From NCBI GenBank assembly GCA_030704425.1, contig JAPDHM010000002.1, positions 558,001 through 622,000 on the forward strand: DNA of 64,000 bases, written 5' to 3'. Source of the stretch: Rhodobacteraceae bacterium IMCC1909 (GTDB taxonomy: Bacteria > Pseudomonadota > Alphaproteobacteria > Rhodobacterales > Rhodobacteraceae). The notes below the pieces were generated by a model. It was not told the DNA's origin. It was given only the letters and a program-made list of their open reading frames with translations, and did no database searches. Below are positions 1 through 64,000 of the stretch, one piece after another (the first letter of the stretch is position 1; every line of letters starts with the position of its first letter). The position numbers and the translations under genes are program-made.

Positions 1-802
1 CCTGCTCATAATTTGGTTCCTTGATGCACTTCAATACGCCGCCACTGAAGACTTCATCAGGAATATGTCGCTTTATTAGCGGTGGTAACACGTTCGGCTT
101 TGCTTCAAACACCAACCGTTCTGGCCCATGGACTGCTGTGTCGACCAGGGAGCGTTCTAATAGAGTCCCATTGCTTGCCAACGCGAAGAAACCATAACCA
201 GCTTCCCAGCATCGGTCATGCATTAGCTTTAGTAATCTTTGACTTTGTGTTTGATCAGCAACTTTTACATAAATGTGCAGTCCTGTTACTTCTTGCTCTA
301 AACCATCAGGGTTAATGATGCCTGCTGATGAAGACGGGCGCACGAGGATCTCTGACAATAGTAGTTCAGGAAGTATCTCAAACACCAAATCAAGCATCGA
401 GCGACCTTCTAGCATGTCTTTCAAGAGTGGCGGCAAACCCTTTGTGTCTAAATCGATTAGTAGCCAGCCAATTGAGCAAGCATGATGTAAAAAATCTTGA
501 GAGCGAGCGATACTTCCTGGTTGCAGCCTCGCTTTTGTAGTTAGCTGAAATGCTTTATTCGGAACTTCTAAGCTGCCCAGCGCGATCGCTTGTTCTTGTC
601 GCAAATTCTCTATCAGCTTTCTAAGATCTGATGCGGTGTTCGCGGGAACTGTTTTCGCGAACCCCTCGTATATTTGAGCGTTTGGATCCTTGCAGAGCTT
701 ACCATCTTGGAGATAGATTTTTTTGTTCACTGGCCCTGTAGAAGAAGTAACTATTGTCACGTATAAGGTGTCACTACGGTATTGCTGAAAAGGAGCCGAC
801 AT
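1..802 (-). CDS. Primase/replication-like protein of a mobile element, C-terminus outside window
   Basis: An open frame starts at the ATG at 802-800 and runs without a stop to base 1, giving 267 visible codons. The alpA stop and this start overlap as TAATG, which suggests translational coupling. The visible part contains LLIDLDTKG (an hhhDhD-type acidic motif) followed after about 45 residues by GLHIYVKV (an SxH-like motif). This is the pattern of archaeo-eukaryotic primase/primpol domains found next to alpA in integrative elements. The primase reading is inference from these motifs and the neighbour, and the catalytic C-terminal part or a helicase domain could lie to the left of the window. 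Confidence 0.5.
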   Translation of the reverse strand, partial: MSAPFQQYRSDTLYVTIVTSSTGPVNKKIYLQDGKLCKDPNAQIYEGFAKTVPANTASDLRKLIENLRQEQAIALGSLEVPNKAFQLTTKARLQPGSIARSQDFLHHACSIGWLLIDLDTKGLPPLLKDMLEGRSMLDLVFEILPELLLSEILVRPSSSAGIINPDGLEQEVTGLHIYVKVADQTQSQRLLKLMHDRCWEAGYGFFALASNGTLLERSLVDTAVHGPERLVFEAKPNVLPPLIKRHIPDEVFSGGVLKCIKEPNYEQ

Positions 803-1041
803 TATTCTTCTCCCTTCACAATTTGTGCGTCTATCCAGGCTTCTAGGTCCGAAACCCGCCATCCAATAGCGTTAGATCCGATCCTGACTTTGGCAGGAAA
901 GTCTGGCCGCTTTGCTAGTTCATGCAGATGCTTTGGCGTAATCCCAAGAATAGCTGCCGCTATCTTTATTCGTGCAATTGCCTTGTCCGACATAGCTCTG
1001 GCGAGCTGGATTTCTTTTTCTTCAATTAAAGGGTTTGTCAT
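802..1041 (-). CDS. AlpA-family excisionase/transcriptional regulator
   Basis: This 79-residue protein has an N-terminal charged helix. A winged-helix segment follows, with AAAILGITPKHLHELAKR as the likely recognition region and WRVSDLEAWIDAQ as the typical end of AlpA/MerR-like excisionases. Such proteins act with the integrase in excision or switch on element genes. A strong Shine-Dalgarno AGGAGG lies 5-10 bases upstream of the ATG. It sits between a truncated integrase (right) and a primase-like gene (left), the usual int-alpA-rep order of tRNA-integrated elements. A 9-bp inverted repeat just upstream may be its operator. Confidence 0.75.
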   Translation of the reverse strand: MTNPLIEEKEIQLARAMSDKAIARIKIAAAILGITPKHLHELAKRPDFPAKVRIGSNAIGWRVSDLEAWIDAQIVKGEE

Positions 1042-1058
1042 TTTGACCTCCTTAAAAT

Positions 1059-1093
1059 GTTAGGAGATCGATTGGCATGCTGGGTCTCCTAAC
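1059..1093. promoter_or_regulatory. Inverted repeat upstream of alpA, possible operator
   Basis: GTTAGGAGA at 1059-1067 is perfectly repeated in inverted orientation as TCTCCTAAC at 1085-1093, with an 18-base spacer. It lies 18 bases upstream of the alpA start. It could be an operator for AlpA or an element repressor, or form a hairpin in the leader. The function is inference. Confidence 0.4.
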
Positions 1094-1319
1094 GCGTTAA
1101 CGTTCGAAGACTTCGCCCTTTACCACTCATAGTGCCTAGTACTGTGGTCTCTCTGCCGAGAGAGGTGGTCTGCGCTCTTGTCAAGGAGCTGGTAGTATTT
1201 CGGACCTCTTGCCCAGTTACCACACTAGTTCCGCTTCTCTAGGTTGCGGGGTAACTATAGGTGAGACTAAGTGATACTTTCAGATATTTCAACATGTAGT
1301 GGTTTTTTTAATAAAATAT

Positions 1320-1498
1320 CTACATATTGACAGGATTGTTTTCACTCAAATTCACGTATCGAAACAACTGACTCGCTGTCTGATGCCCGCTTATTGCCAT
1401 TACTTGAGGGATGCTGAGGCCACTTTCGAATTGGCGACTAATCGCTTCATGTCTCAGATCATGAAACGTCAGATCTGTAATCCCTGCGCGTCGGCGTA
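1320..1498 (-). pseudogene. Tyrosine recombinase, C-terminal fragment only
   Basis: The frame encodes about 58 residues of a phage-type integrase C-terminus: FHDLRHEAISR (the HxxR box), SGHQ (second catalytic His region) and the likely nucleophile in FRYVNL. Everything upstream, including the first catalytic Arg and the core-binding domain, is missing. At about 1498-1505 the frame runs into sequence of another integrase on the opposite strand, so the ten N-terminal residues of the open frame are antisense noise. It was probably the integrase of the alpA/primase element to its left and should be inactive. Confidence 0.7.
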
Positions 1499-1504
1499 CA
1501 TGCA

Positions 1505-1645
1505 CTGGCCATACAGATGGGCACAAGCATTGGCATGATTGAACGCCACTATAGCCATCTCACACCAAGGCTTAAGAAAGACATGCTGACGGGCAAGAGA
1601 TATGAACTCAGCAGAGATGAGTATCAGGAAAAGGCTTTAAAATGA
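1505..1645 (+). pseudogene. Tyrosine recombinase, C-terminal fragment (relative of the one ending at 10387)
   Basis: The plus strand encodes LAIQMGTSIGMIERHYSHLT and a lysine-rich tail ending in TGA at 1643-1645. This matches the last 46 or so residues of the integrase that ends at 10387, at roughly three quarters nucleotide identity by eye. The first 17 bases, 1505-1521, are identical to 10244-10260. It holds the catalytic Tyr region only and has no start. Its TGA overlaps the ATG of the next gene. It marks the left side of the cargo block. Confidence 0.7.
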
Positions 1646-2190
1646 ACGACACAGCTGATGCCTCGTCTAAATACCAAGACAGCCTGCCAATCTCATCAGA
1701 TGCGATAATGGAACGGCTAGATAATTGGGGAATTGTGTACACACGCGTTGATCATGTGCCTCTAAGGACCGTCGAAGAATCAAAGAAGGTTCAAGGGCAA
1801 TTCCTATCTTCAGAGCAGGGTGGAGGTCATATTAAAAACCTCTATTTGCGAGATAATAAAAAGCGCAACGTACTTTTAGTCGCCGAGCAGGATAGAAAGA
1901 TAGATCTCAAAACTCTGAATACGAAACTAGGAACTGGGCGGCTTTCTTTTGGCTCAGCCGAACGACTGATGGAAAACCTAGGTGTTCGTCCTGGGGCTGT
2001 CACACCACTTGCCATGATTAATGGTGCTGGAACGGGAGTTCAGCTGTTTATTGATAGTGGATTAAAAAGCTGCAAGCAGATCTATGTGCACCCTTTAGTT
2101 AATGATCGTACATTGGGCATCACGTTAGAAGGCTTGCAGGCGTTCTTTGAAAAAATCAAAGTAGAACCTGTTTGGGTAGATTTAGAGTAA
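1642..2190 (+). CDS. Prolyl-tRNA deacylase (YbaK/ProX family)
   Basis: This 182-residue protein is the length of free-standing trans-editing factors that hydrolyse Ala-tRNA(Pro). Visible family features are VDHVPLRTVEES near residue 38, the GGHIKNLYLRD strand with its conserved Lys, LGTGRLSFGSAERL, LGVRPGAVTPLAMIN and YVHPLVNDRTLGI. The ATG overlaps the stop of an integrase fragment (ATGA), and AGGAAAAGG lies upstream at a suitable distance. The gene is alone in its orientation before a 500-base gap, so it is passenger DNA in the mosaic or a former host gene. The enzyme acts in the cytoplasm during translation quality control. Confidence 0.85.
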   Translation: MNDTADASSKYQDSLPISSDAIMERLDNWGIVYTRVDHVPLRTVEESKKVQGQFLSSEQGGGHIKNLYLRDNKKRNVLLVAEQDRKIDLKTLNTKLGTGRLSFGSAERLMENLGVRPGAVTPLAMINGAGTGVQLFIDSGLKSCKQIYVHPLVNDRTLGITLEGLQAFFEKIKVEPVWVDLE

Positions 2191-2688
2191 TTCCTCCGCC
2201 TGACATTGCTGATAACCGTTCATATCAATAGATCACTGCTAAATGATAAAATAACCCAAACCGGACCTTCGCGGCTGAAAACGTAAATGTCTGCTATGCG
2301 GACAAACATGTCTTTAGATGTGCTCATTTGTAAAATTTATCTAAAAAAATGGTAATAGAACCTCCATTGCGTTGCAAAGTATAATACATCATTTAGCCAT
2401 AAAAATTAGATAGCTCGCTCATTGTGCTAATTTACAAATTTCGTTTATGCAACCCTTGGTGCTCTGGCTAAGTTGCCAGATAAAAGCATACCGCCGCAAG
2501 ACAGTTGGTCACGATCTAGAATTGTATGAGAACTTAATCGAGACTAACTTGGCAAACTCGAAAAAATAAATCATAATGTTTTCACGGTTATTGTCCAGTG
2601 TGCTGGAACACAGACTATATTTTGTCCATAAAGGGGCTATTAACCTAGGAAAATTTGGCTGTAGGGCACGGTTCTGCGGAATGAAATC
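2191..2688. other. Non-coding, AT-rich gap upstream of lacI
   Basis: No convincing reading frame is seen. The stretch is AT-rich and must contain the promoter of the LacI-family gene. A loose TGATAAC-like half site with TATCA occurs near 2208-2225, but its spacing differs from the two clear operators downstream, so I do not call it. Confidence 0.4.
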
Positions 2689-3744
2689 ATGGGCAAGTCA
2701 TTAAAAAAAAGAGCAACCATAGTTGATGTCGCAAAAGAGTGTGGAGTATCGCAAGCGACTGTCGCAAGAGTTCTAAGCGGCCAAACCGGTATCCGCACCA
2801 AAGAGAACACCAGAAAGCGTGTTTTGGAAGCCGCTAAAAAAGTTGGCTATCAGAGAAACGCCATCGCCGCTAATTTTAGGTTGCAGAAGAGCAATTCGAT
2901 TGCGGTCTCGATCGCCGACATAACCAACCCCTTTTTTCCCGAAGTAGTGAAAGGTATTCAGGAGGTACTTAGAGAAGCCGGCTACAGCATTGTCCAACTT
3001 TATAATGACTGGGACTCAGAAGTGGAACAGGAGTACTTTGACTACATGGTGCGCACATGCGTCGAAGGCGCGATAATTTCTCCGTCATCTTCTACAACTG
3101 TTTTTGACGTACTCAATTCGACCCCATTTGTGCTTCTGTCAAATTCAGATAAATTCGAGATGCACGATACTGTTGGCAATGACACTCGCAGCGGAATGCG
3201 CCTTGCTTTGGAACGCTTATACAAACTTGGGCATCGTCGCATTGCCCTTTTCGTTGGTGGTTCCATGAAATCGGGGGCAAACTGGAGGGCAGAACTTTTT
3301 CGTGAGTTCCATCGCGAACGCGGGTTATCAGTTGACCCAGAGTTAATACTGGAGAGTGACTATGGCGTCAGTTCAAAATCCTCTCTCGCCGCTGCGCGAC
3401 AGATCATGAATTCATTTCTTGACCGACAAGATTTGCCAACTGCGATTTTCTCCTCAAATGATATCCTGGCACTCGCAACGTTGCAGGTGGCTAATGACAA
3501 AGGGATCGGGGTGCCTGATCGTCTATCCGTTATCGGTATGGATGGGATTTTTTCGGGAGAGGTAAGCCATCCACCGCTAGCCACTGTTCAAAAAAATCGA
3601 AGAGAAATTGGTCGTACCGCTGCCCTTGCATTGTTGGATAAAATGAAATCCAAAGAAGGTGAACCAGCAAGAAGACAGTTATTGAGTTGTAAACTGCTTG
3701 AGCGGGGATCGATGGGTCCAGCACCAATGGCCAGCGAAGGCTAG
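2689..3744 (+). CDS. LacI-family transcriptional regulator
   Basis: This 351-residue protein has the normal family length. Residues about 10-30 form the helix-turn-helix (ATIVDVAKECGVSQATVARV), followed by a hinge and a periplasmic-binding-protein-like sensor domain from about residue 66. The sensor shows ITNPFFPEVVKGI, GHRRIALFVGG, FSSNDILALATL and RLSVIGMDG. The first residue of interest after the HTH is ARVLSG rather than the usual SRVLNG. It precedes the ComA-like/TTT operon in the same direction, and two TGATAAC-type palindromes lie in front of that operon's first two genes. It is therefore the likely repressor of that operon. The effector is unknown. Confidence 0.9.
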   Translation: MGKSLKKRATIVDVAKECGVSQATVARVLSGQTGIRTKENTRKRVLEAAKKVGYQRNAIAANFRLQKSNSIAVSIADITNPFFPEVVKGIQEVLREAGYSIVQLYNDWDSEVEQEYFDYMVRTCVEGAIISPSSSTTVFDVLNSTPFVLLSNSDKFEMHDTVGNDTRSGMRLALERLYKLGHRRIALFVGGSMKSGANWRAELFREFHRERGLSVDPELILESDYGVSSKSSLAAARQIMNSFLDRQDLPTAIFSSNDILALATLQVANDKGIGVPDRLSVIGMDGIFSGEVSHPPLATVQKNRREIGRTAALALLDKMKSKEGEPARRQLLSCKLLERGSMGPAPMASEG

Positions 3745-3930
3745 CTATCTTACCATGGGACTTGGCACAGGGGGGAATATAGTTTTGCCGTCAGATATGA
3801 CGGTTACGGCCAACACTAATTAATTCTGAACCCAATTTGCGTAAACAAAATTTAGTGCTGCTCCGTACACTTAGCCTTTGCCCGTACCAAATTCGCATTA
3901 CAATATTGATTCCGATAAGAAGATCGGGTG

Positions 3931-3965
3931 TTGACACTTCCCAAAACATAATGATAACGTTATCA
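3931..3965 (+). promoter_or_regulatory. Promoter and LacI-type operator of the ComA-like/TTT operon
   Basis: TTGACA at 3931-3936 is a consensus -35 box. The perfect 14-bp palindrome TGATAACGTTATCA occupies 3952-3965, covering the position where the -10 element should be. Binding there would block RNA polymerase. A one-mismatch copy occurs at 4925-4938. CG-centred palindromes are typical of LacI-family operators, and a LacI gene ends 200 bases upstream. The assignment of this regulator to this site is inference. Confidence 0.7.
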
Positions 3966-4047
3966 AAAATTAGAGTGAAAGTTGCTGAATAACGACATCA
4001 ATTTGGCAACCAGAGCTCAAATGAAATAATGAGCGAGGATCTCAAAG

Positions 4048-4908
4048 TTGTCGATGTCCAAGGTATTCGGTCTGAAAGGCATTGAGCCAAAGCCGAGAAC
4101 GACCAACCAGATCTGGGCCAAGGACGTGGGATATGATGAGGCACCATGGTATTACGAACGCATGGGCCTGACCGAGCTTGGAGATTTTTTGGACGTTGCA
4201 GGCGAGCGCATTGACTATGTGAAGATCGCAACCACGCAGGTATTGAACCACCCAGCGGAATGGGTAAAACGCAAGATTGAGCTCTACAAAAAGCACGGGG
4301 TCCGGCCGTATCTAGATCACGGGTTCTTTCTACGAGCCTACAAGAACGGGGTTGTTGATGAGGCCATCGAGGCAGGTGCGGAGCTTGGGTTTCCTGTGAT
4401 CGAACTCATGAACACTTTCGGCGACGTTGCTGATGAACAACTCAAAGCATGGCGTCAACGCGCTATAGATTGCGGGATGAGCATAATCTATGAGCACCAT
4501 CCCGAACGCGGATGGCGCAAGGGTCAGTCTGATATTGTGGATGTGCCTGCCACCGCAGTGGAAATCGCTCAAGGCGCAGAGCCGTTTTTGGCGCATGGTG
4601 CATTCACGCTTTTGATCGACCACGAAGAGATTGAGATACAGGAAGAGGCAGCAAAAGACGTGCTGAATGAAGTCCGCGAGATTCTGGGTAAAGATCGCGT
4701 GGCATTTGAAGTCACGTCGACCAAAGAAGCAGAGATGTTGTGGTATACGAACTTGTTGGACTGTTTCGAGATGTTCGGCAGTGACTGTAACGTCACGAAC
4801 ATCATGCCTAGTCAGGTCATGTTTATTGATCCGCTTAGGTCGGGTGAAAGGCCGGCGAATTTATTGTTTGACCGTTACCCGGAGCTGAACCGGGTGCGTC
4901 ACAAGTAA
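4048..4908 (+). CDS. Phosphosulfolactate-synthase-like (ComA-like) protein 1
   Basis: This 286-residue protein follows the ComA plan: an early strand IDYVKIATTQ, then HGVRPYLDHGFFLRAY, FPVIELMNTFGD, GMSIIYEHHPE, LLIDHEE, VAFEVTSTKE and a late GSDCNVTNI strand. ComA of methanogens is a TIM-barrel enzyme that adds sulfite to phosphoenolpyruvate to make phosphosulfolactate. Acidic and lysine positions at strand ends are kept, but the EISDG and TEVG signatures are changed (ELMNT, YEHHP), so the substrate may differ. It is the first gene of an operon with a TTT transporter and a second ComA-like gene. An ATG six bases further in is an alternative start. The function is not established. Confidence 0.65.
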   Translation: MSMSKVFGLKGIEPKPRTTNQIWAKDVGYDEAPWYYERMGLTELGDFLDVAGERIDYVKIATTQVLNHPAEWVKRKIELYKKHGVRPYLDHGFFLRAYKNGVVDEAIEAGAELGFPVIELMNTFGDVADEQLKAWRQRAIDCGMSIIYEHHPERGWRKGQSDIVDVPATAVEIAQGAEPFLAHGAFTLLIDHEEIEIQEEAAKDVLNEVREILGKDRVAFEVTSTKEAEMLWYTNLLDCFEMFGSDCNVTNIMPSQVMFIDPLRSGERPANLLFDRYPELNRVRHK

Positions 4909-4924
4909 TGAATTTGGTTAGCGG

Positions 4925-4938
4925 TGATAACGATATCA
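4925..4938. promoter_or_regulatory. Second LacI-type operator
   Basis: TGATAACGATATCA differs from the perfect palindrome at 3952-3965 by one base. It lies 16 bases after the first ComA-like gene and upstream of tctC. It could serve as an auxiliary operator for looping (about 970 bases apart) or control an internal promoter. Confidence 0.65.
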
Positions 4939-5037
4939 AATTTTTGAGCTTTAACGGAAATAATCGAGCTCGATCTGGGGATTGCGTGGGAAGAGTAACA
5001 TCAGCAAAGGGAGCGATCATTAGAAAACGATAACGTG

Positions 5038-5049
5038 CGTTTCGAAACG
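5038..5049. repeat. Perfect 12-bp palindrome upstream of tctC
   Basis: CGTTTCGAAACG is a perfect palindrome in the 290-base gap between the first ComA-like gene and tctC. It could be part of a third operator or a leader structure. No poly-T follows, so it is not an obvious terminator. Confidence 0.3.
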
Positions 5050-5197
5050 TATCATTTCGGATTGCGCCCAAAAGGGCCCCTGGAAGCGGCATCAATGTTT
5101 GCAGGGCTGCCACTCGTCAATGGTGCTGGGCTGTAATCCCCGCACCGCCAAACTCGGCTGCATAAAAGTCAAGCGGTCAACTTCTAAGGAGGATAAA

Positions 5198-6292
5198 ATG
5201 TTAAAGAAGACGCTAAAGACCATATCCGGCATGATTGCCGCAGGGGTATTCTCGGTATCGGCAAGCGCTGTGCTTGCGGAAGTGAATTTCGAGGGTGAAA
5301 CCGTAACAATCATCATTCCGTTCAAAGAGGGTGGTGGTACGTCACGCACGTTCCGTTTTTTCCAGCCTTACCTGTCCAAATATTTGCCAGGTAACCCAGT
5401 AATCCAGCTTCAGCACATGCCGGGCGGTGGCACGATCAAGGGCGGCAACTTTTTCCATGACAACCAGAAAACTGATGGAACATTTGCGCTTGCGACATCT
5501 TCATCCGTGAACATGCAGCAGGCAACCGGCAATCCTCTGGCCAAATTTGACCTGCTGTCCTACGAACCGGTTTTGTCGCTGGCGACCACGACCCACTGGG
5601 TTACGCATGCAGATCTGGCAGACGGGCCAAATGACGTTTCTGGCTTGCTGGAATTGCCAGTTGCCCTGTTCCCGTTCAAAACTGCCGCTTCGGCGGATTT
5701 GTTCCACCTTTGGATCTATAAAACATTGGGCATTGACGGTGCCCGTCCAATTCCTGGCTTGTCCAGCTCCGCTGGGTATCAGTCATTTCAGCGCGGCGAA
5801 TTGCAGATGGCGTCGCACGGAACAGGCAACTTCCTGAAGAAGGTCAGCAAGGATATTGCTGATGGAAAAGTGCACCAGTTCATGACGCTCGGTGTCTTGC
5901 AGCCAGATGGATCCGTACAACGTCCGTCCTATTCGCCAGATGCTCTAACCTTCCCAGAAATGTACGAAAAGGTGCATGGCAAGCCTCTGGAAGGTGCAGA
6001 GCGCGAAGCTTACGAAGTGATCGCAGCCAACTGGGGCCCTGCCTCCAAAGGTCTGGTACTGCCCACTGGCACCTCGGATGAAATCGTTGATGCGTGGCGC
6101 AAAGCGGTCGAGGAAATGACCAAGGATCTCGATTTCATGGATGCTGCCCCCAAGAATATCGGGCCTTTCCCGGTCGTGATTGGTGAAGACGTCCGCGGCA
6201 TCATCGGCAAGGCCGTGGATCTGTCTGACGCAAGTAAGCAGCAGTTCAACGATGCGATCGCGCATTACCAATTGACTTATCGTATCGAGTAG
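5198..6292 (+). CDS. TTT transporter periplasmic binding protein (TctC/Bug family)
   Basis: I start at the ATG at 5198 because AAGGAGGAT lies 6-8 bases upstream and a clean signal peptide follows (MLKKTLKTISGMIAAGVFSV, cleavage after VLA near residue 27). The open frame continues 33 codons further upstream without such features. The mature part shows VTIIIPFKEGGGTSRTFRFF and VIQLQHMPGGGTIKGGNFF, the substrate-binding pattern of Bug proteins that bind carboxylates. It is 364 residues, longer than the usual 320-330. It delivers ligand to the TctA/TctB membrane unit encoded next. The substrate is unknown; the ComA-like neighbours would fit a sulfonated or sugar carboxylic acid. Confidence 0.85.
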   Translation: MLKKTLKTISGMIAAGVFSVSASAVLAEVNFEGETVTIIIPFKEGGGTSRTFRFFQPYLSKYLPGNPVIQLQHMPGGGTIKGGNFFHDNQKTDGTFALATSSSVNMQQATGNPLAKFDLLSYEPVLSLATTTHWVTHADLADGPNDVSGLLELPVALFPFKTAASADLFHLWIYKTLGIDGARPIPGLSSSAGYQSFQRGELQMASHGTGNFLKKVSKDIADGKVHQFMTLGVLQPDGSVQRPSYSPDALTFPEMYEKVHGKPLEGAEREAYEVIAANWGPASKGLVLPTGTSDEIVDAWRKAVEEMTKDLDFMDAAPKNIGPFPVVIGEDVRGIIGKAVDLSDASKQQFNDAIAHYQLTYRIE

Positions 6293-6506
6293 ACGCAACG
6301 AGGTAATTACGAAACAGACTGGTCCCGAATTTCTGTTCGAGGCCAGTCAATTGCATAGCGCACCGCCAAAGCGTGTAACGACTGCGCCATCGCCAACAAT
6401 TCCTACGGACGCACATATGAGGCTGAATTTGCACTGAAACAGAAATTTAAGAGTAGCGCCGAAACATGTATGCGAATGTCGAAACGAATTCATTTAAGAG
6501 GTCGCC

Positions 6507-8498
6507 GTGGAAATTGAAATGTTCATGTCAGCGCTGACGCAGCTGTTTCAGATATCCCATTTCCCATATCTCATGGCTGGCGTATTTTTAGGGCTGACGC
6601 TGGGCATTCTGCCCGGTCTTGGCGGAACGTCGGGTCTCGCGATCCTGCTGCCCTTTGTCTACACCTTTGAACCAAGCGTCGCCTTAGCGATGATGATTGG
6701 TGTCCTTGCGCCGACAACTACTTCTGATACCTTTCCGGCGGTTTTGTTGGGTATTCCCGGAACAGCGGGCTCACAAGCGACTGTTTTGGATGGGCACCCT
6801 TTGGCCAAGAAAGGTGAAGCGTCGAGGGCGCTATCCGCTGCTTTTCTTTCGTCTCTTGTTGGTGGGTTGTTTGGAGCGATTATCCTTAGCGTCTCGATCT
6901 TCTTTGCAAAACCGCTGATCATGTCTTTTGGTTTTGGCGAACAGTTTCTTTTGATCATTCTTGCCCTTCTGATGATCGGTGCGTTGACGGGTGCCAACTT
7001 TCTGAAAGGTCTGGCCAGCTGTGTGATTGGTCTTGTCATCGGTACAATCGGTCTGGCCCAAATTACCGGAGAACCCAGATATACGTTCGGCACGTTGTAT
7101 CTTGTAGATGGATTCTCACTTGTTGTGATGGGGCTGGGGCTTTTTGCGGTGCCCGAGATTGTCAGTCTGCTCCAATCAAAGTCCACGGTTGCAGGCGGTG
7201 GTAAGCTTGAAAAAGGCTGGCTGCGCGGCATGCGCGATGCCATCAAGAATTGGTTTCTGATTATCCGTTGCTCGACTGTCGGCGTACTTGTAGGGGCGCT
7301 GCCGGGACTTGGTGGAACGGTTGTTGACTGGATCGCTTATAGCCACGCAAAACAGACAATCAAGAACCCCGAAACACTTGGCACCGGCGACATTCGCGGC
7401 GTCATTGCGCCGGAATCGGCAAATAACGCAAAGGAAGGCGGGGCGCTCATTCCAACGATCCTTTTTGGGATTCCGGGTTCCGGGAACAAGGTGCTTTTGC
7501 TTGGCGGTCTAGTGCTCGTCGGAATCGAACCAGGCATCGAAATGGTCACGACCCAGTTGGACATTACTTATTTAATCATATGGTCATTGGCGGTAGCAAA
7601 TGTGGTTGGTGCAGGTCTGTGCCTGTTTCTAGCGAGGCCAATGGCGCAGCTTACTCGCGTTCCATTCTTTATTCTCGCTCCCATCCTGGTCGTGCTGATT
7701 TTCTTTGCGACCTTCAATAACGGCCGCGACTGGATCGATTTTGTGGCCTTGATGTTTTTCGGTGCGGTCGGTGTGATGTTCAAGACTTACGGCTGGTCGC
7801 GACCCGCGCTTTTGATCGGTTTTTTCTTGTCATCAAAAATCGAATTGCTAAGCTATCAAGTGAGCGCAGCCTACGGTCTGTCCTTTCTGTATCGCACGGG
7901 GTCGATCATCCTGATCTTTCTGGCATTGGGCACGATATTCCTGCTTTTGCGGCAAAAAATGACACCGGATGGCAGGTCGACCGTGGAAGAGGCTGGCAAA
8001 CAGACCCTGTTCACGTGCTTTTTGGCACTGTTTCCCATTACCATGATCCTTCAGGTTGTGGCTCTGGATTTTCGCGCCAGCATCTATCCGATTGCTTTGA
8101 GCGGCGTGTTACTGTTGCTGCTTGTATCCATTGCGGGCCTGCAAATGGTGCAGCAACGACCAGAAATGCAACGCATCAATGACGCTAATATGGCCTTACG
8201 GACCATGTCCCGGAACATCTTTGAAAACCACGGCACATTGTATGATCAGGTGCTGGCCTTTGCGATGATCCCTGTGTTCCTTGTTTTGGTATTTCTGCTT
8301 GGATTCCCGATCGCGGCTGTGGCTTTGATCAACGGGTTTATCTTGATGCATGATCGCAGCAAATACCTAGTTTCGATCATCGTATCAGCGGCGGTTCTAA
8401 TCATTCTCTGGACGCTTTCAGGTGTTCTGACGCTGCAATATCCCGCTGGCATTATCGCAGATTTCTTGCCACTTCCATGGTGGCTGGGTGGCCGCTGA
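6507..8498 (+). CDS. TTT transporter membrane protein, TctA with fused TctB domain
   Basis: The 663-residue protein begins at GTG 6507 (AAGAG upstream; ATG at 6519 is possible). Residues about 20-500 are TctA: VFLGLTLGILPGLGGTSGLA, LAPTTTSDTFPAVLLGIPG, a second VGALPGLGGTVVDWIA repeat and many membrane helices. From about residue 505 a separate block of four hydrophobic segments matches the small TctB subunit, which is usually a separate gene. The fusion explains why no tctB is present. It forms the inner-membrane channel that works with the preceding periplasmic TctC, probably driven by an ion gradient. Confidence 0.85.
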   Translation: MEIEMFMSALTQLFQISHFPYLMAGVFLGLTLGILPGLGGTSGLAILLPFVYTFEPSVALAMMIGVLAPTTTSDTFPAVLLGIPGTAGSQATVLDGHPLAKKGEASRALSAAFLSSLVGGLFGAIILSVSIFFAKPLIMSFGFGEQFLLIILALLMIGALTGANFLKGLASCVIGLVIGTIGLAQITGEPRYTFGTLYLVDGFSLVVMGLGLFAVPEIVSLLQSKSTVAGGGKLEKGWLRGMRDAIKNWFLIIRCSTVGVLVGALPGLGGTVVDWIAYSHAKQTIKNPETLGTGDIRGVIAPESANNAKEGGALIPTILFGIPGSGNKVLLLGGLVLVGIEPGIEMVTTQLDITYLIIWSLAVANVVGAGLCLFLARPMAQLTRVPFFILAPILVVLIFFATFNNGRDWIDFVALMFFGAVGVMFKTYGWSRPALLIGFFLSSKIELLSYQVSAAYGLSFLYRTGSIILIFLALGTIFLLLRQKMTPDGRSTVEEAGKQTLFTCFLALFPITMILQVVALDFRASIYPIALSGVLLLLLVSIAGLQMVQQRPEMQRINDANMALRTMSRNIFENHGTLYDQVLAFAMIPVFLVLVFLLGFPIAAVALINGFILMHDRSKYLVSIIVSAAVLIILWTLSGVLTLQYPAGIIADFLPLPWWLGGR

Positions 8499-8534
8499 AA
8501 CCTTGCGGATAACCCATTTCGAAAAGGAAACAAA

Positions 8535-9347
8535 ATGACAAACCAAAAGAGCTTTGTAGAAGCACGAAACGGAATGATCGAAAGAGAGCCCAAACCACGC
8601 GAACGCGGCATCAACTATGTCCGTGCGCCAAAAACCTTGGGGCAATATTTTGTAGATTTCCTGACTTGCTACGGTGCGCTGACGGATATCGTCAAGCTGG
8701 GAACCAACCAGCTGACCTTTATCCCAGAAGACGAGATCAAAAAGGCAATTAAGTTCAGCCATGATCATGGTGTGCGTGTCGCCATCGGCAATCCCATTAT
8801 GGACCAGGCGCTGAGTGCAGGATCACAGGCGACCCGGGACGTTATCGATTACGCGGCTAGGTTGGGCCTCGACATCATGGAAATTTCGGTCATCGCCCGC
8901 ACCATCGATGACGAAGATTTGGCAGATTTGTTGGATTACGTGAACGGCAAAGGAATTAAGCCGATTGTCGAATGCGGATTGTCCTTTGCTCATGAACCCG
9001 TGGTCGATGGGCGCACATTCGCCAAACGTAAGAAGGCGCAGGCAAGGCGTGCTTTGGAAAACGGCGCGTGGAAGGTGCTTTTGGAGGCTGAGGGTGTTTA
9101 TGAAAACGTTAAGTCGGGCCAGGAACGCTGGGATTTTGTGGATGAATTCGCAGCGGACTTTGAGGTTCGCGACCTCATGTTTGAGGCAGACGAGCAGGAC
9201 GTCATGTCCTATTACGTAAACGCCTATGGGCCGAAAGTGAACGTATTAGTGGACAATTCGCAGGTCATGCAGATCGAAGCCGCGCGTCGCGGTTACGGGC
9301 CCTGTACGCTGACTTGGGCAAAAGCAGCCGTGTTTTCTAAAGACTAA
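8535..9347 (+). CDS. Phosphosulfolactate-synthase-like (ComA-like) protein 2
   Basis: This 270-residue protein is clearly of the ComA fold and is not a recent copy of the gene at 4048. It keeps the order LTDIVKLGTNQLTFIP, HGVRVAIGNP, GLDIMEISVIARTI, GIKPIVECGLSF, AWKVLLEAEGVY, DLMFEADEQD and VNVLVDNSQV. The MEIS, VECG and LLEAEG segments are closer to classical ComA (VEIS, TEVG, IIEGRE) than the first paralogue. AAAGGAAACAAA lies directly in front of the ATG. It is 36 bases after the TctA/TctB gene and belongs to the same operon. Two divergent ComA-like subunits in one operon could form a hetero-complex or catalyse two steps; this is inference. Confidence 0.65.
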   Translation: MTNQKSFVEARNGMIEREPKPRERGINYVRAPKTLGQYFVDFLTCYGALTDIVKLGTNQLTFIPEDEIKKAIKFSHDHGVRVAIGNPIMDQALSAGSQATRDVIDYAARLGLDIMEISVIARTIDDEDLADLLDYVNGKGIKPIVECGLSFAHEPVVDGRTFAKRKKAQARRALENGAWKVLLEAEGVYENVKSGQERWDFVDEFAADFEVRDLMFEADEQDVMSYYVNAYGPKVNVLVDNSQVMQIEAARRGYGPCTLTWAKAAVFSKD

Positions 9348-9383
9348 GCTGAAGAAACAGAGCCAATAAAAGAGACTGCAGCA

Positions 9384-9488
9384 TTGAAACTTCTTGATGA
9401 CGATAGGCTGTTCCCGACCAAACTAAAAGGACTGGGATTGGCAAGGGATCTTACTGTCAACCTCGCCAAACGAGCCTATCGGTTATGA
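9384..9488 (+). pseudogene. Uronate isomerase (uxaC), internally deleted remnant
   Basis: From TTG 9384 to TGA 9486-9488 the frame reads LKLLDDDRLFPTK and then GLARDLTVNLAKRAYRL. The first part is the N-terminus typical of uronate isomerase, before the HGHxDP zinc motif. The last part matches the family's C-terminus; the intact copy at 38801 ends LARQAYRIEV. More than 400 codons in between, with all catalytic residues, are gone. The TGA overlaps the ATG of the following uxuB fragment, as is normal for coupled uxaC-uxuB genes. The function is lost. Confidence 0.6.
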
Positions 9489-10387
9489 AATCAGAAAATA
9501 AAAACAAGCTTTGCAGATCTACACCCGCTCCGAAAACCGGAATCGTACATCTGGGGCTTGGTGCTTTTTTTCGAGCGCACAGCGCGATATACATTAAGGA
9601 AGCCATGGCGCATTCGGGCGGCGACTGGGGTGTGGTGGGCGTCTCAATGCGGTCCCCGGGTGTTCGTGATAAGCTGGTTAAACAGGGCAGGGACAGTACA
9701 AGACGCCCTGACTTTTCAGCAGATGAATATCGCTCACTGATCCGCACATTGCCAAGCTGGATTGATAAGGGGCGTGAGGGCAAATCACGCGATATGCGTC
9801 ACCTGCTGCGCGACTATGTTTTGATACTGGCCAACACAGGTATTCGTCACGGAACGGAAGCTGATAATCTACGCTGGAAACACATCACGCTGTTTGAAGA
9901 AAAAGGTGACGTGTTTTTGGAAATGAGTGTGCGTGGTAAGACGGGCAGGCGGGACATTATCTGTCATAGTGGCACCGTCAATTATCTCAAGCGCATCCAA
10001 GATTGGTGTCCTGACGTTGCTGATATGAGCTTTGAAGATCTCATCAAAGCTAAGATTGATTTGCCAGTGTTCAGATTGCCAGATGGCACATCAAGCCAAA
10101 ACCTAAGACAGACGTTCAAGCGGCTTATGATTGATACTGGCTTACTCACTTGTCCACGTACAGGGCAAAATCGAACGCTTTACAGCTTCAGGCACACCTA
10201 TGCTACATTTGCACTGCTCAACGATGGTATGGATATTCACACGCTGGCCATACAGATGGGTACCAGCATTGCTATGATTGAGCGTCATTACAGCCATCTT
10301 ACGCCACGCTTGCGTAAAGAGATGCTCACAGGCAAACGCTATGAATTAAGTAAAGAGGAGTTTGATGAGTTTACTGAGATCCAATGA
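9485..10387 (+). pseudogene. In-frame chimera: fructuronate reductase N-terminus fused to tyrosine recombinase C-terminal part
   Basis: Residues about 15-66 (GIVHLGLGAFFRAHSAIY, GDWGVVGVSMRSPGVRDKL) are the NAD-binding start of the mannitol dehydrogenase/UxuB family. From about residue 68 (base 9690) the protein becomes a phage-type integrase. It has an LRDYVLILANTGIRHGTEADN stretch with the first Arg, then LYSFRHTYATFALL (HxxR with Tyr/His) and MIERHYSHLT with the nucleophile Tyr. The integrase lacks its N-terminal arm- and core-binding domains, and the reductase lacks its catalytic half. The 300-codon frame is intact, so a hybrid protein could be made, but neither activity is expected. The junction lies near 9680-9692. 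Confidence 0.75.
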
Positions 10388-10552
10388 CATAATGGGGCAA
10401 AGAAGACCTTCGTGCAGTGGACCCAAGGGTCTGCATTGTGGACGGAGCTGCCCTTGCCTTCTTTTAGATCAATGTTGGCTTTGACGCGCCTGTTGCTTCT
10501 TCGACAAATAATGTGTCTTGCATAGAACCTATTACGGGTACATACCTTCATT

Positions 10553-10984
10553 ATGGATGATCGATGCATTTGCACAGCACTTCGGCAAGTCGCAGCACAA
10601 AGTACTGCTCATTACGATGCTGTGCTCGCGCCGTCTGGAATAAAGGTCACGATGTTCCGCCTGCTGCGGCGGATTGAGGTCGTGAATTCTGTCACAATCA
10701 CTGAATTGGCCGAAATCGTCGGCCTTGATCGCAGCACATTGGGGCGCAACCTGCGCGTTCTGGAAAAGCAGTCACTTATCGCGATTGGAACCAGCGATGA
10801 TCGAAGGGCGCGTCGTGTTTCATTGACTCAGACTGGGCGGGAAAAGCTGCAACAGGCAGTGCCGCTTTGGCGGGAAGCGCAGCGCGAGTATTTACAAATT
10901 GTGGGCGCAGACTCGCTGGGCTTATTGGACCGTGTTATCGAACAGACAGCCGCCAGCAAATACACCACCGGAGACGACGCATGA
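10553..10984 (+). CDS. MarR-family transcriptional regulator
   Basis: This 143-residue winged-helix protein has VTITELAEIVGLDRSTLGRN as the recognition helix, LRVLEKQSLI, and DDRRARRVSLTQTGREKL as the wing, all hallmarks of MarR proteins. Cys residues near the N-terminus (DRCICTALRQVA) could sense oxidants, as in some relatives. The stop TGA overlaps the start of the MFS gene (ATGA), so both are co-transcribed, and the regulator probably controls the transporter. The operator is not identified. Confidence 0.85.
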   Translation: MDDRCICTALRQVAAQSTAHYDAVLAPSGIKVTMFRLLRRIEVVNSVTITELAEIVGLDRSTLGRNLRVLEKQSLIAIGTSDDRRARRVSLTQTGREKLQQAVPLWREAQREYLQIVGADSLGLLDRVIEQTAASKYTTGDDA

Positions 10985-12198
10985 CTACACAGCCAATTAG
11001 TATGTGGCATGGGGCGGGCGTTGCGCTTGTTTGTGGCTCACTGATCCTCTTGATCTCTTTGGGCATTCGACACGCGTTCGGGCTCTTTCTGCAACCTGTG
11101 AGCATGGATCAGGGTTGGGGACGCGAGACGTTCGCGTTCGCTATCGCTCTGCAAAATCTCGTCTGGGGAGCGAGCCAACCCTTCACAGGCATGTTGTCGG
11201 ATCGCTTCGGCGCCAAACCAGTCGTAGTGTTTGGGGCTTTGCTTTATGGCGCGGGGCTGTGGATGATGAGTGTCGTTGGTGGTGAAGGTGTTTTCATCCT
11301 TAGTGCTGGTGTGTTGATCGGGCTTGGCTTATCTGGCACCACCTTCCCTGTGATCTTTGCCGCCATCTGCCGCCTTGTGGCACCGGAACAGCGATCGCTT
11401 GCGATGGGGATAACCATGTCCGTGGGCTCTTTTGGACAGTTTGCGATGTTGCCTATATCACTTGGGCTGATCGTTGCGTTTGAATGGCAAACCGCCTTGG
11501 TGGCCCTCTCCATATTGGCCTTGACGATGTTCCCGCTTGCCTACGGTATACGCAACCCACCCGCACCAATCTTCAGCAGTCATGAAGATGTGTCGCTCGG
11601 CCAAGCCCTGCGTGATGCTTTTGGACAGCGGGACTTCTGGCTCTTGTCATTCGGTTTCTTCGCATGCGGCTTTCAAGTCGTCTTTATTGCCGTACACCTG
11701 CCTGCTTTCCTCTCTGATGAAGGCGTGGGCAACGGCGTGGCGACCATCGTTCTGGCGTTGATCGGGTTGGTGAACATCGCAGGCACCTATTATGCAGGCC
11801 TTTGGGGCGGACGGCATCGCAAACCGATGCTGCTCTCATGGATATATCTTGGTCGTGCGGCGGCCATCGCGGCATTCGTTCTCTTGCCGGTTACGGCAAC
11901 CTCCGCATACATCTTCGGTGCAATCATGGGACTTTTTTGGCTCTCTACCGTTCCGCTGACTAACGGTACGGTAGCGTCCGTCTTCGGCGTAAAACACATG
12001 TCGATGCTGGCGGGATTAGTTTTCTTCACCCACCAGCTCGGCTCCTTTGCTGGCGGCTGGATGGGAGGTTGGCTTTATGACCGGACGGGCAGCTACGATA
12101 TCGCCTGGGGCATTGCGATTGGCCTGAGCATTGTGGCGGCTGTCTTGAACTGGCCAATCACGGAGCGAACCCTAGCGGAGCGGAGAGCTGCGATATGA
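10981..12198 (+). CDS. Major facilitator superfamily transporter
   Basis: I take ATG 10981, overlapping the marR stop, rather than the longer frame that overlaps marR by 115 bases. The product has 405 residues with about 12 membrane segments, GMLSDRFGAKPVVVFGALLY as the MFS loop 2-3 motif and a related repeat (GLWGGRHRKPML) in the second half. It resembles the oxalate/formate-antiporter and monocarboxylate branch of MFS. It sits in the inner membrane; the substrate is unknown. A tiny membrane protein gene overlaps its stop. Confidence 0.85.
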   Translation: MTTQPISMWHGAGVALVCGSLILLISLGIRHAFGLFLQPVSMDQGWGRETFAFAIALQNLVWGASQPFTGMLSDRFGAKPVVVFGALLYGAGLWMMSVVGGEGVFILSAGVLIGLGLSGTTFPVIFAAICRLVAPEQRSLAMGITMSVGSFGQFAMLPISLGLIVAFEWQTALVALSILALTMFPLAYGIRNPPAPIFSSHEDVSLGQALRDAFGQRDFWLLSFGFFACGFQVVFIAVHLPAFLSDEGVGNGVATIVLALIGLVNIAGTYYAGLWGGRHRKPMLLSWIYLGRAAAIAAFVLLPVTATSAYIFGAIMGLFWLSTVPLTNGTVASVFGVKHMSMLAGLVFFTHQLGSFAGGWMGGWLYDRTGSYDIAWGIAIGLSIVAAVLNWPITERTLAERRAAI

Positions 12199-12320
12199 GC
12201 TGTACTTCTATACTCCAAGTGGTCGCAGCAGCGTCTTTAGTTATGTTGTTAGGATCGCTATTCTTACTATATCAGAATCCACTGTTCGAGATTTATCTGT
12301 CCAACTGGGGGCTTTGTTAG
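12195..12320 (+). CDS. Small single-span membrane protein
   Basis: ATG 12195 overlaps the MFS stop (ATGA). The 41-residue product has one hydrophobic segment (VVAAASLVMLLGSLFLLY) and ends in FEIYLSNWGLC. The tight overlap, membrane character and the aromatic/Trp-Gly-Leu-Cys end suggest a real small protein accompanying the transporter rather than a chance frame. I recall similarly short proteins with such ends in this bacterial group but cannot name a family. Confidence 0.5.
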   Translation: MSCTSILQVVAAASLVMLLGSLFLLYQNPLFEIYLSNWGLC

Positions 12321-12425
12321 TACAATTTCCCAAGAGAGGTCATCGATGTATTTCGCAGCATCCTTTACTCTGGGCTCAAAGCGGATATCCGCAGACTTCG
12401 TTGTGATCGATTAACGACTGAGTTA

Positions 12426-13118
12426 TTATTCCTCTGTTGCTCGCAGTAATTCCCGTAGATTTTGCGCCTGAACTGGGCGATCGCGCAGATCGAGGGCTGA
12501 GTTTAGATCAACGAGATGGCTGCGCATCAGTTCTTCTGTATTTTACTCATCTCCATCGGCAATGGATTGCACCAGGGCGTGATGGGCATGGCTTTCACAT
12601 AACGCATTTTCGCGCCGGCAATAGAGAGCTATGACCAGTGAAGAACGGGCAATCAGGGTTTCGATAAACTGACCGATCGTGTCCTGATCTGAGATCCGCG
12701 CCAGCTCTATATGGAAGCGCCCTGACAAATTGAGCGCACGGCCATTATCGCGGGCATCCAAAGCCAAATGCTCTTGGGCAATGTGATCTTTCAAAATCTC
12801 AATATCGCGTGGGGTCGCGCGGCTGGCGGCGGAACGGGCGGTGTGCGGTTCCAGTAAAGAACGGGCTTCGAACACTTCGCGGGCCTCACGCGGGGTCGGA
12901 CTTGCCACGAATGCACCCTTATTACGCTGGATTTCCACAAGTTGAACATGGGCCAGAGATTGGAGCGCCGCGCGCACAACGGTGCGAGACACATTGTAGA
13001 TTTCACCAATTTCGTCCTCCCCCAGCTTTGTACGCGGGGGGAGACGATGTTCATGGATCGCCAAGGCGAGCGCATCAGCTACCTTTTGCGTCGCATCTTG
13101 AGGTTTGGGCGTTGAGAT
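12426..13118 (-). pseudogene. GntR-family (FadR/FCD) regulator, start lost and nonsense codon
   Basis: The frame encodes a GntR winged helix (LGEDEIGEIYNVSRTVVRAA near the start, VEIQRNKGAFVASPT) and an FCD ligand domain with metal-binding positions (EARSLLEPHTARSA, SGRFHIELA, ESHAHHALV). A TAA at 12543-12545 interrupts it after IADGDE. In the same frame the sequence then continues as LMRSHLVDLNSALDLRD to a natural stop at 12426. At the 5' end, coding similarity stops at about 13118, exactly where an ABC permease fragment begins on the other strand. The native start is therefore gone, and only a chance upstream ATG at 13187 remains. Probably dead. Confidence 0.7.
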
Positions 13119-13120
13119 GG

Positions 13121-13459
13121 GCAGTGGAAGCCGCCCGCGACCTCGGAGCATCACCTTGGCAGACAATCCGTCATGTTGTCTTGCCAATCATCGCACCCTC
13201 GCTGATTGGGGTGGCCTTGTTTGGCTTCACGCTAAGCTATGACGAATTTGCGCGCACCCTCCTGACGGCGGGCAGCTACAACACGCTGCCCTTAGAAATC
13301 TACGGCATGACGACTAATGTCACATCGCCTGTCCTGTATGCGTTCGGCACGCTGACAACAGTGTTCTCCCTTCTGATCATCGGCATATTTCTCGCCCTTG
13401 CACTTTTGAGCAATCGCCGCAAAGCGCGCGTAGGCAGTGACGCCGGAAAGGCCGTCTGA
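13121..13459 (+). pseudogene. ABC transporter permease (PotC-like), C-terminal third
   Basis: The 112 residues start at VEAARDLGASPWQTIRHVVL, the EAA loop that contacts the ATPase in ABC importers. Two membrane segments follow, with FTLSYDEFARTLL, the spermidine/putrescine-type signature. The N-terminal two thirds are absent, and upstream bases are antisense to the gntR gene. The stop overlaps the ATG of the racemase (ATGA), so the original operon was permease then racemase. The open frame reaches back to 12809, but that part is not permease. Confidence 0.75.
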
Positions 13460-14094
13460 TGATTGTCTTGATCAACCCCAACAGCACTGATGCCATGACT
13501 ATTGCTATGGTTCGGACCGCATTAGAAGCGGGTGTGAAACTGACGGGTTGGACCTCTCTCGACGGACCGGCCGCAATACAAGGCCCCGAAGACGGAGCGG
13601 CCTGTATCTCGCCTTTGTTGGCGCTGGTGAGCAAAGCCTCTGAGGTGGGCGCTAAGGCCATTATTATCGGCTGCTTTGATGACACTGGGCTCGACGCAGC
13701 CCGCGATATCGCATCGTGCCCAGTCATTGGTATCTGCCAAGCCGCCTATCACATGGCGGTGCTTTCAGGACCTAGGTTTTCTGTCGTGACCACTTTGGCC
13801 GTTTCTGTACCCGTGCTGGAAACAAACATCCACGCGTACGGCTTCACTACCCAACTGGCCTGCGTCCGCGCCAGTGGTGTCCCAGTTTTAGATCTGGAAA
13901 CAGACCCCGCTGGAACCGCACCCGCGGTTATTGGTGAAATCAAGCGTGCTGTTATCGAAGACAAAGTTAATACGGTCGTACTTGGCTGCGCCAGCATGGT
14001 CCATATTCCGGCGTTCTTTGGTGAAACTGGAACTGTACGGCTTATCGACGGCGTCACATCCGCAGCGCAGTTTGCGCAATTTCTGGCAAAGTAA
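13459..14094 (+). CDS. Asp/Glu/hydantoin racemase family protein
   Basis: The 211-residue protein begins IVLINPNSTDAMT and has the two catalytic cysteines expected of cofactor-independent racemases, in IIIGCFDDTGLDA and VVLGCASMVHI. Hydantoin racemase or a related allantoin-type racemase is the closest match by motif. The broken ABC permease and GntR gene upstream suggest a former import and catabolism operon, of which this is the only intact gene. The start codon overlaps the permease stop. Cytoplasmic; substrate uncertain. Confidence 0.8.
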   Translation: MIVLINPNSTDAMTIAMVRTALEAGVKLTGWTSLDGPAAIQGPEDGAACISPLLALVSKASEVGAKAIIIGCFDDTGLDAARDIASCPVIGICQAAYHMAVLSGPRFSVVTTLAVSVPVLETNIHAYGFTTQLACVRASGVPVLDLETDPAGTAPAVIGEIKRAVIEDKVNTVVLGCASMVHIPAFFGETGTVRLIDGVTSAAQFAQFLAK

Positions 14095-14266
14095 TCGGGC
14101 GCCCAAGATTGTCGCACGATTGAACAGTTGCATAGCAATACAGACGCGGGCGCCCTCTATCTTTTGCGAGCGGCCACTCGTACATCCTGCAGCATCGGTC
14201 ACATTGGGCTCAAGGTTCCATTCGCTGGGATTTGTATGAATGACCGCTCTACGCAGCTCTTGCCCA

Positions 14267-14833
14267 TTACAATAACTCGACCGCCTGACTGAGCTGATCA
14301 CTATTCACATCAATATATCTCTGTGTTGTGCTGATATGCGAATGACCAGCAAGAGCTGCAAGCAAGCGCACACCCACACCCTTGTTTGCCAAGCGCGTGA
14401 TGTATGTGCGCCGTCCACTATGGCTGGAGGCATCTTTAAGCCCACAAGCTTTGTAAATATCGAGGAATAGCTGGCACATTGTATTTGCAGAAAAGTGACC
14501 GCCCTTTTGGCTCTCAAATAGTGGACGATCTAATTGTCTCAAGCATTTACTTTTGGCGTATGTGGCAAGCGCCTTTCTCAAACGCTGATTGAGATACACA
14601 GTTCTGCGCTGCCCACCTTTGCTTTGATCCACGCCAAGAATGAACTGATCTCGCACAGCGCCTGTTTCATCAACTATATCGCCAAGTTTAAGCGCCGCAA
14701 TCTCTTTGGCGCGCAGCCCTGCATAAAAGCTGACCATGAATATTGTGGTGTCACGAAGTGGATGACGACGGCTGCGGCAGTAGTGTAATACTCTGCGAAA
14801 CTGTGCTTCATTTAGTGTTTGTGCCTGTCGCAT
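14267..14833 (-). CDS. Tyrosine recombinase/integrase, short form
   Basis: This 188-residue protein is a nearly pure catalytic domain: Arg41 in AGLRAKEIAALK, a Lys in the SKGGQRRTVYL beta-hairpin, HSGRRTYITRL (HxxR), GHSHISTTQRY and nucleophile Tyr173. All catalytic positions are present, unlike in the three integrase fragments elsewhere in the window. It lacks the N-terminal core-binding domain of long integrases; such short forms are known on plasmids and islands. A small membrane protein gene lies 17 bases upstream. It is the only candidate here able to move DNA. Confidence 0.85.
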   Translation of the reverse strand: MRQAQTLNEAQFRRVLHYCRSRRHPLRDTTIFMVSFYAGLRAKEIAALKLGDIVDETGAVRDQFILGVDQSKGGQRRTVYLNQRLRKALATYAKSKCLRQLDRPLFESQKGGHFSANTMCQLFLDIYKACGLKDASSHSGRRTYITRLANKGVGVRLLAALAGHSHISTTQRYIDVNSDQLSQAVELL

Positions 14834-14850
14834 TTCAAAGCTCCTTAAAC

Positions 14851-15141
14851 CTAATGTTTTGTTAGCTCTGAGTATAAAGTCTGAGGTTTAGGTTGGGCGA
14901 CCGAAATCTGCCAAAAAATATCTTCAATGATCTCAATGAGATCAGCTATAATCTCATACAATGTAGCTTCTATGAGGTTTTCTAAAGCGAACCACTTTTG
15001 AGACAGTTTTCTGCGAAAGTTGATAAATAAACATATAGGCAAAAACACAGGCATCAAAAATGAGATCAAGATTGGCGCGTCGATTGTAATTGCGCTGTGG
15101 TGGCGTACTTTGAAAACGTTAGCATCAACTGAACTGCTCAT
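14851..15141 (-). CDS. Hypothetical membrane protein upstream of the integrase
   Basis: The 96-residue frame has one hydrophobic segment (APILISFLMPVFLPICLFI near residues 22-43), then a basic stretch and an acidic, isoleucine-rich amphipathic part (ATLYEIIADLIEIIEDIFW). It precedes the integrase on the same strand by 17 bases. No family is recognised. AT-rich and plausible, but coding potential is judged by eye only. Confidence 0.4.
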   Translation of the reverse strand: MSSSVDANVFKVRHHSAITIDAPILISFLMPVFLPICLFINFRRKLSQKWFALENLIEATLYEIIADLIEIIEDIFWQISVAQPKPQTLYSELTKH

Positions 15142-15618
15142 TGTTCATCTTCTTTGCACTACCCTGCTGCTGGCAGGATGCCTGAAACGCACTTATCTAA
15201 ACAACTTGGAGTGAACGTTTGCAAAGTCGTAATGGTTGAGAAGGAACGCCTTCTAAAAGTGAGACGGAAGACAACCCCGCAAGGGATCCGTCACTGCACA
15301 GGGTTGCCCGTCCGTATGGGTCCTGTGTAGGCGTGTGATACGCCAGTAATAGAGATGATCGCAAAACCTGCTCTTCCCTGCAAAGGGTTTGGTGATACGG
15401 GCTGACAAGCGATGTGCAATAAACGCATTGAGCAGTTTTAGATTGATGCCTTTACAGGCGTTGATCTGACTGCTCTTTGCAATCTCGAATAAAAGAAACG
15501 AATTCAATTGAACTTAATTAGTTAAGACGAAGTATCTGAGTTCGGCGATAGCTGAACACTCGTAGATGCGAAGCAGATGTGATTGACTATAAAGATATTC
15601 AAATAGTTCCAACTACAC
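15142..15618. other. Gap without a convincing gene, possibly structured RNA
   Basis: Open frames here have no credible protein features. The part 15260-15440 is richer in GC than its surroundings and contains several short complementary segments around 15285-15340. That is compatible with a structured transcript or replication-control region of the element, but I cannot assign it to a known RNA family. Confidence 0.25.
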
Positions 15619-15960
15619 CTAATATTCTTCTCCAAGCATAATCGTGAGTACACGTCTGGTTACATGTGGATCACTTGGATCAGGGCTGTGGTTTATCAGA
15701 TCAAGGTCGTAGTAATCGATCTTCCAAAAGACAGTATTACCCTCATACTCAATTGCCCCAAAGTCATGTTCACCAAATGGATCATTGCGTTCAGAGAAGT
15801 CATCAAAACCTTTCACCAAATCTAAGATACGCCCCACAGCGTCGTTACCTAGCAAATCTATGCCTCGTGTGATGATGAGTTTGCAATTGGTGAGAGTGGT
15901 GCGGGCTTGATCGTTTAGAAGGGCAATAGATTGGGCTGTTCTGTCAACGTCGGGCTGCAA
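15619..15960 (-). CDS. DUF3768 family protein
   Basis: The 113-residue protein shows the family's pattern: IALLNDQARTTL at the start, NDPFGEHDFGAIEYEGNTVF, WKIDYYDLDL and SPDPSDPHVTRRVLTIML near the end. DUF3768 proteins are small, of unknown function, and are carried by plasmids and integrative elements of Rhodobacterales. The start is TTG at 15960, with AGGAG 8-12 bases upstream. It is alone in its transcription unit, with about 110 bases separating it from the broken AAA+ gene. Confidence 0.8.
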   Translation of the reverse strand: MQPDVDRTAQSIALLNDQARTTLTNCKLIITRGIDLLGNDAVGRILDLVKGFDDFSERNDPFGEHDFGAIEYEGNTVFWKIDYYDLDLINHSPDPSDPHVTRRVLTIMLGEEY

Positions 15961-16070
15961 GCCTAGCTCCTTTTACAAAAGCATATGCTCAACGGTAAGT
16001 TTGGACGACCGGATAATATAGAAAGAGCCACCCAAATATAAGCAGCTCTTTAGTTGGTTATTTAGAGGCT

Positions 16071-16741
16071 TTAGGATCCAACACGGGCTTCAAGAAGCTG
16101 ATCAAACTCAGACTTATCCGAGGCGAAATCCAAAACTGTATCTTCTAACCAATCCATCATTTTACGTCCACTACCTTCAAACCCTTTAAGCAAAAGCTGG
16201 GTTTGAACTTAAGTTAAAAAGATACCGTTAGTATCTAATATGGCTTTGGCTCGAGGAAGCCATTGATCTACGGTTGGATAGGTAAACTCTAGGCATCGAC
16301 AACGATCTTGGAGGGCTGATCAATCCGGTGTAGGTTATTTGTGGTACAGATGATAATGCCAAAAGTATGCTCATCAACGATTGCGCGCAATGTTTGCTGC
16401 ATGCCGGGCTTTAGTTGATCCACTTCTTCTATGACCAAACATGCGTGCAACATGCCAAAGGCGCGTTGGTAGTTCCAATTACCGGTGAGAATACCTAAAC
16501 TCTTATCTTCTAACGCGCTTGCATGCACTGAGCATTTGGAGATGTTCACGTCTTCTTCTGCATATCTACCCTTCATGATCAGGTTTGCGGTCTCGCTCTT
16601 ACCAGCGCCGCGTGGTCCGTGCAGAATAAGATGCTTGTGCCTTTTGTTGGCAGCAGTTTCTTTGACGATACGTTCGACATAAGCGTCCACAAAGATAATA
16701 TCGTCCAAAGTTTTGGGGCGATGCTTTTCTTCAAAATTCAT
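16071..16741 (-). pseudogene. AAA+ ATPase (clamp-loader/RuvB-like), frameshifted
   Basis: The first 150 codons carry a Walker A motif (LHGPRGAGKSETA, about residues 41-52) and a Walker B motif (CLVIEEVDQL), followed by sensor-1-like IIICTTNN. The frame ends at 16289. Another frame continues coherently with RCLEFTYPTVDQWLPRAKAI, the expected arginine-finger region after the sensor. It then meets a TAA and continues to 16071 with a plausible C-terminal helical part (MMDWLEDTVLDFASD). One frameshift near 16292 plus one nonsense codon near 16210 break the gene. The first part alone could still be translated as a nucleotide-binding fragment. Confidence 0.6.
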
Positions 16742-16804
16742 TTAACTGTTCCTTTCGAAGAGAAATAGTGAGCAGTGCAAAGACTGCTCACTTATCAAGG
16801 CTGA

Positions 16805-17209
16805 TTATTCCGCAGGGATAGCTGCGCCATTTAACTTTGTGACATCGACATGGAAGGCAGGTTGAAACGAATGCGGCTCCATTTCTTGGCTCAAGCTTTT
16901 TAGATTGGCTTTGCGCTGCTCTTCATTGCGCTTTGCAACGCCCGCTTGCTCTGTTTGACTTGCCTGCTCTTTAAGTTGACTACCTGCCAATGTGAGAACA
17001 GTTTTAATTGGAACCAATTTATCTGTGCCAAACACAATAGTGCCGGTTCCATCAGTATTTTTGCGAATAAGGGCCAGGCTGAATTGTTCACCATCTGCGG
17101 GCTGTAGCTCGTCTCTCATCTCGATCTGCATAATACCATTTGCATCGCTTAATACGGTTTCTGCATAGTCTTTGTTCTGTTTGGCTTTATCCGCTTCGCT
17201 CAAGATCAT
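16805..17209 (-). CDS. Hypothetical protein, possibly truncated at the 5' end
   Basis: The 134-residue frame is rich in Lys, Gln and Glu with a central predicted coiled region (LKEQASQTEQAGVAKRNEEQ) and a C-terminal FHVDVTKLNGAAIPAE. No family is recognised. In-frame, protein-like sequence (GNLTYSITASW) continues upstream of the ATG to a stop near 17280, without a start codon or ribosome site. The real N-terminus may have been lost, possibly when the nearby IS630 element inserted. It precedes the AAA+ pseudogene by 63 bases on the same strand. Confidence 0.45.
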   Translation of the reverse strand: MILSEADKAKQNKDYAETVLSDANGIMQIEMRDELQPADGEQFSLALIRKNTDGTGTIVFGTDKLVPIKTVLTLAGSQLKEQASQTEQAGVAKRNEEQRKANLKSLSQEMEPHSFQPAFHVDVTKLNGAAIPAE

Positions 17210-17400
17210 CCAACTTGCGGTGATGCTGTATGTGAGATTGCCCCTTTCAATGAGGAACGTAGAAGACCAGCTTCATGAGCGTGGTGTAGATTTCGCTATG
17301 AAGCTGTCCGCTACTGACGGAACAGGGTTCGCCCCTAGTTCGCAAGCGATAATCGATTGAATTATTGGGGTAAGTTCTATCTTATTAGAACATTTCCATT

Positions 17401-17910
17401 TCATGTTAGTGCATAGCCTGCGTTTGAGAGGAAGTTCCAGTATTGGTCTGGGGTGAACAGGTCACAGATATCGCCGATGGCGGCAAAGAGGTCTGTGAAG
17501 GGTCTTGCGCCGACCTTTCGCAGATGGGCCTTCAGCTTTGAGAAGGCCATTTCGATGGGGTTCAAGTCGGGACTGTAGGGCGGCAGATACAGGAACCAGC
17601 ACCCATGGGCCCACAATGCGGCGGCGGCTTCACCGTTTTTGTGCGTCGCGAGATTGTCGCAGATCACGACAGTTCCCGGTTCGATCTCGGGCACCAAGAC
17701 CTCCCGGATATACGCTGCAAACGCCTCCCCGTTCATTGCGCCCTTGATGACCCAGGGCGCGATCAACTGATCATGGGTCAGGCCTGCGATGAAGGTCTGG
17801 GTTCCCCAGGCACCGAAGGGAGCAGAAGCATTGAGCCGGGTGCCGCATTTTGACCTCCCACGCAGCCGTGTCATGTTGGTTTTTACGCTGGTTTCGTCAA
17901 TGAAGACCAC
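17401..17910 (-). CDS. IS630 transposase, catalytic part (orfB)
   Basis: This frame carries the DDE catalytic domain: VFIDETSVKTNMTRLRGRS with the first Asp, TVVICDNLATHKN with the second, and YLPPYSPDLNPIEMAFSKLK with the Glu. The preceding orfA ends at 17973, but its coding continues in this frame after a -1 shift at a run of seven A. The full enzyme is therefore probably made as a fusion of about 315 residues. Intact by eye. Confidence 0.85.
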   Translation of the reverse strand: MVFIDETSVKTNMTRLRGRSKCGTRLNASAPFGAWGTQTFIAGLTHDQLIAPWVIKGAMNGEAFAAYIREVLVPEIEPGTVVICDNLATHKNGEAAAALWAHGCWFLYLPPYSPDLNPIEMAFSKLKAHLRKVGARPFTDLFAAIGDICDLFTPDQYWNFLSNAGYALT

Positions 17911-17972
17911 GCGGTGTGGGGCTTGCGCAATGGCTGGTAACGTCCAGCGGAACCAGTGGTGCCGAGCCCTCT

Positions 17973-18359
17973 TTACATGGGGTTTGCGCCGCTCATCCGC
18001 GATGAGGCTCTTTTTTTGTACGTGAGATCAAGTCGCCGCAACACGACATCAATGCCTGACCGAGATGCTTGCACACCATGGGCTTCCAAAAGGGCGGCCT
18101 GCAGCTCCTTCAGTGTGATGTCGGGATCTTGCTCCACCAGTTCTGCAAAGAAACCCTCGTAGGGCACAAGCCGCCCGTGGCCCTGACGTCGTGAGTTTAC
18201 CGCTGGAGCAAGGTCTCCGGTCCGCCGCAAGCGGTCTGCAAACCGAACCGCCGTTGCAGCAGATATCAGCAGTCGGCGACCGATCTCCCGCGCCGAGAGC
18301 CCCTCTCGGTGCAGAACCTGAAAACGATTGCGAATATCCGGTGACAACGGTGCGGGCAT
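17973..18359 (-). CDS. IS630 transposase, DNA-binding part (orfA)
   Basis: The 128 residues comprise two helix-turn-helix modules (GLSAREIGRRLLISAATAVR and DITLKELQAALLEAHG), which bind the element ends. It terminates shortly after TYKKRA, where the mRNA reads ACAAAAAAAG. A -1 slip there reads into YKKKSLIADERR and on to the DDE domain. That is the normal way IS630-type elements make the full transposase. Confidence 0.8.
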   Translation of the reverse strand: MPAPLSPDIRNRFQVLHREGLSAREIGRRLLISAATAVRFADRLRRTGDLAPAVNSRRQGHGRLVPYEGFFAELVEQDPDITLKELQAALLEAHGVQASRSGIDVVLRRLDLTYKKRASSRMSGANPM

Positions 18360-18455
18360 AAAGCGATCCTCCTGGTCACGAGGGAATCACAAAATCGCAC
18401 CCGTGGGAATCCCCCAACGATTGAAGATGAGCAGGAAACGCTCTAAAGTAAGACA

Positions 18456-18871
18456 TTTAGCTTTTCGGTTAAATAAGAAGTAGAAATGTGGAATAAGTAG
18501 AAGTGTGTTTCTGGCATTTGTTCAAGACACAGTGGTTCCTCCACATCACACGAATTGATAAAAACACACTTTTGCGCACACCTTATTTATTATTCTATAA
18601 CTTATTGTAATTAATTATTAATATATCACCATGGTTACTGAAAATCCTCGTGTCGGTGGTTCAAATCCGCCCCCGGGCACCATTTTTCTCATAAAGAGAT
18701 TGTTGTGATGAGCGCGCAAATTCCTTTTTCGACGAGTGGCTCTGCGGGCAAAACTTTCAGCGTCGGTTGTCCCATTCTCAAAGAGACCTGATGTTGGGTT
18801 GTTTGGATGCGCCTGCCAAATTTATGTCTAGGATCGGGGCAGAGAAAACTCTAACATGTGCCTGACACGAT
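18456..18871. other. Gap around the tRNA-Phe remnant and lrp promoter
   Basis: The part up to 18637 is very AT-rich and non-coding, belonging to the mobile region. After the tRNA fragment, from 18690 on, base composition becomes like the chromosome, and the stretch should hold the promoter of the Lrp-family gene. No gene is seen. Confidence 0.4.
18638..18682 (+). other. tRNA-Phe 3' fragment, attachment-site remnant
   Basis: The sequence from the anticodon loop CTGAAAA (anticodon GAA) through the T arm GGTGG/CCGCC with loop TTCAAAT to acceptor strand CCCGGGC and ACCA matches the 3' half of a bacterial tRNA-Phe. The 5' half is absent. The bases before it (GGTTA) do not pair with the 3' anticodon stem, so identity stops at the anticodon loop, a common crossover point for tRNA-targeting integrases. 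A run of T follows the CCA. The intact gene should lie at the other end of the element, left of this window. Confidence 0.75.
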
Positions 18872-18904
18872 GTGCGTAAACGGTTTCATGAAAGACAAAT
18901 CCAT

Positions 18905-19390
18905 ATGAAAAAATTGGGGCTCGATGCTACGGATATTCGCATATTAAGTGCCGTTCAACAGCATGGACACCTGAGCAAGACGCGCCTTGCAGAGCTGGTT
19001 AACCTCTCACCAACCCCATGTTGGGCACGGCTTGATCGTTTGAAATGCGCGGGTCTCATTCGCGGCTATCACGCAGATCTTGCCCTGGAGCGCATCATAG
19101 ATTTCACCCAGGTTGTGGTGACCGTCGCGATGAGCTCGCACCGCAAAATTGAATTTGAACGCTTTGAGCTGCATGTTCGAAACTTAGACGAAGTGACCCA
19201 TTGCATCGCAACCGGCGGCGGAATGGACTATGTCATGACGGTAATAACGCCCAGTTTGGCCGCGTTTCAGCGCCTCATGGAAGAGATGCTCTCAGCCGAT
19301 CTGGCGATTGAGCGCTATATGACTTACATCGCGACTCGCCAGGTCAAAAGTAGCCATCCTAATCTCACAAAACTCACCACTGCATCTTAA
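18905..19390 (+). CDS. Lrp/AsnC-family transcriptional regulator
   Basis: I choose ATG 18905 (MKKLGLDATDIRILSAVQ), the usual beginning for the family; a GTG at 18872 would add 11 residues. The 161-residue protein has an AsnC-type helix-turn-helix (LSKTRLAELVNLSPTPCWAR) with the family's Cys-Trp, then a ligand-binding RAM domain (VEVT-like strand, GGGMDYVMTVITPSLAAF). It lies 163 bases before, and in the same direction as, the DmdA-like gene, so it probably regulates that gene in response to an amino acid or related osmolyte. Confidence 0.85.
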   Translation: MKKLGLDATDIRILSAVQQHGHLSKTRLAELVNLSPTPCWARLDRLKCAGLIRGYHADLALERIIDFTQVVVTVAMSSHRKIEFERFELHVRNLDEVTHCIATGGGMDYVMTVITPSLAAFQRLMEEMLSADLAIERYMTYIATRQVKSSHPNLTKLTTAS

Positions 19391-19553
19391 ATTCTTGGGC
19401 AAAAGACCAAATGGTCTAAGCCGGGCAGTAAATCAGTCTAATCTGCCGCATTCTTGTGAATTATAGGACTGTGAATGTGACGGTATCGGATTAAATCTTA
19501 AACAGAATGCACTTTTTCCTAGCCGGATTGGCCAGCAGCTCAGAGGGCGCAAA

Positions 19554-20696
19554 ATGACACAGGCAGATGATTTTGGCTTCGGTACACAGATCCGCAAATC
19601 CCCTTACTTTGACGCCACCGTCCGATGGGGTGCACAGGGTTTTTCGGTCTATAACCACATGTATATCCCGCGTGATTTTGGGGACTCGGAACAAAACTTC
19701 TGGAACCTTGTGGATCAAGCGATCCTCTGTGACGTTGCCGTGGAACGTCAGGTTGAAATTACAGGGCCGGATGCCGCAAACTTCACACAGATGCTGACCT
19801 GCCGCGATCTATCAAAGATGGCCGTTGGCCAGTGCAAATATATCCTGATCACCAATGCAGATGGCGGTATTTTGAACGACCCAATACTGTTGCGATTGGC
19901 GGAAAATCATTTTTGGATTTCCCTGGCGGACAGCGATATTTTGCTTTGGGCACAGGGTGTGGCAGTGCATTCCGGCCTCAATGTACAGATCAAAGAGCCT
20001 GATGTTTCACCGCTGCAACTGCAGGGTCCAAACTCAGGCCTTATTATGCAAGAACTCTTCGGAGACAGCATTGCGGATCTAAAATACTACTGGCTGCGCG
20101 AGTTGGAATTGGAGGGGATCCCCCTGGTCGTGTCACGCACAGGCTGGTCCAGCGAGTTGGGCTATGAGCTTTATCTGCGCGATGGGTCAAAAGGCGATCA
20201 GCTTTGGGAATTGATCATGGCTGCAGGCGCATCGCACGGGTTGAAGCCCGGTCATACCTCCTCGATCCGTCGGATTGAAGGCGGAATGCTTTCCTACCAT
20301 GCGGATGCAGATATTGACACAAATCCCTTCGAGCTGGGCTTTGATCGCCTCGTCAACCTCGATATGGATGCAGAGTTCATCGGCAAAGCTGCGCTGCGCA
20401 AGATCAAGCAAGAAGGCCCGATGCGCAAACAGGTCGGGCTGGTCCTCGACTGCGCCCCGCTGACCGGACCAAACACCACCTTCTGGGCCATCCAACAAGA
20501 TGGCGCGACCATTGGAAAAGTAACCTCTGCAGTCTATTCCCCGCGCTTAAAGCAAAACATTGCTTTGGCAATGGTTGCCGCTGATGCGGCCATTATGGGA
20601 GCCGAAGTGGAGGTTTTGACCAATACCGGAGCGGTGAAAGCCACTATGGTTGAGCGCCCATTCTATGATCCCAAAAAACAGATCGCAGCCGCGTAA
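19554..20696 (+). CDS. GcvT/DmdA-like tetrahydrofolate-dependent methyltransferase
   Basis: The 380-residue protein has the aminomethyltransferase fold. It shows VYNHMYIPRDFG, CDVAVERQVEITGPDAANF, LTCRDLSKMAVGQCKYI, GGILNDPILLRL, EPDVSPLQLQGPNS, SRTGWSSELGYELYL and IRRIEGGMLSYHADADIDTN. VYNHM, VAVERQVEI and the RIEGGMLSY segment are shared with the DMSP demethylase DmdA of marine bacteria. The pocket residues and C-terminus differ enough that another methyl donor (for example a betaine) is possible. A gene for an Lrp regulator precedes it and an OsmC protein follows. Cytoplasmic. The family assignment is firm, the substrate is not. Confidence 0.7.
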   Translation: MTQADDFGFGTQIRKSPYFDATVRWGAQGFSVYNHMYIPRDFGDSEQNFWNLVDQAILCDVAVERQVEITGPDAANFTQMLTCRDLSKMAVGQCKYILITNADGGILNDPILLRLAENHFWISLADSDILLWAQGVAVHSGLNVQIKEPDVSPLQLQGPNSGLIMQELFGDSIADLKYYWLRELELEGIPLVVSRTGWSSELGYELYLRDGSKGDQLWELIMAAGASHGLKPGHTSSIRRIEGGMLSYHADADIDTNPFELGFDRLVNLDMDAEFIGKAALRKIKQEGPMRKQVGLVLDCAPLTGPNTTFWAIQQDGATIGKVTSAVYSPRLKQNIALAMVAADAAIMGAEVEVLTNTGAVKATMVERPFYDPKKQIAAA

Positions 20697-20770
20697 CATG
20701 CCATCGGCGGCCTGTCCTTGCATGAGTGTGGCAGGCCACCCATCTCTCCTACATAAAACGAGATAGCCCT

Positions 20771-21220
20771 ATGTCTGATCTTTCCATTGAGCTCCATTGG
20801 CAGCGCACAACCCCTGTGTTTGACACAGGAACCTATTCAAATTCTCACATCGTACAAATGAATCGATTGCATGAAATTGACGTGGATTCAGCTCCAGATT
20901 GGGGCGGTGATCCGGCGCATACCAATCCCGAGCAAGCTTTGGCCTCTGCCCTGTCCAGTTGTCACATGATGACCTTTCTCGCATTGGCCGCCAAAGCCGG
21001 ATGGCCGGTGGCCAGCTATCATGACTATGCAGAAGCCCATCTCGGAAAAAACCCCAAAGGCCAGATGTCCGTCACCCGCATTGATCTGCATCCCGTCGTA
21101 CGCTTTGATACTGGTTTTGCGGTGGCCGATGAGAAATTGGCAGAGATGCAAGACCGCGCGCATCGCTATTGCTTTATTGCAAATAGCCTGGCGGACAGCG
21201 TGGAAATCAATATCAGCTAA
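20771..21220 (+). CDS. OsmC/Ohr-family protein
   Basis: I use ATG 20771 (MSDLSIELHWQR); the longer frame adds 15 unlikely residues. The 149-residue product has the OsmC pattern with both redox cysteines: NPEQALASALSSCHMMTFL carries the first and AHRYCFIANSL the second. Such proteins reduce organic hydroperoxides. It lies 74 bases after the DmdA-like gene and is followed by a bidirectional hairpin terminator, so the two may be co-transcribed. Confidence 0.85.
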   Translation: MSDLSIELHWQRTTPVFDTGTYSNSHIVQMNRLHEIDVDSAPDWGGDPAHTNPEQALASALSSCHMMTFLALAAKAGWPVASYHDYAEAHLGKNPKGQMSVTRIDLHPVVRFDTGFAVADEKLAEMQDRAHRYCFIANSLADSVEINIS

Positions 21221-21269
21221 GTCTTGGCACAGAGCGAACATAGGCTCGGGCCACTTTTGGAATAATGAG

Positions 21270-21297
21270 GGGGGCTTTGACCATCATCAAAGCCCCC
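21270..21297. terminator. Bidirectional hairpin terminator
   Basis: GGGGGCTTTGA and TCAAAGCCCCC form a perfect 11-bp stem with loop CCATCA. It lies between convergent genes (OsmC ending at 21220 and the flavoprotein ending at 21304). No long T run follows on either side, so efficiency is uncertain. Confidence 0.7.
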
Positions 21298-21303
21298 GAC
21301 TGT

Positions 21304-22569
21304 TTAGCCGAACATATCCGCGGTAATGCCTGCATACCAACCTTCGGATTCCTCGTAGGTGGCTTTGCGCACATCGGCGGTTTCGCCTGTAGCTGAGATG
21401 AAACCATCGACCTTTGCAATCTTTTCATCGGTGGCTTCATAAGTTGCACCGACTTTCACACCATCATTGGTGTCAATCAAAGACCAGCATGTGTTCGAGA
21501 ATTTCGCTGGGAAAACGCGAGATCCCGTCAACGCCCCGCGCACGGCATTGGCGCAGACCTTGGCTTGGCTATTTGCAGAGAAGCCTGACTTTGGCATGTC
21601 GCCTTGCTGAGAGGCATCGCCCAGAACATAGATATCCGCACCCGCTTTCGTGGACATGTCAATCGCGTTGACCGGGGCAAACTTGCCGTCGGTCACACCA
21701 GCAAGCTCGGCGATACGGCCCGCTTTCATGGCAGGGATCACGTTACAGACGTCAACTTTGGTCACTTCACCATCAATTGTCACCGTCATGGCGCCGGGGT
21801 CCACCGAAACGTTTCCACCGCCGAATTCATCGCCAATCCAATCTATCATCCCGCTGTAATGTTTGCCCCAACCTTCTTGGAACAAGCCTTGCTTCGAGAA
21901 TTTCGGTTTCGGATCTGCCACAATGATCTTTGCGGTCGGATTATTGGCCTTCAAATAATGCGCCACCATTGAGACCCGCTCATAGGGCCCAGGAGGGCAG
22001 CGGTAGGGATTGGGCGGCGCGACCATGGCGAATGTGCCGCCCTGGGGCATCGCGGCAATTTGCGCTTTGAGCAATTCTGTTTGTGAACCACCTTTGTAAG
22101 CATGAGGCATGGCGTTTTGTGACGACAGATCCCAGCCGGCAACAGCCCCTTCAACAAAATCAATCCCAGGAGAGAGAATGAGCTTGTCATAAGGCACCGA
22201 TGCACCACCGGCCAATGTCACTGTCTTCGCATCGCGGTCCACGCCAACAGCCCAATCATGCACGACGTTCACACCGCCGGCGGCCATTGTGCCGTAAGAA
22301 TGTCCGAGATCATCAATGGTTTTGATCCCACCGAGATAAAGATTCGAAAAGAAGCAAGTGTAATACATGCGAGAAGGTTCGATCAAGGTGACGTCAACCG
22401 CGCCTTTGCTGTCTTTGGCGATGTAGCGCGCCGCGGTCGCACCGCCGGCCCCGCCGCCAACAACCACAACCCGCGGCTTTCCATGGCCACCGGCGAAGGC
22501 CATGGGCGCTGCCAAAGCGGTTGCCGCTGCGGCACCACTGCCGATAAGTACACGTCTATTCAGTTTCAT
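21304..22569 (-). CDS. soxF: Sulfide dehydrogenase flavoprotein (SoxF/FccB-like)
   Basis: The 421-residue protein starts with a Tat-like signal (NRRVLIGSGAAAATALAAP), so it is exported folded with FAD. The Rossmann motif VVVVGGGAGGATAARYI, YTCFFSNLYLGG with a redox Cys, RCPPGPYERVSM with a second Cys region, VLGDASQQGDMPKSGF and a C-terminal NTCWSL match flavocytochrome c sulfide dehydrogenase. It oxidises sulfide to sulfur in the periplasm and passes electrons to a cytochrome c subunit, which the gene just upstream encodes. The two form one transcription unit. Confidence 0.85.
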   Translation of the reverse strand: MKLNRRVLIGSGAAAATALAAPMAFAGGHGKPRVVVVGGGAGGATAARYIAKDSKGAVDVTLIEPSRMYYTCFFSNLYLGGIKTIDDLGHSYGTMAAGGVNVVHDWAVGVDRDAKTVTLAGGASVPYDKLILSPGIDFVEGAVAGWDLSSQNAMPHAYKGGSQTELLKAQIAAMPQGGTFAMVAPPNPYRCPPGPYERVSMVAHYLKANNPTAKIIVADPKPKFSKQGLFQEGWGKHYSGMIDWIGDEFGGGNVSVDPGAMTVTIDGEVTKVDVCNVIPAMKAGRIAELAGVTDGKFAPVNAIDMSTKAGADIYVLGDASQQGDMPKSGFSANSQAKVCANAVRGALTGSRVFPAKFSNTCWSLIDTNDGVKVGATYEATDEKIAKVDGFISATGETADVRKATYEESEGWYAGITADMFG

Positions 22570-22595
22570 GTGTTCTCCTCCCAGAGTTTTGCCTG

Positions 22596-23300
22596 TTATT
22601 CCAGGTTGCTAAAATACGCCGCAAGTGCTGCGATCTCTTCATCAGACAGACGCCCTGCCATCATTTGCATGACAGGGTGTGATCTAACTTTTTGTTTGTA
22701 GGCATGCATGGCGATCACAAAATCTTCTGTTGGCCAAGCGGTGATTCCAGGGATGCCATCATTGGACCCGCTGCTTTGATGACAGGTCAAACATTCACTG
22801 GAGAGATATTCACCATATTCTGCGTCTCCCACCATGGCCAGCACCGAGGGATCAAGCTTTATGTCGATCCCCTGCCCTGTCTCTTGCATGCTTGACGCGC
22901 CGATCGGACCCTTAGAAAACGACCGCAGATAAGCTATCAGATTTGCCCGATCTTCTGGATCCTTAAGGCCTCGGAAACTCATCCGAGTCTTGGCCACCAA
23001 AGATTTTGGACTCTCAAGAAAGCTGTCCAAAGTATCTTCAGACCAAACCAGCCCATCTTGCCCGGCTTGGATCATACTCTTAGAGTATTTGGCCCCTTCC
23101 AACCCGCCGGCAGTGCGTCCCAAAATATCATTCAGTTGCGGGCCCACACGGTTTTTCGCCTGGTCGCCAACTTGATGGCACGATTGGCATTTCTTAAAAA
23201 CAGCAGCGCCCAGAGCCGGATCTCCCATGCCGCTGGCCTGAGCCATTCCGGTTAAAAAGAAAGCCGCAAGCACAAAAAATGTTCCACGATTGAGGTGCAG
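22596..23300 (-). CDS. soxE: Diheme cytochrome c (SoxE/FccA-like)
   Basis: Two haem sites are visible, KCQSCHQVG in the first half and ECLTCHQSS in the second, each followed by a Met ligand region (TRMSFRG; HPVMQMMAG). A clean signal peptide (LNRGTFFVLAAFFLTGMAQA) begins directly after a CTG codon at 23300-23298, and GGGAGGA lies seven bases upstream. I therefore prefer CTG as start, giving 234 residues. The ATG at 23357 would add 19 residues and spoil the signal peptide. It is the electron acceptor partner of the flavoprotein that begins 26 bases after its stop. Confidence 0.75.
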   Translation of the reverse strand: MHLNRGTFFVLAAFFLTGMAQASGMGDPALGAAVFKKCQSCHQVGDQAKNRVGPQLNDILGRTAGGLEGAKYSKSMIQAGQDGLVWSEDTLDSFLESPKSLVAKTRMSFRGLKDPEDRANLIAYLRSFSKGPIGASSMQETGQGIDIKLDPSVLAMVGDAEYGEYLSSECLTCHQSSGSNDGIPGITAWPTEDFVIAMHAYKQKVRSHPVMQMMAGRLSDEEIAALAAYFSNLE

Positions 23301-23536
23301 GAACCCGTCCTCCCTTATTGACAAGCATAGGAAACACGAAACAAGCCAATAATGCAATCATAAATGCATATATGTGAATGTAATATTATAAGAACTCTGC
23401 GCTTTGATCTATGTACCAGACCCTTCCTTTGAAAATTCGGTAAAATTTACAGGACTTGTAAATCGCCGCGTTTGCATCTTCCTAGGCTGGCGTAAACTCA
23501 CACAGGCTGCAATCCAAAGGGCCCGATTGGACAGAG

Positions 23537-24445
23537 ATGACCGATAACATTCGCGGTATCGCACTGAAAGTAGCAGCGGTTTCGATATTCACCTTTATGA
23601 TGGCGCTGATCAAAGCCACGTCGCAAGAGGTGCCGACCGGGCAACAAGTGTTCTTTCGGGCATTCTTCACGCTTTTGGTGGTGATTGGCTGGCTCTCGAT
23701 ACGCGGGGATTTTCCAAAAGCGCTGCGCACGTCCAATATTTTAGACCACACATGGCGCGGCCTGGCCGGCGCGGCCTCTATGTCTTTGCGATTTTTCGCT
23801 CTTGGGGTGCTGAGCTTTCCAGAGGTGGCCGCCCTGGGCTTTACCACTCCTTTGATTCTGACAGTTTTAGCCGCGTTGATCTTGGGTGAAACCGTGCGGG
23901 CCTTCCGCCTCACGACGGTGGCTTTTGGCTTCATTGGTGTGCTTATCGTCCTTTGGCCGACCTTAAACATGGACGGCGCGCGCAGCACATTAGAAATTAT
24001 AGGTGCCACTGCAATCTTAGGATCGGCCGCATTAGCGGCCTTGGCGCAAATTTTCGTGCGGCGGATGGTGGCAACAGAGGGGACCGCGCAGATTGTCTTT
24101 TATTTCTCTCTGCTCATAACCGTGTTATCCTTGTTCACCCTACCTTTTGGCTGGGTCAAACCTTCCTTTCAAGCAACCGCCATGCTGATCACCGCGGGCG
24201 TGATCGGCGGGATTGGACAGGTTTGCCTCACCGCTGCCTATCGCAATGCACCGGCCTCAGTGGTGGCGCCTTTTGATTACACGTCGATGCTGCTGGCCTT
24301 GGCATTGGCCTATTTTTGGTTTGGCGAAATCCCAACCGCTTGGACCATAACCGGCGCCTTGGTCATCATCGCCTCCGGCGTGGTAATTCTCTGGCGCGAG
24401 CAGCGCTTGGGCCGCAACCGCAACCGTGCACAGACGCCGCTATAG
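23537..24445 (+). CDS. EamA/DMT-family transporter
   Basis: This 302-residue inner-membrane protein has ten hydrophobic segments in two EamA repeats. Family features are LPTGQQVFFRAFFTLL-like early helices, RFFALGVLSFPEVAALGFTT and DYTSMLLALALAYFWFGEIP in the second repeat. It is probably an exporter of metabolites or amino acids; the substrate is unknown. It is divergent from soxE, and the 180-base gap between them is AT-rich and contains a CATATATG palindrome at 23367-23374. Confidence 0.85.
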   Translation: MTDNIRGIALKVAAVSIFTFMMALIKATSQEVPTGQQVFFRAFFTLLVVIGWLSIRGDFPKALRTSNILDHTWRGLAGAASMSLRFFALGVLSFPEVAALGFTTPLILTVLAALILGETVRAFRLTTVAFGFIGVLIVLWPTLNMDGARSTLEIIGATAILGSAALAALAQIFVRRMVATEGTAQIVFYFSLLITVLSLFTLPFGWVKPSFQATAMLITAGVIGGIGQVCLTAAYRNAPASVVAPFDYTSMLLALALAYFWFGEIPTAWTITGALVIIASGVVILWREQRLGRNRNRAQTPL

Positions 24446-24561
24446 GCCGATCTAAAGCATAATTCCCGATCAAAAAAAATGTTTCGCATACCACGGTATA
24501 CCATCGACCTTTGCATTCTTATTCGTTATGAGAGGGCAAATCTAGCCGCAAGGAATGCACT

Positions 24562-26751
24562 ATGACTGATATTATTTATACAAAAGTTGACGAAGCGCCG
24601 GAGCTTGCCTCCGCATCCTTCCTCCCGATTCTCCAAAAATTTTCCGCTGCAGCGGGCGTGACCATCGGCACCAAAGACATCAGCTTGGCTGGGCGCATCC
24701 TGGCAGCCTTTCCAGATTACCTCAGCGAAGAGCAACGCCAACCCGATGATCTGGCCGAGCTGGGCCGCTTGGTGAAAACGGCCGATGCCAATGTCATCAA
24801 ATTACCAAATATCTCCGCATCCGTGCCGCAACTGGTTGCAGCCGTGAAGGAGTTACAAGCCAAAGGCTATGCTTTGCCCGACTATCCTGAAGCGCCGCAA
24901 ACGGACGCCGAAAAAGCCGTCCGCGCAAAATATGATGCCCTCAAAGGCTCCGCGGTAAACCCGGTTCTGCGCGAAGGCAATTCTGATCGCCGTGCGGCCA
25001 AGGCCGTTAAGAATTTCGCACAAAACAATCCCCACCGCATGGGTGATTGGTCCGCCGCCAGCAAGACCCGCGTGTCCTCCATGAACGGCAACGATTTCTT
25101 TTCCAATGAAAAATCTGCCACCCTACCGGAAGATACCACCGCAAAAATCGTTTTGGAAACTGCCGATGGCGAAATCATCCTGAAGGATGATATCCGATAC
25201 ACCGCCGGAACCGTGGTTGACGCCACCTTCATGAGTGTCGCGGCTCTCAAAGAATTTTTAGCAGCAGAAATTGAGAGCACAAAATCCGACGGCACTTTGT
25301 TCTCATTGCATCTGAAATCAACGATGATGAAGGTCTCCGATCCAATCATTTTCGGCCATGCGGTCAAAACCTTCCTCGCCCCGGTTTTCCAAGCCCATGG
25401 CAGCGCGCTTGCTGAGCTCGGCGTGAACCCCAATTTCGGTTTGGGTGACTTGCTCGAACGCGTCAAAGACAACGCGGAAATTCTCGCCGATATCAACAAC
25501 TGCATCGCCGCATGCCCGCCTATGTATATGGTCGACAGCGACAAGGGCATCAGCAATCTGCATGTGTCCTCCGATGTCATCATCGACGCCTCCATGCCCG
25601 CGCTGATCCGCGCAGGCGGCAAAGGCTGGGGCCGCGACGGGCAGGATTCAGACACCAATTGCGTCATTCCTGACAATTCCTATGCCCCAGTCTACGACGA
25701 GACCATCAAATTCTTTAAACAGAACGGCAAGTTGAACCCAGCTACCGCTGGCACTGTGCAAAACGTCGGCCTCATGGCTCAAAAAGCCGAAGAATACGGC
25801 TCACACCCTACAACCTTTGAAGTACCAGAGGCCGGCACGGTCAAAATGATCCTGGCCGATGGAACCGTATTGCACGAACATACCGTCGAAGCCGGTGACA
25901 TTTGGCGCTCGGCCTCAACCAAGAAAGCACCGATTGAAGATTGGGTAAACCTCGCGATTTCGCGGCAAAAAGCCGAGAATTGTAATGCGATTTTCTGGCT
26001 TGACGCCGACCGCGCACATGATGCGGAATTGATTGCCTATGTCAAACCACTCTTGGACGCCAAGGGCGTGGCAGATAAATTTGACATCATGACGCCTCGC
26101 GACGCCACCAGGGCATCGCTTGAAATCATCACGAAGGGCAAAAACTCCATTGCCATCACCGGAAATGTTTTGCGCGATTACCTCACCGATCTGTTCCCAA
26201 TCTTGGAATTGGCCACATCAGCAAAAATGCTATCGGTTGTAAAACTGATGAACGGTGGCGGTTTGTTTGAAACTGGCGCGGGCGGCTCTGCGCCCAAACA
26301 CGTTCAACAGCTCAACGAGGAGAACCATCTACGTTGGGACAGCCTAGGCGAATTCTGCGCCTTAGGCGAAAGCTTGACCTTCCTGGCTGAAGCAAAAAAC
26401 AACAGCAAGGCCCGTGTTTTGGGACAAGCCGTTGATGCGGCCACCCAATCCATTTTGGACGAAAGCCGCTCGCCCTCCCGCAAGGTTGGTGAGCCTGACA
26501 ACCGCAACAGCCATTATTGGTTCGCGCGCTACTGGGCCAATGCGCTTGCGACGCAAAACAGTGATGCGGAGCTCGCAGCCCATTTTGCGCCCATCGCAAA
26601 AGCTTTGACGGAGGGAGAGGAGGCCATTTTGGCAGAACTTGCAGCTGTTCAAGGTATGGCGGCGGATCTTGGTGGATATTATCGGACAGATGCCGATAAA
26701 ACCGCTGCGGTGATGCGCCCTTCTGCCACGTTAAACGCCATCATAGACTAA
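24562..26751 (+). CDS. icd: Isocitrate dehydrogenase (NADP), monomeric type
   Basis: The 729-residue protein is of the large monomeric class (about 740), not the 45-kDa dimer. Diagnostic segments are [101 protein letters not shown] and [20 protein letters not shown]. It oxidises isocitrate to 2-oxoglutarate in the TCA cycle and supplies NADPH. The start ATG 24562 is preceded by AAGGAATGC, a weak ribosome site. It stands alone. Confidence 0.95.
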
Positions 26752-26798
26752 ACACGCGAAGACGACCGAGCGAGGCATGCATCCCGCTCGGCGCAGCT

Positions 26799-26975
26799 TC
26801 AAATTTTCTCATCGCCTCCGGCGACCACAGCGGTCGGCTTTCGCATCATGCGGCACTTCTGCGAACAATATTGCACCTCATCCCATGTCTTCGCCCATTT
26901 TTTGCGCCATACATAGGGCCGCGCACAGGTTCGGCAGATCTTCGAGGGCAGATCAGATTTCTTTTGCATTTTCAT
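26799..26975 (-). CDS. DUF2256 small zinc-ribbon-like protein
   Basis: The 58-residue protein contains ICRTCARPYVWRKKW and VQYCSQKCR, two Cys-x2/3-Cys pairs that should bind zinc. This is the DUF2256 pattern KICxxCxRPFxWRKKW...YCSxxCR. Its ATG overlaps the stop of the gene upstream (AATGA), so the two are translationally coupled. I know the two families often occur as neighbours, frequently near photolyase or cryptochrome genes. None is visible here. The function is unknown. Confidence 0.75.
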   Translation of the reverse strand: MKMQKKSDLPSKICRTCARPYVWRKKWAKTWDEVQYCSQKCRMMRKPTAVVAGGDEKI

Positions 26976-27190
26976 TTGTAATGCGCCCGCCGGCTGCCAA
27001 AATCATGCACCCTTTTGCGCCAGGCCCGGTAGCTGCCAGCTTTCAAAGTCTTGCGCATCAACAGCTTCACCTCTGCCTCGCGCAACCCATGTAGGTTTCG
27101 GATATCAGAAAAAGACACATGGTCAGACAGGGCCATTTCAATAACCTCGCTGATGTCTTTTTCACTCAAAATCTTCGATGGGGCGCCCAC
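26972..27190 (-). CDS. TIGR03643 (DUF2805) family protein
   Basis: The core LSEKDISEVIEMALSDHVSF, GLREAEVKLLMRKTLKAGS and YRAWRKRVHDFGSRRAHY matches the TIGR03643 family of about 70-85 residues. I place the start at GTG 27190, with GAGGA ten bases upstream, giving 72 residues; the longer ATG frame to 27310 would be unusually long. The basic helical C-terminus could bind nucleic acid. It is paired with the DUF2256 gene by a stop/start overlap. Confidence 0.7.
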   Translation of the reverse strand: MGAPSKILSEKDISEVIEMALSDHVSFSDIRNLHGLREAEVKLLMRKTLKAGSYRAWRKRVHDFGSRRAHYK

Positions 27191-27398
27191 AGTGTTTTTG
27201 TCCTCGTGCTTAACTTGAACGGTTTTAACTAAGATGCATCCGTTGAAAGAAAAGCCCAAGCGCAAAAGACTTTGAGATTTCAACATCGAGCGAAGCCTAT
27301 GAAACCACAAGGATTTTAAAGTATTCCATTGTATTCCTTTACTTTTTACGACTCACCTCTATTTTACCGGTCAACGGAAGTAGACAAAAGGGATTGCA

Positions 27399-27599
27399 AT
27401 GACAGTTCAGAACGCGCACCGCCTCGACCATACCGAAATCGACCGCATCGCTGCGGTTATGAATGACCTCTTGAAACACCTGACCTTTAAGAGCCGGAAT
27501 TTAGACAAAGCCTCAGCGATGAAACGCATCAATTCTGAGGTCTGCGAGATCAGTGTGCTTCTTGGCAAGCTTGACGCCCAGAAACAGGTCGGCGTGTAA
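27399..27599 (+). CDS. Small hypothetical protein
   Basis: This 66-residue, helical, charged protein (LDHTEIDRIAAVMNDLLKHL, MKRINSEVCEISVLLGKL) is not recognised as a family. AAAGGGATTGCA precedes the ATG. It has the same direction as the following 79-residue frame, 42 bases away; both have an acidic helical build and may be distant relatives. Confidence 0.45.
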   Translation: MTVQNAHRLDHTEIDRIAAVMNDLLKHLTFKSRNLDKASAMKRINSEVCEISVLLGKLDAQKQVGV

Positions 27600-27641
27600 C
27601 CTCGCCCGATTTAGACACGCCCCCCCGTAAGAGGACAGCAC

Positions 27642-27881
27642 ATGACAAAACCAAATGAAACCTTCACCCTGTCGGTCCGCGACTTGGAGATCATCGAAGA
27701 CGCGCTTGGCGCAAAAGTGTCCCGCCGATCCCAGCGCATGATGGAAGCCGCAACGTCGCCGGACGCGTCCTTTCCTGACGAGATTAAGTCTGAGATCACC
27801 GAGTTACGCGATTTGCTTGGACGATTGTGGAACCAAAAAACCTTCTATCGCCCAACCGACCGTTTCGTTGGCGGCGGCTGA
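27642..27881 (+). CDS. Small hypothetical protein
   Basis: The 79 residues include TFTLSVRDLEIIEDALGAKV and EIKSEITELRDLLGRLWNQ. A ribosome site AAGAGGA lies 6-12 bases before the ATG. The build suggests two helices, possibly a small regulatory or scaffold protein. No family is recognised. Its 3' end converges on cueR. Confidence 0.5.
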   Translation: MTKPNETFTLSVRDLEIIEDALGAKVSRRSQRMMEAATSPDASFPDEIKSEITELRDLLGRLWNQKTFYRPTDRFVGGG

Positions 27882-27933
27882 ACGCAGCGACGCTTCGGCA
27901 GCACGGCCAACAGGTCCTAGGGCCAGTGATCTA

Positions 27934-28323
27934 TCAACTCAGCGTCGCAAGATCGGACAGGATTGGGCACGTGGGGCGGTCATCGCCGGCGCAGGCTTCG
28001 ATCAGATGCGATAGGGTGATGCGCATGGCCTGCAATTCTTTGACCTTGGCATCGATGCGCGTCAAATGTTCCTGGGCAATTTGCTTCACATCGGCACTGG
28101 CCCGCGTGTCATTTTCATATAATTGCAGCAAGGCCCGGCAATCTTCGATAGAAAACCCCAAAGACCGCGCCCGGCCCAGAAATGCCAATTTATGCACATC
28201 GCTCTCGCGAAAGCTGCGATATCCATTGGCGCTGCGCTTGGGCTGAATAAAGCCAATTTCTTCATAGTAGCGAATGGTTTTGATCGGCAAGTCCGCCATT
28301 TTTGCCACTTCACCAATATTCAT
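27934..28323 (-). CDS. cueR: Copper-responsive MerR-family activator (CueR-like)
   Basis: The 129-residue protein has MNIGEVAKMADLPIKTIRYY (winged helix), the usual YEEIGFIQPKRSANGYR wing, a long dimerisation helix and a C-terminal metal loop ACAGDDRPTC. The Cys-x7-Cys spacing and lack of further ligands fit monovalent Cu/Ag sensors. It lies 27 bases downstream of copA on the same strand. A canonical MerR-type operator with a 19-bp spacer precedes copA, so it should activate its own operon when copper is high. Confidence 0.85.
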   Translation of the reverse strand: MNIGEVAKMADLPIKTIRYYEEIGFIQPKRSANGYRSFRESDVHKLAFLGRARSLGFSIEDCRALLQLYENDTRASADVKQIAQEHLTRIDAKVKELQAMRITLSHLIEACAGDDRPTCPILSDLATLS

Positions 28324-28350
28324 ATCGCGACCCTCCGTCTTAACAATCCC

Positions 28351-30603
28351 TCACCTGGCTGCGCGAACATAGCGCAAGCGCAGCGCATTGGCCAAAACAA
28401 AGATGGACGACAGCGCCATAGCCGCTGCTGCAAGGATGGGCGAAAGGAGCATGCCAAAGGCCGGATATAGCGCACCGGCTGCCACTGGGATCAACGCCAC
28501 ATTATAGCCAAAAGCCCAGAATAGATTTTGCTTAATATTGCGCAGGGTCAGCCGCGACATCTCAATCGCGTTGACCACACCTAAAAGATCACCCGACATT
28601 AAGACGATATCAGCACTCTCAACCGCCACATCTGTACCCGTTCCCAACGCAATGCCAATGTCTGCCGCCGCCAGCGCCGGAGCATCATTGATGCCATCCC
28701 CCACGAAAGCCAATTGGCGGGCCTTGGTTTTCAGCTCCGCCAAAACGCGGCTTTTGTCAGCAGGAAGCAATTCTGCAAGAACCTGATCGATGCCCAAATC
28801 TGCCGCGATCTGCAACACGGCGTCCCGGCGGTCACCGGTCAACATAACCACCGTGATCCCGGCCGCTTTGAGCCGCGCAATCGCCCCTTGCGTCGACGGC
28901 TTCAGAGCGTCGGACACACCCGCAAGCGCAATCACCTGCCCCGCGCGTGCCGCGAAAATCACTGATTTGCCCTGGCTGGCCAAAGCCTCCGCCGAGCCAT
29001 GATATCCCTTCACATCAATCCCGCGCTCCCGCATGAAGCGCTCTGTACCAAGGATCACCTCCTCACCGGCAACATGGGCCGATAGGCCGAGACCCGCATA
29101 GGTTTGCCCGTCCTGGATTGGGAGCAAATCAAGGCCCTCTTCAGCTGCGGCCATCACGATTGCCCGCGCGATGGGATGATCTGATCCCTGTTCCACACTG
29201 GCCATCACCTGCAAGGCCGCACGGCGCCCAAGGCCATCTGCCACATCGAGATCTGTCAACACAGGTTGGCCGCGGGTTAATGTGCCGGTTTTGTCAAAAG
29301 CGATCACGTCCACATCTGCCAACAGCTGCAAAGCATCCCCTTTGCGAAACAAGACCCCCATTTCAGCCGCGCGGCCTGTGCCCACCATGATTGACGTCGG
29401 TGTTGCCAACCCCATGGCACAGGGGCAGGCGATGATCAGAACGCAAACCCCCGCCACAAACGCATAGGGAAGCGCCGGTGCCGGTCCCCAAATCATCCAA
29501 ACCGTGACGGTCACAAATGCCAAGGTCAAAACCATCGGCACAAACCAAAGGGTCAGACGGTCGACCAAAGCCTTGATGGGCAATTTCGCGCCCTGTGCTT
29601 GCTCCACCAGCTGGATGATCTGCGAGAGCGTTGTGTCGTGACCGACGCGGCGCGCCTCATAGATCACATGTCCCATGCCGTTGACTGTGCCAGCGGTGAG
29701 CGCGGCCCCCGTGGACTTCTCCACCGGTCGCGGCTCGCCCGTAATCATGCTTTCATCTATATAGCTTGAGCCCTCATGCACCACACCGTCCACCGCCACA
29801 CGCTCACCAGGGCGCAGGCTCAAGACATCCCCAACAACAATCTCTTCAATGGGGCAATCCACAAATTCTCCCGCCCTGCGCACCTGCGCGGTTTTCACGC
29901 GCAGACCCAAAAGACTTTGAATGGCCTTTCCCGTGCGGCCTTTGGCGCGATTTTCGAGATCACGGCCAAAAAGAATCAAGACAACAATCAGGCTCGCAGG
30001 TTCATAATATACGCCCGACACCCCTTCGGGCAAAACTTGCGGCAGAAAGGTGGCGATGAGTGAAAAAGCATAGGCCGCACCCGTGCCCAGTGCCACGAGG
30101 GAATTCATATCAGGCGCCCCGCGCCAAAGCGCTGGAAATCCGCGGCGATAAAAATCCAAGCCAGGCCCAAAGAGCACAGCGGTTGCAAAGATGCATTGAA
30201 TGATCCAATTGGCCTTTTGGCCGATCACATCGGCAATCAACCTCTCAAAGCCCGGAAGGATATGCCCACCCATACCGAGTATAATCACCGGTGCGGCCAG
30301 AAACGCAGCCAGCCGGCTGCGCCGGCCATAGGCTTCGGCGAGCTGTTGTTTGCGCGCCTGCACTTGCCCATGGCTGTCCTCGGAATGCTCTTGCGCTGCA
30401 TAGCCCGCCGCAGTGGAGGCCGCGATAAAATCGGCGCGACTGGCCAGATCTGGCGTATAGGTCACCTGCGCCGTCTCGGTGGCAAGGTTCACATCTACCG
30501 CCAAAACGCCGGGCAATTGCCGCAAGGCTTTATCCACCCGCCCCGCGCAGGACGCGCAGCTCATGTTACTCACAGACATCACTAATGTATCAGGCGCGCG
30601 CAT
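28351..30603 (-). CDS. copA: Copper-translocating P-type ATPase
   Basis: The 750-residue inner-membrane pump has one N-terminal metal-binding domain (SNMSCASCAGRVD, CxxC), eight predicted membrane helices, the CPC motif in CPCAMGLATP that carries copper through the membrane, the phosphorylation site FDKTGTLT, and GDGINDAPALAAADIG in the hinge. The lengths and order match Cu+ exporters (P1B-1). The cueR gene follows in the same unit and the operator precedes it. Confidence 0.93.
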   Translation of the reverse strand: MRAPDTLVMSVSNMSCASCAGRVDKALRQLPGVLAVDVNLATETAQVTYTPDLASRADFIAASTAAGYAAQEHSEDSHGQVQARKQQLAEAYGRRSRLAAFLAAPVIILGMGGHILPGFERLIADVIGQKANWIIQCIFATAVLFGPGLDFYRRGFPALWRGAPDMNSLVALGTGAAYAFSLIATFLPQVLPEGVSGVYYEPASLIVVLILFGRDLENRAKGRTGKAIQSLLGLRVKTAQVRRAGEFVDCPIEEIVVGDVLSLRPGERVAVDGVVHEGSSYIDESMITGEPRPVEKSTGAALTAGTVNGMGHVIYEARRVGHDTTLSQIIQLVEQAQGAKLPIKALVDRLTLWFVPMVLTLAFVTVTVWMIWGPAPALPYAFVAGVCVLIIACPCAMGLATPTSIMVGTGRAAEMGVLFRKGDALQLLADVDVIAFDKTGTLTRGQPVLTDLDVADGLGRRAALQVMASVEQGSDHPIARAIVMAAAEEGLDLLPIQDGQTYAGLGLSAHVAGEEVILGTERFMRERGIDVKGYHGSAEALASQGKSVIFAARAGQVIALAGVSDALKPSTQGAIARLKAAGITVVMLTGDRRDAVLQIAADLGIDQVLAELLPADKSRVLAELKTKARQLAFVGDGINDAPALAAADIGIALGTGTDVAVESADIVLMSGDLLGVVNAIEMSRLTLRNIKQNLFWAFGYNVALIPVAAGALYPAFGMLLSPILAAAAMALSSIFVLANALRLRYVRAAR

Positions 30604-30633
30604 AAATCTCTCCTGGCTTCGCCCCTCCTAAAG

Positions 30634-30655
30634 CCTCCACCCGCTGGAGGGTCAA
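30634..30655 (-). promoter_or_regulatory. CueR-type operator and promoter of copA
   Basis: On the minus strand TTGACC is followed at once by CTCCAGCGGGTGGAG, an inverted repeat that fills an over-long spacer before a TAGGAG-like -10 region. A -35 box overlapped by a dyad with a 19-20-bp spacer is the hallmark of MerR/CueR-activated copper promoters. It lies 31-52 bases upstream of the copA start. Confidence 0.8.
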
Positions 30656-30693
30656 GCGAAACCTACACGCCGTCTAGCAAAAACAGATATGCG

Positions 30694-31500
30694 CTATTGC
30701 GCGGTCCATCCTCCGTCAATGGGAATGCTTGTACCTGTAACATTATGGGCAATCGGAGCGCAGAGCCAAACCGCCAAGGCACCAATCTCCGAAGGATCTG
30801 CGGTGCGCGCGGACGGTTGCTTTTCCACCACCAATTCCGCCTTTCCTGCGGCCCGGTCACCACCATATTTCTCAGCCCGCGCCATGATCTGCGGTTCAAT
30901 CAAGGGGGTATCGGTCCAGCCGGGGCAAATACAATTCACCGTCACCCCACCGGTCTCAGCACTGCCCACAGCCGCATATTCCAATGCGGCCACTTTCGAC
31001 AGGCCAACCAAGCCAAATTTCGCAGCCACATAGGGCGCTTTTTCTTTGGAGGCCACCAAACCATGCACGGATGCAATATTTATCACCCTGCCATAACCAC
31101 GCCGCGCCATATTCGGCAAAGCCTGCCGCATCGTATGCAGGGCACCTGAGAGGTTGACCGCAATAATCGCGTCCCAGGTCTCACGGGTCAAATCTTCTAA
31201 GCTAACAGTGCGTTGAATACCTGCGTTATTGACCAATATATCCAAGGGGCCCCAATCCTCAACATCGGAGACCAAGGCTTCGATGGCATCGGGATCGCGC
31301 ATATCCCCCTCAAAGAAGCGCACGTCACCTGCGCCAGCCGCGCGGATGATCCGGCTGGCCTCGGCGATCTGATCGGCATCCGCAAGCCCATGAAGCGCAA
31401 TCCGCGCACCTTGCTGGGCCAAAGCCGTCGCTATGGCCAGGCCAATGCCCTGAACAGAGCCTGTGACCAGCGCAACCCGTCCTGTAAGATCGTTATTCAT
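30694..31500 (-). CDS. 3-hydroxybutyrate-dehydrogenase-like SDR
   Basis: I start at ATG 31500 (MNNDLTGRVAL), which overlaps the end of the synthetase gene by eight bases. The 268-residue short-chain dehydrogenase shows GSVQGIGLAIA (NAD binding), NNAGIQRTVS, Ser in INIASVHGLVAS and YVAAK (catalytic Tyr/Lys). It also has VTVNCICPGWTDTPL and QPSARTADPSEIG, as in D-3-hydroxybutyrate dehydrogenases. It sits in an operon with an acyl-CoA synthetase and uxuA, so an oxidation of a sugar-acid-derived alcohol is also possible. Confidence 0.75.
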   Translation of the reverse strand: MNNDLTGRVALVTGSVQGIGLAIATALAQQGARIALHGLADADQIAEASRIIRAAGAGDVRFFEGDMRDPDAIEALVSDVEDWGPLDILVNNAGIQRTVSLEDLTRETWDAIIAVNLSGALHTMRQALPNMARRGYGRVINIASVHGLVASKEKAPYVAAKFGLVGLSKVAALEYAAVGSAETGGVTVNCICPGWTDTPLIEPQIMARAEKYGGDRAAGKAELVVEKQPSARTADPSEIGALAVWLCAPIAHNVTGTSIPIDGGWTAQ

Positions 31501-33031
31501 CACCTTCTCCATTTTCCAATATAGTCCGAAGTTTTGTTTTCAAGATTTTTCCGTAATTGTTCTTGGGCAGCTCTGCCACAAACCGGTAGTCCTTGGGCCG
31601 CTTGAACCTTGCGATCTGCGCAATGCAATGCGCATCAAGCTCTGCGCGGGTCACCGCTCGCCCGGCCACCGGCACAACGAAGGCCACCACCACCTCGCCC
31701 CAATCGGCCTCCGGGCGTCCAACCACGGCCACCTCTGCCACATGTTCATGCTCCAGCAAGACCTCTTCGACCTCACGCGGATAAATATTCGAGCCACCAG
31801 AGATGATCATATCTTTCGAGCGATCATGCAGGGTGACAAATCCATCCGCATCCATCGCCCCCATGTCGCCGGTCCAAAGCCAACCCTCCCGGATCGTCTT
31901 GGCGGTGGCCTGCGGGTTTTGCCAATACCCGCGCATTACGATGCTGCCAGACACCAAAATTTCGCCAATTTCCCCAAAGGGCAGCGTTGCGCCCGCCGCA
32001 TCAGCGATACGCACCAAAACCGGGCTCTGTGCCACGCCCACCGACCCCAAGCGCGCCTTCCAATTGTCATGGCTCCGGTCACTGACAAATTCACGGCGCA
32101 GAGCAGTGATGCCCATGGGACACTCCCCTTGGCCATAGACTTGCACAAATTTATCGCCCAAGACTTCGGCCGCCTCCATAATATCGGCCACATACATAGG
32201 ACCGCCGGCGTAGGTGATGGTCTTGATCCCCTCGCCTAGGCTGCCAGAGGCACGGGCCTGCGCCACCAAACGCTTGACCATAGTGGGGGCCGCAAACATC
32301 GAGATGTGACCAATGCGCGGGGCCAATTGCAAAATTTCCTCGGCGTCAAAGCCTTGGCTTTCAGGCACCACATGCCGCGCGCCTTTGATAACATGCATGA
32401 AGTTATAAATCCCAGCCCCATGCGACATCGGCGCGGCGTATAGAATGGCATCCTGTGCGTGCACCTCATCGACGTCACTGAAGTAAGCAAGAGACATCGC
32501 GGTGATATTGCCAGCGGTGATCATCACACCCTTGGGCCGGCCCGTTGTGCCCGAAGTATAAAACAGCCAAAGCAGCTCATCAGCGCCAATCACCTCTGGC
32601 GCAGGCTGCGGGGTTTGCTGGCGCAGCTGGGCAAATCTGCGGCCCTGCACATCAAGCAGGTTTTTGAGGCAAGCAGGTGCAACCTCTTGCAACCCGGCCC
32701 CAGTATTGCTGGTGACAAAAACCAGCTCCGCCTGCGCATCTGCGATAATCCAAGCGGCCTCCTTGGCGTGTAATTTTGCATTGATGGGCACAGCCACAGC
32801 GCCGATGAACCAAATCGCATAGAGCGCTTCGAGATATTCGGTGCAATTGCTCATGAACACCGCAACCCTATCGCCCTTGCTGATCCCATATTGCGCCCGC
32901 AACCCGCCGGCTAAGGCAGCCACACTATGCAAAAATTCCGCATAATCGGCCTCAAGCTGCGCGCCTTTGAACAAGGCCGGCGCCTGTGGCGTCAGCAGGG
33001 CCGTACGGACAAGCCATTGCGCAGGGTTCAT
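31493..33031 (-). CDS. AMP-dependent acyl-CoA synthetase
   Basis: This 512-residue member of the adenylate-forming superfamily has LFYTSGTTGRPKGVMIT (P-loop-like A3 motif), VYGQGECP (A5), GWLWTGDMGAMDADGFV (A7), DRSKDMIISGGSNIYPREVE (A8) and the catalytic Lys in PKNNYGKILKT (A10). It activates a carboxylic acid with ATP and CoA. The chain length is not readable from motifs; it is not a classical acetyl-CoA synthetase. It lies 45 bases downstream of uxuA and overlaps the SDR gene. Confidence 0.8.
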   Translation of the reverse strand: MNPAQWLVRTALLTPQAPALFKGAQLEADYAEFLHSVAALAGGLRAQYGISKGDRVAVFMSNCTEYLEALYAIWFIGAVAVPINAKLHAKEAAWIIADAQAELVFVTSNTGAGLQEVAPACLKNLLDVQGRRFAQLRQQTPQPAPEVIGADELLWLFYTSGTTGRPKGVMITAGNITAMSLAYFSDVDEVHAQDAILYAAPMSHGAGIYNFMHVIKGARHVVPESQGFDAEEILQLAPRIGHISMFAAPTMVKRLVAQARASGSLGEGIKTITYAGGPMYVADIMEAAEVLGDKFVQVYGQGECPMGITALRREFVSDRSHDNWKARLGSVGVAQSPVLVRIADAAGATLPFGEIGEILVSGSIVMRGYWQNPQATAKTIREGWLWTGDMGAMDADGFVTLHDRSKDMIISGGSNIYPREVEEVLLEHEHVAEVAVVGRPEADWGEVVVAFVVPVAGRAVTRAELDAHCIAQIARFKRPKDYRFVAELPKNNYGKILKTKLRTILENGEGDE

Positions 33032-33076
33032 GGGTAGAGCTCCTGGACAAATATCACCTTTGGAAAATCTTGCATC

Positions 33077-34285
33077 TTACACCTCCGATGCATGAGCGCC
33101 GAAACTGGCCATCAGACCGCGCAGCTCGGCCAAGCCGCGCATACGCCCAATCAGCGGATAGCCCGGCGTGCTATGCCCGCCAAGATCACTGAGCAACTCT
33201 TGGCCATGATCCGGTCGCATTGGAATTTGCCAATCCGCACGTCCCTCGGCACGGCGGCGTGTTTGTTCGGCCATCAAGGCCCGCACGGTACCCACCATAT
33301 CCGTATCACCCTCAAGATGGGGTGCCTCAAAGAAATCTGGCCGCGCCGCATCTGATCCGGCGATGCGTTTGGTATTGCGCAAATGGGCGAAATGGATACG
33401 CGGTCCATGGGTTTTGACAAAGGCGGGCCCATCAAAATCTTCCGCAACGCCCAAGGATCCAGTGCACAGCGTTGCACCATTGGCAGGCAGATCCACCGCG
33501 TTCAAGACCAAGCTGTAATCGGCACAAGAGGACATCACCCGCGGCAGGCCCAAAAGAGAAAACGGCGGGTCGTCAGGGTGACAACACAGGCGCAGACCCA
33601 GCGCCTCAGCGCAGGGGGCAACTTCAGACAGAAAATCGATCAAATGAGATCTAAGCTGCGCCCGTGTGATGCCCTTGTAGCTGTCCAATAACGCGCGCAC
33701 ATCGCCCAAGCTCCAGCTGTCATTGGCGCCCGGCAACCCCGCGATAATATTGCGCTGCAGCTGTTTTTTTCGATGATCAGAAAGGGCATTAAAGCGCTCC
33801 GCAGCCGCAGCGCGCTGGGCCTCACTATAGCTTTCAACTCCCTCTTCGCGCTGAAGAATATGCAAGTCGAAGACGGCAAAGTCGATCAAATCAAATCGCA
33901 TCGCGGCGCCACCATGGGGTTGCTTGGCGCGCAGATTGGTCCGGGTCCAATCTAAGATTGGCATGAAATTATAGCAAATGGTTGTGATGTTTGCGGCCGC
34001 GAGCGCTTCAAGGCTGGCCTTATAGGCCGTGATATGCGCCCGCATCTCAGGTCCTTGCGTTTTAATGGCTTCAGAGACCGGCAGGCTCTCCACGACATCC
34101 CATTCATAGCCCGCAGCCCGCAAAATCCTTTGCCGCTCGAAAATCTGAGCCGCGCTCCAGACCGTTCCCGGCGGCCTCTCATGCAGCGCGGTGACAATCC
34201 CTTCAACGCCCACTTGATGCAGATCATCCAAGGGAATTTGATCCCCAGGCCCAAACCAACGCCAACATTGCTTCATGGCAACCAT
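33077..34285 (-). CDS. uxuA: D-mannonate dehydratase
   Basis: The 402-residue protein matches UxuA length and pattern: WRWFGPGDQIPLDDLHQVGV at the start, GYEWDVVESLPVSEAIK, TICYNFMPILDWTRTNL, LRLCCHPDDPPFSLLGLPRV with metal ligands, IHFAHLRNTKR and RPDHGQELLSD. It dehydrates D-mannonate to 2-keto-3-deoxygluconate. Its start overlaps the 3' end of the upstream Gfo/Idh/MocA gene by 13 bases, showing that it belongs to a tightly packed operon running left from 37336. Confidence 0.93.
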   Translation of the reverse strand: MVAMKQCWRWFGPGDQIPLDDLHQVGVEGIVTALHERPPGTVWSAAQIFERQRILRAAGYEWDVVESLPVSEAIKTQGPEMRAHITAYKASLEALAAANITTICYNFMPILDWTRTNLRAKQPHGGAAMRFDLIDFAVFDLHILQREEGVESYSEAQRAAAAERFNALSDHRKKQLQRNIIAGLPGANDSWSLGDVRALLDSYKGITRAQLRSHLIDFLSEVAPCAEALGLRLCCHPDDPPFSLLGLPRVMSSCADYSLVLNAVDLPANGATLCTGSLGVAEDFDGPAFVKTHGPRIHFAHLRNTKRIAGSDAARPDFFEAPHLEGDTDMVGTVRALMAEQTRRRAEGRADWQIPMRPDHGQELLSDLGGHSTPGYPLIGRMRGLAELRGLMASFGAHASEV

Positions 34286-35328
34286 CCTTTGTAGAGCTCA
34301 TGGCTGGGATCAAGTGGCAACTCCACCTGACGGCCGGTGCGGGCACTGTGGTAGATCGCCGTGACCAGCGCAACGGAGGTCGCCCCGTCTTCGAATGTCA
34401 CCGCCTGGTTTTCATGGCCCGCCAAATCCAAAGCAATCTGCGCAAAAAACCCCTCAAAGCCAATCGGCTCATACGGTGTTGTGCTCAAAGCCGCATCCAA
34501 TTGCGCCTGCCTGTGCGGCGCGCGGGCCTGAAAGCTCCAGGGCTCGGCACCCGGAGCATAGGGGGCGGTGCCAGAGGTGGCTGTGAGATGCTCAAAGACA
34601 AACCGCAGCCGGGTTTCATCTGTGGCCGCGCCAAGCGTGATGCTGCTCGTGGCCAGTGCACCTGAGGTCATGGCAAAGCTGATGCTGGCGCAATCTTCGG
34701 TTTCGATCTCATTGACACGCGTGGTGGTTAGGGCCGAAAGGCAGGCAATATCACCGGCGATATGGGTCAGCAGATCGTGATTGTGAATGGCATGTCCCAA
34801 AACCGCCCCACCGCATTCGCCTGCCCAGGTGCCGCGCCAAGGCACTGCATAGTAGTCCGCGCCCCGCGACCAATGGGTTTCAAGCGCAGCCACCTGCAGC
34901 TGTCCAATCAAACCGCAAGTCATAAGATGGCGCAACTGTGCAAGCGAGGGGCCCCAGCGGTATTGAAATACCGGATAGACCTTGCGATCTGCAGCCTGCG
35001 CGGCTCGGCGGATTTCATCCACATCTGCCAAAGAGGTGGCCAAGGGTTTTTCACAAATGACATGCTTGCCAGCCGCTAAAGCCCGCTGCGTCACAGAGGC
35101 GTGCAAATGCGGGGGCAGGCAAATATCGACAACTTGCACCTGCGGATCCGCCAAAGCTTGATCAATGTCCTTCAACGCTCGGAAACTGTCGCCGTCTTGC
35201 CGGATGTTCTCTACCCGCGCCAGGTCTTGATCCACAACAGCCCTGACGGTGAACCTGTCTTTCAAAGCCCGAAAGGCGGCCAAATGTTCACGCCCAATGC
35301 CCGCGCCTAAGATGGCCACATGAATCAT
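34273..35328 (-). CDS. Gfo/Idh/MocA-family oxidoreductase A
   Basis: The 351-residue protein has the NAD(P)-binding start VAILGAGIGREHLAAF and the family's substrate-binding Lys in HVICEKPLATS, followed by YPVFQYRWGPS and AIHNHDLLTHI (H-x3-H). These enzymes oxidise or reduce sugars or inositols. It lies between uxuA and a second family member, with overlaps of 4-13 bases on both sides. The substrate is probably a sugar lactone or rare sugar, which sequence alone cannot identify. Confidence 0.85.
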   Translation of the reverse strand: MIHVAILGAGIGREHLAAFRALKDRFTVRAVVDQDLARVENIRQDGDSFRALKDIDQALADPQVQVVDICLPPHLHASVTQRALAAGKHVICEKPLATSLADVDEIRRAAQAADRKVYPVFQYRWGPSLAQLRHLMTCGLIGQLQVAALETHWSRGADYYAVPWRGTWAGECGGAVLGHAIHNHDLLTHIAGDIACLSALTTTRVNEIETEDCASISFAMTSGALATSSITLGAATDETRLRFVFEHLTATSGTAPYAPGAEPWSFQARAPHRQAQLDAALSTTPYEPIGFEGFFAQIALDLAGHENQAVTFEDGATSVALVTAIYHSARTGRQVELPLDPSHELYKGWLP

Positions 35329-36326
35329 AACTCATCCGCCATCTGTTGCGCGCGCAGCGCCAATTCCATGACGGTGAAACAATGGGCTTGACGCATTGCT
35401 GTCTCACTGCGGTTCTCAATATCATAGGCCAAGCGCGCAAAATAGGGCAGGCCCGCAGCGGAGGCATCTATTTTCTCGCATCTGTCGCCATTGACCAAGA
35501 TCACATGATCCGTGCCCTTTTGCCCGCCCACATCAACATATTTGCGCAGCTCAATATAGCCCTGCGTGCCCAGAATTGTCAGCCGCCCGTCGCCCCAATT
35601 GGGCAAAGCATCAGGTGTGAACCAATCCACACGAATATAACCCGTGCCCCGGTCACTGCGCAGATTGATCTCGCCAAAATCTTGCAGCTCAGGATCACCG
35701 GGGTTTGCGTAATTGGCGGTGAAAGCATAGGTCACTTCGGCCGTATCTGACCCGGTGTAATGCAAAAATTGGTCAATCTGATGCGAGGCTATATCGGTCA
35801 AAATGCCGCCAAAACAGGCCTTGCGGAAAAACCAATCGGGGCGTGTGGCGCGGTTGAGCCGATGCGGGCCCAGCCCCACGGTTTGCACCACTTGTCCAAT
35901 CGCCCCCGCGGCCACCAGTTGCGACGCAAGAGTGCTGGCGGGGGTCTCGAAGCGTTCCGAAAAATTCACAGACCAAATCCGTCCGGTCTGCGCCACACAG
36001 GCTTTGATCTGCTCCAATTGCGCCAGCGTCGTGCAGCCGGGCTTGTCACTCATCACATCCATCCCCTGCTGCATCGCCTTGACCGTCAGCTGCGCGCGGT
36101 CAGATGGGATGGCAGAGATCAGGGCCAAATTGGCGCCGCATTCCAGCGCCGCTTGCAGGCTCTCAAATCGCGGCAAATGTGGAAATCTCTTGCGAAACCC
36201 AGGCAGGGTCTCAGGATCACCTTCGGTCCAATACCCTAGGCAGGTGACCCCGGCCTTGGCCATGTTCTCTGTCATGCCATAGATGTGACGATGATCCAGC
36301 CCCAGAGTGACGCATGTTAACCCCAT
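35325..36326 (-). CDS. Gfo/Idh/MocA-family oxidoreductase B
   Basis: This 333-residue protein differs from its neighbours. The glycine-rich start is replaced by VTLGLDHRHIYGMTENMAKA, and the usual EKP is DKP in DVMSDKPGCTT. SHQIDQFLHYTG provides the His/Asp pair of the active site. The altered dinucleotide loop suggests a divergent subfamily acting as a dehydrogenase on an unknown sugar derivative, or one with weakened cofactor binding. It overlaps the neighbouring genes by 4 and 10 bases. Confidence 0.75.
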   Translation of the reverse strand: MGLTCVTLGLDHRHIYGMTENMAKAGVTCLGYWTEGDPETLPGFRKRFPHLPRFESLQAALECGANLALISAIPSDRAQLTVKAMQQGMDVMSDKPGCTTLAQLEQIKACVAQTGRIWSVNFSERFETPASTLASQLVAAGAIGQVVQTVGLGPHRLNRATRPDWFFRKACFGGILTDIASHQIDQFLHYTGSDTAEVTYAFTANYANPGDPELQDFGEINLRSDRGTGYIRVDWFTPDALPNWGDGRLTILGTQGYIELRKYVDVGGQKGTDHVILVNGDRCEKIDASAAGLPYFARLAYDIENRSETAMRQAHCFTVMELALRAQQMADEL

Positions 36327-37336
36327 TGCTGCACCTGTTGTTTCTGGCCACTCTCACTGGACCGTTGCATTGCGTCAATGACCGCGTGAGCTGCCAGCGC
36401 GCTTTGCCCAGTGGCCAAAGGTTGCCCCCCGCTCCGCAGAGCCTGCGCAAAGTCTTCGATCACGCTTTGGTGCCATTCATAGGTAAAGGCCATCGGATCT
36501 GCACCGCCGCCGGTGGCGCCCTCTGCTCCAACCCGCGTCTTGCGGCCGTCGAGATAAGAGATCTCAAGCACACCAGAGCCAAGATGCGCCGCGGCTTTTG
36601 TGCCCTGCAACGCAATCGTCTCCGCCCCACCCGGATAGGCCGCCGTCGTCGCCAGAAGCGTACCAAAAGCCCCGCATTGCATGTCAAATAGCGCGCCGGC
36701 CCAATCCTCCGCCTCTAAGTGGTGAAGCGCGGTTTGCCGCATCATGGCTTGCACCGCACGGATGGGGCCCAGCAACCAAATGGCCAAATCGAGCGTATGG
36801 ATCGCCTGCGAAATCATCACGCCGCCACCATCACGCGCATAGGTGCCGCGGCCCGGTGCGTCGTAATAGCTTTGCGCCCGCCACCAGGGCACGCGCAGAT
36901 CTACGGTGCAAATTTCGCCCAGCGCCCCGGTTTCTAGGGCCGTCTTCAGGGCTTGGCTGGCCTCTCTGGCGCGGTGTTGCAGCATCATCGCGAGCGGAAC
37001 GCCCGCCTGCGCGCAGATCTGCACAAGATCGGAGGCGGCTAGAACATCCCGTTCAATCGGCTTTTCCATCAAGATCGGCTTTCCCGCCGCCGCCAGCTCC
37101 TGCACAATATCGCGCCGGGCATTGGGGGGCGTGGCCAGAATAACAAAATCAATCGCCGGATCTTGCACAATCTCCTGTACCGAGCCAAAGGCCCGCGTTG
37201 CATAACGGGCGGCAAAATCGGCTGTTTTGGCTGAATCGCGGCCCCAAACACCGCTCAAATGCAGCTTTTCTGCGCTTTGAACCGCCTGAACATGCGTGGC
37301 GGCGACCATCCCCAAACCTATCAATGCAATATTCAT
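36317..37336 (-). CDS. Gfo/Idh/MocA-family oxidoreductase C
   Basis: I start at ATG 37336, preceded by a G-rich ribosome site; the longer frame to 37579 overlaps the divergent uxaC promoter and has no domain. The 339-residue product has IALIGLGMVAATHVQAV, FVILATPPNA, ILMEKPIERDVL (catalytic Lys) and ISQAIHTLDLAIWLLG. It is the first gene of the left-running uronate operon (C, B, A, uxuA, synthetase, SDR), divergent from uxaC with about 100 bases between. Confidence 0.85.
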   Translation of the reverse strand: MNIALIGLGMVAATHVQAVQSAEKLHLSGVWGRDSAKTADFAARYATRAFGSVQEIVQDPAIDFVILATPPNARRDIVQELAAAGKPILMEKPIERDVLAASDLVQICAQAGVPLAMMLQHRAREASQALKTALETGALGEICTVDLRVPWWRAQSYYDAPGRGTYARDGGGVMISQAIHTLDLAIWLLGPIRAVQAMMRQTALHHLEAEDWAGALFDMQCGAFGTLLATTAAYPGGAETIALQGTKAAAHLGSGVLEISYLDGRKTRVGAEGATGGGADPMAFTYEWHQSVIEDFAQALRSGGQPLATGQSALAAHAVIDAMQRSSESGQKQQVQQWG

Positions 37337-37436
37337 CGCCCCCCCCTGTCTTGCTTTAATTTTGACCCATTGCGCTGCAAAGATGCAAGCTGCAATATAA
37401 AGTCCAAAGGCAAATATCGCCGCCCGGGGGATGGAC

Positions 37437-38801
37437 ATGACAGGCACTCTAAGCACAATCGCTGAGCGACTGTATCTCAGCATGAAAGAGCTACCAATTG
37501 TGTCCCCCCATGGGCATTGCGACCCCAGTTGGTTTGCGCAAAACCAACCTTTCGCCAATCCTGCTGCGCTTTTGGTCACGCCGGATCACTATGTGTTTCG
37601 TATGCTCTATGCCCAAGGTATCCCCATGGCAGATCTTGGGATTGGCGCGCCTGGCGCTCAGGCAGATCCACGCGAGGTATTTCGCCTCTTCGCCGCACAT
37701 TGGCACTTGTTTCTCGGCACGCCCACCCGGCTGTGGATGGAGTATGTGTTGCGTGAAACATTGCAAATCTCGCAGCCCCTCACTGCGCAGACCGCAGATG
37801 CGATCTACGACGACATCTCGGCACGTTTGCAGCAAGCGGAGTTTTTGCCCCGTGCACTGTTTGAGCGCTTTAACATTGAAACCCTCGCCACCACCGACTC
37901 GGCCTTGGATGATCTGGCCCACCACAAGAGCCTTCGCGCCAGCTATTGGCCCGGCCGGGTGATCCCAACCTTTCGCCCCGATGGGGTGCTCGATCCGCTC
38001 GATCCAAATTTCGCCGCTAACCTTGCGCAACTGGCAAAGATCACCGATCACAGCCTCGACAGTTTTGACAGCTATCTGACCGCTTTGCGCATGCGCCGTG
38101 CGGAGTTCATAGACTGCGGCGCAACCGCCACCGATCATGCCATTGATATCTTGCACACCGAATGGCTCCCAGATCCGGGGCCGCTCTATCTCAGCGTGGC
38201 AAAGGGCACAGCCACCCAAGAGGAGGCCCGGCGCTTCTATGGCCATATGCTGATTGAAATGGCCCAGATGTCTATCGAAGATGGGCTGGTCATGCAGCTC
38301 CATGCGGGCAGTCGCCGCAACACCAACCGCACAATTTTAGACAGGTTCGGCCGTGACATGGGCGCCGATATCCCCCTCACCACCGATTGGGTGAATGGTT
38401 TGGACGCATTGCTCAACCGGGTTGGCAATTCTACGGAGCTGCGCCTCATTCTTTTCACGCTCGACGAAACCACCTATGCGCGCGCTTTGGCACCTATGGC
38501 GGGCCATTGGCCCTGCTTGCGGATTGGGCCGCCTTGGTGGTTTCACGACAGCGCCAATGGAATTGCACGCTATTTTGATCAAGTGGTTGAGACCGCCGGC
38601 TATTTCAATCTTGCTGGGTTCAACGATGACACCCGCGCTTTTCTCTCTATACCGGCCCGCCATGACCTTTGGCGGCGCGGGGTGGCCCTGCATTTGAGCC
38701 ATCAAATCGAACGTGGTGCTTTTGGCCTCTCCGACGCTGAGGATCTCGCGCCGCTCCTGGCGGTTGATCTGGCGCGGCAAGCGTATCGGATCGAGGTTTA
38801 A
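37437..38801 (+). CDS. uxaC: Uronate isomerase
   Basis: Glucuronate or galacturonate isomerase that makes fructuronate or tagaturonate. The protein shows LPIVSPHGHCDPSWFA with the metal-binding HxH, LVTPDHYVFRMLYAQGI, MQLHAGSRRNTN, and WWFHDSANGIARY near the end. I choose ATG 37437, which has GGGGGA six bases upstream; the ATG at 37431 is possible. The usual DRLFP segment before the isomerase core is missing, so the N-terminus is about 20 residues shorter than typical. The stop directly abuts the following reductase gene. Confidence 0.9.
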   Translation: MTGTLSTIAERLYLSMKELPIVSPHGHCDPSWFAQNQPFANPAALLVTPDHYVFRMLYAQGIPMADLGIGAPGAQADPREVFRLFAAHWHLFLGTPTRLWMEYVLRETLQISQPLTAQTADAIYDDISARLQQAEFLPRALFERFNIETLATTDSALDDLAHHKSLRASYWPGRVIPTFRPDGVLDPLDPNFAANLAQLAKITDHSLDSFDSYLTALRMRRAEFIDCGATATDHAIDILHTEWLPDPGPLYLSVAKGTATQEEARRFYGHMLIEMAQMSIEDGLVMQLHAGSRRNTNRTILDRFGRDMGADIPLTTDWVNGLDALLNRVGNSTELRLILFTLDETTYARALAPMAGHWPCLRIGPPWWFHDSANGIARYFDQVVETAGYFNLAGFNDDTRAFLSIPARHDLWRRGVALHLSHQIERGAFGLSDAEDLAPLLAVDLARQAYRIEV

Positions 38802-40001
38802 ATGGGGCAGATTGTTCACTTCGGCCTTGGCAATTTTGCCCGGGCCCATCTATTGGATTACACAGCCGATGCTGGCGGCGACTGGCAGGTCATTGGTGTC
38901 AATCTTCGCTCCAGAACCACGCGCGATGGTCTGGCGGCACAGGACTATGCCTATGCGCTCAAGGTCCAAGGTGTTGGGGTCAAGCAGATTGCAGTGATAA
39001 ACACCATTCTTTTGGCCTCAGAGGGCCAACAGCCTATTTTACAGGCTATGGCGACTGCCGATATCATCTCGGCAACCGTCACCGAAAAGGGGTACCATCT
39101 GGATCAACATGGCCAGCTTGACTTGCAAGACCCCGTGATCGCCGCTGATCTCACTGGCCTGCCCCGGCGCAGCCTCATCGGTTTCATCGCCCATGACCTT
39201 GCCCAAAGAGATCGGCCTGTCACGATCTTGAGCTGTGACAATCGCCCGGGCAATGGCGACGCCTTGCGTCAGGCCGTCCAGCAATTTGCGCAGGCAGCAC
39301 ATTTGACTATTGATTGGAGCCTGGCACGGTTTCCCAACGCCATGGTTGACCGGATCACGCCGGCAACCACCGACCTTATCCGCCAAGAGTGCAACGACCC
39401 AATGGCTGTGCCCACCGAGGCGTTTCGGGAATGGGTGATTGAAGATTGTTTTGCCGGACCACGCCCCGATTGGCCAGATGTGCAATTTGTCCAAGACGTG
39501 CGGCCCCATGAGCTGCGCAAATTGCGCATGCTCAACGGCGCGCATTCATTTCTCGCCTATGCCGGTCTCGCGCAGGGGTATGACTTTGTTCATGAGGCCA
39601 TTTCAGATCCGCAATTGCGCCGCCAAGCCCTGTCTTTGATGATGGAGGCTGGCGCCACCTTGCCCCGAGAAATCCAGGACCAAGTGCCGGCCTATGCACA
39701 AGCGTTGCTCGTTAGGTTTGACAATAAGGAACTGGCCCATCGCTTGGATCAAATCGCAATGGATGGCAGTCAAAAACTTCCCTATCGAATTTTGGACACC
39801 CTGCGCCTAGGCGCTACGCCCGTTTTGATCTCAGCCATACGCGCTTGGATGTCCCATTGCATCGCCCAAACCGCACAGGGTAAAAAGCTGAATGATCCTT
39901 TGGCAGAGGATATCGCGAGGGCCGCAAACTCCGCTCAGCCAGAGCGCAAGTTGTTACAGCTGATTGGCGCAGAGGATTTGGCGCCGCTCATTTTGGAATG
40001 A
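38802..40001 (+). CDS. uxuB: Mannitol-dehydrogenase-family fructuronate/tagaturonate reductase
   Basis: The 399-residue protein begins IVHFGLGNFARAHLLDY (dinucleotide loop), then GGDWQVIGVNLRS, LSCDNRPGNGDALR, FPNAMVDRITPAT, FAGPRPDWPDVQFV and the active-site KLRMLNGAHSFLAY. It is some 80 residues shorter than many UxuB proteins, mainly at the C-terminus. It should reduce fructuronate to mannonate and possibly tagaturonate to altronate, because both dehydratases (UxuA, UxaA) are present while no second reductase is. Its start follows the uxaC stop without a gap. The last 14 bases overlap the convergent kdgK gene. Confidence 0.85.
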   Translation: MGQIVHFGLGNFARAHLLDYTADAGGDWQVIGVNLRSRTTRDGLAAQDYAYALKVQGVGVKQIAVINTILLASEGQQPILQAMATADIISATVTEKGYHLDQHGQLDLQDPVIAADLTGLPRRSLIGFIAHDLAQRDRPVTILSCDNRPGNGDALRQAVQQFAQAAHLTIDWSLARFPNAMVDRITPATTDLIRQECNDPMAVPTEAFREWVIEDCFAGPRPDWPDVQFVQDVRPHELRKLRMLNGAHSFLAYAGLAQGYDFVHEAISDPQLRRQALSLMMEAGATLPREIQDQVPAYAQALLVRFDNKELAHRLDQIAMDGSQKLPYRILDTLRLGATPVLISAIRAWMSHCIAQTAQGKKLNDPLAEDIARAANSAQPERKLLQLIGAEDLAPLILE

Positions 40002-40851
40002 TCGCACCGCGATATTGCACCACCCGCGCCGCCAGCACATGCCCCGCCTGGAGAGCCGCCGCTTGGCCCTTACCCGACAAGAGCGCGCCCAAATAACCAC
40101 CATTGAAGCTGTCGCCTGCCGCGGTTGTGTCCAGAACTTCTGTTACAGGTTCATATTGCGCGACAACCGGCTCCCCGAGGGATAAAGGCCCGCGTGCACC
40201 ACGTTTCAGCGCCCCTGATTTGGCTTGTGTCAAAAACCGCTGCGCGACCTGTGCCTCTGTCTCACCAAACACATCCATTTCGTCATCAATAGATGGCAAA
40301 GAGATGTCGGCCCGCTGCCAAAACGCGCCTATGATTTTGCGAGCCGTCGCGCGATCCTCCCATAGGTGCGGCCTATAGTTGCTGTCAAAAATAACCTGAA
40401 TCTGCGCCGCATTCAGCCACTCCAAAAGGGCCAACCGTAAGGTTTGCGGTAAAATTGCAAGCGTGATCCCAGACAAATACAGGCCATCAAATTGCTCCAA
40501 AAAGTCAAAATCTGCATCTGAAAACATCTGGCGTGCGGCAGAGTCACTACGCCAATAGGTGAAACTGCGCTCCCCATCTGGCGCGGTATTAATGGCATAA
40601 AGCCCCGGTGATTTATCTGCGATACGCCGAATATTGGAATGGCCCAAATCATTGGCTGCGATAAAGTCCACAATGCGCTTTGAAAACATATCCTGCCCAA
40701 GACAGGTCACATAATCGACCGTGATGTCCGGCAAACTGCGTTTGAGATAGATGGCTGTATTGAGCGAGTCGCCGGCCACAGCCAGATGCGCCTGATCACC
40801 TTCCATCGACAATTCGATCATGGCTTCGCCTATGCAGGCAATACGCTTCAT
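39988..40851 (-). CDS. kdgK: 2-keto-3-deoxygluconate kinase (PfkB family)
   Basis: I start at ATG 40851 (MKRIACIGEAMIELS), overlapping the transporter stop; the longer frame is antisense to that gene's start. The 287-residue kinase has the PfkB substrate end (GDSLNTAIYLKRSL), YWRSDSAARQMF as in KDG kinases, and the C-terminal signature DTTAAGDSFNGGYLGA with the catalytic Asp. It phosphorylates KDG to KDPG, the common end of both uronate branches. An aldolase for KDPG is not in this window. Confidence 0.88.
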   Translation of the reverse strand: MKRIACIGEAMIELSMEGDQAHLAVAGDSLNTAIYLKRSLPDITVDYVTCLGQDMFSKRIVDFIAANDLGHSNIRRIADKSPGLYAINTAPDGERSFTYWRSDSAARQMFSDADFDFLEQFDGLYLSGITLAILPQTLRLALLEWLNAAQIQVIFDSNYRPHLWEDRATARKIIGAFWQRADISLPSIDDEMDVFGETEAQVAQRFLTQAKSGALKRGARGPLSLGEPVVAQYEPVTEVLDTTAAGDSFNGGYLGALLSGKGQAAALQAGHVLAARVVQYRGAIIPK

Positions 40852-41729
40852 TTTTGCTCCTTGCGCCAAATGATCAACCCAGCGCTCATGATCACCATCG
40901 CCCCCAAAATTGTGCCCGCATCTGGAACCGTGCCGAACAAAAGATAGCCCCAAATCGCGACGAAGACCAAAAAGGAATAGGTAAATGGCATCAGCTGATT
41001 GGCGGTACCAAAGCGGTGGGCATTGGTCAAAAGTTGGTGACCGCCCCAGCCCAAGACCCCCAGGCTGACCAGCACAACCATGCCCCAAATGGTGTCAGGC
41101 TGTGTCCATGTCCAAATTGCAAAGGGTGCCATCAACGCTGTGCCGATAAACCCCATGTAGAACTGCATGGTCTCCACCGCCACAATGCCGGACAATCGAC
41201 GCGTCATGATCGAATAGAGCGCCAGCGCGACCGCATTATACATAATCATCAGCATGGCCGGGTGAAAGGCCGTCCCAAAGGGGCGGACAACGATCAAGAC
41301 GCCGATAAATCCCAAGAAAATCACGCCCCAGCGCCAGGGCTCCACTCGCTCACGCAGAACGGAGACCGACAGAAAGCACACCACCACCGGGCTGGAAAAC
41401 ATTATGGCCGAGACCACAGTCAGGGGTAGAAACTGCAAGGCATAAAAGTTTGACAGGGTGGCAGAAACCAAGAGCAAGGCTCGGCTGATCACTTGCCAGA
41501 CATGCCCTGTCTGGAACCGCTCGAAATTAAATCCGTCTTTAGAAATCACACCAATGGATATCACCAAATGCCCCGCATAGCGCATGAAGGCCAATTGAAA
41601 GGCCGAAAACCCTGCCATAGCCAACCATTTTGCACCGGTATCCACCCATGAGAACAAAAGCCATGCGGCCAGCATCAAAAGAATGCCAAGGCGCGGCAGG
41701 TCCGCCATAGATTTTGCGACAACCGCCAT
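40848..41729 (-). CDS. EamA/DMT-family transporter
   Basis: This 293-residue protein has ten membrane segments in two repeats (WVDTGAKWLAMAGFSAFQLA and FTYSFLVFVAIWGYLLFGTV in the second). It is co-transcribed with kdgK (its stop overlaps the kdgK start) and with the dehydrogenase upstream, two bases away. It may export a by-product or import a sugar-acid intermediate; the direction is not readable. Confidence 0.85.
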   Translation of the reverse strand: MAVVAKSMADLPRLGILLMLAAWLLFSWVDTGAKWLAMAGFSAFQLAFMRYAGHLVISIGVISKDGFNFERFQTGHVWQVISRALLLVSATLSNFYALQFLPLTVVSAIMFSSPVVVCFLSVSVLRERVEPWRWGVIFLGFIGVLIVVRPFGTAFHPAMLMIMYNAVALALYSIMTRRLSGIVAVETMQFYMGFIGTALMAPFAIWTWTQPDTIWGMVVLVSLGVLGWGGHQLLTNAHRFGTANQLMPFTYSFLVFVAIWGYLLFGTVPDAGTILGAMVIMSAGLIIWRKEQK

Positions 41730-41731
41730 GG

Positions 41732-42619
41732 TTACGCTTGAAACCGCTTAACGTAAAAATCAACCATTTGACTAACCATATCATCGGCTTGACCCATGTC
41801 ACAAGCTTCATTGAGCGCGGCCAGTGGCCCTTTGGACATAAGGCTGTCGACACCAGCCTCTTCGGCCATGCGTGCGTAATATCCAACGTCTTTGGCGGCA
41901 TTTTTGATTGCAAAAGCCAATTGTGACGGATCCCCATCCACCCCATAGGCTTTGACAAATCCCATCATGCCTGAGTGGAGCGGTCCCGCCGCCATCACAT
42001 CGTGGAGCTGTGCCCGATCCACCCCAGCCACATCCGCCATAGCAAAGGCTTCTGCCATGGCATTGGCAATCGTCATCCCGAAAAAGTTATTGATCAATTT
42101 GATCGTATGGCCAGATCCGACCGCGCCTAAGTAGAACACATTTTCGCCCTGATCTTGCAAAACAGGCTCGACCGCATCAAAGGCGGCCTTATCCCCAGAG
42201 GCCATAATATTGAGTAGCCCATCTTTGGCATGGGCCGGCGTGCGGCCTAATGGTGCATCCAAGAATTGCCCGCCGGCCTTAGCGACCTCAAGGGCCAGCG
42301 CGCGGCTGCTGCCCGGCAAAGAGGTGCCAAAGTCCACCACAACAGCCCCCGGACGCAGTCCGGCAATCACCCCATCCGCGCCGCGCATCCGGCTTTCAAC
42401 ATGGTCAGACGTTCCCATGCACAACATGACGATGTCGCTGGCCTCAGCAACAGCCTTGGCCGTGCTGGCCTCTTGCGCTCCGCGGGAGATGGCACTGTCC
42501 AACTGACGGCGGTCTTTGTTGCCCAATACCGTCAGCGCATAGCCGAGATCTTGCAGCCGACCCACCATTGCGCCCCCCATGAGCCCCAGTCCAATAAATC
42601 CAATTCTTGCTTTACCCAT
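41732..42619 (-). CDS. 3-hydroxyisobutyrate-dehydrogenase-family enzyme (tartronate semialdehyde reductase type)
   Basis: The 295-residue protein has IGFIGLGLMGGAMVGRL (NAD(P) binding), DAPLGRTPAHAKDG (substrate loop) and GSGHTIKLINNFFG with the catalytic Lys. Members oxidise beta-hydroxy acids such as tartronate semialdehyde or 3-hydroxyisobutyrate. It belongs to the eight-gene unit running from dctP to kdgK. A second, distinct member is at 51452. Confidence 0.85.
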   Translation of the reverse strand: MGKARIGFIGLGLMGGAMVGRLQDLGYALTVLGNKDRRQLDSAISRGAQEASTAKAVAEASDIVMLCMGTSDHVESRMRGADGVIAGLRPGAVVVDFGTSLPGSSRALALEVAKAGGQFLDAPLGRTPAHAKDGLLNIMASGDKAAFDAVEPVLQDQGENVFYLGAVGSGHTIKLINNFFGMTIANAMAEAFAMADVAGVDRAQLHDVMAAGPLHSGMMGFVKAYGVDGDPSQLAFAIKNAAKDVGYYARMAEEAGVDSLMSKGPLAALNEACDMGQADDMVSQMVDFYVKRFQA

Positions 42620-42654
42620 GGTCGTCCCTTTTTAAAATTTTCTGAATGAGCGCA

Positions 42655-43659
42655 TCACACCTGCACCCTGCCCATTTCAGATTGCCCGGCCAATTCAGCC
42701 TCTAAACTCAAAGCAACTTCCAAGGTTTTCGTGGCATCAGCCACATCGATCATTGGCTCTGCCCCGTCGATAACCTCTAAGAAATGATCCAACTGCGCGT
42801 CCAACGGCACTTTCACATTTTTCTCAGCGGTGGTGGAAATTTTTCTCGCCGCCTGCCCCCAATCTTCACCCTGCCATAGGGTCATTGAGGGGAAGCTCAA
42901 AGCCCCTTTGGTGCCCGTGATCCACATCATATCTTGATGGGTCGCTCCGATATTAGGATTTTCGCCGGTACCGGCCTCAAAGCCCCAAGGGCTTGGTGTG
43001 GCGTCGGAAAAAGCAACCGTTCCAACTGCACCGGTCTCAAACCCAAATGCAATCGCACCCGTCTCAATCCGAACAGCGCCACGTTGCGACCGGCCCCGCA
43101 ACGCTTTGGCTTGGACAATTTCACCAATCGCAAACCGCAGTATATCAATGTCATGCACCAGATTTATCATGACCGGGCTGCCGTCTTGGGTTCGCCAATT
43201 GCCCTGAAAATACGCATCGGGCTTCCGCATGGCCCATATCACCTGCACCGTCACTACCCCGCCAATCTGTCCGGAGTCCAAACACGACTTCAACTGCTGA
43301 ACCACCCGATGATAGCGGCGGTGATGACCCACGAGTGACGCAATTTTGTGGTCCTGTAAGACCTTCGCCAGCTCGCGCGCTTGCTGAAGACTTCCGGCCA
43401 CAGGTTTTTCGATCAACATCGGCCAGCCCCGCGCGGCCGCTTCCATGCCATGGGCTGCATGCAAATGGGTCGGAGTGGCGATAATCACCCCATCCACCGA
43501 CGCGGTAACCTCCGCCATAGAGGCAAAGCGCGGCGCATCAACTTCCAGCGACATATTCGGATCGGCTAATCCGACAAGGCTGCACTCGGGATGGGCTTTG
43601 ACCGCCTCCAAATGCCGAAGGCCAATCAACCCGCCGCCAACCACCAAAATCCGTTTCAC
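42655..43659 (-). CDS. Gfo/Idh/MocA-family oxidoreductase D
   Basis: The product starts best at GTG 43659, whose bases overlap the uxaA stop (ATGTGA), giving VKRILVVGGGLIGLRHLEAV; an ATG at 43680 would add seven residues. It shows MLIEKPVAGSL (catalytic Lys), LVGHHRRYHRVV and LVHDIDILRFAIGE. It probably acts on the same sugar-acid family as UxaA, with which it is coupled. About 334 residues. Confidence 0.85.
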   Translation of the reverse strand: MKRILVVGGGLIGLRHLEAVKAHPECSLVGLADPNMSLEVDAPRFASMAEVTASVDGVIIATPTHLHAAHGMEAAARGWPMLIEKPVAGSLQQARELAKVLQDHKIASLVGHHRRYHRVVQQLKSCLDSGQIGGVVTVQVIWAMRKPDAYFQGNWRTQDGSPVMINLVHDIDILRFAIGEIVQAKALRGRSQRGAVRIETGAIAFGFETGAVGTVAFSDATPSPWGFEAGTGENPNIGATHQDMMWITGTKGALSFPSMTLWQGEDWGQAARKISTTAEKNVKVPLDAQLDHFLEVIDGAEPMIDVADATKTLEVALSLEAELAGQSEMGRVQV

Positions 43660-45158
43660 ATGACTGCTCCAATTTGCCATGGAACAAATTCATAATCACC
43701 GAGCCCCTGCGCCTCAGATTTAGTGACCTCACCGGAGGCCACGCGCAAAAACATCTCGTAGATTTCGCGGCCCTTTTGCTCAACACTTACGCCTTTGGAG
43801 AGAATTTCACCGGCATCGATGTCCATATCTTCCGACATGCGCTTGGCCATTTCACTATTGGTGGCCACCTTAATCGTGGGTGCAGGTTTGGATCCAAACG
43901 CAGAGCCGCGCCCCGTTGTGAAACACACCAGATTGCAGCCACCGGCGATCTGACCCGTGACCGAGGCCGGATCATAACCCGGGCTGTCCATAAAGGTGAA
44001 CCCACGGCTGCGCACGGGTTCGGCGTATTTATACACCCCAGACAGAGGTGACGTTCCGCCTTTTGCCGCCGCTCCAAGTGATTTTTCCAAAATCGTCGTC
44101 AAACCGCCAGCCTTATTGCCAGGGCTTGGATTATTATCCATGGAGCCATTGTTGCGCGCCGTATAATCCTCCCACCATTTGATCAGACCAAGCAAGCGCT
44201 CACCCACCGCCGGGGTCACTGCACGGCGAGTCAACAGATGCTCGGCACCATAGATTTCAGGGGTTTCGGCCAACACGCCCGTCGCACCTTGGGCCGTCAA
44301 CAGATCGCAGGCATAACCGAGCGCCGGATTGGCGGTCACGCCTGACCAAGCATCAGAGCCGCCGCATTGCAGCGCGACCATCAAGTCAGAGGCCGGGCAC
44401 TGCTCGCGGCGTGCTTGATTGGCAATTGGCAGCATAGCTTTGATTTTGGCAATGCCGAGCTCAACGGTCTGCCGCAGGCCTGCAACTTTTTGAATATTCA
44501 TCGTTTGAAAGGTCTCGCTTTGCTTCAGCCCATAGGCCTCAAGCAACCAATCAATTTGGTTCATCTCACAGCCCAAGCCCACCATGAGCACCCCTGCATG
44601 GTTGGGATGTTTGGCATAGCCCCACATCACTCGCTGTAGAGCCTCGAACCCATCGCCAGAATCGGCCATGCCGCATCCCGTGCCATGCACAAAGGCGGCC
44701 ACACCGTCCACATTTGGATACTCCGCCAGCACATCCGCCGTAAAATGATCCGCGATCATGCGCGCGGCAGTAGCAGAGCAATTGACCGAGGTGACGATGG
44801 CAATGTAATTGCGTGTGCCAACCGTGCCGTTTTCACGGCGATAGCCCATGAAATAATCCTGCGTCGCGGCCGGTGCCACCGCGCGTAAATCTGTTGAGAA
44901 CTCATAGTCTGTATCAGTATTGCGAAAGGCCACGTTGTGGGTATGCACGTGATCACCTGGCAAAATTTCACAGGACGCATAGCCGATGATTTGGGCATAT
45001 TTGCGTACAGGATCCCCTGCTGCCATTGCTTGGGTGGCGACCTTATGGCCGGAAGGGATCGTCGAGCGGGTGGCGATCCGCTCAACTTCACTGCCGGCCG
45101 ATAAACTGCGGGTTGCCGTCACCACCGTATCGGCTCGATCCAATCGTACGAAATCCAT
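43656..45158 (-). CDS. uxaA: Altronate dehydratase
   Basis: The 500-residue protein has an N-terminal SAF domain (residues about 1-95) and the large UxaA/GarD catalytic domain: GYRRENGTVGTRNYIAI, VNCSATAARMIADHF, FVHGTGCGMADSG, MVGLGCEMNQI, ALQCGGSDAWSGVTANPALG and the C-terminal FTTGRGSAFGSKPAPTIKV. It dehydrates D-altronate to 2-keto-3-deoxygluconate with an iron centre. It is the first enzyme gene after the TRAP transporter genes, 91 bases downstream of dctM. Confidence 0.92.
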   Translation of the reverse strand: MDFVRLDRADTVVTATRSLSAGSEVERIATRSTIPSGHKVATQAMAAGDPVRKYAQIIGYASCEILPGDHVHTHNVAFRNTDTDYEFSTDLRAVAPAATQDYFMGYRRENGTVGTRNYIAIVTSVNCSATAARMIADHFTADVLAEYPNVDGVAAFVHGTGCGMADSGDGFEALQRVMWGYAKHPNHAGVLMVGLGCEMNQIDWLLEAYGLKQSETFQTMNIQKVAGLRQTVELGIAKIKAMLPIANQARREQCPASDLMVALQCGGSDAWSGVTANPALGYACDLLTAQGATGVLAETPEIYGAEHLLTRRAVTPAVGERLLGLIKWWEDYTARNNGSMDNNPSPGNKAGGLTTILEKSLGAAAKGGTSPLSGVYKYAEPVRSRGFTFMDSPGYDPASVTGQIAGGCNLVCFTTGRGSAFGSKPAPTIKVATNSEMAKRMSEDMDIDAGEILSKGVSVEQKGREIYEMFLRVASGEVTKSEAQGLGDYEFVPWQIGAVM

Positions 45159-45249
45159 CTCAATCCCTACACTTACATCCTCGGAGCGCCTATGACCGCT
45201 ACGGGCGTGTTAAAATGCAAAACTCACCGGCACATCTTACGCCTTTGGA

Positions 45250-46878
45250 CTACAGTAGGAGCGTAACGATATTCGGCCAGATCAACATGACTGCAAGCGC
45301 CAAAAGCTGCACGCATATAAAAGGCAAGAAGCCTTTGAAAATATCCGTCAACGAGATATGCGCTGGCGCCACTGATTTGAGATAGAACGCCGCAGGCCCA
45401 AAGGGCGGTGACAGAAAACTGACTTGCATATTCATGCAAAATAGTACCCCAAACCAGACAGAGAGATAGCGTGGTTCCAATTGACCGATCAGGCCAATCT
45501 CTTCAATCGGCAAGCGTTGCACAATCGGCAAGAACACTGGAATGATCAAAAGGACTATCCCGACCCAATCCATAAACGCACCCATGAAGAGCAAGATCAG
45601 CATCATCATCAACAAAATACCCATAGTGGGCATATCCAGCCCAACGATGAGATCTGCCACATATTGCGGACCGCCAGCGATCGTGTAAGCACCCGCCAGC
45701 GCCGCAGCCCCAATCGTCACCCAGATGATTGTGCCGGTCGATTTGAGGGTGCGCATCAGGCTTTCCCACACGAGGTCAAAACTGGCCTCCCCCCGAAACA
45801 CGGAAATGATAAGCACCGCGACCACACCCATGCCCGCCGCTTCCGTGATGCCGGATATACCTCCATAAATGGAGCCCAACACAACACCAATGACGACAAT
45901 CGGCGCAACCAAACCTTTGCCCATATTCCAACCGGTCCGTGCACGCTCAATGCCGAAGGCAAAGAAGATCAACGCAAGCGAGATGGCGGTGAGCCCACCA
46001 AACCAGGGGATATAATCAGGCGTACCATAGGCAATAGCATCCACGCCTTCTTCATAGATGTTTTGTCCTGCAAGTGTGAAAAACACCACGCGCAAAAACA
46101 AAGCAAAAGAGAAGCCCGCTGTGATGATCGACAAAAAGGCACCAAAAAGCGCCCATTTTTCCGCGCCTTGCGGGTCACCAGGTTTTGGCTCTGGCAAGGG
46201 CGCCTGCTCTGGATTGAGCTGAGTACGCACAATAATGTAAAGTATGAACATCATTGCCAACATGAAGCCCGGCACGAATGCGCCCGTGAACAATGCTTTG
46301 ATAGAGGTTTCAGTAATCAAGCCATAGATGATCAACACAATGGACGGCGGGATCATTGTGCCCAGCGAGCCTGAGGCACAGATCGTTCCGATGGCCAAGT
46401 TTTGATTGTAGCCAAGGCGCAGCATTTGCGGCAATGCGATCAGTCCAAGCAGCACCACTTCACCGCCGATAATGCCGGACATAGCGGCCATAATGACGGC
46501 CATGACCGAGGTCACAATCGCAATCCCGCCGCGCACGCCGGATAGCCAGACATTTAAGGAGGCATACATACTCTTGGCAATGCCTGAGCGTTCCAGCAAG
46601 GCCGCCATGAAGATAAACAACGGAATGGATATCAAAACGTAATCCGTGAGCAGCCCATAGATTTTCTGCGCTAATATGTTCAGTGGACCTGTGCCAAATT
46701 TTCGCGTGAGCAACCCGTCGCCAAAGCTTAAAGGATCGGCAATCAAGGCCGGCTCAAACTTCATGACCAAGACCGCAACTGCCATAACCGCAGAAGCCAG
46801 ACCAAGCGGCATTCCAATCGCCAAAAGCACCAATAATCCGACCAAGAGGACGAGTGAAATTGTTCCAATATCCATCAT
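45250..46878 (-). CDS. dctM: TRAP transporter large membrane subunit (DctM)
   Basis: This 542-residue inner-membrane protein of the DctM family has about 12-13 helices, with IPLFIFMAALLERSGIAKSM, SGIIGGEVVLLGLIALP, CASGSLGTMIPPSIVLIIYG and FGAFVPG-like loops. It is longer than the usual 425-440 because of an insert of roughly 100 residues around positions 205-310 that includes extra hydrophobic segments; this type occurs with large DctQ subunits. It drives Na+-coupled uptake of an organic acid, here presumably a hexuronate. Its start overlaps the dctQ stop. Confidence 0.9.
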   Translation of the reverse strand: MMDIGTISLVLLVGLLVLLAIGMPLGLASAVMAVAVLVMKFEPALIADPLSFGDGLLTRKFGTGPLNILAQKIYGLLTDYVLISIPLFIFMAALLERSGIAKSMYASLNVWLSGVRGGIAIVTSVMAVIMAAMSGIIGGEVVLLGLIALPQMLRLGYNQNLAIGTICASGSLGTMIPPSIVLIIYGLITETSIKALFTGAFVPGFMLAMMFILYIIVRTQLNPEQAPLPEPKPGDPQGAEKWALFGAFLSIITAGFSFALFLRVVFFTLAGQNIYEEGVDAIAYGTPDYIPWFGGLTAISLALIFFAFGIERARTGWNMGKGLVAPIVVIGVVLGSIYGGISGITEAAGMGVVAVLIISVFRGEASFDLVWESLMRTLKSTGTIIWVTIGAAALAGAYTIAGGPQYVADLIVGLDMPTMGILLMMMLILLFMGAFMDWVGIVLLIIPVFLPIVQRLPIEEIGLIGQLEPRYLSVWFGVLFCMNMQVSFLSPPFGPAAFYLKSVAPAHISLTDIFKGFLPFICVQLLALAVMLIWPNIVTLLL

Positions 46879-47663
46879 ACGTCTCCTACAGCTTTTTTAA
46901 GCCGTTCAATTTCATCTTGATCGATATCGTCGGCAGCCGTGTGAATTTCCGGCTCGAGGTTCCAGTCTTTGATCAGGTTCAAAATCGCTTGAATGGCAAC
47001 CAAAGTCACCACGGCCAAAACCAAAGGTTTTAAGGTTGCAGGGATCGGCGGATCGAAAGCGGTGCCGAAGGTCTCCCACCGTAGGAGTTTCGCTTTTGCT
47101 TCGCCGTAGCCGCCATAAACCAAGAAGAATGCGAAGACCACGATCAAAACGGTGGAAATGGTATCACAGGCTTTTTGAAAGCCACGGGGCATCATGTCAT
47201 AGAGCAGATAGATGCGAATATGGCTGCGCTGCTGCATGGCGTAAAAGCCCGCAAGGATGAACACAAACCCGGCCAACCAAAGAGACATTTCATTGGCCCA
47301 AAGGGTCGGGCGTTCAAAGACATAGCGCAAGATCACCTCATACATCATCACCGCGACAACCAAAGCGATCAACATCATCGTCACCCGGCCTACAAACATA
47401 GCTACCCCGTCTAAAGGGCCGGGGTCGTCAATTTCCATGGCCGCGCCACGGACAGTCCAAATGCCGACCAAGGCAATGAGGGGCATCGCCAAAAGGATGA
47501 TATAATCGAGCGTCATGATCGGCCGGTAACGTGCCGCCAAAGCGTCGGTATATCCCCCGAAAGCCATGATATATGTGGCGCCGTTCCAAACCACCCAACT
47601 GGCGCTGGCGATAAACATGAGAGGAAGTATCCATTGAATGGCGCTATGAGGTGAGGCTCGCAT
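46875..47663 (-). CDS. dctQ: TRAP transporter small membrane subunit (DctQ)
   Basis: The 262-residue protein is larger than typical DctQ (about 170). An N-terminal part with two membrane segments (MFIASASWVVWNGATYIMAF) precedes the four-helix DctQ core (VMMYEVILRYVFERPTLWANE, the conserved Arg/Trp-Glu stretch). It links the binding protein to DctM. The C-terminus is hydrophilic and acidic. A hairpin with a T run separates it from dctP. Confidence 0.88.
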   Translation of the reverse strand: MRASPHSAIQWILPLMFIASASWVVWNGATYIMAFGGYTDALAARYRPIMTLDYIILLAMPLIALVGIWTVRGAAMEIDDPGPLDGVAMFVGRVTMMLIALVVAVMMYEVILRYVFERPTLWANEMSLWLAGFVFILAGFYAMQQRSHIRIYLLYDMMPRGFQKACDTISTVLIVVFAFFLVYGGYGEAKAKLLRWETFGTAFDPPIPATLKPLVLAVVTLVAIQAILNLIKDWNLEPEIHTAADDIDQDEIERLKKAVGDV

Positions 47664-47699
47664 AAGGGCACTTCCTGAAATTATTGAGAAGGATAAAAA

Positions 47700-47734
47700 G
47701 GCGACCAGCCCGAAAGGATCGGGCCGGTCTTTTG
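47700..47734 (-). terminator. Hairpin between dctP and dctQ, likely attenuating terminator
   Basis: On the minus strand GACCGGCCCGA pairs with TCGGGCTGGTC around a short TCCTT loop (one mismatch) and is followed by GCCTTTTTA. It lies between dctP (upstream) and dctQ (downstream). Partial termination here would give more binding protein than membrane subunits, as is common in transport operons. Confidence 0.7.
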
Positions 47735-47744
47735 ATTTCAGCTT

Positions 47745-48770
47745 TTATTTGGAAACCAAACCAAGCTCAGTGAGGTAGCCAACGTGGCTTGCTACAAGAG
47801 CTTTGGCCTCTGGTGTTGTCGCAAACTCAGGCCATGTGGCTTGTGCAGCATCACGGAAAGCCTGAAGGTCTTCCTCTGACCACTGCCATAGGGTCACCCC
47901 ATCGGCGCGCAGTTTCGCCGCAGCTGCCGCATTCGCTTTCTCGAAAGTCAGAGCTGTGCGCAGCGCCAAGGCTTCCATAGCAACAGACATGATGGTGCGG
48001 TGTGCTTCTGGCATCGCATCCCAAACTGCTTTGTTACACGCTAGGTGATCGGAGGGCATAGAGTGGAAACCTGGGAAGTTGGCGTGTTTCACCAGATCAT
48101 ACAGACCCAGACCCACGTTATTGGCCAGACCAGATGCATCCGCACCATCGATGATGCCAGTTTCAAGCGCCGTAAAGATCTCTGTGAAATCCATCACGAT
48201 CGGCTTGGCACCGAGCTTTTCAAAGATCTTTGTTTCCATGCCAGGAGGCGAGCGGAATTTGAAATCTTTCAAAGCCGCCGGGCCATCCAAAGGCTTGGAG
48301 GATGCCAGGCTCTCTTGGCCATAAACCCACCAGCCAACAAGCTGCATATCATATTTGTTGTAGAGCGCCTGCGCATCTGCCAGACCGCCGCCGTAGTATA
48401 GCCAGCTCAACTGCTGATACGGAGTGGCATAGCCACCCATGATATCACCAACAAATTGGAACGCAGGGTTTTTACCAGTTTGGTAACCGCCGCCGGTCAT
48501 GTCACAGTCCAAAATGCCTGTGGCAGCCGCATCGAACGTCTCAACGGATTTTACAACCGAAGAAGAGTAGAACATTTCGATGTCAATCGCACCGCCGGAC
48601 ATGCTTTCCACATCCGCAATATATTGGGCTGCAAGTTTCCCAGATACTGTTTCTGGTGCGTAATGGGTTTGGATGCGCAATTTGGTTTCCGCATGCCCAC
48701 CGGCAAATGCTGCTGATGCGCCCATAGACGCAATTATCGCAACTGACGCCGCAGTTTTCATAAATTTCAT
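47745..48770 (-). CDS. dctP: TRAP transporter periplasmic binding protein (DctP)
   Basis: I start at ATG 48770, with GGGAGGACA directly upstream; a signal peptide follows (MKFMKTAASVAIIASMGASA, cleavage after AFA). The 341-residue protein shows KLRIQTHYAPETVSGKLAAQ, KFRSPPGMETKIFEKLGAKP with the ligand-binding Arg, TALETGIIDGADASG and HSMPSDHLACNKAVWD. It captures an organic acid in the periplasm for DctQM. The downstream uxaA, uxuA and uxaC argue for a hexuronate or aldonate ligand. Confidence 0.92.
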   Translation of the reverse strand: MKFMKTAASVAIIASMGASAAFAGGHAETKLRIQTHYAPETVSGKLAAQYIADVESMSGGAIDIEMFYSSSVVKSVETFDAAATGILDCDMTGGGYQTGKNPAFQFVGDIMGGYATPYQQLSWLYYGGGLADAQALYNKYDMQLVGWWVYGQESLASSKPLDGPAALKDFKFRSPPGMETKIFEKLGAKPIVMDFTEIFTALETGIIDGADASGLANNVGLGLYDLVKHANFPGFHSMPSDHLACNKAVWDAMPEAHRTIMSVAMEALALRTALTFEKANAAAAAKLRADGVTLWQWSEEDLQAFRDAAQATWPEFATTPEAKALVASHVGYLTELGLVSK

Positions 48771-48957
48771 AATGTCCTCCCAGACTTTTAGTGTTTGTTT
48801 TGAACGCTTTAACACGTTTTCACAGGTATTGTTCTGCGAGGTTAGGATGACGAATCGAGATCATCAAGTGAAAAATGGAATTTTTAAAATTTTCGAGATT
48901 TTTATCTAATGTCGAAATATTGCTCGTAATTTTCTAAAAATATGCTAAAATGCTTCC

Positions 48958-49629
48958 ATGGAAAGTGAAAATAAGATCTATCGCGAGCTGAAAAAACGCC
49001 TAACAACAGACACCTATGACCATGGGCAAAAACTCCGCGCCGAAGTGTTGCGTGAAGAATTTGCCTGCTCGGCCAGCACGGTCCGAGAAATCTTGTTTCG
49101 TTTGGCCAGCGAAGGATTGGTGCATTTCCAAGACCAAAGGGGCTTCCGCGTGCCGGAATTATCGTCCACCAAGCTCATCGAGTTGACCCATATGCGGATT
49201 TTACTCGAAAGCGAAGGCGCGGTCTTATCCATTCGCCAAGGCGGCGTCGGCTGGGAGGCCAGCCTGACCGCGGCACATCATAAGTTAAGCCACCTAGAAA
49301 AGCGCATTCATGCGCGTGAGGATCCCACTGAGCTGGTGGATCTTTGGTTCAACTCTGAAAAAGAGTTCCACCAAACTTTAATTTCCGCTTGCGGCTCAAC
49401 CACGCTAAAGCACATGCACAGCCTCATTTACGCACAGTTTCGTCAGCAATTGATGAAGGCAGATCGCAGATTTGATTTCATATCCAACAATATTCAGCAG
49501 CACAGCGACATATTAGAAGCCGCCCTAGCCGCAGACGAAGCCTTGACCCGCAAACGGGTTCATGACCATTTGGCACGACATTTGACCGGCCAAACCGCCA
49601 CATTAGCCTCAGAAAGTGACGCAGAATGA
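48958..49629 (+). CDS. GntR-family (FadR/FCD) regulator
   Basis: The 223-residue protein has a winged helix (LRAEVLREEFACSASTVREI, VHFQDQRGFRVPEL) and an FCD domain with metal-binding candidates (WFNSEKEFHQTLISA, VHDHLARHL). It is divergent from dctP, with 187 AT-rich bases between, so it likely controls the TRAP/uronate operon in response to a sugar acid. Its stop overlaps the start of the following dehydrogenase gene. Confidence 0.88.
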   Translation: MESENKIYRELKKRLTTDTYDHGQKLRAEVLREEFACSASTVREILFRLASEGLVHFQDQRGFRVPELSSTKLIELTHMRILLESEGAVLSIRQGGVGWEASLTAAHHKLSHLEKRIHAREDPTELVDLWFNSEKEFHQTLISACGSTTLKHMHSLIYAQFRQQLMKADRRFDFISNNIQQHSDILEAALAADEALTRKRVHDHLARHLTGQTATLASESDAE

Positions 49630-50552
49630 CCCATCATCTTCTACAAATAGGGGGCATCACCCCAGACATGCGAGAGCGGCTTGAAGCGGCATTCACGATC
49701 CATCAATTGGATGATTTTGATCCGGCCGCCATCACCCATGTGATCACAAATGGCCATGATGGCGTGAACCCGGAGCTCATGACCTCGCTGAGCAATCTCA
49801 AAGTCATTAGCGGTTATGGCGTCGGTTATGATGCGATTGACGTCACCGAGGCGGTGCGGCGCAATATCCTTGTCGCCCATACGCCAAATGTGTTGAACCA
49901 AGAGGTTGCGACCACGGCACTTTTGCTCTTGCTGGCCTGCTACCGCGAACTTCTGCGTGATGATGCCTATGTCCGATCTGGCGATTGGCAAGCCAAGGGC
50001 AACGCCCCGCTCACCCGTTCGATGGACAAACAGACCGTTGGAATTTTGGGACTTGGCCGCATTGGTCAGGCCATTGCCGACAAACTCGCGCCCTGGGATG
50101 CCACGGTTGTATACCACTCTCGCACGAAAAAAGATGTTCCTTATCGCTACTTTGACAACCTGACCGAAATGGCACGCGCCTGCGATGCGCTCATCTGCAT
50201 CACACCCGGCGGCCCCTCCACCCATAAAATCGTCAATACCGAGGTATTGGAGGCCCTGGGGCCAAATGGGACGTTGATCAATGTCAGCCGTGGATCTGTC
50301 GTCGATGAGGCCGCTTTGATCGCGGCACTGACAAGCGGCAAGCTGGGCTGGGCCGGGCTTGATGTCTTTGAAGCCGAGCCCGTGGTGCCTCAGGCGCTGC
50401 GCGATCTGCCAAATACTGTATTATTGCCGCATGTGGGCAGCGCCACAGTCGAAACCAGGGCGGCCATGGGTGCGCTGACCGTCGACAATCTGCTCCAGCA
50501 TCTCAAAGATGGCACTGTGATGACACCCGTACCGGAATGTGCAGATCTTTAA
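49626..50552 (+). CDS. D-2-hydroxyacid dehydrogenase
   Basis: The 308-residue NAD(P)-dependent enzyme has VGILGLGRIGQAIADKL (dinucleotide loop), ISGYGVGYDAIDV, INVSRGSVVDEAALIAAL with the catalytic Arg, FEAEPVVPQAL with the Glu, and LLPHVGSATVETR with the His. The family includes glyoxylate/hydroxypyruvate reductases and 2-ketogluconate reductases. Coupling to the GntR gene (ATGA) suggests a role in sugar-acid metabolism, with 2-ketogluconate or hydroxypyruvate as candidate substrates. Confidence 0.88.
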   Translation: MTHHLLQIGGITPDMRERLEAAFTIHQLDDFDPAAITHVITNGHDGVNPELMTSLSNLKVISGYGVGYDAIDVTEAVRRNILVAHTPNVLNQEVATTALLLLLACYRELLRDDAYVRSGDWQAKGNAPLTRSMDKQTVGILGLGRIGQAIADKLAPWDATVVYHSRTKKDVPYRYFDNLTEMARACDALICITPGGPSTHKIVNTEVLEALGPNGTLINVSRGSVVDEAALIAALTSGKLGWAGLDVFEAEPVVPQALRDLPNTVLLPHVGSATVETRAAMGALTVDNLLQHLKDGTVMTPVPECADL

Positions 50553-50591
50553 ATATATTGCGGCCTGCACCCATTCAGGCCGCAATACACA

Positions 50592-51455
50592 TCACAAAAA
50601 CAAACTTTTAAAACGATCAATACACAAGCGAAACCCGGCTTCAAAATCGCCATTGCCCGGGTGGTACACACTTTCAAACGACACCACCCCATCATAGTCA
50701 TCCGCCCGCAGGGCCGCGGCGATGGGCGCGAATAGCTCCGCCAATTGCCCCTCCCCCATGCGCCGCACTTCGAGCAAGGCGCGCGGCGTGTCGACTTTGA
50801 CATCCTTGATATGGATATGCCCAAGATATCCGCCCCGCAGTGTCTCATAGCCATCTGGATAGGCCAATTCATGACACCAACAATTATTACCAGGATCCCA
50901 AAGGACCTTTAGGTGCGCTTTGGCGTCCAATTCGTCAATCAAACGGCGCGCCGTATAGTTGGAATTCACCAAAGTGCCATTGCCGGTTTCCACCACCAAG
51001 ACCACCCCTTCGGCTTTGGCCAGCTCAACCGCTGGCGCGATCAGGGGTGGCATGCTGTCCCAGGCCCCATGGGCGACGTTCCAACGCTCCGCCCCATTCT
51101 TGCCCCACAAAATTTGTTCCTTGCGCTGGGTCATGATCCGCACCAAGGGCGATCCGACAATATGCGCCATCTCAATCACCCGCTTGAGCGCATCCATATG
51201 TGACACATGTAGGGCATCCCCGGGGCGATTGGCGGCACTCATGCCGGCGAATATATGCCGCGATAGGCAAGAGATCGGCTTGCCGCGATCGCGCAACAGC
51301 TGATCTATCGCCGCGATTTCCTGCGGGGTATGATCCCCCACTTCCCTATCGCCAACATATTGCAGCTCGGCATAGTCCAAATCAAACTCATCCATCACAT
51401 CGACGGCATGGCGCAAATCGCGGCTGATCCCGTCGCAAATGACCCCAAGCTTCAT
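50592..51455 (-). CDS. Sugar phosphate isomerase/epimerase (AP endonuclease 2 fold)
   Basis: The 287-residue TIM-barrel protein shows CLSRHIFAG, VLVVETGNGTLVNS with a metal-binding Glu, KVLWDPGNNCWC (Asp and neighbouring ligands), YLGHIHIKDVKVD (His/Asp) and VVSFESVYHP (Glu). These are the metal sites of xylose-isomerase-like epimerases. Its start overlaps the end of the next gene upstream on the same strand (51452). The substrate is unknown. Confidence 0.82.
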   Translation of the reverse strand: MKLGVICDGISRDLRHAVDVMDEFDLDYAELQYVGDREVGDHTPQEIAAIDQLLRDRGKPISCLSRHIFAGMSAANRPGDALHVSHMDALKRVIEMAHIVGSPLVRIMTQRKEQILWGKNGAERWNVAHGAWDSMPPLIAPAVELAKAEGVVLVVETGNGTLVNSNYTARRLIDELDAKAHLKVLWDPGNNCWCHELAYPDGYETLRGGYLGHIHIKDVKVDTPRALLEVRRMGEGQLAELFAPIAAALRADDYDGVVSFESVYHPGNGDFEAGFRLCIDRFKSLFL

Positions 51456-52354
51456 GGCGCCACCTCGCGGTGCAACTCGGCGCCAACAATCTCCTCAATG
51501 ACCCTTGTACAGACCCAGTTGTCGCCATTGGGGTACTTGCTTTTTCCTGCGTGGAAAATTTGCATCGCAGAGCCCGCCGTATGAAGCGGCACGCCCAGCG
51601 CCTCACCCAATGCCATAGCAATCGTCAGATCCTTATGCATAGTATTGATGTGACTGCCCGTGCCCTCAAATTGCCGATCAATGATCTTTTCAAGCGCATT
51701 GTTCACCACCCCACAGCCCGCCGAAGAGGTGGAGAACACATCAAGCAGCACCTGCCCTGACACGCCAGCCTTAGCCGCCAGAGCGGCCGCCTCGAATGTT
51801 GCCGAAAACTGCGCACCGATCAGCGATTGCAGGCAGGCTTTCACCGTCTGCCCATCGCCCGGCCGCTCGCCGACCCGGTGAATATTGGCAGAGACCGCTT
51901 CAAGAATAGGTAGGAAGCGATCCAAAATATCAGGTGGCGCGGCGGCCATAAGGGTAAGGCTGCCCCCCTGCGCCCCGGGAAATCCACCTGAGACCGGGCT
52001 ATCGATCAAATGCACCCCAGAGCCTTGCATTTGCGCGCCAATATCGCGCGCTTCCTGAGGTTTGATCGTCGCAGACAACACAATCGCACTGCCTTGCGGC
52101 AAAGTTGCAAGCAGACCGTCAAGCGCAAATATAACAGTTTTCGCCTGCTCTCCCGTCATGACCATCACAAAGACCGCATCGGCCCCGCGCCCCACATCAG
52201 CGGGGCAGTCACCAAGCTGTCCACCCATCGCGCGAAATGCGTCTTGGCGCTGGGGCAAAAGATCGGCACCTTGCACTTGAAACCCATGTTTCAACAAATT
52301 CTTCGCCAAACCGCTGCCCATATCGCCCAGTCCAACAACTCCTACAGTCGGCAT
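51452..52354 (-). CDS. NAD(P)-dependent beta-hydroxyacid dehydrogenase
   Basis: The 300-residue protein has VGVVGLGDMGSGLAKNLLKH, IDSPVSGGFPGAQGGSLTLM, the catalytic Lys in GDGQTVKACLQSL, and SHINTMHKDLTIAM. It is of the LtnD/GarR-like branch of the 3-hydroxyisobutyrate dehydrogenase superfamily. LtnD-type enzymes work with an isomerase/epimerase in four-carbon sugar-acid (threonate, erythronate) pathways, and here such an isomerase gene follows directly. No kinase or decarboxylase partner is seen, so the pathway is only suggested. Confidence 0.8.
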   Translation of the reverse strand: MPTVGVVGLGDMGSGLAKNLLKHGFQVQGADLLPQRQDAFRAMGGQLGDCPADVGRGADAVFVMVMTGEQAKTVIFALDGLLATLPQGSAIVLSATIKPQEARDIGAQMQGSGVHLIDSPVSGGFPGAQGGSLTLMAAAPPDILDRFLPILEAVSANIHRVGERPGDGQTVKACLQSLIGAQFSATFEAAALAAKAGVSGQVLLDVFSTSSAGCGVVNNALEKIIDRQFEGTGSHINTMHKDLTIAMALGEALGVPLHTAGSAMQIFHAGKSKYPNGDNWVCTRVIEEIVGAELHREVAP

Positions 52355-52551
52355 AATTTTTCTCCCGCAATATGCAGGCGCGCAGAGGCTCCTACAGACA
52401 AAACCGATGCATAGCGCATCAAATTCACGGGGATTTCACGCGCATATCTCAGCGCCGGGCGGGTCCGGAAGACACCCCGCTGCCCAGTTAAGTACATATA
52501 GATAAGTTGATTTTTTGGACTCCCGCAAGGGTTTTATACGAGAGCCGCGCG

Positions 52552-53319
52552 TTAGAGCGATGCGGTAATGCCACCATCCACATAAAGGATATGCCCGTTG
52601 ACGAAGCTCGCCGCATCGGAGGACAAAAACACCGCCGCGCCGACCAACTCCTCAACCGCGCCCCAGCGCCCGGCCGGGGTGCGTTTGGCAAGCCATGTGC
52701 TGAAATCTGGATCCGCCACCAATGCCGCATTCAAAGGCGTGTCGAAATAGCCCGGCGCGATAGCGTTGCAATTGAGCCCATATTGCGCCCAATCGGTTGC
52801 CATGCCCTTGGTCAAATTGCCCACGGCGCCTTTGGTCGCTGTATAGGGGGCGATGCCGGGGCGCGCGAGCGCGGTCTGCACCGAGGCAATGTTGATAATT
52901 TTGCCGCCTTTGCGTGCGATCATATAACGGGCAACAGCCTGTCCGACATGAAAGACCGAGGCGATATTGGTCTGCAACAGGCGCTCGAAAGCATCGGGTG
53001 GAAAATTATGCAACTCGGTACGATGCTGCATGCCAGCGTTGTTGATCAAAATGTCAATCGCGCCGACCTCCGCCTCAAAGCCATCCACTGCGCGCCGTAC
53101 AGCTTCGTGATCTGTTGCATCAAACGCTAGGGAGTGCACAGTTGCGCCTTCAACGCTCAGCTCTTGCCGCGCGGCCTCAAGCTTGGCTTCATCGCGTCCA
53201 TTAAGGATAATTTCCGCCCCCGCCCCGGCCAGTCCCCGAGCCAGAGCAAAACCAATGCCTTGGCTGGATCCGGTGATCAGCGCGCGTTTTTCTGATAAGT
53301 TGAACATTTCAAGCGACAT
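52552..53319 (-). CDS. Gluconate-5-dehydrogenase-like SDR
   Basis: I start at ATG 53319, with AAAGGA eight bases upstream (MSLEMFNLSEKRALITGSSQ). The 255-residue SDR has GSSQGIGFALARGL, NNAGMQHRTELHN, Ser in INIASVQTA, YTATKGAVGNL (catalytic Tyr/Lys), CNAIAPGYFDTPLNAAL and RWGAVEELVGAAVFL, as in IdnO/gluconate 5-dehydrogenases. It is divergent from an idonate-5-dehydrogenase-like gene; together they would interconvert L-idonate, 5-keto-gluconate and D-gluconate. Confidence 0.82.
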   Translation of the reverse strand: MSLEMFNLSEKRALITGSSQGIGFALARGLAGAGAEIILNGRDEAKLEAARQELSVEGATVHSLAFDATDHEAVRRAVDGFEAEVGAIDILINNAGMQHRTELHNFPPDAFERLLQTNIASVFHVGQAVARYMIARKGGKIINIASVQTALARPGIAPYTATKGAVGNLTKGMATDWAQYGLNCNAIAPGYFDTPLNAALVADPDFSTWLAKRTPAGRWGAVEELVGAAVFLSSDAASFVNGHILYVDGGITASL

Positions 53320-53389
53320 TGCATTTTCCTTTGGTGCATTCCTCATTCAAGCTTTAGTCTACGGGGAAACATCATCTGGAGAAACACGA

Positions 53390-54430
53390 ATGTTGCACAG
53401 CTGCTCATCAATCGTCATCCATGCCGCGGGTGACTTGCGCATCGAACCACAAAAGGTGGCCACCCCGGGCGCTGGTGAGGTGTTGATCCAAATGCAGGCG
53501 GGCGGCATCTGCGGCTCTGATCTCCACTATTATCATAATGGTGGGTTTGGACCGATCAAACTGCGCGAGCCGATGGTATTGGGCCATGAAGTCTCTGGCA
53601 TAATTCGCGCACTCGGAACAGACACCGGTGATCTGCAGGAGGGCCGGCTGGTGGCCATATCCCCCTCCCGGCCCTGTCATTCCTGCGCCTTTTGCACGAA
53701 AGGGCAGCACAACCATTGCCTGAATATGCGCTTTTACGGCAGCGCCATGCCCTTTCCTCATATCCAAGGCGCCTTTCAAGAGCACCTTGTCATCAGCGCG
53801 GCCCAATGCGCCCCTGCAGACGGGTTGTCAGCGGCACAGGCCGCCATGGCGGAACCTCTTGCCGTTTGCCTCCACGCCGTTGCGCAGGCTGGGGATTTGA
53901 CCGGCAAAACGGTGCTGATCACCGGCTGTGGCCCAATCGGTGCGCTGTGTATTTTGGCAGCCCGCCACGCCGGCGCCGCACGCGTCATCGCAACCGATCT
54001 ATCCGATTACACCCTCGCTATGGCCCAGCTTTGTGGCGCTGATACCCCGCTCAATACTGCAAAAAATCCACACGCTTTGGAGGAGTTTCAAGCAGACAAA
54101 GGCCAGGTGGACGTGCATTTAGAATGCTCTGGCGCGCCGGCGGCACTGGCTGCGGGCGTGGCTTGTTTGCGTCCACGTGGCATCTTGGTCCAGCTGGGGC
54201 TCGGCGGTGATATGACCGTGCCGATGCAAGCGCTTACCGCTAAAGAGATCACTCTGCGGGGCTCATTTCGTTTCCATGAAGAGTTTTTCACCGCCGTCAA
54301 GCTGATGCAATCTGGCGCAATAACCGTGGATCACCTGATCACCCATAGCTTCCCAGCCAGCGAAGCCGTCCAAGCTTTCACGACGGCCAGCGACCGAAGC
54401 CAGGCGATGAAAGTGCAACTCCAGTTTTAG
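53390..54430 (+). CDS. idnD: L-idonate 5-dehydrogenase-like zinc alcohol dehydrogenase
   Basis: I start at ATG 53390; the frame extends upstream but overlaps the divergent SDR gene. The 346-residue protein has GGICGSDLHYYHNGGFG with catalytic zinc Cys, LGHEVSGII, the structural zinc site CHSCAFCTKGQHNHC, TGCGPIGALCILAARHAG (NAD) and QLGLGGDMTVPMQAL. The HYYHNGGFG stretch is typical of L-idonate 5-dehydrogenases. Its partner SDR is transcribed away from it with 70 bases between. Confidence 0.87.
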   Translation: MLHSCSSIVIHAAGDLRIEPQKVATPGAGEVLIQMQAGGICGSDLHYYHNGGFGPIKLREPMVLGHEVSGIIRALGTDTGDLQEGRLVAISPSRPCHSCAFCTKGQHNHCLNMRFYGSAMPFPHIQGAFQEHLVISAAQCAPADGLSAAQAAMAEPLAVCLHAVAQAGDLTGKTVLITGCGPIGALCILAARHAGAARVIATDLSDYTLAMAQLCGADTPLNTAKNPHALEEFQADKGQVDVHLECSGAPAALAAGVACLRPRGILVQLGLGGDMTVPMQALTAKEITLRGSFRFHEEFFTAVKLMQSGAITVDHLITHSFPASEAVQAFTTASDRSQAMKVQLQF

Positions 54431-54467
54431 GCCTCGCCAAACCTGGGCCAAACCTGGCGCGCGGCTT

Positions 54468-55616
<1,149 letters not shown>

Positions 55617-55846
55617 TCATAGATTAAACGCTCCCAATTGAACACATTGGAAACCACCACCAGCTTGCAAATTAAGTTGCAAAATAGCAAACCGTTATTT
55701 CCATGCCATGATCCGCAACCCGTTTGCCCCCGGCTTATGCTAGGCCATTTGAACAGTAGGTTTGCGTTGGTGACCCGGTCTCGGCACTCTTGGAGTAAGA
55801 ATCAGCTGCCGGCGCCGCGCGCGCCGCAAAAGGACAGACATCCACC

Positions 55847-57462
55847 ATGAATATTTTGTTAATCATGTATGACCAATTGCGCTTTGACTACCTGTCTTGC
55901 GCCGGCCACCCGCATTTGCACACCCCAAATTTTGACCGCGTGGCGGCCATGGGCGTCCGGTTTACCAATGCCTATGTCCAATCGCCGATTTGCGGTGGCT
56001 CGCGCATGTGTTTTACACCGGTCGCTACGCCTCATCCCACGGGGCGCAGTGGAACGGCTTCCCTCTCAGGGTCGGCGAAATGACCATGGGCGATCACCTG
56101 CGCAATTCCGGCATGGACTGCTGGCTGATCGGCAAAACCCATATGAAAGCCGATGCCGCGGGCATGGCTCGGCTGGGGTTGAGCCCCGACAGCGTGATCG
56201 GAGCACGTCAGGCAGAATGCGGCTTTGACACTTGGATCAGGGACGATGGGCTTTGGACCTATGGTCCTGATGGATTTTATGACGAAAAACGCTCGCCATA
56301 TAATGAATATCTCAGCTCCTAAGGCTACCAATCAGAACACCCATGGGCTGATTTTGCCAATGCCAGGGTGGATGGCGATGAGATTGCCAGCGGTTGGATT
56401 TTCAGAAATGCCGATAAACCAGCCAATATTGCCGAAGAGCACAGCGAAACGCCTTGGTTAACCAGCAAGACGATCGAGTTCATCGAAACCCAGGACAAAG
56501 CGACCCCTTGGATGTCTCATGTCAGCTATATCAAGCCGCATTGGCCCTATATCGTGCCGGCACCCTATCACAATATGTATGACGCCCACCATGTGCCTCC
56601 GGCCAAGCGCCACGCGATGGAGCAAGAAGACCCCCACCCGGTTTTTGGCGCCTATCAGAGCAATAAGATTGCGCAAGCCTTCCAAAAAGACGAGGTCCGC
56701 CAAAAGGTGATCCCTGCCTATATGGGATTGATCAAACAATGCGATGATCAGCTGGGCCGGCTGATCACCTATCTTGAGAACAGTGGCCGCCTTGAAGACA
56801 CTATGATCGTGCTGACATCGGATCATGGAGATTACTTGGGCGACCATTGGCTCGGCGAGAAAGACCTGTTTCACGGCGTATCGGCGAAAATTCCAATGAT
56901 CATCTATGACCCACGTCCCGCGGCAGACAAGGCGCGCGGCACGACTTGCAATGCGTTGGTGGAATCCATTGATTTAGCCGCAACCTTTGTCGAGGCCGCA
57001 GGCGGGAAAGTGCCGGCCCATGTAATTGAGGGCCAGAGCCTCATCCCCTGGTTGCATAGGAACCGCCCTGACTGGCGCTCCTTTGCGATCAGCGAATATG
57101 ACTCTTCCGCCACGCCGCAGGCGGTGAAACTCGGGCTACAGCCCCGCGACGCACGCCTTTTTATGGTCTTTGACGGGCGTTTCAAACTGATGCATGCAGA
57201 AGGAGGCTTTCGCCCGATGCTGTTTGATCTGAAAACCGATCCCGATGAGTTTATCGATCTGGCCAAAAGCAGCGATGGGCACCAAGAAGAGATTGAACGG
57301 CTCTATGGGGTGCTCGCACAATGGGGCCGGAGGATGAGCCAGCGGGTGACCAAATCAGATGAGCATATCAAGGCCATGCGCGACCTCTCCCTTCGGCGCG
57401 GAATATTGCCCTTTTTGGCCGGTAGAACCGAGGTGGATGCGGAGTTGTTATCGAAGTATTGA
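55847..57462 (+). pseudogene. Sulfatase/phosphonate monoester hydrolase family, frameshift and stop
   Basis: The gene begins MNILLIMYDQLRFDYLSCAG and runs into the formylglycine region SPICGGSRMCF. There a one-base deletion in a short T run (about 56011-56016) shifts the frame; the correct continuation YTGRYASSHGAQW is in the next phase. A TAA at 56320-56322 then interrupts NEYLSS/GYQSEHPW, and the same frame continues to 57462 with HWPYIVPAPYHNMY, VLTSDHGDYLGDHWLGEKDL (metal and catalytic residues) and TDPDEFIDLA. The modifiable Cys lies in CGGSR, not the standard CxPxR or CxAxR. Two lesions make it a pseudogene unless one is a sequencing error. It would have cleaved sulfate or phosphonate esters, fitting sulfated sugar use. 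Confidence 0.8.
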
Positions 57463-57782
57463 GGGACGGTGAAGGGCAAGACCGTGACGCGGCCAGACGA
57501 AGGTTGACGGAGGATCACCCGCCGAAACACAAATTTATCGGATCACATCTTTGGGTTCTCTGTGCCTTACCATAGGCCTGTGGCGGATCAAGAATATAGG
57601 CAATAACCAGTCTGCCAGAAGGGCAGCTTTGCCTCTGACGGCTATCGCTAGCAGGCGACAATTTCGGCAAAATCTAGGGAAGGCGCCGATGAGAGCTCTG
57701 TTTAATAGGTTATTTTAGCCCATCGAAACGGGCTAAAATGCGTAATTCTAAAGCGGCACGCAGGCGCTTAACTTTTGGATTA
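57463..57782. other. Non-coding gap with terminator
   Basis: No gene is seen between the sulfatase remnant and the small lipoprotein. It contains the hairpin terminator at 57713-57738. Confidence 0.4.
57713..57738. terminator. Bidirectional rho-independent terminator
   Basis: TTTTAGCCC and GGGCTAAAA form a perfect 9-bp stem around ATCGAAAC, with A/T tracts on both sides. It suits termination of the small lipoprotein gene on the minus strand and of any transcript from the sulfatase region on the plus strand. Confidence 0.75.
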
Positions 57783-57911
57783 TTACATTTTGTTCATTGT
57801 TGGTTCAGCTGCAACCGTGCGCGCTGCGCCGCTGTCGGCACCGTTGTTCGCGGAGCAAGCGGACAAAACGAGGGTCGCGCATACCAGAAGCATGGATCCA
57901 ATTTTAGACAT
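57783..57911 (-). CDS. Small lipoprotein
   Basis: The 42-residue frame begins MSKIGSMLLVCATLVLSACS, a lipoprotein signal peptide with lipobox LSAC, and ends after a short Ala/Asn/Gly-rich tail. AAAGGGA lies 6-9 bases before the ATG and a hairpin terminator follows 45 bases after the stop. It resembles small entericidin-like or cell-envelope lipoproteins in design only. Too short for most gene callers, but well supported by its signals. Confidence 0.65.
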   Translation of the reverse strand: MSKIGSMLLVCATLVLSACSANNGADSGAARTVAAEPTMNKM

Positions 57912-58159
57912 ATTATTCCCTTTCCTAGGTGTGTTACTCCTCCACATATGTCAGTGTGTAAGGTTTATGGCAAGATAAGATGTGAATTGCCCAGCTGACA
58001 TTCAAAAATTCGGGCAATTTTGCGTCACACCTCGCAGCGTATCAAACACAAGAGTGTAAAATAATACTATACACCACTACCCAATTCGAAAAGAGCAGTG
58101 CTTTGCCCATCCATCAGGCGGTCTACGCGGAAACGGTGGCCCAGAAAAAAGAGAAATAT

Positions 58160-58219
58160 TGGTGCGGTCGGGGGGACTCGAACCCCCACGAGTGTTACCT
58201 CACAGAGGCCTCAACGCTG
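58160..58219 (-). other. tRNA-Leu 3' fragment, attachment-site remnant
   Basis: On the minus strand the sequence CAGCG-TTGAGGC-CTCTG (anticodon arm, GAG), a long variable arm (TGAGGTAACACTCG), GGGGG-TTCGAGT-CCCCC T arm and acceptor strand CGACCGC plus ACCA is the 3' part of a tRNA-Leu. The matching 5' acceptor (GCGGTCG) and D arm are absent; instead AT-rich accessory sequence follows. One base of the anticodon stem mispairs. The crossover appears to lie at the anticodon arm. The intact tRNA-Leu should sit beyond the right edge of the window. Confidence 0.75.
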
Positions 58220-58675
58220 AATGGTTAGAAACCTGTTTTCAGTAACTTAAAGAATTGGTCGACCAAAAAAAACTCCACAATTATAACTGCCTGTCAATAC
58301 GGGAATTGACCACGATATATCCCGATATGTGCCACGATGTGGAACAAATGTGTGACAACAAATAATCACTGGATGCCCCGCTAGTAAAAACCTTTGCTAA
58401 CCACTTTGGATAAATCTCAACGCTGGCCATATGCGCCACCCCAACAGAACCGATTATGTTTATTTGCTCAATTACATTGAGTTCAGTGACTCAGATGTTA
58501 CCCAGACTTGCGAGAAAAATAAAAACGACATTAATTAAATACGTGGTTTTTAATTAATATTAAAAAAAATTCATTCACCTAAAACCACTTTATGATTTGG
58601 ACTAGAATGCCCGTCTTGTACCCCCAATACTAAATCCAAATATTTGAGTTCAACTAAACGGAGCAGGAGGAAAAC
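58220..58675. other. AT-rich gap after the tRNA-Leu remnant
   Basis: No gene is seen. It contains one copy of a 170-base dispersed repeat (58325-58495) and, at its right end, the promoter and AGGAGGA ribosome site of the next gene. Confidence 0.4.
58325..58495 (+). repeat. Dispersed repeat, copy 1
   Basis: The stretch reads GTGCCACGATGTGGAACAAA, then ATCACTGGATGCCCCG, then TTTGCTAACCACTTT and CCACCCCAACAGAACC. The same series of blocks, in the same order and spacing, recurs at 61431-61600. Identity is roughly three quarters by eye. It lies close to the tRNA-Leu remnant. Confidence 0.6.
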
Positions 58676-59293
58676 ATGTCGTTTGTAAGTATCAGAGAAG
58701 TTACGCCACATGCCGGGAAAGAAAACGTCGTAAAAGAACGCATGAAAGAAATATCGGCTGTAATGGAAAAGCATGGGACTAAATCTGGGCTTTACTCAGT
58801 GGTAGCTGGTGATGGCGCCGGACGCTTTGATTTGCAAAACTGGTACCCGACTTTAAAATCAGCTGTGGCTTCATTCCAAGCGTATGGTAGCGATCCAGCG
58901 TATCAAGCACTAATGCAGAAAAGAGGTGCTGATCCCGCTGGCGAAATCGAAGGCCCTTGGATTGGACGTATGATCCACGGAGCACCAAAAGGGATAAAGC
59001 CTGTAATTTTGCACAGGGACTATCATGCACCTCGTTCTGCCATTCCAGAGATTATGAAGCTTGCTCCCTCCGTAGACGAGCTGATGGCTACAGTTGATGT
59101 TGAAGTTGGAATTGGAGTTCCCATGGTCAAAAATGACCATGAAATGGTGCGTCTGGTGTATCGGTTTAACTCCATGGACCATTGGGGCGAAGTAGCTGAC
59201 CAAATGATTACTAATGAACGTTTCATGGCATTGGTGGATGCTGGGCACAAATTGGGCAGACTGACAAGTTCCAGAATTCTAGCGGCTGTGTGA
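58676..59293 (+). CDS. Hypothetical protein with two ferredoxin-like (dimeric alpha/beta barrel) domains
   Basis: The 205-residue protein has two similar halves. MSFVSIREVTPHAGKENVVK with a GLYSVVAGDGAGRFDLQNWY strand pair makes the first; VEVGIGVPMVKNDHEMVRLV and YRFNSMDHWGEVADQM make the second. This is the plan of antibiotic-monooxygenase-like or NIPSNAP-like barrels. No catalytic residues are evident. AGGAGGAAAAC precedes the ATG and a hairpin terminator follows, so it is a monocistronic gene. The function is unknown. Confidence 0.65.
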   Translation: MSFVSIREVTPHAGKENVVKERMKEISAVMEKHGTKSGLYSVVAGDGAGRFDLQNWYPTLKSAVASFQAYGSDPAYQALMQKRGADPAGEIEGPWIGRMIHGAPKGIKPVILHRDYHAPRSAIPEIMKLAPSVDELMATVDVEVGIGVPMVKNDHEMVRLVYRFNSMDHWGEVADQMITNERFMALVDAGHKLGRLTSSRILAAV

Positions 59294-59701
59294 ACGGTAA
59301 TGTAGTTTTGCCGGACCGGCTAAAAACCCCTCACCGGTCTGGCTTTTATAATGGCGAACACATTCAGCAGACATTAAATAGTCAAAGCAAACTCATATAG
59401 GGCTCTCCACCCACACTGGTTATTTCCGTTTGACCAATGACGGTGCGGTGAGTTCAGTGGGTGTTAATTAGAGTGATACCATTAGCGGCACCTCTGGTCG
59501 TAAGCAGCAGCATCCTGATTCATTTATGATAATATATTTTAATAGATGACTGTGCATTGATCTGATTAATCACACCTCTCTATGCGCTAGATACGAAACA
59601 ACGGGTACCAGAAACCTTACTAGAAATAGTTAAAATCGATTTGCGAGTATTTTTAGCTTTGAAATTGTATTGTCTATCAGTCATCTTATCAGACATCAGG
59701 T
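59294..59701. other. Non-coding gap
   Basis: Apart from the terminator at its left end I see no gene or repeat here. It is AT-rich and should contain the promoter of the Sel1-repeat gene. Confidence 0.4.
59310..59347 (+). terminator. Rho-independent terminator
   Basis: GCCGGACCGG and CCGGTCTGGC form a stem (one mismatch) around an A/C-rich loop, followed by TTTTATAA. It lies 17 bases after the stop at 59293. Confidence 0.75.
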
Positions 59702-59728
59702 TTGAACAGGCAATGGAAGATGCAAGTA

Positions 59729-60442
59729 ATGATAAAATTTATAATTCAAGCGGCCATTTTTGCATTTTTTTCTTCCGTTGTTCATGCTGACAGTCACTCT
59801 GAAGAGAAAACAGAGACGGAGCAAAAAATAGTGACTTCTAAAAAATTGGAAAACTCTGAAGAGCGCATGAATAAGGTGATCGCCTTACAAGAAAAACGAG
59901 AAGTCCTAAAAAAACTAAATATTGCATGGGCTGCGTACAAAAATAACGAATATCAGGTTGCTGTTGACCAATGGCAAGAACTCGCAACAGAAGGCAACAA
60001 CGTTGCGAGATTTTTTCTTGGGTTGATGCACAGCCAAGGCCAAGGCTTTGATCAGGATGATGTTGAAGCAGCAAATTGGTACATGCTAGCTGCAGATGAG
60101 GGTTATATTCCAGCTCAGTGGCGCTTAGCCATATTACATTACCATGGCTCTGGAGTACCTCAAGACTACAAAAAAGCTTTGGACTTGTACACTACAGTAG
60201 CTCAAAGTGGCGATCCCTACGCACAAAAAATGATTGGGACGATGTATAGTAATGGCCTCGGTGTTCAACAAGATAGAATCAAAGCACACATGTGGTTTCA
60301 AATATCAGCAGAGAATGGCATGGCCTTAGCACTAAAAGAACAAGAAAAACTTGCTGCAGAGATGGCTCTAGACGAAGTTGCATTAGCTAATAGTATGGCA
60401 ATAAAGTGCTTAGAAACTAATTTTTTAGAATGTGATTACTAG
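59729..60442 (+). CDS. Secreted Sel1-repeat protein
   Basis: I take ATG 59729 (MIKFIIQAAIFAFFSSVVHA), which gives a clean signal peptide; upstream ATGs at 59702 and 59723 would lengthen it. After a charged coiled segment (EEKTETEQKIVTSKKLENSE) come three to four Sel1/TPR-like repeats, such as FFLGLMHSQGQGFDQDDVEA, RLAILHYHGSGVPQDYKKAL and IGTMYSNGLGVQQDRIKAHM. Such proteins mediate protein contacts in the periplasm. Two Cys residues (KCLETNFLEC) close the protein. Confidence 0.8.
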   Translation: MIKFIIQAAIFAFFSSVVHADSHSEEKTETEQKIVTSKKLENSEERMNKVIALQEKREVLKKLNIAWAAYKNNEYQVAVDQWQELATEGNNVARFFLGLMHSQGQGFDQDDVEAANWYMLAADEGYIPAQWRLAILHYHGSGVPQDYKKALDLYTTVAQSGDPYAQKMIGTMYSNGLGVQQDRIKAHMWFQISAENGMALALKEQEKLAAEMALDEVALANSMAIKCLETNFLECDY

Positions 60443-60648
60443 TATGATTCCCGCAAGCTTAAGCTTTGCCGAGATCCGGCTCAAGCCACCAATCAGAAGC
60501 TTCAGATTCATGATTAGCATATAGTGGGCCAGTTTATCCTACGAAAACAGCGGCACCTCTCGCTGCCTCCAGGCCCAAATGTGGCTTACGACGGCCCCAG
60601 GTCAGCCGAATTTTTGATGTCAGAAGATGAAGAGTTCGATCTTTGGGC

Positions 60649-61029
60649 CTAGTTGTTTGAAATAAATATTGTTCTGCATGTCTTATTATCTAATGCTACA
60701 TTAGGAGCAATTTCCAAAAGTGCATTACAATCGCTTTCAATTGCTAACATTTTTTCTGAGATTGATTTAAGTAGGGCTTCAGCATTAATTTTTATTGTTT
60801 CACCACCATTCGCTGCTGAAAGACAGATCCTCATTCTTGATGCCAATATATGATCTGATTGTAACGGCGCATCTTTGAGCTGATTAGCAATATTTTTTAT
60901 TGTACCAAGATCATTGGTAGACTGAGCTGTCTCACAAATGGATAATAATGTTTTTAGACGAACTTCTTTAATTTGTGCATTTGCGCTTTGCGAAAAAAAA
61001 ACGGTTAAAATTATACAAATTAATCTCAT
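60649..61029 (-). CDS. Secreted hypothetical protein
   Basis: The 126-residue protein begins with a signal peptide (MRLICIILTVFFSQSANAQ) and has four Cys (SICETAQ, MRICLS, SDCNALL, NKTCRT) that could form two disulfides in the periplasm. No family is recognised. It is convergent with the Sel1 gene across 206 bases. Confidence 0.55.
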   Translation of the reverse strand: MRLICIILTVFFSQSANAQIKEVRLKTLLSICETAQSTNDLGTIKNIANQLKDAPLQSDHILASRMRICLSAANGGETIKINAEALLKSISEKMLAIESDCNALLEIAPNVALDNKTCRTIFISNN

Positions 61030-61231
61030 TTTTACCCCCTCCGACTTTTATAAATAATCACTTTAATTCACTGCATTGTAAAGAATGCTTATACTCCAAA
61101 TACATTCCAGGGCATTTGACATCCAGCTGGTATACATATGTATTCGTTGACTTAAATCAAAAAATATAATCCAAAGTCAGGTACAGAAATAAGGTTCAGC
61201 TTTTAAGCTGGCTGGAGTTAGGAGGGTCCAC

Positions 61232-61378
61232 ATGAGTTGGAAGTCCATATTTGGAAGCGATTTAAACCTAAATTTGCTCGAACTTGCCCTAGCTTTAGCT
61301 GGTAGTTCAATCCTTATGCTCAGTGCCGTTTTGTTATTTCTCGCTTACAATTTCTTTGAAAACGAAATGGACAGATGA
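61232..61378 (+). CDS. Small single-span membrane protein
   Basis: AGGAGGG lies six bases before ATG 61232. The 48-residue product has a polar N-terminus and one hydrophobic helix (LALAGSSILMLSAVLLFLAY), ending FFENEMDR. The strong ribosome site argues for translation. No function is known. It is too short for most gene callers. Confidence 0.5.
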   Translation: MSWKSIFGSDLNLNLLELALALAGSSILMLSAVLLFLAYNFFENEMDR

Positions 61379-61430
61379 AGTGTTGAATTCTGACTGACCC
61401 TTTTGCTGTAATTCCGCATGACTTATCCCC

Positions 61431-61600
61431 ACGTATGCCACGGTGTGGACCAAATGCGTGATAAAAAATGATCACTTGATGCCCCGTTTAGTGAAAACTT
61501 TTGCTAACCACTTTTGCTCAATCTTAATACTACCCCATGTGGGCCACCCCACCCGTACCCGTTATATATATTTGGTCAGTGCCAGTGCGTTCAGCACTTA
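61431..61600 (+). repeat. Dispersed repeat, copy 2
   Basis: The blocks ATGCCACGGTGTGGACCAAA, ATCACTTGATGCCCCG, TTTTGCTAACCACTTT and CCACCCCACCCGTACC correspond in order and spacing to the copy at 58325-58495. The two copies bound the Sel1, secreted-protein and DUF genes. Confidence 0.6.
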
Positions 61601-61613
61601 AGGTGTTAACTAC

Positions 61614-61651
61614 ATTTCGCCCTTTGAAATTAATTTCGCCCTTTGAAATTA
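61614..61651 (+). repeat. Perfect tandem repeat of 19 bases (iteron-like)
   Basis: ATTTCGCCCTTTGAAATTA occurs twice head to tail at 61614-61632 and 61633-61651. Each unit contains an inverted ATTTC/GAAAT. It lies 120 bases upstream of the palm-domain gene, followed by an A/T-rich stretch. Iterons for a replication protein or tandem operators are possible. Confidence 0.6.
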
Positions 61652-61773
61652 TCTCAAAAATATAAACGTCTGAGTAATGTAATATTACTATGGAATAGTA
61701 TAACTACTCTATTGATTTATATATCTTTATATCTTATTTAAGATATTAATAATAAACAATATTATGAGATATT

Positions 61774-61878
61774 ATGACAGAAATAGACTATGCCAATGCC
61801 AGACCTTTAGATGTCCACAGATGGTCAGAATATCCTGAGGTGAATGATTTCGTAGGTCATGTCTCTCCCATCTATTGA
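61774..61878 (+). CDS. Short upstream frame, probable true N-terminus of the palm-domain protein
   Basis: ATG 61774 opens a 34-codon frame that reads like protein (LDVHRWSEYPEVNDFVGHV) and stops at TGA 61876-61878. That is inside the start of the next gene, whose frame is +1 relative to it. The joined product would run from GHVSPIY into DGNSRISKKLVKVILL without loss if the ribosome skipped the T of TGA. It could be a frameshift mutation, a programmed +1 shift, or a short leader peptide. Confidence 0.45.
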   Translation: MTEIDYANARPLDVHRWSEYPEVNDFVGHVSPIY

Positions 61879-63238
61879 TGGCAATTCTCGGATCAGCAAG
61901 AAGCTGGTGAAAGTGATCCTGCTTGATCTCTATTTGGTCTGGTGTGCTTATCCAAGATTAATGCTGATGTTCAGCCGAGACAACAACGTCTATAAATCCA
62001 AATCGAGATATAACGAACTGCACATTGGCAAGAAGATCATTGGTATTGTTGACGCATTGATCGCAAATGAGGTGATCGGTCAACAATTAGGATTCAATGA
62101 CAGGGAAAGTGGTATTGGATTTCAGTCTCGCCTATGGGCCTCAGAAAAATTGATAACTCTTTTTGAGAAAGTTAGATTCAACCAATTCTATATATCCCAT
62201 CACGAAGACTGGGAGCCGATCGTCTTACGGAATGAATTCAAAGATGCCCAAGAATACAGAGGCACGACTGAGACCAAGAGGATGAGATCAGTCTTGCTCG
62301 ATTACATCAACATTTTAAAGCACACCCATATCGACATTTACGATCTAGAGACACCAGTTCGTATAATTGGTGATGGCAAAAAGAAAATACGTCTTCAGAT
62401 CAACCAACAGGATAAAAGGATCAGACGTATTTTTAATAACTCCAGGTGGGATCAGGGCGGTAGGTTCTACGGTGGTTGGTGGCAAAGGTGTCCGAAAGAC
62501 TACCGAAAGAAAATTCAATTCGATGGGATCATGACAGCTGAGATAGATTTCTCGGACCTACACATCGTTATTTTGTATGCGCAGGAGGGGATCAACTATT
62601 GGGCTGAGGTAAATGAAGATACTTACGAATTGCATGGCATCAATAACATTGATCCTAATGTTGACCTTTGGGCTGCTGCCAAACTACTACTGCTGACAGC
62701 CATCAATTCAGATGACACAAATAAAACCTTCAAAGCCTTTAGGTCTCAGTCAGCAAACGGCAGTCCGGAAAAGAAAATGACTGATGGACAGCTATCAGCC
62801 ATGTTGCACCAGCTTGCTCAAAAGCATGAGCCAATTGCGCACAAGTTAGCTTCAGGAGCTGGCATTGATCTTATGTATGTTGACAGTCAGATCACGGAAA
62901 AGCTGATTGAAAACTTCACCTACGTGTATAACTGTCCAATACTGACGGTTCATGACAGCTACATCGTTCCATTCTGCTATGATCATTTTATTTATCAAGA
63001 AATGCAAGCCGCCTTCAAAGAGGTTACAGGCGTCACACACCCTGTTGTTGAACACACCACTCAGTATTATGATGTAATCGAGCAGGAGCCACATCCTGAT
63101 AACTCGGTAGACCTTCAGAATGATCACTATGCTGGGCCACCAAGTCAGCGGCACTTATCTGAGTTAGAATTGTTTCGAGAATTTAAGGGCAAGCCGTTAT
63201 GGGAAGATTGGGTGCCGGATTGGACGGCGGTTTATTGA
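61859..63238 (+). CDS. Mobile-element protein with family-A-polymerase-like palm motifs
   Basis: The 459-residue protein has no standard annotation that I recognise. Residues 228-241 (EIDFSDLHIVILYA) look like polymerase motif A (Asp-x-Ser). Residues 270-284 (LWAAAKLLLLTAINS) could be the motif B helix with its Lys. Residues 361-368 (ILTVHDSY) match motif C of single-subunit RNA polymerases and DNA polymerase I (HDS/HDE). YVDSQI precedes motif C. The N-terminal half is helical and basic. It could be an element-encoded polymerase or primase-like protein. The polymerase call is inference from motif order. The start may lie at 61774 in another frame. Confidence 0.55.
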   Translation: MSLPSIDGNSRISKKLVKVILLDLYLVWCAYPRLMLMFSRDNNVYKSKSRYNELHIGKKIIGIVDALIANEVIGQQLGFNDRESGIGFQSRLWASEKLITLFEKVRFNQFYISHHEDWEPIVLRNEFKDAQEYRGTTETKRMRSVLLDYINILKHTHIDIYDLETPVRIIGDGKKKIRLQINQQDKRIRRIFNNSRWDQGGRFYGGWWQRCPKDYRKKIQFDGIMTAEIDFSDLHIVILYAQEGINYWAEVNEDTYELHGINNIDPNVDLWAAAKLLLLTAINSDDTNKTFKAFRSQSANGSPEKKMTDGQLSAMLHQLAQKHEPIAHKLASGAGIDLMYVDSQITEKLIENFTYVYNCPILTVHDSYIVPFCYDHFIYQEMQAAFKEVTGVTHPVVEHTTQYYDVIEQEPHPDNSVDLQNDHYAGPPSQRHLSELELFREFKGKPLWEDWVPDWTAVY

Positions 63239-63247
63239 AAATCTGAC

Positions 63248-64000
63248 CTAGGCAATAAACTCATACACTAACTCCAAAGAAGAACCGTCTTCTAAGCTGT
63301 ACATGGCTCCTGTAGACGTATTCGCAAATTGGTAACCTGACAAGCCATAGGCGAGTAATACCTCGTCTCCTTCATCAGAATTAAAGTCTGTTACTTTATC
63401 GTTTCCCATTCCAACGTAGAGTAAGAAATCATCTGCACCGCCGCCACCCTCAATGATGTCATTTAGTTCGGAGCCACGAAGGACATTATCGAGATTGTTT
63501 CCTTTAATCGTGAGGCTCCCTCGATTTCCAAAACCAAAAACATTTTCTACATTTGAAGGAGCAGAATAGCTAGTCGGGGTATATACTGTATCGGCCCCCT
63601 CTCCTGCTAATTCTATAACGATATCGCTGGCGCTTGAGAGCACATAGATATCGTTTCCAGTCCCACCATGCATTGTATCCACGCCATCTCGACTACCCTC
63701 ATCCCAATCAAAAATATCGTTACCGGCACCACCGTAAAGTGTGTCATTTCCATTATTACCGGAAATTTCATTATCAAGCTCATTTCCAATAATGGTATCA
63801 CTCGATTGAGAACCCAACACATTTTCGATGAAGGTGTTAAATGCAATTCCAAAATTATCATCTGGATTCCAGGCAGCATATTTGATCGTGGAATATGCTC
63901 CATCATTGAGATCAATATCACACCGATAATTAAAATTTGAAAAATCTAGTAAATCTTCTCCTCCACCATCCCAAATTGTCAAAGAATTTGGTTTTGTTGG
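63248..64000 (-). CDS. RTX calcium-binding protein C-terminus (serralysin-like), N-terminus outside window
   Basis: The frame is open to the right edge (PTKPNSLTIWDGGGEDLLDF at the border). Visible are the TIWDGGGEDLLDF beta-roll start typical of serralysin-type proteases, glycine-rich nonapeptides (GNNGNDTLYGGAGNDIFDWD, HGGTGNDIYVLS) and a C-terminal domain (GADDFLLYVGMGNDKVTDF) with the uncleaved type I secretion signal. The peptidase HExxH domain, if any, is not in the window. Calcium drives folding outside the cell. It is convergent with the palm-domain gene, nine bases apart. Confidence 0.8.
   Translation of the reverse strand, partial: PTKPNSLTIWDGGGEDLLDFSNFNYRCDIDLNDGAYSTIKYAAWNPDDNFGIAFNTFIENVLGSQSSDTIIGNELDNEISGNNGNDTLYGGAGNDIFDWDEGSRDGVDTMHGGTGNDIYVLSSASDIVIELAGEGADTVYTPTSYSAPSNVENVFGFGNRGSLTIKGNNLDNVLRGSELNDIIEGGGGADDFLLYVGMGNDKVTDFNSDEGDEVLLAYGLSGYQFANTSTGAMYSLEDGSSLELVYEFIA

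Follow-up and report, generated by a model that had tools for sequence, protein, structure and literature searches.

A putative LacI-controlled module with a TTT transporter and two ComA-superfamily proteins as a candidate entry route for a uronate-type sugar acid

The window, a 64,000-nucleotide stretch of the genome of Rhodobacteraceae bacterium IMCC1909, carries on its + strand, from 2689 to 9347, genes for a LacI-family regulator, a ComA-like protein (ComA-A), TctC, a fused TctA/TctB (TctAB) and another ComA-like protein (ComA-B). We propose, with a probability of about 0.57, that this gene set is a LacI-controlled, apparently mobile module for the uptake of a uronate-type sugar acid and its entry into the glucuronate pathway. 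LacI would repress from TGATAACGWTATCA sites ahead of comA-A and ahead of tctC; the acid would be taken up via the TctC/TctAB transporter and turned by ComA-A and ComA-B into D-glucuronate or another UxaC/UxuB substrate, and the product would then pass UxaC, UxuB, UxuA and KdgK. The copies of uxaC and uxuB within the operon have been destroyed in the window strain, and a full set at 33–41 kb would take over. Gene content, module conservation, shared operator-like sites, residue losses, a gene scar, a second uronate cluster and low dN/dS were observed; the class of substrate, its transport, the repression and the reactions of ComA-A and ComA-B are inferred. The standard UxaC-UxuB-UxuA-KdgK pathway is not known to contain a ComA-like step.

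The five core genes are all intact open reading frames at the positions given by the first-pass annotation (Table 1), which had described a TctC and a fused TctA/TctB between two "divergent" ComA-like enzymes, in one direction behind a LacI gene. That layout was confirmed; "divergent" applies to the sequences of the two enzymes and not to their transcription, since all the genes lie on the + strand. The lacI gene itself falls just beyond the range 3931..9347 of that annotation, ComA-A has another possible ATG start at 4054, and the ATG of tctC is preceded by AAGGAGG. The regulator contains a LacI-type HTH domain, and nearly identical operator-like palindromes stand before both transcription blocks, exact copies occurring in the strain's own genome only at 3952 and 4925. 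The TGATAACGTTATCA motif is also found upstream of ComA-A in five other loci (L006, L033, L034, L091 and L092) and, with one mismatch, in L007; upstream of tctC, TGATAACGATATCA recurs in L006, L007 and L033, and TGATAACGTTATCA occupies this site in L034 and L091. LacI is predicted to bind these conserved palindromes.

Table 1. Features of the window
Feature	Position	Strand	Basis
LacI-family regulator	2689..3744	+	PF00356 46.2 bits (cut-off 27); PF13377 111 bits
Operator-like site TGATAACGTTATCA, upstream of ComA-A	3952..3965		exact palindrome
ComA-A, PF02679 protein with remodelled active site	4048..4908	+	PF02679 127.2 bits; residue table
Operator-like site TGATAACGATATCA, ahead of tctC	4925..4938		palindrome, present in relatives
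TctC-like periplasmic binding protein	5198..6292	+	relatives on plasmids, 29–33% identity
Fused TctA/TctB membrane protein	6507..8498	+	PF01970 403 bits
ComA-B, second PF02679 protein, clade other than that of ComA-A	8535..9347	+	PF02679 150.4 bits
uxaC scar	9384..9488	+	comparison with L006 uxaC
uxuB (fructuronate reductase) 5′ remnant	9485..9688 (end approximate)	+	L006 UxuB match
UxuA mannonate dehydratase, second locus	33077..34285	-	TIGR00695 437.5 bits (cut-off 199.6)
UxaC glucuronate isomerase, second locus	37431..38801	+	NF002794 462 bits (cut-off 387), computed from base 37500
UxuB-like reductase, second locus	38802..40001	+	238 bits with the model for fructuronate reductase; best hit, under cut-off of 603
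KdgK-like 2-keto-3-deoxygluconate kinase, second locus	39988..41088	-	NF052444 267 bits; best hit, under cut-off of 400

Downstream of ComA-B the window retains remnants of two uronate-pathway genes. The uxaC scar (35 codons) is an in-frame joint of the two ends of a glucuronate isomerase gene whose middle is gone, and the adjoining uxuB remnant, 82% identical to L006 UxuB over 68 amino acids, continues in frame into an integrase, to 10387; the fusion matches Mannitol_dh at residues 19–73 (24.5 bits, short of the 27-bit cut-off) and Phage_integrase at residues 80–273. More integrase and transposase-like frames follow, and the gene set appears to be a mobile module or island. Against L006 and L007 the core genes gave dN/dS ratios of 0.03–0.09 in nine of ten comparisons (0.03–0.06 for ComA-A), which are rough because dS is 0.9–1.6, ComA-B versus L007 being saturated. 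The second set of uxaC, uxuB, uxuA and kdgK, at 33–41 kb, holds the genome's only UxuA match and the only UxaC match found in it.

In support of the earlier reading, the ComA pair is kept elsewhere: LacI, ComA-A, TctC, TctAB and ComA-B occur all together in five loci (the window, L006, L007, L033 and L091). In two of the seven loci that bear ComA-B, L006 (Ruegeria) and L008, the operon also includes uxaC, uxuA and uxuB in intact form, and kdgK adjoins it. L006 has uxaC, uxuB and uxuA after ComA-B, and kdgK divergent and adjoining lacI; in L008, ComA-B is followed by uxaC, uxuA, uxuB and kdgK. UxaC of L006 and UxuA of both loci exceed the NCBIfam cut-offs, UxuB and KdgK of both are best hits under theirs, and L008 UxaC was identified through its 76% identity to L006 UxaC. 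The core of the two loci is close (ComA-B 84%, TctAB 80%, UxaC 76%), whereas UxuA (45%), UxuB (39%) and KdgK (35%) are distant and differently ordered, which suggests that uxuA, uxuB and kdgK may have been recruited separately to the same core. Since L008 comes from a metagenome-assembled genome, as a contig of 9.2 kb, the host assigned to it may be wrong, a point that weighs against the uronate proposal. Speaking for it, besides these two operons, are the truncated uxaC of L009 (71% over 211 amino acids) and the uxaC and uxuB scars of the window, an exact operator-like copy between kdgK and lacI in L006, the single UxaC and UxuA matches of the strain's genome lying inside the same window, the loss of Lys137 and Arg170 from both ComA-like proteins, and the low dN/dS of the core genes.

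Both ComA-like proteins belong to PF02679, as the first-pass annotation had supposed: they pass the profile's cut-off of 25.2 bits and are its sole matches in the strain's 3.27 Mb genome. They share 25% identity (BLASTP) and fall in different clades. The family and, for ComA-B, the ComA TIM-barrel fold are common to ComA of M. jannaschii (1QWG) and B. subtilis (1U83), as are the core residues D40, K43, E103, E133, E205, N224 and R240 (M. jannaschii numbering) retained in both proteins. In contrast to ComA, they score far under the cut-off of 280 bits of the phosphosulfolactate synthase equivalog TIGR03849 (58.4 bits for A, 56.2 for B); of the bacterial ComAs used for comparison, from host genomes of the window's class, L037 reached 306 bits and L038 and L039, taken here as genuine synthases, also missed the cut-off at 233 and 231. 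The partners of these three are of the coenzyme M/sulfolactate type: L037 adjoins Lyase_1/DUF7714, and L038 a 2-phosphosulfolactate phosphatase gene, a neighbour shared by L039 (BLAST cluster). Lys137 of ComA has a catalytic role. Lys137 and Arg170 are present in all four reference rows of our alignment, three of them picked by neighbourhood and B. subtilis not among them, and L037, L038 and L039 keep both. Each is kept in none of the six A rows and none of the six B rows, position 137 being E in A and S or A in B, and position 170 E in both. Given these losses and the low equivalog scores, sulfite chemistry by A and B is unlikely, which goes against the sulfite-releasing direction suggested earlier. 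Relatives on plasmids are named phosphosulfolactate synthase in annotated records; for both clade A and clade B the present evidence indicates that this name is misleading.

The transporter is plausibly an importer of a carboxylate. TctA was recognized clearly, the C-terminal TctB part of the fusion scored 18.7 bits, under the cut-off of 29.1, and TctC had no match among the Pfam models at E ≤ 5 and a weak one to PDB chain 6hke (E 0.0041). Apart from that weak match it was recognized only through its plasmid relatives, and of the 30 listed, out of 61 records, 27 bear the name of a TTT substrate-binding protein or a tricarboxylate transporter; TctAB is 41–55% identical to its relatives among the 15 listed of 69 records. 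Of the earlier proposal that a sulfonated or sugar carboxylate is imported, the sugar half gains from the uxaC, uxuB, uxuA and kdgK genes of the two relatives, and the sulfonated half is very improbable. A published TTT precedent for uronates also speaks for our proposal. It is described in Vibrio sp. C42, for alginate oligosaccharides; like the transporter proposed here, it serves a uronate pathway through KdgK, but with alginate lyases, KdgF and DehR, unlike our module (PMC13390454). Phosphosulfolactate does not occur in the text of that paper (PMC13390454).

Several other explanations were weighed. The TTT importer SlcHFG has SlcC, ComC and SuyAB as partner enzymes; neither these nor other sulfonate-pathway genes were noticed in the module loci, which were viewed without a search by name. 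It is very improbable that sulfolactate or another sulfonated carboxylate is what the module takes up, with A and B making it or releasing sulfite like phosphosulfolactate synthase; the PF02679 membership of both proteins and the example of SlcHFG fit such a function, and the replaced residues and TIGR03849 scores speak against it. SlcHFG likewise imports an acidic substrate, which in Roseovarius and Chromohalobacter is sulfolactate; according to the same source, two acid groups or similar are a feature of nearly all TTT substrates that have been characterised (PMC5812351). A plain uronate has no second acid group, which counts against our reading. In an unlikely alternative, the module would take up a di- or tricarboxylate resembling aconitate or tricarballylate, as suggested for its nearest TTT relatives, A and B would be lyases or isomerases of carboxylates, and the uxa/uxu genes would be incidental island cargo. 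Among the six regions viewed of the nearest TTT relatives (L063–L068), four have a 4-oxalomesaconate tautomerase gene and two TcuAB, and part of them a sensor kinase/response regulator, in place of the window's LacI, ComA-A/B and uronate genes; an MmgE/PrpD gene lies within 5 kb of the genes of B's sister clade in four of four rows; and no uxa/uxu genes were recognized by BLAST adjoining the module in three of the five full modules (L007, L033 and L091). These TTT neighbours and these three modules count against the uronate reading, as do HTCC2150, which lacks A, and the genome G206 (96% complete; A, LacI, TctC and TctAB), which gave no UxaC match. Yet cargo leaves unexplained why distant copies of uxuA, uxuB and kdgK accompany one and the same core in both L006 and L008, and why kdgK shares the operator in L006. 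That the operon is a functionless, decaying remnant, as the scar, the uxuB-integrase fusion and the mobile-element frames might suggest, is extremely unlikely, given five open core genes with low dN/dS, both operator-like sites and a second pathway able to take the product.

As to the reaction, ComA family enzymes remove a proton beside a carboxylate and add to an unsaturated acid. A and B perhaps catalyse uronate C5 epimerisation or C4 elimination/hydration, either of which would fit this chemistry. It is quite improbable that one of them is a free-uronate C5 epimerase (L-iduronate to D-glucuronate) in an iduronate utilisation module: C5 adjoins the carboxylate, where the family's chemistry would act, and UxaC comes next, but a single enzyme would suffice, and no polysaccharide-degrading genes came to notice around the loci, which were viewed without searching for them specifically. 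Rather improbable, too, is successive action of A and B on a uronate with a 4-O-substituent (ether or sulfate), by elimination to a 4,5-unsaturated acid and water addition to give glucuronate. It accounts for two members of different clades and for a second acid group on a TTT substrate, and a 4,5-unsaturated uronate would be, like PEP, an enol ether beside a carboxylate. The unrelated ulvan dehydratase P29_PDnc offers, by description, a precedent for C4 dehydration: it removes water from glucuronic or iduronic acid ends of oligosaccharides, unlike the substrate proposed for A/B, leaving an unsaturated residue in a reaction reversible in principle (PMC8511951). A sulfatase gene lies near a ComA-family gene in four of 39 sources compared, three of them with TTT genes, although these accompany clades other than A and B. 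Against paired action, ComA-B occurs without ComA-A in HTCC2150 (one PF02679 match in the genome G313, taken as HTCC2150 since its genes agree with L009), and an Allorhizobium plasmid carries A while the B query found nothing on that plasmid, the chromosome lying outside the search. These cases also speak against the hetero-enzyme suggested earlier being obligate; A and B may act in two successive steps.

Within the preferred uronate reading, we tentatively suggest, knowing that it may well prove wrong, that the pair from different clades opens a route into the glucuronate pathway not described before, as an L-iduronate C5 epimerase or as a pair eliminating a 4-O-substituent and hydrating a 4,5-unsaturated intermediate, and that it travels together with its own TTT importer on what appears to be a mobile island. 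L-iduronate is present at a high level in ulvan, and the reactions of its microbial breakdown were described as not clear in a 2019 review (PMC6353982). Entry into glucuronate catabolism offers a concrete alternative to the phosphosulfolactate synthase label, testable with two small proteins. If true, an enzyme pair by which an unusual uronate reaches UxaC and the steps after it would speak directly to the L-iduronate question, and uronate chemistry would be added to a family known mainly for sulfonate synthesis.

The module consists of lacI, comA-A, tctC, a fused tctA/tctB and comA-B, where A and B are two proteins of the phosphosulfolactate synthase (ComA) family PF02679 and the Tct proteins are those of a tripartite tricarboxylate transporter (TTT). 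The first-pass annotation had described the TTT genes and two ComA-like proteins as running in one direction with a LacI gene, and the reading frames, profile scores and annotated relatives agree with this; both ComA-like assignments were borne out by the PF02679 profile. It had also called the two ComA-like enzymes divergent, which is true of their sequences and wrong for their direction, since all five genes are transcribed one way. A profile search of the genome found A and B as its only PF02679 matches. Pfam recognition of TctB and TctC in the module is weak or absent, and relatives of both are annotated. In nine of ten comparisons of the five genes with the loci of Ruegeria sp. HKCCD8929 (L006) and L007, dN/dS was 0.03-0.09 (B versus L007 was saturated, and dS was high in all comparisons), so that selection seems to maintain the module.

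Genes of the module and of the second hexuronate locus in the window
Feature	Position	Remarks
LacI	2689-3744	same direction as rest of module
A, PF02679 protein	4048-4908	127.2 bits, Pfam cut-off 25.2
TctC-like binding protein	5198-6292	annotated relatives
Fused TctA/TctB	6507-8498	TctA part clear; annotated relatives
B, second PF02679 protein	8535-9347	150.4 bits, Pfam cut-off 25.2
UxuA	33077-34285	sole match in own genome
UxaC	37431-38801	sole match in own genome
UxuB-like reductase	38802-40001	second hexuronate locus
KdgK-like kinase	39988-41088	second hexuronate locus
TRAP transporter genes	45250-48815	second hexuronate locus

In L006 the operon runs on into uxaC (572.6 bits, cut-off 387), then uxuB and uxuA (460.6 bits, cut-off 199.6); beside its lacI, in divergent orientation, is a gene resembling kdgK. 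Locus L008, a 9.2 kb contig from a Porticoccaceae metagenome-assembled genome, carries uxaC, uxuA, uxuB and kdgK after ComA-B; in both loci UxuB and KdgK are best matches under the model cut-offs. The cores of L006 and L008 are close (identity of B 84%, TctAB 80% and UxaC 76%, the last being the basis of the L008 UxaC call), whereas UxuA (45%), UxuB (39%) and KdgK (35%) are distant and differently ordered, and these three therefore seem to have been recruited to the core more than once. Behind B in strain HTCC2150 (L009) lies a 240-aa uxaC fragment (71% over 211 aa). The window retains a uxaC scar at 9384-9488, with the first ~20 and last ~14 codons joined in frame, and a single open frame at 9485-10387 in which the first ~68 uxuB codons run into a phage-type integrase. 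Across the seven B loci, uxaC is intact in two, truncated in one, a scar in one and unrecognised beside the module in three (L007, L033 and L091).

Losing uxaC and uxuB need not have disabled the window module, because a second hexuronate pathway lies in the same window (33077-48815). This locus also carries four GFO/IDH/MocA oxidoreductases and a galactarate/altronate dehydratase-like gene that reaches 375 of the 731 bits required by the galactarate dehydratase model. Searching the genome with the UxaC and UxuA of L006 gave one match each, both inside the window. HTCC2150 has a similar second hexuronate cluster and a full-length second UxaC, and the genome of L033 encodes one UxaC elsewhere (58% identical to that of L006). 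The UxaC search covered these three genomes and G206; in G206 (A with TTT genes; 96% complete assembly) it found none, which weakens a strict link between module and uronate. Side observations in the window were a sulfatase frame at 56368-57462, which aligns to profile positions 149-300 of 301 and seemingly misses its N-terminal part, and a gene of the DMSP demethylase kind at 19554-20696 (373 bits, cut-off 410).

Palindromes stand before A (TGATAACGTTATCA, at 3952) and before tctC (TGATAACGATATCA, at 4925) in the window, and we infer that LacI binds them. The motif was chosen by eye and has six matches at up to two mismatches in the window, a number reached in 1 of 100 shuffles; in the window alone it is not far beyond chance, and stronger evidence comes from its reappearance at corresponding positions in other loci. 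The pair recurs in L006, L007 (the first with one mismatch), L033, L034 and L091, and L092 shows one visible site. A third exact copy in L006 lies between kdgK and lacI, an estimated ~65 bases upstream of the likely kdgK start. In HTCC2150 the place of these palindromes is taken by TGAGAACGTTCTCA, present three times (twice shortly before lacI, once before tctC). LacI of this strain shares only 48% identity with the L006 protein, and the regulator and its site seem to have changed in step. A wider operator regulon was rejected, as the window's own genome holds no exact copy beyond the sites at 3952 and 4925. Genome G266 has an extra exact site on contig 93, within a coding frame whose translation resembles cytidine deaminase; this site was taken as chance, and three one-mismatch sites viewed in G266 and G206 led nowhere.

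Genome, plasmid and contig searches yielded eight clade A loci (window, L006, L007, L010, L033, L034, L091 and L092) and seven clade B loci (window, L006, L007, L008, L009, L033 and L091), with L008, L034 and L092 cut by contig ends. The pair is kept elsewhere: five loci (window, L006, L007, L033 and L091) contain the complete set of module genes, and in L033 and L091 LacI and A face away from TctC-TctAB-B. HTCC2150 possesses LacI, TctC, TctAB and B, lacks A, and has one PF02679 match in its genome. On the Allorhizobium ampelinum S4 plasmid (L010), A is the last gene of an operon for an ABC sugar importer, and a search with B gave no match. The proposal that A and B form a hetero-enzyme thus fails in its obligate form, B occurring without A in HTCC2150 and A without B on this plasmid. 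The plasmid gene (pAtS4c; L010 11929-12801) stands directly before traR, an arrangement of sugar importer, clade A gene and traR that we take to resemble opine loci.

PF02679 matched 12 of 394 genomes in the family sample (11 above the cut-off), 19 of 385 in the class sample (17 above) and 5 of 398 in the phylum sample (3 above), samples which overlap and each include the window's genome. Of 61 relatives, 2 carried B, one being the window's own genome and the other a distant match; 19 further members of the genus had none. In the order sample of 361 genomes, A matched three, its own and two distant (26%) relatives; the genera of G206 (16 genomes) and G266 (7 genomes) each had two genomes with A. 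The genome-contig scan used a single protein query able to detect close relatives only, and together with the phylum sample it made up the coverage of Gammaproteobacteria. There were no relatives among viral contigs and no B relatives among phage records. Integrase or recombinase genes lie near the module in the window and L033 (by Pfam) and in L008, L009 and L091 (by reading translations). The scattered occurrence and the closeness of B in L006 and L008 fit lateral movement, and the host of L008 may be misassigned.

In a careful tree of 45 rows, A falls in a well-supported clade of eight rows and B in a clade of seven, whose sister group comprises four rows with an MmgE/PrpD gene within 5 kb (Salinibacter L012, Methylosinus L057, Halorussus L058 and L056). 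Forcing A and B into one clade was rejected with p-AU 0.022, in a test made after the quick tree had been seen, with long-branched L055, L043 and L060 left out and with a program warning that long branches join beside clade B; recent duplication of one gene is accordingly disfavoured, and the pair looks assembled rather than duplicated in place. The L035 and L036 fragments and the Methanocaldococcus jannaschii row are absent from both trees. The predicted structure of A (pLDDT 49) is too low in confidence for reading an active site. PDB profile searches with both clades gave convincing E-values for ComA structures only, D-psicose 3-epimerase matching B weakly (E 0.036).

Several other ComA-family genes were seen in the compared loci. 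They adjoin MmgE/PrpD genes or lie one gene off in L011, L012, L040, L042, L055, L056 and L057, and lie within 5 kb in Halorussus L058 (neighbours called by annotation, Pfam or BLAST cluster). Sulfatase genes lie close to those of L032, L035 (a ComA fragment), L053 and L054, and three of these loci also contain TTT genes. Against a cut-off of 433 on the choline-sulfatase model, the three sulfatases scanned reached 234-270 bits, and these loci possibly represent another ComA subfamily, for sulfate-ester acids. The Natrinema gene (L060, 5980-8765), near genes for a TauE/SafE sulfite exporter, CoA transferase and TAXI-TRAP transporter, is a better candidate for sulfonate metabolism. The ComAs of L037, L038 and L039, from the class of the window, retain K137 and R170 (M. 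jannaschii numbering), which A and B have lost; their neighbours are Lyase_1/DUF7714 in L037 and 2-phosphosulfolactate phosphatase in L038 and, by BLAST cluster, L039, and they are likely genuine sulfonate makers.

We favour, with a probability of roughly 0.57, the reading that the module feeds a uronate-type acid into the UxaC/UxuB/UxuA/KdgK pathway. That the substrate is instead a di- or tricarboxylate, the uxa/uxu genes being incidental cargo, we consider unlikely; in its favour are the three full modules (L007, L033 and L091) with no recognised uronate neighbours. Six plasmid regions with related TTT genes were inspected: a sensor kinase with a regulator is present in five, 4-oxalomesaconate tautomerase in four and TcuAB in two. 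These neighbours suggest tricarboxylates as the background and speak against a simple monocarboxylate. According to a review (PMC5812351), characterised TTT substrates, one exception apart, have two carboxyls or different groups, for example sulfate or amide; those named include sulfolactate (SlcHFG) and galactarate/glucarate, and fused TctAB is called rare. A 2026 paper (PMC13390454) reports that the binding protein of one TTT system serves unsaturated alginate oligosaccharides. The TTT background and the uronate link would be compatible if the uronate bore a second acid group.

In the simplest form of the favoured uronate reading, a uronate-type acid would be imported, and A and/or B would turn it into a UxaC substrate. 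In ComA chemistry a proton is removed next to a carboxylate group and an enol acid undergoes addition; on a uronate these operations would fall at C5 and C4. The enzymes might then perform C5 epimerisation (L-iduronate to D-glucuronate), or C4 elimination and hydration of 4-O-substituted uronates, each taken singly being a long shot. An ulvan dehydratase (PMC8511951) offers a chemical precedent for dehydrating uronic acid residues reversibly at C4. The open-access papers searched gave no match for phosphosulfolactate synthase joined with uronate or TTT, for 4-O-methylglucuronate catabolism, or for iduronic acid catabolism with glucuronate isomerase. The parts of the module are of known kinds; what we have not met in the literature searched is their combination and, with it, what is probably a new function of clades A and B.
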